From NCBI RefSeq assembly GCF_002198655.1, contig NZ_MWLN01000222.1, forward strand, positions 1 to 33,718: DNA of 33,718 bases. Reading direction: 5' to 3'. Origin of the DNA: Kineosporia sp. A_224 (GTDB lineage: Bacteria; Actinomycetota; Actinomycetes; Actinomycetales; Kineosporiaceae). This document shows, piece by piece, positions 1-33,718 of this stretch. Within the stretch, counting starts at the first letter, position 1, and each line of letters starts with the position of its first letter. The notes beneath the pieces were generated by a model, which was not told where the DNA came from, searched no databases, and worked only from the letters and a program-made list of their open reading frames with translations. A program made the translations under genes and the position numbers.

Positions 1-77
1 TGCACCAGCTACTCAAACCCCATGAGCAGCAAGCCGAATCAAGCAACTGGTGTTAAGCAAATATGCAGTACATGTGT

Positions 78-106
78 TCGACAAATGATCTGGTCTGTCG
101 TAGGAT
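78..106 (+). promoter_or_regulatory. Probable sigma-A promoter giving a leaderless mRNA for the HNH gene
   Basis: TCGACA at 78-83 (one mismatch to the -35 consensus) is followed after 17 bp by TAGGAT at 101-106. Transcription would start about 6-7 nt after the -10, which is the A of the ATG at 113, and there is no Shine-Dalgarno sequence before that ATG. A leaderless message is therefore expected, which is common in actinobacteria. The surrounding 1-112 stretch is clearly less GC-rich than the rest of the window. Apart from this promoter I see nothing in it. Confidence 0.6.
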
Positions 107-112
107 CGGATC

Positions 113-2032
113 ATGGTCGAGCGGGTGTCGCAGCGTGGAGCCGGGGTCGGTGACGCCGGTCTCGGCGCCGGTCTCGGCGACCTGCTCGCGGCGGATCCGC
201 TGGGTGGTGTGATCCGGCTGACCGCGGTCGATCTGGCGGACTGCCCAGGTGAGGACGAGGCCCGGCAGTGGGCGCTCGCGGATGCTCACGCGCGGCGGCT
301 GGTGGACCAGTGGTGGGCGGATCCGGGTGCGGCGCAGCGGGACTGGGACGCTGACCTTGATGCGCTGTCCGCGCAGGTGGCTGCCGATGACCGGCGTGGC
401 GCGGTCGAGCGGCGGGTCGCTCTCGACGGTGCACCCGGGCTCGGGTCGTTCGCGGTGGTGCTGGAGGTCCTGGACGGGGCCGCGGCCTGGACGCCGGGGC
501 AGGCCGCGGTGGAGGGGTTCGTCGACGAGCTGGCGGACGGCGCGATCTCGGGGTTCGCGGCGGCGCGGCGGGTGGAGAACCATGCGTTGTGGCTGCAGGT
601 CGCTCTGGCCGCGAAGGTCGTTCGGGCTTTCATCGGGCGGACCCCGTCGTTGCCGCGCCGGACCCGGTCGGGGCGGTTGCTGACGGACGACCAGGACGTC
701 CTGGTCGACGGGTCGGTCGCGCTCGAGCTCGCGGTCGCGGCCGGGATCACCCAGGGCAGGGCCGCCGCGCTGGTCGACGCCGCGACCGCGCTGGTCATCG
801 CCGAGCGGTTGCCGCTGACGGCGCAGGTCCTGGAGCAGGGTCGGCTCGACTGGCCGCGGTTGCGGATGGTCGTGTCCCGGACCCGGGCGCTGACCGCCGA
901 GGCCGTGCAAGCCGTCGAGCGGCTCCTCTACGCCACACCCGGACTGCTCGATGGTGGCACCCGACGCTTCGACACCGCCCTGACCGCGGCGGTGCTCGCG
1001 GTCGACGCGGACGCGGAGGCCCGGCGCCGCCGGCGTAACCGGAAGGGCCGTCGGGTGAGCATCCAGACCACCGACGACGGGGCTGCGTTGTTCACGGCGG
1101 TCGGGCCGGGTGAGGCGGTCACCGCCGCGTACAACGGCCTGGACGCCGCCGCCCGGTACCTCAGGCAGCACGGCGACCCGCGGACCCTGGACCAGCTCCG
1201 CCACGACCTGTTCGTCACCGGCTGCACCAGCGGCTACCTCCCGGTCCCCGCCGACGTCCTGCCCGTCCCGCCCGGGTGCGTCCCCACCGGCTCCACGACA
1301 GCCGTGCCTGGCCCGGCGGCCACCTCCACGACCGGCCCGGATGACGCGACCAGCACGAGCGGTCCGAGCCGTCCGCGCGGCACGAGCGGCAGTGCCGCAT
1401 CTGCCGACGCCGAGGCGGGCGCCGGAAGCACCGACGCGGACGCCGTACCTGAGTGGTTCACCACCACCTGGCCCGATGTCCAGGTCGCCGTCAACGTGAC
1501 CGTCTCGGCCGAGACCCTCATGGGCCTGGTCAACGACCCCGGCACCCTCCAGGGCTACGGGCCGATCCCCGCCGACGCGGTCCGTGACCTCGCCAGGAAC
1601 GGCGTCTTCCGGTGTCTCGTGGTCGACGGTGAGCACGGGACCGTGCTCGGGGTCGGGAAGAACACCTTCAGCCCAGGGTACGTCGCGAGTGAACGGTTGA
1701 AGCTGCTGCTCGAACACGCGCACCCGACGTGCACCGGACCGCACTGCGAGAAAGCCTCCTGGCGCTGCGACGTGGACCACCAGACCCCCTACGCCCAGGG
1801 CGGAGCGACGTGCGAGTGCAACACGCGCCCCTTGTGCAGGGCGTGCCACCGGCTCAAGACCGCCGGACTCCTCGTCCCCCAGCGACGCCACCGCCCCGGC
1901 GAGCCGCCCGGCACGACCACCTGGTTCACCCGGACCGGACGCACCTGGACGGCACTCCCGCACGCCCCGCTGCCTTCGCGGTCGTCCCCGGCCCGTACCT
2001 CGGCCGGCCCGCAGGACCCGCCTCCGTTCTGA
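113..2032 (+). CDS. DUF222 / 13E12-repeat HNH endonuclease
   Basis: This 639-aa protein has the layout of the actinobacterial 13E12/DUF222 family. A long, mostly helical DUF222 region fills roughly residues 60-370. A low-complexity linker rich in Ser, Thr, Gly and Pro follows at about 395-450, and an HNH nuclease domain lies near the C-terminus. In the HNH part a zinc-type cysteine frame (C540, the CEC motif, the CRAC motif) surrounds the VDHQTP motif with the catalytic H556 and a downstream Asn-Arg-Pro-Leu-Cys segment. The family is usually present in many copies per genome and its role is not settled; DNA cleavage is expected from the HNH fold. The ATG at 113 is favoured because a promoter ends 7 nt before it. 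The gene stands alone. The Ser/Thr/Gly linker is compositionally simple and probably variable between relatives. Confidence 0.9.
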   Translation: MVERVSQRGAGVGDAGLGAGLGDLLAADPLGGVIRLTAVDLADCPGEDEARQWALADAHARRLVDQWWADPGAAQRDWDADLDALSAQVAADDRRGAVERRVALDGAPGLGSFAVVLEVLDGAAAWTPGQAAVEGFVDELADGAISGFAAARRVENHALWLQVALAAKVVRAFIGRTPSLPRRTRSGRLLTDDQDVLVDGSVALELAVAAGITQGRAAALVDAATALVIAERLPLTAQVLEQGRLDWPRLRMVVSRTRALTAEAVQAVERLLYATPGLLDGGTRRFDTALTAAVLAVDADAEARRRRRNRKGRRVSIQTTDDGAALFTAVGPGEAVTAAYNGLDAAARYLRQHGDPRTLDQLRHDLFVTGCTSGYLPVPADVLPVPPGCVPTGSTTAVPGPAATSTTGPDDATSTSGPSRPRGTSGSAASADAEAGAGSTDADAVPEWFTTTWPDVQVAVNVTVSAETLMGLVNDPGTLQGYGPIPADAVRDLARNGVFRCLVVDGEHGTVLGVGKNTFSPGYVASERLKLLLEHAHPTCTGPHCEKASWRCDVDHQTPYAQGGATCECNTRPLCRACHRLKTAGLLVPQRRHRPGEPPGTTTWFTRTGRTWTALPHAPLPSRSSPARTSAGPQDPPPF

Positions 2033-2097
2033 TCGCCCACCGGCGCGTCTGACCGCCCCGCCGCGGCCGCCGAGTACCTGCGCGGCGTCGGACCCCC

Positions 2098-2123
2098 GGA
2101 CCCTTCTGGGGCTCTGAGGGTCC
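2098..2123 (+). terminator. Possible weak hairpin terminator after the HNH gene
   Basis: GGACCCT at 2098-2104 pairs with AGGGTCC at 2117-2123 around a 12-nt loop. It lies 66 nt after the HNH stop codon. There is no T-run and the stem is only 7 bp, so a terminator role is uncertain. Confidence 0.3.
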
Positions 2124-2200
2124 ACCGCCGGGATCGGACCCGGCGACCGGGAATCGCGCCCGGCCGGAAAATGGTTCACGGGACTGTCACCACCGCCGAT

Positions 2201-2206
2201 TAGGAT
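2201..2206 (+). promoter_or_regulatory. Candidate -10 element for the MFS exporter
   Basis: TAGGAT at 2201-2206 is the same hexamer as in the HNH promoter and would give a leader of about 75 nt before the GTG at 2286. The only -35-like sequence, TTCACG at 2175-2180, is 20 bp away, so the -35 is weak or absent. Confidence 0.35.
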
Positions 2207-2285
2207 CCGCTCGAGCCCGAGTCTCCCGGGCATCACCCGCGGTCGAGGCCCCGGCCGCGCACGAACCAAGCCGATGAGGTCTCCC

Positions 2286-3839
2286 GTGTCAGCTCCCGCC
2301 CAGACCGCCTACCCCGACAAGATCGACGGGGCGGTGCTCAAGATCGCCGGCGTCGTCGTGCTCGGCGCGATCATGTCGATCCTCGACATCACGGTCGTGA
2401 ACGTCGCCCTCCCGACCTTCCAGAACGTCTTCGCCGACTCGCCGGCCGCCCCGATCGCCTACTCGACGGTCGCGTGGACGGTGACGGCGTACACGCTCGC
2501 CCTGGCGACCGTCATCCCGCTCACAGGCTGGGCGGCCGACCGGTTCGGCACCAAGCGGCTGTACATGCTCGCCCTCGTGCTCTTCACGGCCGGGTCCGCG
2601 CTCTGCGCGAGCGCCTCGTCCATCGAGATGCTCATCGGCTTCCGGGTGCTCCAGGGCCTCGGCGGCGGCCTCCTCATGCCGCTCGGCATGACGATCATGA
2701 CGAAGGCGGCGGGGCCGGCCCGGATGGGCCGCCTCATGGCGATCCTCGGCATCCCGATGCTCCTCGGCCCGATCGGCGGCCCGATCCTCGGCGGCTGGCT
2801 CATCAGCAACGCGAGCTGGCACTGGATCTTCCTCATCAACGCCCCGATCGGCGTGGTCGCCCTCGTCTACGCGTGGTTCGCGCTCCCGTCGGACTCGCCG
2901 CACCCCACCGAGTCGCTCGACCTGCTCGGCGTCGCGCTCATGTCGCCGGGCCTCGCGGCGTTCCTCTACGGCATCTCGTCGATCCCCGGCGAGGGCTCGA
3001 TGAACCACCCCAAGGTCTACGTGCCGATGGCGGTCGGCGTCCTGCTCATGGCGGTCTTCGTCTGGCACACGTTCCGCCCGGCGCACCCGCTGCTCGACCT
3101 GCGGCTGTTCCGCAACCGCAACCTGAGCAGCGCCACGGCGACGATGTTCCTCTTCGGCGCCGCGTTCTTCGGCGGCCTGCTCCTCGTGCCGACGTACTTC
3201 CAGATCGTCCGGGGCGAGTCGACCCTGCACGCGGGCCTGCTCGTCGCCCCGCAGGGCATCGGCGCCATGGTCACGATGCCGATCGCGGGCGCGCTCTCCG
3301 ACAAGTTCCCCGTCGGCCGGATCGTCCCGTTCGGCCTCGTCGTCATCACGGGCGCGATGTTCGCGCTGACCCAGATCACGTCGACGACGTCCTACCCCGT
3401 GCTCATCGGGATCCTGTTCGTCATGGGCCTGGGCATGGGCGGCACGATGATGCCGATCATGACCTCCGCCCTGCGGACGCTCTCGTCGCACGAGGTGGCC
3501 CGCGGGTCGACCCTGCTGAACATCGTCCAGCAGATCGCGAGCTCGGTCGGCGTCGCGATCATGTCGGTCCTGCTGACGAACAACCTCAAGGACTCCCCGC
3601 TCGCCGGTCCGGCGACGGCGACCTGGCGGGACCCGTCGCTCGTCGACAAGATCGGCGGCCAGGGCGCGGTGACCCAGGGCCTCGCGGACGCCGCGCAGGC
3701 GTTCGCGGACACCTACTGGGTCGCCGGGATCCTCGTGGCGCTCACCCTCGTGCCGGCGATGTTCCTGCCGCGCAAGCACGAGGAGTCCCACCTGCTCGAC
3801 GACGTCGACCCCGCCGCGCCGCCGGTGGTGCTCCACTGA
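2286..3839 (+). CDS. DHA2-type MFS drug exporter (14 TM, EmrB/QacA-like)
   Basis: This is a proton-driven multidrug efflux protein of the inner membrane. It is about 517 aa and carries the DHA2 hallmarks: the ILDITVVNVALP motif in TM1, the DRFGTKR loop (motif A) after TM2, the RVLQGLGGGLLMPLG stretch (motif B) in TM4, and GPIGGPILGGW (antiporter motif C) in TM5. Hydrophobic segments are consistent with 14 helices. I prefer GTG at 2286 over the in-frame ATG at 2274, because GAGG at 2276-2279 overlaps that ATG and sits 6 nt before the GTG. The substrate cannot be told from the sequence. No regulator is adjacent. It ends before a strong hairpin shared with the convergent DUF305 operon. Confidence 0.9.
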   Translation: MSAPAQTAYPDKIDGAVLKIAGVVVLGAIMSILDITVVNVALPTFQNVFADSPAAPIAYSTVAWTVTAYTLALATVIPLTGWAADRFGTKRLYMLALVLFTAGSALCASASSIEMLIGFRVLQGLGGGLLMPLGMTIMTKAAGPARMGRLMAILGIPMLLGPIGGPILGGWLISNASWHWIFLINAPIGVVALVYAWFALPSDSPHPTESLDLLGVALMSPGLAAFLYGISSIPGEGSMNHPKVYVPMAVGVLLMAVFVWHTFRPAHPLLDLRLFRNRNLSSATATMFLFGAAFFGGLLLVPTYFQIVRGESTLHAGLLVAPQGIGAMVTMPIAGALSDKFPVGRIVPFGLVVITGAMFALTQITSTTSYPVLIGILFVMGLGMGGTMMPIMTSALRTLSSHEVARGSTLLNIVQQIASSVGVAIMSVLLTNNLKDSPLAGPATATWRDPSLVDKIGGQGAVTQGLADAAQAFADTYWVAGILVALTLVPAMFLPRKHEESHLLDDVDPAAPPVVLH

Positions 3840-3890
3840 CGACGGCACCGCGTCGGCGGTGCTGACGCCGGCCGGCCGGATGACGTGAAC

Positions 3891-3924
3891 GAGGCGGCGG
3901 GGACCTTCGGGTCCCCGCCGCCTC
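3891..3924. terminator. Strong bidirectional hairpin terminator
   Basis: GAGGCGGCGGGGACC at 3891-3905 and its exact reverse complement at 3910-3924 form a perfect 15-bp stem closed by a TTCG tetraloop. It lies between the convergent MFS and DUF305 genes and can serve both. There is no long T-run, as is usual in very GC-rich genomes. Confidence 0.85.
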
Positions 3925-3936
3925 GTCGTGTGTGAC

Positions 3937-3992
3937 GGACGGGTCAGCGGCGGACGGGTCAGCGGCGGACGGGTCAGCGGCGGACGGGTCAG
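3937..3992. repeat. 15-bp tandem repeat (about 4 copies) over the DUF305 stop codon
   Basis: The unit GGACGGGTCAGCGGC starts at 3937, 3952, 3967 and 3982, and the last copy has one change. On the minus strand each unit contains a TGA in the same frame, because 15 is a multiple of 3. The first TGA, at 3989-3991, ends the DUF305 gene and the other three lie downstream. Array expansion or contraction would therefore not extend the protein. Confidence 0.9.
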
Positions 3993-4642
3993 CCGCCGCG
4001 GACGGCGGCCAGGTCGACGAGCTGGGCCTTCGTCTCCTCGAGCGTGGCGGCCGCGACCCGTAGCGCCTCCGGGTCCCCACCGGACGCCACCTGCCGCTCG
4101 GCGAGCGCGACGGCCTTCGCCTGGTGCGTCGCGAGCGTGGCGAGGAACGTCGTCTCGAAGGCGCCCGCCTCGCTCGCACGCAGGGCGGCGAGCGCCTCCG
4201 CGTCGAGCACACCGGGGATCGAGTCACCGAGGTCGGTGTGCCCCTCGATGTGCGGGACCGGCTCGCCCCAGCCCTCGAGCAGCGCCTGGACCTCGCGCAG
4301 CCCGGCGTCGCTCGCCGTCTGCACCCGGCCGGCGAGGTCGAGCACCTCGGTCCGTCCCGCCTTCTCCGCGGCGAGCCCCACGAGCTGGAGCGTCTGGTGG
4401 TGGTGCTCGGCGAGGGCCGTCGCGAAGGCGACGTCCTGCTGCCTCGTGGCCGCCGGGTCGGCGGCAACGCTCGTGGCCGCCGCCGGCGCGCTTGCGGCAC
4501 CGGACGCGCCGCCGCAGCCGGCGAGCAGCGACGCGGCGACGAGCACAGCGACGACGGGAGCAGGGACGGCGGGAGCAGGGACGGCGGGAGCAGGGACGGC
4601 GGGAGCAGGGACGGCGGACGGGCCGCGGGTGGACGCGCGCAC
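3989..4642 (-). CDS. DUF305 lipoprotein, degenerate paralogue with repeat-bearing leader
   Basis: This 217-aa exported protein is anchored as a lipoprotein through the LLAGC lipobox at about residues 39-43. The leader is unusual: a short charged start (MRASTRG) is followed by four AVPAP-type repeats encoded by a 15-bp minisatellite before the hydrophobic core. The DUF305 domain follows. Its first helix has the expected His cluster (AEHHHQTLQL), but the second motif reads LATHQAKAVAL, with one His instead of two, so this copy is more diverged than its neighbour. DUF305 proteins are ferritin-like helical bundles, and some bind copper in the periplasm; the ligand here is unknown. The GTG start lies 4 nt after the stop of the second DUF305 gene, so the two are probably co-transcribed. 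The Shine-Dalgarno sequence is weak. Confidence 0.85.
   Translation of the reverse strand: MRASTRGPSAVPAPAVPAPAVPAPAVPAPVVAVLVAASLLAGCGGASGAASAPAAATSVAADPAATRQQDVAFATALAEHHHQTLQLVGLAAEKAGRTEVLDLAGRVQTASDAGLREVQALLEGWGEPVPHIEGHTDLGDSIPGVLDAEALAALRASEAGAFETTFLATLATHQAKAVALAERQVASGGDPEALRVAAATLEETKAQLVDLAAVRGG
4556..4615. repeat. 15-bp tandem repeat (4 copies) in the DUF305 signal peptide
   Basis: The unit GGGAGCAGGGACGGC is repeated at 4556, 4571, 4586 and 4601. On the minus strand it encodes the AVPAP repeats between the n-region and the hydrophobic core of the leader. Copy-number change would keep the frame and alter leader length. Confidence 0.9.
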
Positions 4643-4646
4643 CGGC

Positions 4647-5261
4647 TCAGCCTGCCAGGAGGGACTTCATGGTCGCGATCTCGGCGGTCTGCCCGGACAC
4701 GACCGCCTCGGCGAGGCTGCGGACCTGCGGGTCCTGGGTGGTCTCCAGGACGTCGTCGGCCATCGTCAGCGCGCCCTCGTGGTGGGCGACCATCATCGTC
4801 AGCCACATCCGGTCGAAGGCGGCGCCGCGGGCGTCGCCGAGCGCGGACATGTCCTCGTCGCTCATCATCCCGGGCATCGACGCGCCATGGTGCATCCCGC
4901 CCATGTCGTCGTCCGCCTCGGCGCCCCAGGCCGACAGCCAGCCGCCCATGGTCGCGATCTCCGGCGCCTGGGCCGCCTTGATCCTCGTCGCGAGGGCCGT
5001 GACGTCGGTGCCCGCCCCCGCCGCGGGGGCGAGGGCGAGGTCGGCCATCTCCACCGCCTGCTCGTGGTGGGGGATCATCATCTGCGCGAACATGACGTCG
5101 GCGGCCCGGGCATCGGCGGCCGGGGTGGCGGGTGCGGCGGTCGACGGCGCGGCAGACGCGGACCCGGCGGCCCCCGTCGTGCCGGAGCCACCTCCGCAGG
5201 CGGTGAGGGTCGCGGCCAGGGTGAGGCCGGCGGCGGTCAGGGCGACGCGGCGGGACGACAC
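4647..5261 (-). CDS. DUF305 lipoprotein (CopM-like)
   Basis: This 204-aa predicted lipoprotein has a leader ending in TLTACGGG, with Cys22 as the lipidated residue, and a Gly/Ser/Ala-rich spacer to about residue 50. The DUF305 domain then carries both conserved double-His helices: MFAQMMIPHHEQAVEMA near residues 56-72 and MMVAHHEGALTMA near 155-167. The Met/His-rich loop between them (DDMGGMHHG and PGMMSDEDM) is what one expects of a copper-binding member such as cyanobacterial CopM; metal binding is inference from those residues. The GTG start is supported by AGGAG 8 nt upstream. The gene is the first of a two-gene operon with the diverged paralogue downstream. I see no copper-responsive operator. 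Confidence 0.9.
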   Translation of the reverse strand: MSSRRVALTAAGLTLAATLTACGGGSGTTGAAGSASAAPSTAAPATPAADARAADVMFAQMMIPHHEQAVEMADLALAPAAGAGTDVTALATRIKAAQAPEIATMGGWLSAWGAEADDDMGGMHHGASMPGMMSDEDMSALGDARGAAFDRMWLTMMVAHHEGALTMADDVLETTQDPQVRSLAEAVVSGQTAEIATMKSLLAG

Positions 5262-5305
5262 GGGACGAGCTCCTCGGTTCGGGGACGGTGCGCCCTCCTA
5301 CTGTC

Positions 5306-5336
5306 GCGCCTGCGGACGGCGTTCGCCCGCAGGCGC
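5306..5336 (-). terminator. Hairpin terminator after the 252-aa unknown gene
   Basis: GCGCCTGCGG at 5306-5315 pairs perfectly with CCGCAGGCGC at 5327-5336 across an 11-nt loop. It lies about 45 nt beyond the stop of the unknown gene and before the DUF305 start. It would separate the two minus-strand transcription units, or act as an attenuator for the DUF305 pair. Confidence 0.6.
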
Positions 5337-5379
5337 GGTCGACGACCGGGCAGCTCGGTCCGTGACGGCCCGACGCGGA

Positions 5380-6138
5380 TCAGACCGGCGGTGAGGTGAC
5401 CGCACCGCCGCCGAGGTGGTGGGCGAGCCGGGCGTCGAACGTCGCGTCGAAGCGGGCGAGCTCGGCGACGACCTCCGGCCGGCGCAGCGTCTCCTCGACG
5501 CGCAGTGCCCCCTCGCGGACCGGGCCCTCCGTGTCGGCTGCCTCGGTGACCGTGTGCTCCCGCTCCTTCGGCCCCTGGTCGCGGTCGAGGAGCCGGCGGG
5601 AGGTCTCGACGGCGGCCCGGCCGAGCTCCTTGACGCCGACGAGCCCGTCCGCGAGCGCACCCGCGACGAGCCGCAGGTCGGCGTTCTTCTCGGCGTCCTC
5701 GAAGGCCCGCCGGACGGCGACCGACTCCCGGTGCAGTGTCGCCGGGTCCGGGCCGGCGAGCAGGCCGCGGTCGAGGGCCCGGTCGACGCTGCGGCCCAGC
5801 AGGACGACGGCGAGCACGTCGGCGGGGCCGCCGCGGACGAGCCGGGCGATGGCGACGTACTTGCGGACAGGGAAGAGCAGGAGCTTGCCGGGGACGCCGG
5901 CCAGCCGGGCCATGAGGCCGCGGCGGATGCCCTTCGGGTCGGTGAGGGGCTCGACGAGGTCCAGGTCGTAGGTGCGGCCGTGGGCCCGGACCGTCCGGGA
6001 GACGGCGAGCAGGGTCGCACGGTCGCGGACGACGTCGTCGAGGAACGGCACGGGCACGAAGCGGGCGCCGGCCGCGGCGATCCCGCACACGGCCCACTCG
6101 AGGACCTGCTGGCGCGAGGGCCCGGTCTCTGCGGTCAT
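5380..6138 (-). CDS. Conserved-looking protein of unknown function, 252 aa
   Basis: I do not recognise a named family with confidence. The N-terminal part has a short amphipathic or hydrophobic segment followed by FVPVPFLDDVVRDRATLL at about residues 27-44, which faintly recalls the proline-rich turn of DUF697-type membrane proteins. A second weakly hydrophobic stretch, PGKLLLFPVRKYVAIARLV, lies near 83-101. The C-terminal half is charged and predicted helical, rich in Arg and Glu. There is no signal peptide or Cys motif. The ATG at 6138 has no clear Shine-Dalgarno sequence, so the start is only moderately certain. The gene sits between hairpins at 5306-5336 and 6193-6223 and appears to be its own transcription unit. 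Peripheral membrane association is possible but is inference. Confidence 0.7.
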   Translation of the reverse strand: MTAETGPSRQQVLEWAVCGIAAAGARFVPVPFLDDVVRDRATLLAVSRTVRAHGRTYDLDLVEPLTDPKGIRRGLMARLAGVPGKLLLFPVRKYVAIARLVRGGPADVLAVVLLGRSVDRALDRGLLAGPDPATLHRESVAVRRAFEDAEKNADLRLVAGALADGLVGVKELGRAAVETSRRLLDRDQGPKEREHTVTEAADTEGPVREGALRVEETLRRPEVVAELARFDATFDARLAHHLGGGAVTSPPV

Positions 6139-6192
6139 GGCGTCACTGTGGCCGGGGACGGCGGGACCGGCAAATCCGTCCGGGTCGGGTGA

Positions 6193-6223
6193 GCGGAGCC
6201 GGTCAGGACCCGACCGGCTCCGC
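6193..6223 (-). terminator. 12-bp hairpin over the stop codon of the diguanylate cyclase gene
   Basis: GCGGAGCCGGTC at 6193-6204 pairs perfectly with GACCGGCTCCGC at 6212-6223 around a 7-nt loop. It includes the TGA at 6203-6205 and the last codons of the cyclase. It is a good intrinsic-terminator candidate for that minus-strand gene, without a T-run. Confidence 0.65.
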
Positions 6224-7741
6224 CGTCCGGACCCCGCCGCCGCTGCGCTTGGCCTCGTACATCGCGGTGTCGACCCGGCGCAGCAGGTCGTCGGCGGCCT
6301 GCAGCGCCGCCTGTGGCCCGCCGCGGACGAGCAGCCGCGGCCCGGCGTCCGGGCCGACGAGCAGGACGCCGACGCTGGCCCCGACGCTCACCGGCACCCC
6401 GCCGGCCACCCCGTCGGCCACCCCGTCGAGGATGAACGGCTCGCGGACGGCCGCGACGACGCGCTCGCCGAGCGCCACGGCGTCCGCGCCGGCGACGTCG
6501 TGGCAGAGCAGGACGAACTCGTCGCCGCCGACCCGGGCGACGGTGTCGCCGGCCCGGACCAGGCCCCGCAGGCGGGTCGTGACGCAGCGCAGGACGGCGT
6601 CTCCGGCCGGGTGGCCGTGGCGGTCGTTGACGGCCTTGAACCCGTCGAGGTCGACGAAGACGAGCGCCGTGCTGCTCACGTCCGGTGCGGTGCGGTCGAC
6701 CGACCCCACCGTGCCGGCGAGCCGGTCCATGAGGAGCAGCCGGTTGGCCGCCCCGGTGAGCTGGTCGTGGTGGGCCTGGTGCGCGAGGGCCGCTTCGGCG
6801 ACCTCCTGGTCGCGCACGGCCCGGTAGAACCGCACGACGACCGTGAGCGAGACGACGACGGCCGCGCAGACCGTCGGGACGACGTCCTGCGCCCCGACGC
6901 CCGGGAAGGCGCTCGCCACGGTGACGCCGGTGAGCGACGTCCCGAGCAGGACGATCCGCCAGCGCCGCATCCCGTGGCCGGCGAGGCCGGGGACGGCCTC
7001 GGTGAGCTCCGCGCGGCCGGGGTGCACGGCCGCGGCCGCGAGCAGGCCGTTGACGACGAGGAGCGCACCGTCGAGGCGGGACGTGTCGAGGTGCGGTGCC
7101 ACGGTCGGCAGGAGCGCGATGACGAAGTCGAGCGGCAGCGTGAGCCCGAGGCAGCCGACGAACAGGGCGGTCGCGGCGCCGCGCCGTCCGGGGGCCATGA
7201 CGAGGGTCAGGGCGAGCCCGAACACGACGACGTCCCCGAGCGGGTAGAGCGTCCCGACGAGGAAGAAGAGGATCGGCTGGCCGGTGCCGAGGTTCGGCTG
7301 GACGAGCAGGTGGTAGGCCGCGATCGCCGCGCCACCCGCGACGACGAGCACGTCGAGCCGGATCTCGCGGACGACCGACCGGGGCAGCCCCCGGGCCCGG
7401 ATCATCGAGACGACCGCGGCGGCGAGCAGCGGGTACGAGGCCAGCCAGAACACGTCGGGCAGGCCGACCGTGTCGTCGGGGACGCCGAACGCCCCGAGGA
7501 CCCGCTGCACGGTGTCGCCCGCGAGCCAGCAGGTGGCCACGAGCGCCACGAGCACCCAGGACCGCCGCCCCGGCACGCGCTGCCGGGCACCCCACCACAC
7601 GGCGGCGACGACGAGCGTCAGGCCGACGAGGTACGCGGCGTTCGCGACGCCGCTCGACGGTGCGACGGCCATCGGGACGGCGAGCGCGACGACGAGACCG
7701 AGCAGCAGCGCTGCCGGTCGTCCGTCGCGGGACCCGCCCAT
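6203..7741 (-). CDS. Membrane-bound diguanylate cyclase (GGDEF)
   Basis: The protein makes cyclic di-GMP from two GTP. From the ATG at 7741 it is 512 aa. About eight to ten hydrophobic helices span roughly residues 8-320, forming an integral-membrane sensor of no recognised ligand type. A short helix leads into the GGDEF domain at about 330-500. The active-site motif GGDEF is at 405-409, the FVDLDGFKAVND metal/GTP-binding stretch is intact, and RAGD lies exactly five residues before GGDEF, which is the allosteric I-site for product inhibition. The cyclase should be active and feedback-inhibited. The frame stays open up to an ATG at 7879, but that would overlap the divergent enzyme's start, so the downstream ATG is preferred. 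There is no EAL or HD-GYP partner in the window. Confidence 0.88.
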   Translation of the reverse strand: MGGSRDGRPAALLLGLVVALAVPMAVAPSSGVANAAYLVGLTLVVAAVWWGARQRVPGRRSWVLVALVATCWLAGDTVQRVLGAFGVPDDTVGLPDVFWLASYPLLAAAVVSMIRARGLPRSVVREIRLDVLVVAGGAAIAAYHLLVQPNLGTGQPILFFLVGTLYPLGDVVVFGLALTLVMAPGRRGAATALFVGCLGLTLPLDFVIALLPTVAPHLDTSRLDGALLVVNGLLAAAAVHPGRAELTEAVPGLAGHGMRRWRIVLLGTSLTGVTVASAFPGVGAQDVVPTVCAAVVVSLTVVVRFYRAVRDQEVAEAALAHQAHHDQLTGAANRLLLMDRLAGTVGSVDRTAPDVSSTALVFVDLDGFKAVNDRHGHPAGDAVLRCVTTRLRGLVRAGDTVARVGGDEFVLLCHDVAGADAVALGERVVAAVREPFILDGVADGVAGGVPVSVGASVGVLLVGPDAGPRLLVRGGPQAALQAADDLLRRVDTAMYEAKRSGGGVRTAEPVGS

Positions 7742-7872
7742 TCCCCTGACGTCGGCGCCCCGGGGCCTGACATTGAGCCCGTCGGCCCACCGGGCGGGGA
7801 CGCCCCCGCCGGGCTGTTCCGCCGTCCGGGACGCGGCGGGGACCGGGCGCAGGACGCTGGGATCATCCGCGG

Positions 7873-9552
7873 ATGCCACGGACCGCCGGACAGGCCATCG
7901 TCGACACGCTCGCGTCCCGTGGCGTCCGGCGGTTCTACACCGTGCCGGGGGAGAGCTTCCTCGAGGTGCTCGACGCGGTCGAGCAGCACCCGGACCTGCA
8001 GCTCGTCTCGACCCGGCACGAGTCCGGGGCGGCCTTCATGGCCGAGGCCGAGGGCAAGCTCACCGGCCGCCCCGCCGTCGCGATGGCGACCCGGTCGGTC
8101 GGTGCCGCGAACCTCATGGTCGGCGTCGGGACGGCGTTCGAGGACGCGACGCCGATGGTCGTGCTGTGCGGCCAGGTCGAGCAGTCGGCCCTGGGGCGCG
8201 CGGCGTTCCAGGAGGTCGACCTCCCGGCGTTCTTCGCGCAGGTGAGCGTGCACGGCGAGACCCTTCACGACCCGGCCCGCGCCGGCGAGGTCGCCGCCCG
8301 CGCCCACCGGGCCGCGACGACCGCACGCCCCGGACCGGCCGTCGTCGCCCTGCCCGCGGACGTGCTGGCCCGCCCGGCCCCGGACGGCGGCCCCGAGGTC
8401 GTCCCCGGCCGGGTCGCCGCCGTCGGGCCGGAGCCGGCCGACGCGGCCGAGATCGCCGCCCTGCTGCGCACCGCCCGGCGCCCGGTCGCCGTCCTCGGCT
8501 CCGGTGCCCAGGGCGCGTGGGACGACGTCCTCGCCCTCGTCGAACGTTTCGGCCTCGGCGTCTACACCGCGTTCCGCCGCCAGGACGCCTTCTCCAACGA
8601 CCACCCCGCCTACCTCGGGCACCTCACGCTGCGGACCGCCCCCGAGCTGCTCGGCCCGCTCCGCGACGCGGACGTCGTCCTCGCCCTCGGCACCCGGCTC
8701 GGCGACACGACGTCGCAGGGGTTCACGCTCCCCGCGCCGTCCGCCCGGGTCGTCCACGTCGACCTCGACCCGCGGACCCTCACCGTCCCGGTGCACCTCG
8801 CGTGGACCGTCCGGGCCGACGTCGGCGCGTTCGCCCGCGCTCTCGCCGGGCTGCCGGGCCGGGACGGTGCGGGACCAGGCGCGGTCGACTGGTCGTCCGG
8901 GCACGCGGCCTACCTGCGCTCGAGCGACGCGGAGGCGGCAGCCGCCGAGGTGCGGGCGGCCCGGCAGCACGACGCGTCCCCGGGTGGCGGCGTCCACCCC
9001 GTCGAGGTCGTCGCCGCGCTCGAGCGGCACCTGCCCGCGGACGCCGTCGTGACGAACGACGCGGGCAACTTCTCGGTCTTCGCCCACCGCTACCGCCGCT
9101 TCACCCGGCCGCGCACCCAGCTCGGCCCGGTCTCCGGCGCCATGGGCTACGGGCTGCCCGCCGCGATCGGGGCGTCCCTGGCCGCGCCGGGCCGGCCGGT
9201 TGTCGCGCTCGCCGGCGACGGCGGCTTCCTCATGACGGCCGTCGAGCTCGAGACGGCCGTCCGGGTCGGGGCGCCGGTGCTCTGCGTCGTCTTCGTCAAC
9301 GGCTCGTACGGGACGATCGCGATGCACCAGGCCCGTCGCTTCGGGCGGACGGCGGCCACCGGCATCGGCCCCGTCGACGTCGCGGCGCTGGCCCGCTCGC
9401 TCGGCGCGGACGGCGTGACCGTCACCGACCCGGGCGACCTCGACGACGTGCTCGCCGCGGCGACCCGGTTCGACGCGCCGCGGGTCGTCGCCGTCCGGAC
9501 CGACCCGGACGTCCTCGTGCCCGGCGTGCGGCTCTCCGGGCTGGTCCGCTGA
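7873..9552 (+). CDS. Thiamine-diphosphate-dependent enzyme, acetolactate-synthase-like
   Basis: This 559-aa protein has the three-domain architecture of the acetolactate synthase / benzoylformate decarboxylase superfamily. The N-terminal pyrimidine-binding domain contains the catalytic Glu50 in RHESGAAF. A central domain covers about 190-330. The C-terminal pyrophosphate-binding domain has GDGGF at 448-452 and Asn476, the Mg2+/ThDP motif with its usual spacing. The substrate is uncertain: no regulatory subunit (ilvN) follows, so it is more likely a stand-alone decarboxylase, lyase or carboligase than the branched-chain biosynthetic enzyme. The ATG at 7873 has no Shine-Dalgarno sequence. A GATCAT hexamer at 7861-7866 sits at the distance expected for a leaderless start. 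It is divergent from the cyclase and followed 52 nt later by the EamA gene. Confidence 0.88.
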   Translation: MPRTAGQAIVDTLASRGVRRFYTVPGESFLEVLDAVEQHPDLQLVSTRHESGAAFMAEAEGKLTGRPAVAMATRSVGAANLMVGVGTAFEDATPMVVLCGQVEQSALGRAAFQEVDLPAFFAQVSVHGETLHDPARAGEVAARAHRAATTARPGPAVVALPADVLARPAPDGGPEVVPGRVAAVGPEPADAAEIAALLRTARRPVAVLGSGAQGAWDDVLALVERFGLGVYTAFRRQDAFSNDHPAYLGHLTLRTAPELLGPLRDADVVLALGTRLGDTTSQGFTLPAPSARVVHVDLDPRTLTVPVHLAWTVRADVGAFARALAGLPGRDGAGPGAVDWSSGHAAYLRSSDAEAAAAEVRAARQHDASPGGGVHPVEVVAALERHLPADAVVTNDAGNFSVFAHRYRRFTRPRTQLGPVSGAMGYGLPAAIGASLAAPGRPVVALAGDGGFLMTAVELETAVRVGAPVLCVVFVNGSYGTIAMHQARRFGRTAATGIGPVDVAALARSLGADGVTVTDPGDLDDVLAAATRFDAPRVVAVRTDPDVLVPGVRLSGLVR

Positions 9553-9592
9553 CCGACCCGCGGACCGCCGTGTCGGATGACCGGACGACCAC

Positions 9593-9598
9593 TAGGGT
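9593..9598 (+). promoter_or_regulatory. Candidate -10 element, leaderless start of the EamA gene
   Basis: TAGGGT at 9593-9598 lies 6 nt before the GTG at 9605, with no Shine-Dalgarno sequence between them. This is the same geometry as the HNH promoter. No convincing -35 is present. Confidence 0.45.
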
Positions 9599-9604
9599 GC
9601 GGCG

Positions 9605-10477
9605 GTGCACGCGATCTGGTGGGGCCTGGCGACCGCGGTCTGCTGGGCCGCCGCGACGCTCTGCTCGTCGCGGGCGGCCCGGGTGCTCGGGCAGTGGTCG
9701 ACCGTCGCGTGGGTCATGTTCGTCGGCCTCGTCCTCGTCGTCCCGCTCGTCGTCCTCGACGTCGGGGGCGCCGGCCCGCCGGTGACCGGCACAGGCGGCG
9801 TCAGCGCCCGGACCTGGGGGCTGCTCCTCGTCGTCGGGCTCGGCAACGTCCTCGGCCTCGTCGCCGCGTACGCCGCGTTCCGGGTCGGCAAGGTCGGTGT
9901 CGTGTCGCCGGTCGTCGCGGCCGAGGGCGCCGTCGCCGCGGTGATCGCGGCCCTCTTCGGCGACTCCGTCGAGCTCGTCGTGGCGGTCCTGCTCGCGACG
10001 ATCGTCGCGGGGGTCGTCGTGGCCGCCGTCGCACCGGACCCGGCGCCGGTCGAGCACGAGCGGCCCGTCCGTGCCGTCCTGCTCGCGGTGACCGCCGCCG
10101 TCATCTTCGGGCTCGGCCTGTTCGCGAACGGCCGGATCCAGGGCGCCGTCCCCGCGGCGTGGATCGTGCTGTCGGCCCGCGTCGTCGGCGTCGTCGGGGT
10201 CACCGCGCCGCTCGCCCTCGGCCGCCGGCTGCGGCTGTCCCGCGAGGCGCTGCCCTACGTCCTCGCGGCGGGGCTCGTCGAGGTGCTCGGCACGTTCACG
10301 TTCACCTTCGGCGCCCGCGAGAGCACCGCAGTGACCGCGGTCGTCGCCTCCCAGTACGCGCCGCTGGCCGCCGTCCTGGCGTTCGTGCTCTTCCGGGAAC
10401 GGCTCGGCCGGCTCCAGGTCGTCGGGGTGGGGCTCATCGTCGTCGGTGTGACCGCGCTGTCGGCGGTCGGGGGCTGA
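9605..10477 (+). CDS. EamA-family (DMT superfamily) transporter
   Basis: This 290-aa integral membrane protein has about ten hydrophobic helices arranged as two EamA repeats of five. The second repeat ends with the typical pattern ASQYAPLAAVLAFVLFRERL, in which the Ala/Pro/Leu-rich helix is followed by a charged FRER turn, then a last helix (VVGVGLIVVGVTAL). Family members export amino acids, nucleosides or drug-like metabolites; nothing here shows the substrate. The GTG start fits a leaderless message from the TAGGGT at 9593. It may be functionally paired with the thiamine-diphosphate enzyme upstream, but only position suggests this. Its stop is 2 bp from the convergent 188-aa gene, leaving no room for a terminator between them. 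Confidence 0.88.
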   Translation: MHAIWWGLATAVCWAAATLCSSRAARVLGQWSTVAWVMFVGLVLVVPLVVLDVGGAGPPVTGTGGVSARTWGLLLVVGLGNVLGLVAAYAAFRVGKVGVVSPVVAAEGAVAAVIAALFGDSVELVVAVLLATIVAGVVVAAVAPDPAPVEHERPVRAVLLAVTAAVIFGLGLFANGRIQGAVPAAWIVLSARVVGVVGVTAPLALGRRLRLSREALPYVLAAGLVEVLGTFTFTFGARESTAVTAVVASQYAPLAAVLAFVLFRERLGRLQVVGVGLIVVGVTALSAVGG

Positions 10478-10479
10478 CG

Positions 10480-11046
10480 TCAGCGCACCCGGTGGTGCGC
10501 CTCCCGGTAGGAGGCGATGTGCCGGCGGGCCCGGGCCTGGAGCTCGGCGATGGACGAGCAGGACGCCTCCGCGCCCTCGGTGAGGGACGCGACCTGGCTG
10601 CGCGCCGTGCCGGGCAGACCTGCCGCGACGTCCATGGCCCGCGGGTCCAGGTCGACGGTCGCGAGGACGGCCGCGATCTCGACGGCCCGCTGGGCGAGCC
10701 CGTCCTCCTCGGGGGCGACGAGGCAGTACGAGCACACCTCGCGCAGTTCGGAGCGGATCGCGACGAGCGCGGCGAGCTCGTGGCCGCCCGGCGGGCGGCG
10801 GTGCGCGGTGTGCAGCCAGCCCATGAGCATCGGCCGGCTGAAGAGGGACACCCGGGTCCGCAGCGTGAGGCGGACCTTGCCCGGGTCGCCCGGGGACACC
10901 GTGCCGTCGTCCAGCAGGGCCGCGAGCTGCTGCTCGACATGGTGGCGGGGGATCGTCAGGAGGAAGTCGCGGACGACGACCTGGGGGTCCCAGGGCCCGC
11001 CCTCGCGGTACGCGTCGGCCATCACGGCCAGGACGTCCACGGTCAT
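10480..11046 (-). CDS. Unknown protein, 188 aa, with a possible winged-helix N-terminus
   Basis: I do not recognise the family. Residues about 8-70 alternate predicted helices with a hydrophilic hairpin (HHVEQQLAALLDDG, then VRLTLRTRVSL), which could be a winged-helix fold, but no family signature supports this firmly. A middle segment has a CSYC pair at about residues 104-107 next to EEDGLAQRAVEI. The C-terminal third is Ala-rich and helical, with another Cys, and ends in a basic tail. There is no signal peptide or membrane segment. The ATG at 11046 is supported by a purine-rich GAGGGGG 6 nt upstream. It is divergent from the nine-gene glycan operon, so a regulator of that operon is a possibility. 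That is inference from position. Confidence 0.7.
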   Translation of the reverse strand: MTVDVLAVMADAYREGGPWDPQVVVRDFLLTIPRHHVEQQLAALLDDGTVSPGDPGKVRLTLRTRVSLFSRPMLMGWLHTAHRRPPGGHELAALVAIRSELREVCSYCLVAPEEDGLAQRAVEIAAVLATVDLDPRAMDVAAGLPGTARSQVASLTEGAEASCSSIAELQARARRHIASYREAHHRVR

Positions 11047-11155
11047 CTCCCACCCCCTCGGCTCCGGGACCGCGCGGGGTGCGCTCCCGCTCGCTCTCTC
11101 CTCTCGGCCGGCGCGGCCCGGACCTGAGGGTTCGCGAGCGCTCGGTGACGAACGG

Positions 11156-11171
11156 CGTGATCGCCGTCACG
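11156..11171. promoter_or_regulatory. Crp/GlxR-type palindrome upstream of the glycan operon
   Basis: CGTGATCGCCGTCACG is a perfect CGTGA-N6-TCACG palindrome, matching the half-sites known for actinobacterial Crp and GlxR cAMP-responsive regulators. It lies 100 nt before the GTG at 11271. If the TAGGAC at 11218-11223 is the -10, the site is centred at about -66, a class I activation position. Regulator identity is inferred from the motif alone. Confidence 0.5.
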
Positions 11172-11270
11172 TCCCGGACCCGTCCGGGGCACGGTCCCAG
11201 GTGTCCTCCGGGTGGACTAGGACCATCGGGCAATTGAACCCTCTACGAGCACCTCAGGAGTCTGAGGACC

Positions 11271-12557
11271 GTGGACGCCGCTGGGGCGCCCGCAGGTGGA
11301 GGGACGTCGTTCATGTCGGTCGTAGCTGGTGACGCTCCGCGCACGCGGATCGCGATCCCGGCGCCCGCACCCGGAGACGACGATGTCCCCGCGCACGCGA
11401 CGCCCCGCCGTCGCCGGGCCCGGTTCCTGTTCTTCACCAACGAGTGCGTCGGCCTCGGTCACCTGCAGCGCTGCCTGACCCTCGCGGCGGCCGTGTGCGC
11501 CGAGGACCCGTCGGCCACGGCGCTCATCGTCACCGGCTCGCAGTACGTGCCGCACGGTCTGCCCGCCGGCGTCGACATCGTCAAGCTCCCGGCGATGGGC
11601 CGGGACGGCGACGGCGCCTACGCCGCCCGGTCGCTCGGCGTCGACGCCGGCCACCTGTCCCGGGTCCGGGCCTCGGTCGCCTCCGCGATCGCCCGCGAGT
11701 TCGACCCGGACGTCGTCGTCGTCGACAAGCTGCCCCTCGGGGTCAGCTCGGAGCTCGAGGACACGCTGCGCGAGGTCCGCGCCGGGCACGCCCGCGTCGT
11801 CCTCGGGCTGCGCGACATCGAGGACTCCCCGGAGGTCGTCCGCCGGCGCTGGGACGAGGGCCGGCACGGCGAGGTCCTCGAGACCCTCTACGACCAGGTG
11901 CTCGTCTACGGCCCGGAGTCGAGCCTCGACATGCTCGACTGCGTCCGCTGGGACCGCCCGCTGCCGCCCGTCGAGCACGTCGGGTTCGTCGGCGCCGCCC
12001 CGGCCGAGCAGCGCCCGGAGGACCTGCCCGCCGACTACGTCCTCGCGACGTTCGGCGGCGGGGTCGACGGCTACCCGCTCGCGAAGGCGTTCGTCGAGGC
12101 CGTCCGGGAGCGCCCGCTGCCTGTCCCGGCCCTGCTCGTCGCCGGCCCGCTCATGCCCGCCGAGGACGTCGAGGACCTGCGGGCCCGCGCCGCCGGCCTC
12201 GACGTCACCGTCCAGGTCTCCCGCGACGACCTCGCCGCGGTCGCCGCGCACGCCCGGGCCGCGGTCGCGATGGCCGGCTACAACACCGTCTCCGAGCTCG
12301 TCCGTGCGGGCACCCCGGCGCTCCTCGTGCCGCGGGTGCGCCCGAGCGGCGAGCAGCTCATCCGGGCCGAGGGCCTCGCCGCCGCCGGGCTGGTCGACAT
12401 GCTCCACCCGGACACCCTCGAGGCCGGCGCGCTGCGCGCCGCCCTCGACCGGCTGCTCGTCCGGCCCCGCTCGGCCGCCGGTCTCGGAGACACCGACGGC
12501 GCCGCGCGCGCCGGGCGCATCCTCCTCGCCCAGGCCGACGCGGTGCTCGACCGATGA
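11271..12557 (+). CDS. MurG-like glycosyltransferase (GT28-type, COG4671-like), operon gene 1
   Basis: This is a predicted cytoplasmic or membrane-peripheral glycosyltransferase of 428 aa with a GT-B fold. After a disordered, Pro/Ala-rich N-terminal 47 residues, the first Rossmann domain begins with RARFLFFTNE and the GLGHLQR motif (61-67), which corresponds to the acceptor-side glycine loop of MurG-like enzymes. The second domain holds the donor-binding signature, including FGGG (about 261-264) and MAGYNTVSEL (334-343), followed by a Pro-rich loop and a Glu/Gln donor-contact segment. Donor and acceptor are unknown. The GTG at 11271 follows GAGGA and CAGGAG. An internal ATG at 11313 would trim 14 residues and is an alternative. 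It opens a nine-gene unit whose genes all overlap by 4 nt. Confidence 0.85.
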   Translation: MDAAGAPAGGGTSFMSVVAGDAPRTRIAIPAPAPGDDDVPAHATPRRRRARFLFFTNECVGLGHLQRCLTLAAAVCAEDPSATALIVTGSQYVPHGLPAGVDIVKLPAMGRDGDGAYAARSLGVDAGHLSRVRASVASAIAREFDPDVVVVDKLPLGVSSELEDTLREVRAGHARVVLGLRDIEDSPEVVRRRWDEGRHGEVLETLYDQVLVYGPESSLDMLDCVRWDRPLPPVEHVGFVGAAPAEQRPEDLPADYVLATFGGGVDGYPLAKAFVEAVRERPLPVPALLVAGPLMPAEDVEDLRARAAGLDVTVQVSRDDLAAVAAHARAAVAMAGYNTVSELVRAGTPALLVPRVRPSGEQLIRAEGLAAAGLVDMLHPDTLEAGALRAALDRLLVRPRSAAGLGDTDGAARAGRILLAQADAVLDR

Positions 12558-14479
12558 GCGCCCGACGCGCGAGCAGCGGCTCCCTGGACTCCACCACGCC
12601 GCAGCGCGCCGCCCGCCGGCTCATGGGCCGCGTCGCCCGGGACCACCGCGGCGCCCTCGGCGGGGCGGCCGGCGCCACCGTCCTCGTGACGCTCGCCGAC
12701 CTCGCCGCGCCGTGGCCGCTCAAGTGGGTCATCGACGCCGTCGTCGCCGGCCGGACGACGGCGTTCTCGTTCACCCCGGCCGACATCCGCGTGCTCGTCC
12801 TCGTCGCGGTCGCGACCGTCGGCATCTCGCTCGTCAACGCGGTCGGGGTCTACACCGGCGACCTGTGGCTGCGCCGGGCCGGCGAGCGGATCGCGCACGA
12901 CCTGCGGATCCGGACCTACGAGCAGCTCCAGCGGCTGTCCATCGCCTTCCACGACCGCCGCCCCAAGGGCGACCTCGTGACCCGGATGACGGAGGACGCC
13001 AACCGGGTCGGGGAGATCTTCAGCGACTCGCTCGGCGCGATCGCGCAGTCGCTGCTCATGGTCGTCGGCATGCTCGCGCTGTCGGTGTGGCTCGACCCGC
13101 TGCTCGGGCTCGTCCTGGCGACCGTCGTCCCGCTGCTCGCCCTCGTGACCCGGCACTTCCGGCGGGAGGTCCGGGCGGCGGCGAAGAAGCAGCGTGCCCG
13201 CGACGGCGACATCGCCTCCCTCGCCGCCGAGACGCTCTCCTCGATCCGGCTCGTCCAGGCCAGCGGCACCGAGGCGATGGAGCACGAGAAGGTGCGCGCC
13301 CAGAGCGAGGCGCGGCAGCGCAGCGGCATCGAGGTCGCGGTCATCGAGGCCCGGTTCGCCGGGTTCGTCGACGTCATCGGCGCCGTCGCCATGGCCGTGG
13401 TCATCCTCCTCGGCAGCTGGCGCGTCTCCCGCGGCGAGCTGAGCGCCGGCTCCCTCGTCGTCTTCGCGCAGTACGCCCGGCGGCTCTACCGACCGCTCAA
13501 GGACATCGCCAAGCACACCGGGCGGATCTCGAAGGCCTTCGCCCGCGCGGAGCGGATCGCGGAGGTCCTCGCCTCCGACGAGCAGCTCACCGACCGGCCC
13601 TACGCCTGGTCCGGCCCGCGGGCGCACGGGGACGTCGCCCTGCGCGAGGTCGTCTTCGGGTACGACCCGCAGCGGCCCGTCCTGCACGGCGTCGACCTGT
13701 ACTTCCCGGCCGGCAGCCGGACGGCGATCGTCGGCTCCTCGGGCGCCGGCAAGTCGACGATCGGCGCGCTCGTCGCCCGGTTCTACGACCCGACGTCGGG
13801 CCGGGTGCTCCTCGACGGCCGCGAGCTCACGGACTGCTCGCTGCGCTGGATCCGCTCGCAGGTGGGCATCCTCCTGCAGGACACCGTGCTCCTCACCGGG
13901 ACCATCGCCGAGAACATCGCCTACGGCACGGACGCCACCCGCGAGCACATCGTCGCGGCCGCCCGGATCGCCGGCGCCGACGACTTCATCAGCCGGCTGC
14001 CCGACGGCTACGACCACCTGCTCGGCGCGAACGGCGTGGGGCTCTCCGGCGGCCAGCGGCAGCGGCTCGGCATCGCCCGGGTGCTCCTGCGCGACCCCGC
14101 CGTGCTGCTCCTCGACGAGCCGACGACCGGGCTCGACCCGGTCACCGAGGCCGAGGTCATGGACGGCCTCGGCGAGCTCATGGTGGGCCGGACGACGATC
14201 ATCGTCACCCACTCGGTCCCGATGGCGCTCGCGGCCGAGCACGTCGTCGTCCTCGACCGGGGCCGCGTCGTCGAGGAGGGCCCGCCCGGCGACCTGCTGC
14301 GGTTCGACGGGCACTTCGCCCGGCTCGCCGGCCAGCAGGGCTTCGGGCCGGTGACGGCGTCCCTGCCGACGGTCTCGATGCGGACTCTTCCCGACCCCGA
14401 GCCCGGGTACCTGCCCGCGGCGCCCCGGCGGGCCACGGCGCCGCACCCGTTCGAGATCCACCCGCAGGACCGCTGGTGA
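12554..14479 (+). CDS. ABC exporter half-transporter (permease-ATPase fusion), operon gene 2
   Basis: This inner-membrane ATP-driven exporter of 641 aa has an N-terminal six-helix ABC transmembrane domain at about residues 35-330. The ATPase domain at about 355-600 is complete: Walker A GSSGAGKST with K400, LSGGQ at 497-501, Walker B LLLDEP with E522, and the switch His553. It should work as a homodimer, like MsbA or PglK, exporting a lipid-linked or amphipathic product. A Pro-rich cytoplasmic tail of about 40 residues follows the ATPase. The ATG at 12554 overlaps the preceding stop as ATGA. The reading frame extends upstream, but that part is a shadow of the glycosyltransferase gene. Surrounded by glycosyltransferases and kinases, it is the likely export step of the pathway. 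Confidence 0.92.
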   Translation: MSARRASSGSLDSTTPQRAARRLMGRVARDHRGALGGAAGATVLVTLADLAAPWPLKWVIDAVVAGRTTAFSFTPADIRVLVLVAVATVGISLVNAVGVYTGDLWLRRAGERIAHDLRIRTYEQLQRLSIAFHDRRPKGDLVTRMTEDANRVGEIFSDSLGAIAQSLLMVVGMLALSVWLDPLLGLVLATVVPLLALVTRHFRREVRAAAKKQRARDGDIASLAAETLSSIRLVQASGTEAMEHEKVRAQSEARQRSGIEVAVIEARFAGFVDVIGAVAMAVVILLGSWRVSRGELSAGSLVVFAQYARRLYRPLKDIAKHTGRISKAFARAERIAEVLASDEQLTDRPYAWSGPRAHGDVALREVVFGYDPQRPVLHGVDLYFPAGSRTAIVGSSGAGKSTIGALVARFYDPTSGRVLLDGRELTDCSLRWIRSQVGILLQDTVLLTGTIAENIAYGTDATREHIVAAARIAGADDFISRLPDGYDHLLGANGVGLSGGQRQRLGIARVLLRDPAVLLLDEPTTGLDPVTEAEVMDGLGELMVGRTTIIVTHSVPMALAAEHVVVLDRGRVVEEGPPGDLLRFDGHFARLAGQQGFGPVTASLPTVSMRTLPDPEPGYLPAAPRRATAPHPFEIHPQDRW

Positions 14480-15687
14480 CCGCGCCGTCGGTCGGCGTCC
14501 GGGCCCCGTTCGGCTTCCTCGACGCGGGGCACCCGGCCGACGCGCTCGTCGGCCGGCTCCTCGGCGCCCTGCCGGAGCGGCTCGCCGACCTCCCGCAGGG
14601 CCGGGTCCGGGTCGTCTCCGAGCTGCGCGGCGGGCTGCGCGACGGGCGCTGGGCACCGGACCGGTTCTACTGCTCGCTCCAGGGTCGGGACACCGCGACC
14701 GGCACGTTCGACGCCTGGACGGCGCACTGGTCGGCCGGCGCCGCGGACGCCACCTGGTCGCGCGTGCCGGACGACCCCAAGCTGCCGGCCCTCGCGACCG
14801 CGCTCGCCGGCCCGGCGGCCGGCGCCGGTCCGGTCGAGGTGCTGCGCTACGTGCCGCTGCGCCGCTTCACCTACCGGCAGCACGGCCGCGTCGTGAAGGT
14901 CAAGCGCCGGTCCCGGCTCGACGACTCCTGGCGCCGCGCCCGCGCCGTCGAGGCCGCCGCGCAGTGGGACCGGCGGGTCCGGGTGCCCGAGCTCCTCGGC
15001 GTCGACCCCGGCTCCGCGAGCTACACCCAGGCCGACGTGCCCGGCGCCGAGCTCGCGGACCTCGCGCACGGCGACCTGCTCGGCCCGATGCTCGCCGAGG
15101 CGGGCGCCGTCCACGCCGCCTTCCACGGCCTCGACGCGACCGGCGTCCCGGACGGGCCGACGCCGGCCGCCGTCCGGGCGACGACCGAGCGCAGCGCGGC
15201 CTGGGCCGCGTGGCTGCTGCCCGACCTCGCCGGTGTGCTCGCCCGCGCCGTCGCCCGGCTCGCCGCGGTGGCGCCGGGCCCGGTCGACGCCCGGGACGTC
15301 GTCACGTGCCACGGGGACCTCGTCCCGAGCCACCTGCTCGGCGGCCCGGGGGAGTGGACGGTCATCGACCACGACCTCGCGCACCGCGGCGACCGGTACC
15401 GCGACCTCGCGATGTTCGTCGCCGGGCTCGCCTTCGACGTCCCGGCGCTCGCGGACGGCGTCGCCGCCGACCCGACGCACGCCCGGGCCGCCGAGGCCTA
15501 CATCGGCGGCTACGAGGAGGTGCTCGGCCGCCGGCTCGACCGGGACCGCCTCGCCCGGCACCTGCTCGCCGCGCACCTGCACCACGCCGCGCTCCTCGCG
15601 ACGAAGGACCGGGTGCACCCCGCCGCGGTCGGCGCCACCGCCTCCCGGCTCGAGGCCGCCCTCGACGCCGTCGGCGGCCGGCGGTGA
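14476..15687 (+). CDS. APH-fold kinase with His in place of the metal-binding Asn, operon gene 3
   Basis: This 403-aa protein has the two-lobed aminoglycoside-phosphotransferase / choline-kinase fold. The first 130 residues form an extra N-terminal region seen in no typical resistance enzyme. An N-lobe strand with VVKVKRRSR (about residues 138-146) probably carries the ATP-contacting Lys. The catalytic loop reads CHGDLVPSHLL, with H279, D281 as the catalytic Asp, and H286 where the family normally has the Mg2+-binding Asn. The DFG-equivalent IDHD is at 297-300. It may phosphorylate a sugar or glycan intermediate; the changed metal ligand leaves activity uncertain. Start GTG overlaps the ABC stop as GTGA. 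Antibiotic resistance is unlikely given the position deep in a biosynthetic operon. Confidence 0.8.
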   Translation: MTAPSVGVRAPFGFLDAGHPADALVGRLLGALPERLADLPQGRVRVVSELRGGLRDGRWAPDRFYCSLQGRDTATGTFDAWTAHWSAGAADATWSRVPDDPKLPALATALAGPAAGAGPVEVLRYVPLRRFTYRQHGRVVKVKRRSRLDDSWRRARAVEAAAQWDRRVRVPELLGVDPGSASYTQADVPGAELADLAHGDLLGPMLAEAGAVHAAFHGLDATGVPDGPTPAAVRATTERSAAWAAWLLPDLAGVLARAVARLAAVAPGPVDARDVVTCHGDLVPSHLLGGPGEWTVIDHDLAHRGDRYRDLAMFVAGLAFDVPALADGVAADPTHARAAEAYIGGYEEVLGRRLDRDRLARHLLAAHLHHAALLATKDRVHPAAVGATASRLEAALDAVGGRR

Positions 15688-16763
15688 GCGCGGGCGCCGG
15701 CCTCACGGTCGTCTTCCAGTCGCACAACCGGCGCGGTCTCGGTCACCTCATGCGCGGCCTGAACATCGCGCGCGAGGTGCTCGCGCTGCGCCCCGACGCC
15801 CGCGTCGTCATGCACACCCGCAACGCCTCGGCGCCGACGTTCTGCCCGGACGGCGTCACGTGCGTCGTCGACGCGGACGACCCGGTGACCGGCTGGCGGC
15901 GCACGCTTGCCGGGCTCGCGCCAGACGTCGTCGTCTACGACACGATGGCGCCCGCCGACCCGGACGCCGAGCCGGTCCCGCCGGGCGCCCGCGTCGTCCA
16001 CGTGCTCCGCAAGATGGTCCCCGAGGAGCACGACCGGATCCTCGCGAGCGGCTTCCTCGAGCGCTGCGACGCCGTCGTCGTACCGCACACCGAGGCCGAG
16101 TTCGGGCTGCCCCTGCCGGAGCGGGTGCGGCTGCGGACCGTCTTCGCCGGCACGATCAGCCGGCGCCCCGAGCCGGCCGGCATCGAGGCCGTCCGGGCCC
16201 GCTACGCCGTGCGGCCCGGGGTCCCGCTCCTCGTCTCGACCGCCGGCGGCGGCGGCTTCGCCGACACCGCCGTCCCCTTCTTCGCGGCGGTCCGGGCCAC
16301 CCACGCCGAGCTGGTGCGGCGGCTGCGGCCGGACGGCGTCCAGCACGTCGTCGTCCTCGGGCCGAACTACGCCGGCGAGGTCCCGGACCTGCCCGGCGCC
16401 CACGTCGTGAGCGTCGAGCCCCGGCTCGTCGACCTCTTCGCGATCGCCGACCTCGTGCTCTCCGAGGCCGGCTACAACAGCGTCAGCGAGCTGCGGCTGC
16501 TCGGCGTCCCGGCCGTCTTCGTCCCGGGCCGGCGCCGGCTCGACGACCAGGCCGAGCGCGCCCTCGAGCTGGCCCGGGCCGGCAGCGCCGTCGTCCTCGA
16601 CCCGGCGCCGACCACCGTCGCGACCGGCGTCGCGGACCTGCTCACCGACCCGGACCTCATGGCCCGGATGCGGCGCACCGCGCTCGCGACGCGGCTCGTC
16701 CCGGGCAACCGGGCCGCCGCCCGGCACGTTCTCGGGCTGCTGGCGCTCGGCGGCGCGGCATGA
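15684..16763 (+). CDS. Second MurG-like glycosyltransferase (GT28-type), operon gene 4
   Basis: This 359-aa GT-B enzyme is related in layout to operon gene 1 but clearly divergent. It has RRGLGHLMRG at about 17-26 in the first domain, an STAGGGG loop opening the second domain near residues 186-192, and SEAGYNSVSEL at 260-270 for donor binding. A VPGRRRLDDQAERA segment follows, in which the DDQ triad resembles the nucleotide-sugar contact of MurG relatives. It is probably cytosolic or peripheral at the membrane and is shorter than gene 1, which has a disordered N-terminal extension. Having two such enzymes suggests two distinct transfers. It overlaps both neighbours by 4 nt (GTGA before, ATGA after) and is flanked by kinases on both sides, so glycosyl transfer and phosphorylation may alternate. 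Specificity cannot be read from the sequence. Confidence 0.85.
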   Translation: MSAGAGLTVVFQSHNRRGLGHLMRGLNIAREVLALRPDARVVMHTRNASAPTFCPDGVTCVVDADDPVTGWRRTLAGLAPDVVVYDTMAPADPDAEPVPPGARVVHVLRKMVPEEHDRILASGFLERCDAVVVPHTEAEFGLPLPERVRLRTVFAGTISRRPEPAGIEAVRARYAVRPGVPLLVSTAGGGGFADTAVPFFAAVRATHAELVRRLRPDGVQHVVVLGPNYAGEVPDLPGAHVVSVEPRLVDLFAIADLVLSEAGYNSVSELRLLGVPAVFVPGRRRLDDQAERALELARAGSAVVLDPAPTTVATGVADLLTDPDLMARMRRTALATRLVPGNRAAARHVLGLLALGGAA

Positions 16764-17770
16764 CCGGCCGCCCGGCCGGCGGCACGCTCGTCGGCCCGCC
16801 CGCCGCGGACGTCGCCGGCCTGGAGGCCGTCGCCGGCCGGCTCGCCGGCCGCGTCGTCCGGCTCGTCGAGGTGCTCTCGGTGCGCGCGGACCGGGCCGGC
16901 GCCGGCGCGGTCGTCGTGGCCGTCGTCCGCCCGGAGGGCCCCGGTGCCGACCGCGACCCGGTCGTCCTCAAGTCGGGCCCGCCCGCCCTCGTCGCCGCCG
17001 GCGCCCGCGCCCAGCGGTACGCGCACGTCGTCGCCGGCGCCGTCGGGAGCGCCACCGGCGGGCCCACCGGCCGGCACGCCCGGTGCGACCTCGCCGTCCC
17101 GCGGGTGCTCCGGGACGACGCGGCGGGCGGCCGGGTCCTCATGGAGCGGGCCACGGGGGCCCGGCTCGCCGACCTGCTGCGCCGCGACGACCTGCACGCG
17201 GCCCGGCGCACCGGCGCCGCCCTCGCGGGTCTGCACTCCGCGGACGCCGGTGGGCTCGACCTGCCCGTCCGTGACCTCGCCGGCTGCCTCGCCGACCTCG
17301 TCCTGCCGCAGCCGGAGCACCTCGCGGCGGCCGGGCTCGAGCGCCGGCTCGTCGCGTTCGGGACGGCCACCGCGGACGCCGTCCTCGCCGCCGCGCACGA
17401 CCACCCGGCGCTGACCCGCCTCGTGCACCGCGACGTCCACGCCGGGCAGGTCCTCCTCGACGAGCACCGCACGTGGCTGCTCGACTGGGACCTCGCCGCC
17501 GCCGGCGACCCCGCGGTCGACGTCGGCAACCTCGTCGGGACGATCCGCGCGAAGTACCCGCCGGCCCGCGCCGAGGCGGCCGTCGCGGCGCTGCTCGACG
17601 GCTACCTCACCGGTGACACGACCGGTGTGCCGGCCCGGCTCGCCGTCCACGAGGCCTTCACGTACCTGCGCCTCGCGTGCAAGCGGGCGCGGCTGCACGG
17701 GCCCGCCGCGGCGGGCACCGTCGAGGACCTGCTCACCCGCGCCCGGCTCACCCTCGCGGCGGCCTCGTGA
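16760..17770 (+). CDS. APH-fold kinase with Gln in the catalytic loop, operon gene 5
   Basis: This 336-aa APH/choline-kinase-fold protein has an N-lobe with VVLKSGP near residues 67-73 as the likely ATP-lysine strand. The catalytic loop is LVHRDVHAGQVLL, with H223, D225 and Q230. HRD replaces the commoner HGD, and Gln stands where Asn normally binds Mg2+. The DFG-equivalent is LLDWD at 240-244. From memory, Gln at this position recurs in some actinobacterial APH relatives, so activity is plausible. The substrate is unknown. The C-terminal all-helical part (AFTYLRLACKRARL and after) would form the acceptor pocket. It begins with an ATGA overlap and ends in a GTGA overlap with the GT4 gene. It is not closely similar to the other three kinases of the operon. 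Confidence 0.82.
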   Translation: MTGRPAGGTLVGPPAADVAGLEAVAGRLAGRVVRLVEVLSVRADRAGAGAVVVAVVRPEGPGADRDPVVLKSGPPALVAAGARAQRYAHVVAGAVGSATGGPTGRHARCDLAVPRVLRDDAAGGRVLMERATGARLADLLRRDDLHAARRTGAALAGLHSADAGGLDLPVRDLAGCLADLVLPQPEHLAAAGLERRLVAFGTATADAVLAAAHDHPALTRLVHRDVHAGQVLLDEHRTWLLDWDLAAAGDPAVDVGNLVGTIRAKYPPARAEAAVAALLDGYLTGDTTGVPARLAVHEAFTYLRLACKRARLHGPAAAGTVEDLLTRARLTLAAAS

Positions 17771-18993
17771 ACGGCACGCCCGACCGCCCTGCCGTCGCGC
17801 ACGTCCTCGGTACCCCCGGCACCGGGGGCGTCCCCGTCGTCGCGCACGCGCTGCTGCGCCGCCTGCCCGGCTGGCGCCCGCACCTGTACTACCTCACCGA
17901 CCGCACCGCAGACCCGGTCCGCCGGGACGTCGCCGTCGCCGCCCTGCAGGCCGCCGGCGTCGTCGTCCGGCTCGTACCCGCCGACGTCGCCCGTGACAAG
18001 GAGCGCGCCGTCGACACGGTGGCGGGCTGGGTCGCGCAGGACGGCGTCCGGCTCGTCCACACGCACTCGACGCGGCCCAACCGGTACGGCCGGCTCGCGG
18101 CGCTGCGGGTGCCCGGCGTCCGGGTCGTCGCGCACTACCACAACCACTACGACGACAAGTGGTCCGACGGGTCGGCCGACCTCGACCTCGAGCGCCGGCT
18201 CGCCGCCCGCACCGACCACCTCGTCGCCTGCTCGGAGTCGGTCCGCGACCACGTCGTGGACCGGCTCGGCGTAGGCGCGGACCGGGTCACCGTGCTGCGC
18301 AACGGCGTCGACGCCGAACGGTTCGCGCACGGTGACGGGGCCCGGGTCCGGCAGGGGCTCGGCGTCGCGCCCGGCACGACCGTCATCGGTGCCGTCGGGC
18401 GGCTCTGCGCGCAGAAGGCACCGGACGACGTGCTCGAGGCGGTCGCGCCGATCCTGCTGCAGCGCAACGGGTCCGGCGGGTCCGGCCCGCGCGCCGAGCT
18501 GTGGTTCGTCGGGGCACCGGACGACGCCGCGCTCGCCGCGGCCCTGGAGCGCCGGGCCGCCGGGCTCGGGGTGGCGGGCGCCGTCCGTTTCCTCGGCTAC
18601 CGGGCCGACGTGCCCGACGTCTACGCGGCGCTCGACGTCGTCGTCCTCGCCTCCCGCTGGGAGGGCTTCGGGCTCGTGGTCGCCGAGGCGATGGCCGCCG
18701 GCCGGCCCGTCGTCGCGACGGACGTCGGCGGCGTCGGCGAGGCCGCCGGCACCGGGCTGTCCGGTGGCCCCGCGGCGCTGCTCGTGCCGCCCGGCGACGT
18801 CGCGGCCCTGCGGGCCGGGGTCGCCGACGTGCTCGCCCGGCCGGCGCTGGCCGCCGACCTCGCGCTGCGCGGGGTCGGCCGCTCCGCGACGCTCGGCTGG
18901 GGCGAGGCCGCGGCCGCCCTCGACGTGCTCTACCGGGACGTGCTGTCCCGGCCCGTGCCCGCCGCCGAACCGCTCCCCGTGGGCGCGCCGTGA
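17767..18993 (+). CDS. GT4-family glycosyltransferase, operon gene 6
   Basis: This 408-aa retaining glycosyltransferase has a GT-B fold. Residues about 10-190 form the acceptor domain, with a glycine-rich GTPGTGGVPVV loop near the start and HTHSTRPNRYGRLAA further on. The donor domain follows, with VGRLCAQKAPDDVLEA around residues 213-228 (the usual K of the pyrophosphate contact), and WEGFGLVVAEAM, whose E299 and E307 make the EX7E motif of GT4. Donor and acceptor are unknown. The pattern is that of enzymes elongating exopolysaccharide or glycolipid chains. The start is GTG in a GTGA overlap with the preceding kinase, and the gene ends in another GTGA overlap with the phosphatase. Confidence 0.9.
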   Translation: MNGTPDRPAVAHVLGTPGTGGVPVVAHALLRRLPGWRPHLYYLTDRTADPVRRDVAVAALQAAGVVVRLVPADVARDKERAVDTVAGWVAQDGVRLVHTHSTRPNRYGRLAALRVPGVRVVAHYHNHYDDKWSDGSADLDLERRLAARTDHLVACSESVRDHVVDRLGVGADRVTVLRNGVDAERFAHGDGARVRQGLGVAPGTTVIGAVGRLCAQKAPDDVLEAVAPILLQRNGSGGSGPRAELWFVGAPDDAALAAALERRAAGLGVAGAVRFLGYRADVPDVYAALDVVVLASRWEGFGLVVAEAMAAGRPVVATDVGGVGEAAGTGLSGGPAALLVPPGDVAALRAGVADVLARPALAADLALRGVGRSATLGWGEAAAALDVLYRDVLSRPVPAAEPLPVGAP

Positions 18994-19661
18994 CCGCCCC
19001 GCTGCCGCCGGTCGTGCTCGTCCGGCACGGCCGGACGGCGTGGAACCGCACCCGCTTCCTCGGCCGCCGCGACGTCCCGCTCGACGAGGTCGGCCGCGGC
19101 CAGGCCGCGGCGGCCGCGGACGCCGTCCGCACCCTGCTCGGGCCCGTCGGCGGGGCGGTGACCCTGTGGAGCAGCCCGCTCGGCCGCGCCCGGGAGACGG
19201 CGGCGCCCGTCGCGGCCCGGCTCGGGGTCCCGGTGCACCTGCACGACGACCTCGTCGAGCTCGACTGCGGCGAGTGGGAGGGCCGCGAGAAGGCCGAGGT
19301 CGGCCGCAAGGTGAGCAAGCTCCCCCCGGACGAGCCGGTGCCGGGCGGCGAGAGCGCCGCCGACGCGTGGCGGCGGCTGCAGCGGTTCCTCGCCGACGCC
19401 GGGCTCGGCCCCGCGGGGCCCGGCGCCCCGGCCGCGCCGGGCGCGGTCGTCGACGGGCCGGTCGTCGACGGGCCGGTCGTCGTCGTCGTCGGGCACCACC
19501 TCGTGAACAAGCTCCTCTACGCGGCGCTGCTCGGCCGCGGTGTCGAGGGGGCCCTCGCGACGCCGGAGTACCGGCCGACCCCGGGCTCGGTCGTCCTGCT
19601 CGACCGGCTGTCCGGCGGGCTGCGGACGGCACCCGCCGCCGTCCCGGTGGTCGGCGCGTGA
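18990..19661 (+). CDS. Histidine phosphatase (phosphoglycerate-mutase superfamily), operon gene 7
   Basis: This 223-aa cytosolic phosphatase has the LVRHGRTAWN signature, with the phospho-accepting His13 and Arg12, a general-acid Glu in the ELDCGEWEG stretch near residues 90-98, GGESAADAWRR, and the second active-site His at VGHH (169-170). A short tandem repeat (VVDGP twice) forms a loop just before that His. Family members dephosphorylate sugar phosphates, nucleotides and small metabolites. In an operon with four kinase-fold proteins it may remove a phosphate from a sugar-phosphate precursor or an intermediate. There is no signal peptide, so it acts inside the cell. It has 4-nt overlaps with both neighbours. 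Confidence 0.9.
   Translation: MTAPLPPVVLVRHGRTAWNRTRFLGRRDVPLDEVGRGQAAAAADAVRTLLGPVGGAVTLWSSPLGRARETAAPVAARLGVPVHLHDDLVELDCGEWEGREKAEVGRKVSKLPPDEPVPGGESAADAWRRLQRFLADAGLGPAGPGAPAAPGAVVDGPVVDGPVVVVVGHHLVNKLLYAALLGRGVEGALATPEYRPTPGSVVLLDRLSGGLRTAPAAVPVVGA
19446..19475. repeat. Two-copy 15-bp tandem repeat inside the histidine phosphatase
   Basis: GTCGTCGACGGGCCG occurs at 19446-19460 and 19461-19475, followed by a run of GTC triplets. It encodes VVDGP twice and then a valine run immediately before the second active-site His. Confidence 0.85.
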
Positions 19662-20917
19662 ACGTCGACTGGGCCGGCCACGGCACCGCCCCCCACACCG
19701 ACCCCGCGTTCCCGACCCTCGCGGAGTGCCTGGCACCGCTCGTGCCCGGTGCGGCGCCGGTCGCCGTCTACTACTACCCGGGCCGCACGCTGCACGTCGT
19801 GCACCGCGACCCGGACGACCGGCTCGTCACGCGTGACGTCCCGCCGGTCGGAGCCCCGGCCGCCCTGCTCGGCCCGGGGGAGCGATGGGACGCAGACCTG
19901 CGCTGCGTCGTCCGGACGTTCCCGCACGACCCGGGGCTGCCCGCGCTCGCGGCGGTGGTCCGCGGCACCGGCGCCGGCCCGGACGACGTCCTCTCGTATC
20001 TGCCCGGGCGGCGCGCGGTGCTGCGTGCCACCGGACCGCAGGGCCCGCTCGTCGTCAAGGTCGGCGACGTGGAGTCGTTGCGGCGCAACCACTCCCGGCA
20101 CGCGGCCCTGCACGGGCTGCCCGGCCGGTCGTTCCGGGTGAGCCGCCCCGACTCGCTCGACGAGGAGGCCGGGCTGCGCCGGGAGGAGCTCCTCGAGGGT
20201 GCTCCGCTGGTCCGCGCGCTCGCCGGTCTCGTGGGACCGGAGGCCGTCGAGGCCCTCGCCGCGGACCTCGCCGGCCAGGTCGCCGCGCTGCACCGCCTCG
20301 ACGCCGGGCGGGACCTCCCGGGCCTGCCGCTGGCCGACCACACCGCCCCGGTGGCGTTCGCCCGCTGGCAGCGCAAGACCCTGCGCACCATCGGGCGCGC
20401 GCTGCCGGCGCTCGCCCCGCGGGCGGCCGCCGTCGTCGACGGGCTCGCCGGCTCGGTGCCCGCCCCGGGGACGGGCGTCGTCCACGGCGACCTGCACGCG
20501 GCGAACGTCCACGTCGGTCCCACGGGTCCCGTCCTCCTCGACCTCGACGAGCTCGGTCGAGGCGACCGGGAGCTGGACGTCGCCGTTCTCGTCGGCCGGC
20601 TGCTGCTCGTCTCGGACTCGTCCGGCCGCACCGACACGACCGCCCTCGCCCGGGCGTTCGTCGTCGCCCACGACACCGAGGCGGCCCCGCTGCGGGGCGA
20701 CGTCCTCGCGTGGTACCTCGCCGGCACGCTCGTCGGTCGCCAGGTGAAGACGAGCATCCGGCACGTCGCCCCCGACCTCGGGGCGCTGTGCACCCGGCTC
20801 GTCGCGCTCGCGGAGGTCGCTCTGGCGGCGCACACCTGTGCGACGCCGCGCACGCGCGCCACCGAGGTCGTCGACCGGCTCGCCGAGGCCGTCGTCCGGA
20901 TGCCGGCCAGGGTGTGA
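19658..20917 (+). CDS. APH-fold kinase with canonical catalytic loop, operon gene 8
   Basis: This 419-aa phosphotransferase has an N-terminal region of about 120 residues with an aromatic strand (VAVYYYPGRTLHVVH) that resembles the N-terminal extension of operon gene 3 only in position. The N-lobe carries LVVKVGDVESL near residues 130-140. The catalytic loop VVHGDLHAANV is fully canonical, with H276, D278 and N283, and LLDLDELGRGDRELDVA supplies the DFG-equivalent Asp. The active site therefore looks intact. The likely substrate is a hydroxyl on a sugar, lipid or glycan precursor, as inferred from its neighbours. It has GTGA overlaps at both ends. It is longer than typical aminoglycoside resistance kinases (about 260-300 aa) because of the extension. 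Confidence 0.85.
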   Translation: MNVDWAGHGTAPHTDPAFPTLAECLAPLVPGAAPVAVYYYPGRTLHVVHRDPDDRLVTRDVPPVGAPAALLGPGERWDADLRCVVRTFPHDPGLPALAAVVRGTGAGPDDVLSYLPGRRAVLRATGPQGPLVVKVGDVESLRRNHSRHAALHGLPGRSFRVSRPDSLDEEAGLRREELLEGAPLVRALAGLVGPEAVEALAADLAGQVAALHRLDAGRDLPGLPLADHTAPVAFARWQRKTLRTIGRALPALAPRAAAVVDGLAGSVPAPGTGVVHGDLHAANVHVGPTGPVLLDLDELGRGDRELDVAVLVGRLLLVSDSSGRTDTTALARAFVVAHDTEAAPLRGDVLAWYLAGTLVGRQVKTSIRHVAPDLGALCTRLVALAEVALAAHTCATPRTRATEVVDRLAEAVVRMPARV

Positions 20918-21822
20918 GCGCACCTTCCGCGGCCCCGGACCTGCGTGACGACGCGCTGCCCGGCCTCGCCCCGCTGCTCGGCACGGCCGCGCCCGGCGAC
21001 GTCACGGTGCTCGCGCACCGGCCCGGCCGCCGGGCGACCGTGCTCGTCCGCGGCAGCGGCCCGGCCCGGGTCGTCAAGCTCTTCTGCCGCAAGGAGTTCC
21101 CGGCGGCGCTCGGCGCGGCCCGCCTCGTCGGGCGGCACGGCGACCTCGCCCCGCGGCTGCTCGCGGTCGACGAGGGCGCGTGCAGCCTCATGCACGAGCA
21201 CGTCGACGGCGACGGGCTCGACGGGCTCTCCCCGCAGGAGCGGGCCGCACCGCTCGCGGCGCTCGGCGGCGTCCTCGCCCGGGTGCACTCCGCGCCCACC
21301 GACGGGCTGCGACCCTGGGACCGCGCGCACACCGGGCGCAAGCTCGTCCGGTGGCACGACGCGGCCGCCGGGCTCGCCCCGGAGGTCACCGCCCCGGTCG
21401 CGCCGGTCGTCACCGCGCTGCTGCCGCGGCTGCTCGACGCCGCCGGCCGTGCGTGCGTCCACGGCGATCTCGCGCTGCGCAACGTCCTCGTGACCGGCGA
21501 CGGCACCGCGCGCACGACCGGCTCCGTGCGGCTCATCGACTGGGACCGGACGGCGTCCGGGCCGCCCGAGGCCGACCTCGCGCCGCTCGTCGGGCTGCTC
21601 GGCGAGGCCGCCGGCCCGGCCGTCGCGGCCTACCGCGCCGCCGGCGGCACGGTCGACGACGACGTGCTCGCCGACCTCGTGCTCGCCAACCGGCTCACCC
21701 GGCTGCTGCGCCGGCTCGCCCGGGGCGACGACCCGCCCGCGCTGGCGTCAGGCCGGCTGGCCGCCGTCCTCGACGGCACCGTCCGCCGCGGGGTCGAGCA
21801 GCCCGTCGAGGCCGACGCCTGA
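20914..21822 (+). CDS. APH-fold kinase, last gene of the + strand operon
   Basis: This 302-aa phosphotransferase is of standard family length. Its ATP-lysine strand is VVKLFCRKEF near residues 53-62. The catalytic loop is CVHGDLALRNVLV, with H183, D185 and N190, and the DFG-equivalent is LIDWD at 207-211, so all core residues are present. LFCRKEF plus SLMHEHVDGDGLDGLS resembles fructosamine-kinase and choline-kinase relatives in pattern. The substrate is unknown. It starts in a GTGA overlap. The stop lies 75 bp inside the convergent heparinase gene, so the last 24 codons are double-coding DNA. No terminator is visible between the two operons, and transcripts from both sides probably run into each other. 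Confidence 0.85.
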   Translation: MSAPSAAPDLRDDALPGLAPLLGTAAPGDVTVLAHRPGRRATVLVRGSGPARVVKLFCRKEFPAALGAARLVGRHGDLAPRLLAVDEGACSLMHEHVDGDGLDGLSPQERAAPLAALGGVLARVHSAPTDGLRPWDRAHTGRKLVRWHDAAAGLAPEVTAPVAPVVTALLPRLLDAAGRACVHGDLALRNVLVTGDGTARTTGSVRLIDWDRTASGPPEADLAPLVGLLGEAAGPAVAAYRAAGGTVDDDVLADLVLANRLTRLLRRLARGDDPPALASGRLAAVLDGTVRRGVEQPVEADA

Positions 21823-23805
21823 CACGACACCGGTGACCCCCTCACCGGTCGCCCACAGCGGGCGGCCCGACGCGTCGGCGCGCACGAGGAGGAACCGGCC
21901 GGCGAGGTCGACGGCGGTCCCGTCGGCCGTCGTGACGGCGCCCGGTGCCGGCGGCAGCCAGATCCGGTCGACGACCTCCTGGCCGGCGGCCCGGACGAGG
22001 ACGTCCCAGGCCGGCACCGGCCCCGCGGCGGCCGCGAGGCCGAGCACCTCGACCCCCGTCGTCCGCGGCGCGACCGCGCTGACGAGGAGCAGGGCGCCGG
22101 CGCCGGCAGCGTTCGCCCGGAGGACGGGCGCCGGGTGCTTGACGCCGTACAGCGTCGACACCCAGCCGTCGTCGACGCGGACGTCGGCGCCGGCGGGCAC
22201 GTCGAGGAGCATCGCGGCCGGGGTGCCGCGGGTGACGACGGTGCGCCGGGCGGCGCTGCCCGACGGCAGGTCCGCGAACGATGCCGTGACGCCCGCCGGC
22301 AGGTGCCAGGCGACCTCGGCGGTGTGCTCGCCGGTGTCGCCGGGCAGCGGGGCGACGCGGTCGACGACGAGCAGGTACTGCCGCCGGACGAACACGACGA
22401 CCCGGGTGTGGACCGGGGTGTACTCGTCGCTGACGACGGCCGCGGTGACCCAGTCGCCGTCCCGCCCGACATGGACCGCGCGGGACCTCACCACCGCGTC
22501 CGGGCCGTGCTTGTTGCGCGACAGGTACCGGGTCTGGTCGCGTCCGTCGACGGTCACGGTGTTGTGCGCCCGGGTCGTCTTGAACGTGTGCCGCCAGTCG
22601 ACGCCGTCCGCGTCGAGGTCGCCCGAGTACGTGTAGCGGCCCGGGTCGACGAGCGCCGGGGCGCCGTCGCAGTGCAGGACGACGCTCAGCGCGTCGTAGT
22701 GCGCGTGGGCGCCCTCGCCGAGCAGGGCCGAGTCCACGAGGGCATGCGTGCGCTGCTCGTAGCCGCTGCCGCCGGCCGCCGGGTCGGACGCGTCGGTGGT
22801 GTCGGTGAGGACGGTGTAGCCGGCGTCCGGGAAGTCCCGGGACGGCACGGCCGGCCGGCGGCCGCGGGTGCCGCGGGAGCCGGCCCACGTGAGCTCCGGG
22901 TCGTCGAAGAGCGCGCCCGCGCCGAGCAGCAGCGCCGCGTGGTCGCCGTCGTCGGAGTCGCCGAGGAGCGGGATGTGCCCGTCCGGCCACGTGAGCCAGG
23001 CCGACCACTGCGTCATGGCATGGATCCGGCGCAGCAGAACCGGGTCGACCGCGATCCCGTTGCGGGCCGCGAGGGTCGCGACGTCGAGCGCGGTCTCGGC
23101 GACGAGCTGGTGGTAGTGCGTCGCCATCTCGACGTGGACGCCGTCGGGCAGGATCTCGCGCAGGAGGTTGTCCTCGAGCAGCCGGACCGCCTCGGCGACA
23201 AGGGCTTTCGCGCCCGGGGCCTGAGGCACGCAGACCCCGGTGAGGAAGACGCTGTGCAGCTGGAACGTCCGGTGGTTGCGCACCGGCTTGAGGTGCGTCG
23301 AGACGTAGTGCGCCTCGTCGCCCATCCGCTGCACCCAGGCGCGGAGCAGGTCGTCGTCGACGGCGTCCGCGGCAGGCCCGCCGTCGAGCAGCCCGCGGCC
23401 GTGCGCCTCCCGCAGCAGGAGCAGCGACTCGACCCACGAGCGCAGCCGGAGCGCCTCGACCTGCGCGTCGCTGACGACGATGAACCCGGTGCCCATCCGG
23501 GTGAGCCAGGTGCGCAGCAGCCGGGCCCAGGCGTCGAGGTACGCCGGGTCGCCGGTCGCGAGCAGCCCGTGGAGCAGGTTGCGCCCGAAGTAGTGCTTGT
23601 GCTGGGCGATCTGCCATTCCTTGTCGCTGCTGGGGTTCCGCTCCCAGTGCGGGTCGGGGCCGAGGTCGTACTCCTCGCCGACGAGCAGCCAGCGCCCGGC
23701 GAGGACGCGCTGCGCGTCGGCGAGCATCGCGGCCGTCGCGACCGGCGGGTCGGGGAGGACGACGGAGGTGTCCGTGAGCAGCGCGGTGCCGTACGGGCCG
23801 GTCAC
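21748..23805 (-). CDS. Heparinase II/III-family polysaccharide lyase, last gene of the iron operon
   Basis: This 685-aa protein has the heparinase II/III and alginate-lyase layout. An alpha/alpha toroid fills about residues 20-320, with RNHRTF at 176-181, THYHQLVAE at 229-237 and GDSDDGD at 282-288. The beta-sandwich domain follows, with the family signature HAHYDALSVVLH at 367-378, LVDPGRYTY at 385-393 and RAHNTVTVDG at 412-421. Such enzymes cleave uronic-acid-containing glycans by beta-elimination. There is no signal peptide, so it would act in the cytoplasm or be exported unconventionally. That is odd for a lyase and suggests processing of an imported or newly made glycan. The GTG at 23805 overlaps the GT4 stop as GTGA. 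Its C-terminus overlaps the convergent kinase gene by 75 bp. Confidence 0.9.
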   Translation of the reverse strand: MTGPYGTALLTDTSVVLPDPPVATAAMLADAQRVLAGRWLLVGEEYDLGPDPHWERNPSSDKEWQIAQHKHYFGRNLLHGLLATGDPAYLDAWARLLRTWLTRMGTGFIVVSDAQVEALRLRSWVESLLLLREAHGRGLLDGGPAADAVDDDLLRAWVQRMGDEAHYVSTHLKPVRNHRTFQLHSVFLTGVCVPQAPGAKALVAEAVRLLEDNLLREILPDGVHVEMATHYHQLVAETALDVATLAARNGIAVDPVLLRRIHAMTQWSAWLTWPDGHIPLLGDSDDGDHAALLLGAGALFDDPELTWAGSRGTRGRRPAVPSRDFPDAGYTVLTDTTDASDPAAGGSGYEQRTHALVDSALLGEGAHAHYDALSVVLHCDGAPALVDPGRYTYSGDLDADGVDWRHTFKTTRAHNTVTVDGRDQTRYLSRNKHGPDAVVRSRAVHVGRDGDWVTAAVVSDEYTPVHTRVVVFVRRQYLLVVDRVAPLPGDTGEHTAEVAWHLPAGVTASFADLPSGSAARRTVVTRGTPAAMLLDVPAGADVRVDDGWVSTLYGVKHPAPVLRANAAGAGALLLVSAVAPRTTGVEVLGLAAAAGPVPAWDVLVRAAGQEVVDRIWLPPAPGAVTTADGTAVDLAGRFLLVRADASGRPLWATGEGVTGVVSGVGLDGLLDPAADGAVEDGGQPA

Positions 23806-24902
23806 CGGGCGGCCCCGGCACCGGCGTAGAGGTCGGCGAGCGCACCGACGTTGCGGCGCAGGTCGAACAGCGCCTCCGCGCGGCTGCGGGCGGCCGTCGC
23901 GAGGGCGTCCCGGCCGGCCGGGTCGTCGAGCAGCCGGGCGAGCGCGGCGGCGAGCACCTCGGGCGAGCGCTGCGGGACGACGACCCCGCTCACGGCGTCC
24001 TCGACCATCTCCGGCAGCCCGTTGACGTCGGTCGCGAGCACCGGCAGTCCGTGCGCCATCGCCTCGATGACGACGGTCGGGAGCGCGTCCCGGTCGCCGT
24101 CCGCGGTGACGACGCAGGGGACGGCGAGCACCGCGGCCGAGCGCATCGCCGCGGCGACCGCCTCGCCGTCCGCGGAGCCGGGCATCGACACCAGGTCCGC
24201 GACGCCGAGGTCCGACGCGAGCGTCGTGAGCGGCCCGCGCTCGGGACCGTCGCCGACGAACGTCACGGCGACGTCCGCGCCCTGCGCCCGCAGCACCGCG
24301 AGCGCCCGGACGAGGTCGTCGAAGCCTTTCTTCGGCACGAACCGGCCGACGGCGAGCGCCGTCCGGGTGCGGTCCGCGGCGCGCGGCCCCGGCGCGATCC
24401 CGGTGACGTCGACCCCGTTGTAGACGCGCACGACCCGTGCCCCGGGGGCCATCGCGGCGAGCACGCCGACGTTGCCGTCGGTCACGGTGACGACCGCGGC
24501 GGCGCGGCTGAGCAGGCCCGCGAGGGCGGTGGTGTCGACGTCCGCGCGGTAGATGTCGGTGGCGTGCGCGGTGAGGCTGAACGGCACCCCGGCCGCCGTG
24601 CCGGCGGCGTCCGCGACCCGGGCCGCCCAGCCGGCGAAGTGCGCGTGGAGGTGGGTGAGCCCGTGCTCGGCGACCGCCGCGGCGACGGCGTCGGCGGCCG
24701 GGCCGGCGTCCGCGCCCACGTAGGTGACGGGGGCGCGCAGCCGCGCCACGGCCGGGTGGGTCAGCTCCTCGCCGCCGTCCCGGCCGGCGAGGACGACGAC
24801 GTCGACGCCGCGCCGTTCGAGCTCGAGGAGCTCGTGGAGCACGAAGGTCTGGGACAGCCGCGGGAACCGCTTGAGAACGTAACCGACCCGCACGCCGCTC
24901 AC
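23802..24902 (-). CDS. GT4-family glycosyltransferase (WcaL-like pattern)
   Basis: This 366-aa GT-B glycosyltransferase begins with VGYVLKRFPRLSQTFVLHEL, the start typical of colanic-acid-type exopolysaccharide glycosyltransferases. HAHFAGWAA follows near residues 81-89, SLTAHATDIY near 109-118 contacts the acceptor side, and the donor domain has AVGRFVPKKGFDDLVRAL. The EX7E motif is present as Asp-x7-Glu in DALPTVVIEAM. Donor and acceptor are unknown. The start GTG at 24902 forms a GTGA overlap with the stop of the iron-transport ATPase, and its own stop overlaps the heparinase start in the same way. It is thus translationally chained to iron-uptake genes, an unusual setting for a glycan enzyme. 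An in-frame GTG three codons downstream is an alternative start. Confidence 0.9.
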   Translation of the reverse strand: MSGVRVGYVLKRFPRLSQTFVLHELLELERRGVDVVVLAGRDGGEELTHPAVARLRAPVTYVGADAGPAADAVAAAVAEHGLTHLHAHFAGWAARVADAAGTAAGVPFSLTAHATDIYRADVDTTALAGLLSRAAAVVTVTDGNVGVLAAMAPGARVVRVYNGVDVTGIAPGPRAADRTRTALAVGRFVPKKGFDDLVRALAVLRAQGADVAVTFVGDGPERGPLTTLASDLGVADLVSMPGSADGEAVAAAMRSAAVLAVPCVVTADGDRDALPTVVIEAMAHGLPVLATDVNGLPEMVEDAVSGVVVPQRSPEVLAAALARLLDDPAGRDALATAARSRAEALFDLRRNVGALADLYAGAGAAR

Positions 24903-26029
24903 GATATCGGCAGGGGCTCCGCACGCGGGTAGGTCCGGGCGGGCCCGTGCACCTCGACCTGGACGACGTCCCCGTCGGAGGGCAGGTCCGCCCCGGCCAC
25001 CCGGGCCCGGACGCGCTCCCCGGTGACGAGCCGGACGTCGACGAGCGCGTCGTGCCCGAAGTACTCGAGCCGTTCGACGACACCGAGCCGGGCGGCGTCG
25101 ACGGTCGGCGGCCGGCCCCGCCGGCCCACCGACGACAGCGTGAGCTGCTCGGGCCGCAGGACGACCTCGACCGCCCCCTCCGGCGCCGGCGCCGCCGCCG
25201 GGACCGCCCCGAGCACGCAGCGGGCGACGCCGCCGGTGACCGTGCCGGGCAGGACGACCGCGTCGCCGAGGAACTCGGCCGCGGGCCGGTCCACCGGGTG
25301 CGCGTAGGCCGCGGCGGGGGCGTCGACCTGGACGACGCGCCCCTCGCGGACGAGCGCGACCCGGTCGGCGAACGACAGCGCCTCGCCCTGGTCGTGCGTC
25401 ACGAGGACGACGGTCACGCCGGTCGCGGCGAGCGCCTCCTTGACCGCGGCCCGGGTCGAGGAGCGCAGCCCCGCGTCGAGCGCGGAGAACGGCTCGTCGA
25501 GGAGCACCAGGCGCGGCCTCCGGGCCAGGGCACGGGCGAGCGCGACCCGCTGCTGCTGGCCGCCGGACAGCTCGGACGGCCGGACGCCGGCGACGTCGCG
25601 GTCCAGGCTGACGAGCTCCAGGAGCGCCTCCACCCGGGCGCGGGTCGCCGTCCGGTCCCGGCGCTGCGCCCGGCCGAGCCCGAAGGACACGTTGTCCGCG
25701 ACGGACAGGTGCGGGAAGAGCGCGCCCTCCTGCGCCACGTAGCCAACCGGCCGCCGCTCCGGCGGCACCCAGACCGGCGCCCGGTCCGGCCGGTCCGCCG
25801 CGCCGGCGGCGGCGACCCGTTCGCCGTGGATCGTCACGCTCCCGGCGTCCGGCCGGACGAACCCGGCGACGGCGCGCAGCAGCGTCGTCTTGCCGCAGCC
25901 GGACGGCCCGAGGACGGCCGTGGTCGTCCCGGCGTCGACCTCGAGGTCCACGCCGCGCAGCACCGGGTCGCCGCCGAACCCCGCGACGAGGCCGTGCACG
26001 GTCAGGGCGGCGGTCGGTGCGGCGGTCAT
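24899..26029 (-). CDS. Ferric-iron ABC importer ATPase (FbpC-like)
   Basis: This 376-aa cytoplasmic ATPase powers the permease encoded just upstream. Walker A is GPSGCGKTT with K47, the Q-loop Gln is at 100, the signature LSGGQQQR is at 154-161, Walker B ends in D178-E179, and the switch His is H212. A C-terminal TOBE-like beta domain covers about residues 240-376, as in FbpC, PotA and CysA importers, and could carry regulation. Iron specificity is inferred from the FbpA-like binding protein in the same operon. The ATG at 26029 overlaps the permease stop as ATGA, and its stop overlaps the downstream GT4 start. Confidence 0.92.
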   Translation of the reverse strand: MTAAPTAALTVHGLVAGFGGDPVLRGVDLEVDAGTTTAVLGPSGCGKTTLLRAVAGFVRPDAGSVTIHGERVAAAGAADRPDRAPVWVPPERRPVGYVAQEGALFPHLSVADNVSFGLGRAQRRDRTATRARVEALLELVSLDRDVAGVRPSELSGGQQQRVALARALARRPRLVLLDEPFSALDAGLRSSTRAAVKEALAATGVTVVLVTHDQGEALSFADRVALVREGRVVQVDAPAAAYAHPVDRPAAEFLGDAVVLPGTVTGGVARCVLGAVPAAAPAPEGAVEVVLRPEQLTLSSVGRRGRPPTVDAARLGVVERLEYFGHDALVDVRLVTGERVRARVAGADLPSDGDVVQVEVHGPARTYPRAEPLPIS

Positions 26030-27657
26030 CGGCGGACCTCCTCGTCGGGGCGGCGCAGGAGCAGCCAGATGAGCGGCGCGGACAGCGCCACCATGAGCGC
26101 GGCGTACGGCGCCGCCGCGGCGTAGTCGAGCGAGGCGCTCGCCGACCAGAACCCGGTCGCGAGCGTCCGGGTGCCGGTCGGGGCGAGGAGCAGCGTCGCG
26201 GTGAGCTCGGTCGACGTCGCGACGAGGACGAGCGCGAACCCGGCGAGCGCCCCGGGCAGGGCCAGCGGCACGACGACCCGCAGCAGCGCGCCCCAGGGGC
26301 CGACGCCGAGCGCCCGGGCGGCCTCGGCGAGCTCGGGCGGGGCCTGGGCGAGCGCGGCGCGCAGCGAGACGACGGCGCGGGGGAGGAACAGGACGACGTA
26401 CGCGGTGACGAGCAGCGCGCTCGACTGGTAGAGCGCCGGGACGTTGCGGACGGTGAGCGTCACGAGCGCCAGGGCGACGACGACGCCCGGCAGGGAGCTC
26501 GCGACGTACGTGGCGCGCTCGACGAGGGCGGCCGCCCGGCCGCGGCGCCGGGTGACGAGCCAGGCGACGGGGAAGGCGGCGAGCACGGTCACCGCCGCCG
26601 CGGTCACGGCGAGCCCGACGGTGGTGAGCGCGGCCGGGACGAGCGCGGCGGCGTCCGACGCGGTCTCGGAGAAGGCGTCGTCGTCCGCGCCGAGCCAGCG
26701 CACGAGGCTGCCCAGCGGGACGGCGAGCGCGAGGCCGACGAGCCCCGCGACGGCGGCGAGCGCGGGCGCCGTCCACCGCCCGAGCGGCACGGCCTCGGCC
26801 CGGCGCCGGGTGCCCGCCCCGAGGCGCGCGTACCGGGCCCGGCCGCGGGCCGCCTGCTCGAGCGCCAGCAGGCCCAGGCACAGCGTGACGAGGACGACGG
26901 CGAGCACCTCCGCCGATGCCCCGGTGAACGAGGTGTCGTACTGCTCGAGGATCGCGACGGTGAACGTCGGGAAGCGGATGAGCTCGAGGGCCCCGAACTC
27001 GGCGAGCAGGTGCAGCGTCACGAGGAGCAGCCCGCCGAGCGTCGCGGTCCGCAGCTGCGGCAGGACGACACGGACGAAGACCGCGCCGCGGCGCAGCCCG
27101 AGGCTGCGCGCGGACTCCTCGAGCGCCGGGTCGAGCCCGCGCAGCGCCGCGGCGACCGGCAGGAACACGAACGGGAAGTACGACAGCGTCGTCACGAGGA
27201 CGGCGCCCGCGAGGCCGTCGGTGCCGGGCCGCAGGGACACCCAGGCGTAGCTGTTGACGAACGCGGGCACGGCGAGCGGGGCGACGAGGAGCACCCGCCA
27301 CAGGCCCCGCAGCGGCAGCGCCGTCCGCTCGACGAGCCAGCCGGCCCCGGTGCCGAGCACGAGGCACGCCGCCCCGGAGAGGACGACGAGGGCGACGGTG
27401 TTGCCGAGGAGCTCGGCGACCCGCGGCCGCAGCAGGAACCGGGCCGTCGCGCCGGGGTCGGCGGTGAGCGCCGCCCCGACCACGACGAGGACGGGCAGCA
27501 GGGTGACCGCCGCGACGGCGGTCGCGGCGACGGCGACCCACGACGGCCGGCCGCCGGCCACGCCCCGAGCGCGCGACCGGCGGCCGTCGTGGTCCGGCGG
27601 CGAGGCAGGGGCGTGCCCCGCCGCCGGACGGTCGGTCGACGTGGCGGGAGCTGTCAC
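26026..27657 (-). CDS. Ferric-iron ABC importer permease (FbpB-like, fused double permease)
   Basis: This 543-aa inner-membrane permease consists of two binding-protein-dependent transport domains in one chain, as in FbpB and SfuB. A hydrophilic, Pro/Ala-rich N-terminus of about 38 residues precedes TM1. Two EAA loops that dock to the ATPase are visible: EESARSLGLRRG at about 180-191 and ELAEAARALGVGPWG at about 442-456. About 12 hydrophobic helices are present. The GTG at 27657 forms a GTGA overlap with the binding-protein stop; the frame stays open further upstream but only as shadow. Together with the flanking genes it completes a three-part importer. Confidence 0.92.
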   Translation of the reverse strand: MTAPATSTDRPAAGHAPASPPDHDGRRSRARGVAGGRPSWVAVAATAVAAVTLLPVLVVVGAALTADPGATARFLLRPRVAELLGNTVALVVLSGAACLVLGTGAGWLVERTALPLRGLWRVLLVAPLAVPAFVNSYAWVSLRPGTDGLAGAVLVTTLSYFPFVFLPVAAALRGLDPALEESARSLGLRRGAVFVRVVLPQLRTATLGGLLLVTLHLLAEFGALELIRFPTFTVAILEQYDTSFTGASAEVLAVVLVTLCLGLLALEQAARGRARYARLGAGTRRRAEAVPLGRWTAPALAAVAGLVGLALAVPLGSLVRWLGADDDAFSETASDAAALVPAALTTVGLAVTAAAVTVLAAFPVAWLVTRRRGRAAALVERATYVASSLPGVVVALALVTLTVRNVPALYQSSALLVTAYVVLFLPRAVVSLRAALAQAPPELAEAARALGVGPWGALLRVVVPLALPGALAGFALVLVATSTELTATLLLAPTGTRTLATGFWSASASLDYAAAAPYAALMVALSAPLIWLLLRRPDEEVRR

Positions 27658-28682
27658 AGCACGTCTGCGCCGGTCATGAGCTCGACGACCTTGGGCCCGT
27701 TGAGCGTCGCCGGGTCGATCGCCGGCGGGTCGAGGTCGGCGAGCGGCGGGAGCGCCGGGTCCGCGGCGACGCCGGTGCCGACCGGGTACTCCATGGCGTC
27801 GCTCTTCGCGAGGACGTCCTGGCCCTTCGGGCCGGTGACGAACGCGACGAACCGCTGCGCGTCGGCCGCGTGCTTCGAGGCCTTGAGCACGCCCGCGCCG
27901 GAGACGCTGACGAACGCGCCGGGGTCCTGGTCGCCGAAGTAGTGCAGCTTCGTGCTCGCGCTGCCCTCCTTGGTCTTCGCCTGGTCGCGGTACCAGTAGT
28001 AGTGGTAGATCACGCCGGCCGGGACCTCGCCCGCGTTGACCGCCTTCATCGTCGCGATGTTGTTCGCGTAGACCTTCGCGTTCGTCTTCAGGCCGGCGAG
28101 CCACTGCGACGTCTTCGCCTCGCCCTGGGTCGCGAGGACGGCGCTGACGATCGCCTGGAAGTCGGCACCGGTCGCGGCGGCGCCCCAGCGGCCCTGCCAG
28201 GCGGGGTCGGCGAGGTCCATGAGGCTCTTCGGCAGCTGGCTCTCCGGCAGCTTCGAGGGGTTGTAGACGAGGACGGTCGCGCGGGCCGCGGCGCCGGTCC
28301 ACTGCCCGTTCGAGGGCCGCAGCGACTGCGGCACCTGGGCGAGGGTCGCGGCGTCGAGCGGGGCGAACAGGCCGGCGTCCTGGACGATCGTCATCGCCGG
28401 GCTGTTCTCCGTGAGGAAGACGTCGGCGGGGGAGCGGTCGCCCTCGGCGACGATCTGGCTGCCCATCGACGCGTCCTTGCCGGAGCGGATCTGCACCTCG
28501 ACGCCGGTCTCCGCGGTGAACGCGTCGGCCCAGGCCTTCGTGAGGTTCTCGTGCTGCGAGCTGTAGACCGTGAGCTTGTCGGGGTCGAGCGCCGCTTCGG
28601 CGTCGGCGTCACCGCCGCACGCGGTGGTGACCAGGGCGGCCGCCAGGGCGGTCGCGGCGAGGGCGAGGGTCCGGCGCTTCAC
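27654..28682 (-). CDS. Ferric-iron-binding lipoprotein (FbpA-like)
   Basis: This 342-aa extracytoplasmic binding protein of the type 2 periplasmic fold is anchored by a lipoprotein leader: KRR at the start, a hydrophobic core, then TTACGG with Cys near residue 22. The mature part starts with LTVYSSQHENLTKAW, typical of iron(III)-binding FbpA and FutA proteins. The adjacent Tyr228 and Tyr229 in IYHYYWYRDQ correspond to the paired tyrosines that hold ferric iron in FbpA. It should deliver free or weakly chelated Fe3+ to the permease rather than an intact large siderophore. The GTG start has AAGGAG 6 nt upstream. It also overlaps the stop of the preceding fusion gene as GTGA. Confidence 0.92.
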   Translation of the reverse strand: MKRRTLALAATALAAALVTTACGGDADAEAALDPDKLTVYSSQHENLTKAWADAFTAETGVEVQIRSGKDASMGSQIVAEGDRSPADVFLTENSPAMTIVQDAGLFAPLDAATLAQVPQSLRPSNGQWTGAAARATVLVYNPSKLPESQLPKSLMDLADPAWQGRWGAAATGADFQAIVSAVLATQGEAKTSQWLAGLKTNAKVYANNIATMKAVNAGEVPAGVIYHYYWYRDQAKTKEGSASTKLHYFGDQDPGAFVSVSGAGVLKASKHAADAQRFVAFVTGPKGQDVLAKSDAMEYPVGTGVAADPALPPLADLDPPAIDPATLNGPKVVELMTGADVL

Positions 28683-31399
28683 GAGGTTCTCCTTGCGGGG
28701 TCGGGGGTACGGGCGGGAACGGTCAGGGGGTGCGGATCCACCGGCCGCGGCGAGGGCAGCACCCGCCGCAGCCGTTCGGCGAGCGTCCAGGCGGCGACCC
28801 CCACGAGCAGGGACGCGGCCAGGGCGAGGGCGGGGACGTCGCGCAGCGCCGGGAAGACCTGCCACTGGGTGAGGTAGATGTAGAGAGAGCTGCTCGCGAG
28901 GATCCCGACGAGCGGGGTGACCACCCTCGGCAGTCGCACCGCCGGGACCCAGAGCAGGGCGAGGACTCCGACGAGGACGACGGCGTCACGGGCGGGGTTG
29001 TCGAAGAAGCCCGGGACGGCGACGGCCGCGGCGCCGGAGACGATGAGCCGCTGCCGCACCGTCCGGGCCTCGGCGGTCGCCCAGCCGAGCGCGAAGAGCC
29101 AGAACACGTACTGCGGCGTGCCGCGCTCGGGGCCGGTGTCCACGCGGACGACGTCGAACCGCGGCAGCAGGCCGACGCCGACGAGGCCGACCGCGACGGC
29201 GAACGGGTGCCCCGCGCGCGCCCTGCGGACCGCCGGGACGGCGAGCAGCGCGGCCGTCGCGACGAGGATCCACACCAGGGCCTCGACGAACCAGTAGTGC
29301 CAGGCACGGCCCCAGTCGTCCGGCCCGAGCGGGCCGTTGACGAGCAGCGCGGTCGTCCACGGGTACACGCCGACGACGGCGAGCCCGCCGACCCAGACGA
29401 CCGTCGGGACGACGACCCGGGAGAGCGTCCGGCCGACCCGGCGGAGGTGCTCGCCGGCGCCGGTCGCCGTGAAGGTGAACCGCGCGGCGTTGTAGCCGGC
29501 GACGGCGAGGAGCAGGTGCGCCCCGCCGCGCAGCGTGAAGAGGTTCGCGTGCGTGCCGACGACGGCGACGATCGCGAGGCACCTCAGCAGGACGGCGGTC
29601 TCCACCCGTGCCCACGCGCTGCGCCGCGGGGCGGCGCTGCGGGCCAGGTCCGCGACGGCCGTCGTGGCCCAGCCGTCCGGCGGGGTGCCGAGCTCGTCCT
29701 CGAGACGCACCGAGAGCGCCACGTACGACAGCGAGTCGCCGCCGAGCCCGGTGAACGTCGACGCCGGGCCGGCGTCCGGGCGGTCGAGCATCTCGGCGTA
29801 GAGGGCGACCAGGCGGGCCGTGCGGTCCGGGGCGGTGACGACGTCGCCGTCGCCGTCGCCGTCGCCGGCGTCGGCGGTGGCGGCGGCGGTGCGCGCCCGC
29901 GATCCGCAGGCGGCCGTGCACGCCCGGGCCGCGTCGTCCGCCGCGCAGCACCCGGCCGGGGCGGCGGCGGCCTCGACGAGGCGCCCGACCGCCGCCCGGT
30001 CGGGCTTCCCGTTCGGCGTGCGCGGCAGCGCGTCCACGCCGACGACGCGGACCGCGGACGGCGGCAGCGCGAGCTCGGAGGCGAGCAGGCTGCGGACCAT
30101 CGCCGGGTGCGCGCAGCCCTCGACGGCGACGTCGAGCCGGTCGTCGGCGCCGTCGGCCAGGGCGGTGAGCCCGAGGTCGGCGAGGTTCTCGTCGACCCGG
30201 GCGAGGTCGATCCGCACGCCGAGCACCTTGACGAAGCCGCTGGTCCTGCCCGTGACCTGGAGCAGCCCGTCCGGGCCGACCCGGCCCAGGTCGCCGGTCC
30301 GCAGCCGGGTCGTCGTCCGGCCGAGCGCGAGGTCGGCCGGCCCGTGCGCGTAGCCGAGCATGACGTTGGGGCCCTCGTAGACGATCTCGCCGACCTCGCC
30401 GGGCGCGGCCTCCGGGGCGTCGTCCGGGCCCTGGCCCGTGCCCCGGGCGAGCACCCGGAGCGTGCCGCCGGGCACGGCCCGGCCGACGGCCTGCGGGTAC
30501 CGGGCCGCCAGACCCGCGGGCATGCAGGCCATCCGGGCGGTCGCCTCGGTCTGCCCGTACATGACGACGAGGTCCCAGCCGTGGCGGCGGCCGAGGGCCG
30601 CGACCTCCCGGACCCGGTCCGGCGCCATCCGCCCGCCGGCCTGGGTGACCAGTCGCAGCGCCGGGCAGTGCCGGTCGGCGAACCCGGCGCGCTCGAGGAG
30701 GTCGAACGTGTAGGGCACGCCCGCGAGGTTCGTGACCCGGTGCTCGGCGACGGTCCGCCAGAACGGCTCGTCGAGGACGGACCGCTCGGAGAGGACGAGG
30801 CTCGCGCCGCGGGCCAGGTGGCTGTGCAGCACGGACAGGCCGTAGCAGTAGGCGAGCGGCAGCGTCGTGACCGCCCGGTCGTCGGCGGTGATCCCCAGCG
30901 AGTCCGCGACGGACCCGGCGTTCGCGGCGACGCCGTCCGCGCCGAGCCGCACGAGCTTCGGGGAGCCGGCCGAGCCGGACGTCCCGAGCAGCAGGGCGAG
31001 GTCGGGGTGCAGCGTGTGGGCGGTCCCCGGACGGCGCTCCTCGACGGTCCAGACCGGGCCCGCGCCCTGCGCGGCGCGGCGGGCGACGACGTCCGGGTCG
31101 TACTGCTCGACGAGCCGCTCCCGGGCCGCGGTCGCACCGTCCGGGCAGAGCAGGACGACGTGTCCGCCGGCGAGCGCACCGAGGTAGGTGACGACGCAGT
31201 CGAGCGTCGGCACCGGCTCGAGGAGGACGAGGCGGCGGGTCCCGCCGAGGGCACGCCGGGCGGCCCCGGCGAGGCGCGCGAGGTCGGTGTAGGACACGGT
31301 CACCGACGCGGCCGGGTCGGCACCGCCGTCGGGGGCCGGGACGACGAGGGCCGGGCGGTCGCCGAAGCGGTCGAGGCGCTCTGCGAAGGCGACCGGCAC
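28679..31399 (-). CDS. Adenylation domain - carrier protein - membrane acyltransferase fusion
   Basis: This 906-aa protein joins three parts. Residues 1 to about 475 are an ANL adenylation domain with TSGSAGSPK (140-148), YGQTEAT (281-287), RTGD (367-370) and the catalytic Lys465 in TPNGK. A Cys-rich, Asp-Gly-repeat linker (476-522) leads to a phosphopantetheine carrier with GLGGDSLS and Ser556. The C-terminal 300 residues have about ten membrane helices and RCLAIVAVVGTH near 606-617, the start of acyltransferase-3 (OafA-like) enzymes. The layout implies an acyl or aminoacyl group is activated, tethered, then transferred across or at the membrane, like DltA-DltC-DltB in one chain. The acyl substrate is unknown. 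GTG at 31399 has AGGAG 7 nt upstream; an earlier GTG at 31450 would abut the iron box and lacks a ribosome site. It is the first gene of the iron operon. Confidence 0.88.
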   Translation of the reverse strand: MPVAFAERLDRFGDRPALVVPAPDGGADPAASVTVSYTDLARLAGAARRALGGTRRLVLLEPVPTLDCVVTYLGALAGGHVVLLCPDGATAARERLVEQYDPDVVARRAAQGAGPVWTVEERRPGTAHTLHPDLALLLGTSGSAGSPKLVRLGADGVAANAGSVADSLGITADDRAVTTLPLAYCYGLSVLHSHLARGASLVLSERSVLDEPFWRTVAEHRVTNLAGVPYTFDLLERAGFADRHCPALRLVTQAGGRMAPDRVREVAALGRRHGWDLVVMYGQTEATARMACMPAGLAARYPQAVGRAVPGGTLRVLARGTGQGPDDAPEAAPGEVGEIVYEGPNVMLGYAHGPADLALGRTTTRLRTGDLGRVGPDGLLQVTGRTSGFVKVLGVRIDLARVDENLADLGLTALADGADDRLDVAVEGCAHPAMVRSLLASELALPPSAVRVVGVDALPRTPNGKPDRAAVGRLVEAAAAPAGCCAADDAARACTAACGSRARTAAATADAGDGDGDGDVVTAPDRTARLVALYAEMLDRPDAGPASTFTGLGGDSLSYVALSVRLEDELGTPPDGWATTAVADLARSAAPRRSAWARVETAVLLRCLAIVAVVGTHANLFTLRGGAHLLLAVAGYNAARFTFTATGAGEHLRRVGRTLSRVVVPTVVWVGGLAVVGVYPWTTALLVNGPLGPDDWGRAWHYWFVEALVWILVATAALLAVPAVRRARAGHPFAVAVGLVGVGLLPRFDVVRVDTGPERGTPQYVFWLFALGWATAEARTVRQRLIVSGAAAVAVPGFFDNPARDAVVLVGVLALLWVPAVRLPRVVTPLVGILASSSLYIYLTQWQVFPALRDVPALALAASLLVGVAAWTLAERLRRVLPSPRPVDPHPLTVPARTPDPARRTS
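29843..29866. repeat. Four-copy 6-bp repeat encoding an Asp-Gly linker
   Basis: GTCGCC is repeated four times in a row. On the minus strand it encodes the alternating Asp-Gly stretch between the adenylation and carrier domains of the fusion protein. It is a simple in-frame repeat that could vary in length. Confidence 0.85.
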
Positions 31400-31450
31400 G
31401 ACGACGCTCCTCTCCCCGGGAGGCCTACCGCCGGACCGTCGCCCGAACAC

Positions 31451-31469
31451 GCAGGTAAGCCTTACCTAA
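31451..31469 (-). promoter_or_regulatory. DtxR/IdeR-type iron box 1 (promoter-proximal)
   Basis: GCAGGTAAGCCTTACCTAA contains the perfect 7-bp palindrome AGGTAAG-C-CTTACCT at 31453-31467. It matches the 19-bp DtxR/IdeR consensus at 14 positions, or 15 if G or C is allowed at the centre. It lies about 50 nt before the fusion-gene GTG, where a repressor would block the promoter. Repression under iron sufficiency is expected from the family. Confidence 0.85.
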
Positions 31470-31480
31470 CTCTCAAGGGA

Positions 31481-31499
31481 AGAGGTTAGCCTTACCTAA
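31481..31499 (-). promoter_or_regulatory. DtxR/IdeR-type iron box 2 (distal)
   Basis: AGAGGTTAGCCTTACCTAA matches the iron-box consensus at 15 of 19 positions, or 16 if G or C is allowed at the centre. It starts exactly 30 bp from box 1, close to three helical turns, so two repressor dimer pairs could bind the same face. It lies between the FhuF-like gene and the fusion gene. Confidence 0.85.
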
Positions 31500-31509
31500 C
31501 TCGTCGGCG

Positions 31510-32262
31510 TCAAGCCCGGGCGAGCCGCGGGCAGGTGGCGCACGTCGCCGCGCCGGGCACCGCGTAGGCGAGGCAGCACGAGACGCGCAGCCGCGGCGGC
31601 ACCGGCCCGCCGGGCAGCAGTGCCTCGGCCTCGACGAGGCCCTGGGTGCCCGGGGCGGCGGTGAGGACGGCGGCGACCAGGGCGTCGGTCGCGAGTGCGC
31701 GCAGGCTGTGCGGCCCGCGCCCGCCGCGTCGTCCCCAGGCCGCGGTGAAGGCCTCGACGTGGGCGCCGACCTCCGTGAGCAGGGTCGCCCGCAGGGCGCG
31801 CCCGTCCGGTGCCGGGCGGGCGTCCGGGTGCCCGGCGGCCGGGTCGTCGGGGAGGCAGGCGAAGCCGGGTGCGAGCAGGGCGACGGCGTCCGGCCAGCCG
31901 GTGCCCGTGAGGTGCAGGGCCACGGACGCCGGGTCCAGCCGGGGCACCCGGCGGGCCGCGACCCAGGGCACGGTCGCGGCGCACGCGACGGCCCACACGT
32001 ACCAGCCGAACAGGTACGACGGCGCGACGGCCGGCGGCACCCGGTCCCGGTCCGCGGCCGGGACCAGCGCCCGGACGCCGGTGCGGACCCGGCGGGCGAG
32101 GGCGTCGAGGGCGTCGCCGTCGTGCAGGTCGGCGCACGTCGTCCAGCCCGGCCCGCCCGGTGCGGGGCTCGCCGTGCCGCCCGCGGGGAGCCCGGCGAGG
32201 ACGGCGATCCCCGGCCGCGGCGGGACGGCCGCGAGCGTGTCGTGCAGCGGGGCGGACGGCAC
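31510..32262 (-). CDS. FhuF-like [2Fe-2S] ferric reductase
   Basis: This 250-aa protein ends with the FhuF signature CC-x10-C-x2-C (CCLAYAVPGAATCATC), whose four cysteines hold a [2Fe-2S] cluster in E. coli FhuF. The rest shows the weakly conserved helical body, including PSYLFGWYVWAVACAA around residues 81-96. Such enzymes reduce ferric iron in the cytoplasm and release it from siderophores. GTG at 32262 has GGAAGGA 6 nt upstream. The gene ends 10 nt before the distal iron box, so it lies upstream of the iron operon rather than inside its box-controlled part. I see no iron box before its own start. Crp-type palindromes lie about 95-130 nt upstream. Its length is close to E. coli FhuF. Confidence 0.85.
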   Translation of the reverse strand: MPSAPLHDTLAAVPPRPGIAVLAGLPAGGTASPAPGGPGWTTCADLHDGDALDALARRVRTGVRALVPAADRDRVPPAVAPSYLFGWYVWAVACAATVPWVAARRVPRLDPASVALHLTGTGWPDAVALLAPGFACLPDDPAAGHPDARPAPDGRALRATLLTEVGAHVEAFTAAWGRRGGRGPHSLRALATDALVAAVLTAAPGTQGLVEAEALLPGGPVPPRLRVSCCLAYAVPGAATCATCPRLARA

Positions 32263-32354
32263 GGGCGGTCCTTCCGGGTGACGGTGCGACGACCTGTCGA
32301 GGATGCCGCAGCCGGGGGCGGCCCGCCCGCCGGGGACCTCGGTCCCGGTGCTGC

Positions 32355-32370
32355 GGTGAGCGTCGTCACG
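32355..32370. promoter_or_regulatory. Crp/GlxR-type palindrome A
   Basis: GGTGAGCGTCGTCACG fits GTGA-N6-TCAC. It starts 20 bp from palindrome B, about two helical turns, so a tandem site for a Crp-type dimer is possible. The outer base pair is imperfect. Confidence 0.4.
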
Positions 32371-32374
32371 GCCA

Positions 32375-32390
32375 CGTGAGCGCCCTCACG
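32375..32390. promoter_or_regulatory. Crp/GlxR-type palindrome B
   Basis: CGTGAGCGCCCTCACG fits CGTGA-N6-TCACG. The inverted repeat extends to CACGTGAG...CTCACGTG over 32373-32392, with 8-bp arms and a 4-nt centre. It has the same half-sites as the site at 11156-11171. Confidence 0.5.
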
Positions 32391-32408
32391 TGCCGGGATC
32401 GCAAACCG

Positions 32409-32430
32409 GTGAACAGCCCGTGAACAGTCG
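32409..32430 (-). promoter_or_regulatory. PHO box (PhoP-type direct repeats) upstream of the phosphate transporter
   Basis: GTGAACAG occurs at 32409-32416 and again at 32420-32427, exactly 11 bp apart. Read on the minus strand these are GTTCAC direct repeats with 11-bp periodicity, the pattern bound by PhoP (and RegX3) in actinobacteria. The next gene is a PiT phosphate transporter, which makes phosphate control plausible. Flanking 11-bp units are only weakly matched. Confidence 0.65.
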
Positions 32431-32572
32431 GCCGACAACGACTCCCGTCCCGGGGGACGTCCCCGTCCGTGCGCGATAACAGCGGTGTACGACGCCGCCG
32501 GGGCGCACCTCACCGCCGTTCGTCCCAGGGTCCGCCGGGCCCGCGACCCGGCGGCCCGATCGGAGGATCCGG

Positions 32573-33718
32573 GTGGACCTGCTCCTGCTCGCCGTGGTCG
32601 GTGTCATCGCGATCGCGCTGCTCTTCGACTTCTCGAACGGCTTCCACGACGCGGCGAACTCGGTGGCGACCGTCGTCGCGACGAAGGTCATGCCGGCGTC
32701 GTGGGCCGTCGGGTTCTCCGCGGCGGCGAACTTCGCGGCGTTCTTCTTCGTGGGCACCGCCGTCGCCGACACCGTCGCCAAGGTCGTCCACCCGGGCACC
32801 GAGGGGGTCGCCGTCGTCTTCGCCGCCCTCGTCGCGGCCATCGGCTGGAACTACGCGACGTGGTTCGTCGGGCTGCCGTCGTCCTCGAGCCACGCCGTCA
32901 TCGGCGGCCTCGTCGGCGCCGGGATCGCGGCCGGCGGCACGGGTGCGGTGAACTGGACGACGGTCGGGCGCACCGCGGCCGCGATCGTCGCCTCGCCGGC
33001 CGTCGCCCTCGCCGTCGCGGCGCTCGCGACGGTGCTCGTCGCGGGCCTGCAGCGGCTCACCGGCTGGGCCGACGACGCGGGCCCCTTCAAGGGTCTCCAG
33101 CTCGTCTCGGCCGCGGCGGTCTCCTTCGGCCACGGCGCGAACGACGCCCAGAAGACGATGGGGGTCATCGCCGCCCTGCTCGCCGGCAGCGGCTACCTCA
33201 CGGTCGGCGCCGACGGCACCGTCCCGGTGCCGACGTGGGTCGCGCTCGCCGCGTACGGCGCCATCGCCCTCGGCACGGTGTGGGGCGGCTGGCGGATCAT
33301 CGAGACGATGGGGCTGCGGATCACGACGCTCTCCGCGAGCACGGGCGCCGCCGCGAACATCGGTGCGACGACGGCGATCTTCGGCGCCACCCAGCTCGGC
33401 ATCCCGATCTCGACGACGCACGCGGCAGGCTCCTCGATCGCCGGCGCCGGGCTCGGCAGCCGCCGCCGGGTCGACCTGCGGGTGCTCGGCGGGATGGCGG
33501 TCGCCTGGGTCGTCACCCTGCCCTCGACCGCGGCGGTCGGCTGGCTGGTCTACCGGCTGACCCAGCTCGCCGCGCCGTGGGACGTGCTGTCCGTCGGCAC
33601 CCTGCTCCTCGCGCTCGGCGCCTGGATCGTCTGGGCGATGTGGCACGCCGAGGGCGCCCGCGAGCTCGAGACCGAGCTCGCCACGACCCCCGACGCCATC
33701 CTCGACCGCCCCCTCACC
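32573..33718 (+). CDS. PiT-family inorganic phosphate transporter (3' end outside the window)
   Basis: This is a cation-coupled phosphate permease of the inner membrane, with 382 codons visible and no stop before the window ends. It carries the paired PiT signatures: DFSNGFHDAANSVAT at about residues 14-28 and GHGANDAQKTMG in the second half. STTHAAGSSIAG near the C-terminal part completes the second repeat. About ten hydrophobic helices are seen. The GTG at 32573 has GGAGGA 5 nt away. PiT carriers often transport a metal-phosphate complex. A PHO box and two Crp-type palindromes lie upstream. The visible part runs past the last expected helix into a charged tail, so only a few residues may be missing. 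Confidence 0.93.
   Translation, partial: MDLLLLAVVGVIAIALLFDFSNGFHDAANSVATVVATKVMPASWAVGFSAAANFAAFFFVGTAVADTVAKVVHPGTEGVAVVFAALVAAIGWNYATWFVGLPSSSSHAVIGGLVGAGIAAGGTGAVNWTTVGRTAAAIVASPAVALAVAALATVLVAGLQRLTGWADDAGPFKGLQLVSAAAVSFGHGANDAQKTMGVIAALLAGSGYLTVGADGTVPVPTWVALAAYGAIALGTVWGGWRIIETMGLRITTLSASTGAAANIGATTAIFGATQLGIPISTTHAAGSSIAGAGLGSRRRVDLRVLGGMAVAWVVTLPSTAAVGWLVYRLTQLAAPWDVLSVGTLLLALGAWIVWAMWHAEGARELETELATTPDAILDRPLT

Follow-up and report, generated by a model that had tools for sequence, protein, structure and literature searches.

Two near-identical iron boxes in a contig of Kineosporia sp. A_224 appear to be DtxR/IdeR operators through which a minus-strand operon for iron acquisition is repressed under iron-replete conditions, a reading to which we assign a probability of about 0.8. 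The boxes lie in the window, the whole 33,718-nucleotide stretch of DNA that was analyzed, which is one entire contig. We infer protein binding at the boxes, the position of the promoter, and the direction of regulation. The first-pass annotation described two iron boxes exactly 30 bp apart, the first a perfect palindrome and the second with one mismatch in the arms, with identical right halves, and this description was borne out. Site 1 (31451-31469) reads GCAGGTAAGCCTTACCTAA, in which the 7-bp arms of AGGTAAG-C-CTTACCT are perfect, and site 2 (31481-31499) reads AGAGGTTAGCCTTACCTAA, with a single mismatch in its arms. Both contain CTTACCTAA, beginning at 31461 and 31491, an offset of 30 bp; the boxes are separated by an 11-bp gap, and their identity extends to a 20-nt direct repeat at 95% (31453-31472 and 31483-31502). 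An exact assembly duplication was ruled out, since the left flanks and one base of the arms are not the same in the two copies. A known RNA element (zero Rfam matches at gathering thresholds) and a tRNA (none found) were likewise rejected.

Chance palindromes were ruled out by shuffling, by the genome-wide rarity of the motif, and by its expected frequency. When the entire window was searched with the W-degenerate pattern TTAGGTWAGSCTWACCTAA at three or fewer mismatches, only these two sites matched, each with two mismatches, and 100 dinucleotide shuffles of the window returned no matches at that threshold. Both sites are 19-bp palindromes close to the strict published consensus TTAGGTTAGSCTAACCTAA, from which site 1 differs at four positions and site 2 at three by our own count. 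A genome scan for iron boxes had been proposed as a check, and in 7,196,381 bases (7.2 Mb) it recovered four exact matches to the 15-bp core AGGTWAGNCTWACCT, two of which are this pair; 0.003 would be expected from the base composition of the window. One further place matched the core with one mismatch and one with two, while the reversed-pattern control found no matches across the genome. The 19-bp pattern at three or fewer mismatches occurs at five places in the whole genome. The pair far exceeds what chance would produce.

The remaining strong boxes in the genome are partly consistent with an iron regulon. One of these, with a single core mismatch (C194:4767-4781, locus L025), precedes a stretch matching the FTR1 iron permease (E 2.8e-69). 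The last base of another (C204:8721-8739, locus L018) touches the GTG of a cupredoxin lipoprotein, a layout that would suit a leaderless start covered by the repressor; immediately upstream is an ORF carrying a DyP-peroxidase C-terminal domain. The only 19-bp box in the genome with zero mismatches (C127:23796-23814, L017:5797-5815) precedes a 238-aa ORF with a sub-threshold match to DUF2470 only, and a 19-bp match with three mismatches, possibly due to chance, was seen in the gap that precedes an ORF for a molybdopterin oxidoreductase (C108:9483-9501, L020:3484).

The genome also encodes a cognate regulator. The Fe_dep_repress model matched five places, three of them above cut-off, and only a protein on contig C82 (L019:1688-2377) covers the whole model. 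This DtxR/IdeR orthologue has a DNA-binding and a dimerisation domain, as well as a FeoA match at its C-terminus just above cut-off, and it aligns over residues 1-226 with Saccharopolyspora erythraea IdeR (E 6.8e-75), over 1-201 with M. tuberculosis IdeR, and over 1-199 with C. diphtheriae DtxR. Its matches to IdeR/DtxR structures are at E 1e-64 or better, with MntR chains far lower. The number of Fe_dep_repress matches could point to another metalloregulator, MntR-like or of the Fur family, as the user of these sites; we give this almost no credence, as the C82 protein alone matches the full model and is closest to IdeR/DtxR, and the motif is the published DtxR/IdeR one. Assignment of the boxes to the DtxR/IdeR type, as first annotated, is thus supported by the motif, the orthologue, the ferric-uptake genes downstream, and the box at the FTR1 permease.

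The sites are located upstream of iron-related genes, here a ferric ABC transporter operon, as are the comparative boxes described below. The first minus-strand gene (28679-31399, GTG start at 31399) encodes a 906-aa A-PCP-AT3 fusion, with AMP-binding, phosphopantetheine carrier, and Acyl_transf_3 domains by Pfam. It is followed on the same strand by a ferric-iron-binding protein of the FbpA/YfuA/SfuA type (27654-28682; 8k7n, E 1.6e-122; YfuA, 4.9e-122), an FbpB-type ABC permease with two BPD_transp_1 stretches (26026-27657, Pfam), and an FbpC-type ABC ATPase (24899-26029, Pfam), so that binding protein, permease, and ATPase of an FbpABC importer stand together. A GT4-like glycosyltransferase (23802-24902, minus strand; NCBIfam matches below cut-offs) and a heparinase II/III-like protein (21748-23805, minus strand; Pfam) come next, and from the GTG at 31399 each gene overlaps the one after it by 4 bp. 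The last two genes are probably part of the operon transcript; the glycosyltransferase gene also comes after fbpC in genome G012, which has the heparinase-like gene too, and neither was detected in G001. A FhuF-like neighbor with a C-terminal 2Fe-2S motif (31510-32262, minus strand; Pfam FhuF_C above cut-off, NCBIfam FhuF below) ends 10 bp before the distal box, and its membership in the boxed transcription unit is uncertain. A search of the same genome for an NIS siderophore synthetase (IucA/IucC, PF04183) found none at E ≤0.001.

On the operon strand, the distal box O1 (31481-31499) reads TTAGGTAAGGCTAACCTCT and lies 81 bp from the start codon, and the proximal box O2 (31451-31469) reads TTAGGTAAGGCTTACCTGC and lies 51 bp from it. 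O1 overlaps a likely promoter core (31483-31513, minus strand) recognized by eye, TTGACG (31508-31513) and TAACCT (31483-31488) with a 19-bp spacer; a sigma-70 consensus scan for a promoter found none. The nearest relative with upstream sequence is G001, whose fusion is 73% identical. The predicted core is common to both, and in the alignment CTTGACG and the single G001 box match the O1 region while nothing resembles O2. From this alignment we infer that O1 is the operator common to the window and G001 and that O2 was either gained here or lost in G001.

The position of the boxes, rather than their number, argues for repression. Iron-loaded DtxR would bind O1 over the predicted core promoter and shut out RNA polymerase, and O2, about 8 to 26 bp downstream of the predicted transcription start, would serve as a second operator that adds occupancy and needs no fixed 30-bp geometry. 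Under iron scarcity, the operon would yield a ferric importer of the FbpABC/YfuABC kind together with the A-PCP-AT3 fusion enzyme. The alternative that DtxR switches the operon on, as IdeR does at mycobacterial bfrA and bfrB, where several boxes are the rule, draws on the tendency of activated IdeR targets to carry several boxes, with four at bfrB (PMC10317159, PMC9132128). We consider activation very improbable: neither box is more than about 100 bp from the start codon, the predicted promoter core is overlapped by O1, the genes serve uptake and not storage, and the homologues mostly have a single box just ahead of the gene.

Within the repression reading, the annotation had further proposed that the 30-bp spacing places the sites on the same helical face and that tandem sites mean tight or cooperative repression. 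Its premise that two dimers bind each 19-bp site agrees with the published descriptions (PMC8464063, PMC10317159). At 10.5 bp per turn, 30 bp corresponds to 2.86 turns and falls about 51 degrees short of being in phase, so the helical-face claim is approximate at best; it also adds little, since the two IdeR dimers on one box already occupy opposite faces (PMC8464063, PMC4689551). Taking spacing and published dimer geometry together, we rejected it. Repression itself is supported by box position, but not its inference from tandemness: IdeR-repressed genes are described as generally having one box and activated genes as tending to have several (PMC10317159), and therefore tandem boxes by themselves do not imply tight repression.

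Comparison also bears on whether the pair forms a cooperative unit, in which DtxR on O1 would aid DtxR at O2 through the 30-bp spacing and so produce a steep iron switch. In two species of Phytoactinopolyspora (L032, L035), twin boxes precede the fbpA, fbpB, and fusion genes at a spacing of 25 bp, nearly half a turn different from 30 bp. Across these sequences twin boxes recur and their spacing does not, and G001 apparently suffices with a single box; the spacing is neither conserved nor, at other than a whole number of turns, phase-matched. The near identity of the boxes, their 11-bp gap, and the recurrence of twin boxes in Phytoactinopolyspora would suit such a unit, as would the report that two dimers bind one box cooperatively through DNA shape (PMC10317159). 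The dimers on one box are, however, described as making no direct contact with each other (PMC8464063, PMC10317159). Cooperative, phase-matched repression is thus not supported by the sequence comparison, and we regard it as unlikely. The promoter of an unlinked fbpA in genome G017 (L074) has a box with two mismatches and a weak site with six mismatches 25 bp away, a spacing like that in Phytoactinopolyspora.

As operators, the tandem boxes are good but ordinary examples of the DtxR/IdeR type. The DtxR operator of Corynebacterium glutamicum and other corynebacteria is a 19-bp palindrome, TTAGGTTAG(G/C)CTAACCTAA, located within promoters of repressed iron genes, and paired boxes ahead of a single gene have been documented in Corynebacterium, for example at JK1887 of an iron ABC transport system (PMC1382209). 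The window sites resemble these in palindrome and pairing, with the difference that the two predicted operators here are near-identical and 30 bp apart. Compared with the IdeR regulon of mycobacteria and Saccharopolyspora (PMC10317159, PMC8464063, PMC9132128), the regulator is orthologous, the box is the same, and tandem boxes are again known; those described are at activated storage genes, whereas the pair in the window is at uptake genes, near the start codon.

To place the fusion gene in a wider context, homologues were collected from named genomes (Actinomadura, Amycolatopsis, two Phytoactinopolyspora, Frankia, Pseudonocardia, an Acidimicrobiia MAG, and three other MAGs) and from a search of 198 genomes of the same order, 19 of which were positive at E ≤1e-90. 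After removal of L027 and L029, which are the same records as L015 and L016, 27 distinct loci remained, related to each other and not independent. The fusion is adjoined by fbp genes in 14 of these, and no fbp gene was found beside it in the other 13. For the box test L016 was left out, as its contig begins inside the gene, and L036, cut at its far end, was retained, giving 26 loci. In 21 of the 26, the 262 bp preceding the fusion contain an iron box with five or fewer mismatches out of 19, and in 18 one with four or fewer. Control windows from the same loci contained a box in 10 of 2670 cases, and all ten cover fbpA promoters in five loci; upstream of the fusion, the reversed motif was found in none of the 26 loci, and about 200 shuffled palindromes gave a mean of 0.2 and a maximum of 4.

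The exceptions vary in kind. In L032 and L035 the boxes stand at the operon head and not directly before the fusion, and L030 has only a site with six mismatches. Two loci of one genus (L058, L067) have no iron box upstream of the fusion, and their fbpA promoters have sites with six mismatches only. This genus may regulate these genes otherwise; GAACT repeats are present upstream of the fusion in place of the box. The site in L031 is nearer a divergent fbpA and may serve that gene. In five loci (L056, L063, L066, L068, L069) the box is directly followed by a TANNNT-like sequence and, some 10-20 bp on, by the start codon, as judged by eye, a layout suggesting leaderless transcripts with the box over the -35/-10 spacer.

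The box is also found where the two genes are separated. In seven of nine genomes with the fusion and fbpA unlinked, a separate box (four or fewer mismatches) stands before fbpA, and boxes are present on fusion copies without an fbp neighbor, among them L056, L063, L066, and L068. Ten of 15 fusion-free genomes examined have a box before fbpA at the same threshold, and therefore the box is independent of the fusion and general on fbpA. FbpA was detected in 17 of 19 fusion-positive genomes and 19 of 179 fusion-negative genomes (Fisher 8e-13, with relatedness ignored). These searches scored few candidates per genome in full (four for the fusion, up to ten for FbpA), so that a negative is not proof of absence, and G118 was scored FbpA-negative by E-value with a 31% identical FbpA homologue adjoining its fusion. 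In a smaller first sample, whose negatives came from the top of a list plus G011, the corresponding counts were 9 of 10 against 1 of 11; we base our conclusion on the 198-genome comparison. G011 belongs to the genus of the window genome and is rated 100% complete; it yielded no fusion (E ≤1e-60) and no FbpA (E ≤1e-40), and the module is therefore patchy within the genus. Taken together, these sequence comparisons provide good evidence that the fusion and FbpA act in one process under iron control.

At E ≤0.001 the fusion matches only AMP-binding, PP-binding, and Acyl_transf_3, with no condensation domain. Among 19 homologues, AMP-binding and Acyl_transf_3 were detected in all and PP-binding in 17. 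The R-X10-H (R606, H617) and SXXXY (S838, Y842) motifs are invariant in the 19 and correspond to the AT3 motif definitions, which assign R-X10-H to the first helix and SXXXY to the vicinity of helix 9 (PMC9833829); an RXXR, a further AT3 motif expected in helix 3, was noted by eye at R654/R657 in the window protein. A model of the C-terminus (mean pLDDT 74) aligned with HGSNAT over 241 residues at Z 10.5 and rmsd 5.4 (VIA-align 2), where a Z below about 13 can reflect a common helical-bundle arrangement, and with GWT1 over 229 residues at Z 7.5 and rmsd 5.9, the next entry being at 5.7; both are TmAT enzymes (PMC12423673). Foldseek found no match to the AT3 model in the PDB at E ≤0.001. The C-terminus may thus be a transmembrane acyltransferase with the ten-helix TmAT fold, and given the Foldseek result and the Z scores this assignment rests mainly on the Pfam match and the motifs.

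The adenylation domain lacks the equivalent of Asp235, the residue that binds the amino group and a hallmark of NRPS amino-acid modules, as is the condensation domain. In our own reading of alignments with VinN and PltF-type domains, Cys185 stands where amino-acid domains have Asp235 and is nearly invariant in the 19 homologues, and Arg289 lies at about the position of VinN Arg331, the proposed binder of the substrate carboxylate in VinN-type domains (PMC11253843, PMC12186527). This is weak evidence that the domain takes a non-amino acid substrate, perhaps a di- or polycarboxylic one. In the window protein and in G001, the adenylation and carrier domains are joined by a cysteine-rich linker (residues ~483-500, 29900-29953) that is absent from most other aligned homologues.

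A tentative possibility is that the fusion transfers an activated acid onto an acceptor outside the cytoplasm and thereby aids ferric uptake. The adenylation domain would activate a non-amino carboxylic acid, the carrier domain would then bind it in thioester linkage, and the transmembrane acyltransferase would hand it to the acceptor. The product would be a ligand, either exported or retained at the surface, that assists the delivery of ferric iron to FbpA. The accepted view of AT3 proteins is that they make an acyl-CoA available through the membrane (PMC9833829), and by analogy the fused carrier arm could do likewise in place of acyl-CoA. A better-rated reading, which we put somewhat short of even odds, is that the fusion remodels the envelope under iron limitation by acylating a surface glycan or lipid and is only co-regulated with ferric capture. 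Characterised AT3 proteins mostly acylate surface glycans (PMC9558356), the glycosyltransferase and heparinase-like gene come next in this genus, and 13 of the 27 loci are without an fbp gene beside the fusion; the strong co-occurrence with FbpA, even where unlinked, and the iron boxes on copies lacking an fbp neighbor speak against it. Extending the acid-transfer reading, we hold as rather doubtful the proposal that actinobacteria share an IdeR-controlled ferric-uptake module in which the fusion activates a carboxylic acid, which might be a di- or polycarboxylate, carries it on its own phosphopantetheine arm, and delivers it across the membrane to an extracytoplasmic acceptor. The resulting iron ligand would supply FbpABC as a minimal, single-protein alternative to a siderophore pathway, and twin boxes would be one promoter variant of the module.

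In DltABCD and in MbtM-MbtL-MbtK, an adenylation enzyme, a carrier, and an acyltransferase act in series, and the mbt genes are under IdeR control. These are separate proteins with acyltransferase types unlike that of the fusion, and their products differ from that of the fusion; MbtM gave one weak match. The operon resembles FbpABC/YfuABC/SfuABC importers in its binding protein, two-domain permease, and ATPase, with the difference that the A-PCP-AT3 fusion precedes them. The fusion is like the AT3/TmAT proteins OafB, OatA, and HGSNAT in R-X10-H, SXXXY, and the Acyl_transf_3 match, and differs in its fused adenylation and carrier domains. The available text of PMC9833829, PMC12423673, and PMC9558356 names only SGNH and alanine-racemase fusions of AT3, and among the open-access matches listed no title or abstract opening names an A-PCP-AT3 enzyme tied to iron. 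No description of the iron-regulated A-PCP-AT3/FbpABC pairing was found among these matches, and the fusion is without a described function there. The boxes point to a gene apparently in the iron regulon of many actinobacteria, a concrete and testable candidate. If the proposed chemistry is true, a single protein would provide a route to an iron ligand that is exported or bound at the surface, and its AT3-type acyltransferase would be charged by the carrier domain fused to it and not by CoA.

Elsewhere in the window, a plus-strand run at 11271-21822 contains an ABC exporter, GT28- and GT4-type glycosyltransferases, and ORFs with APH-like domains, and looks like a surface or secondary glycan cluster.
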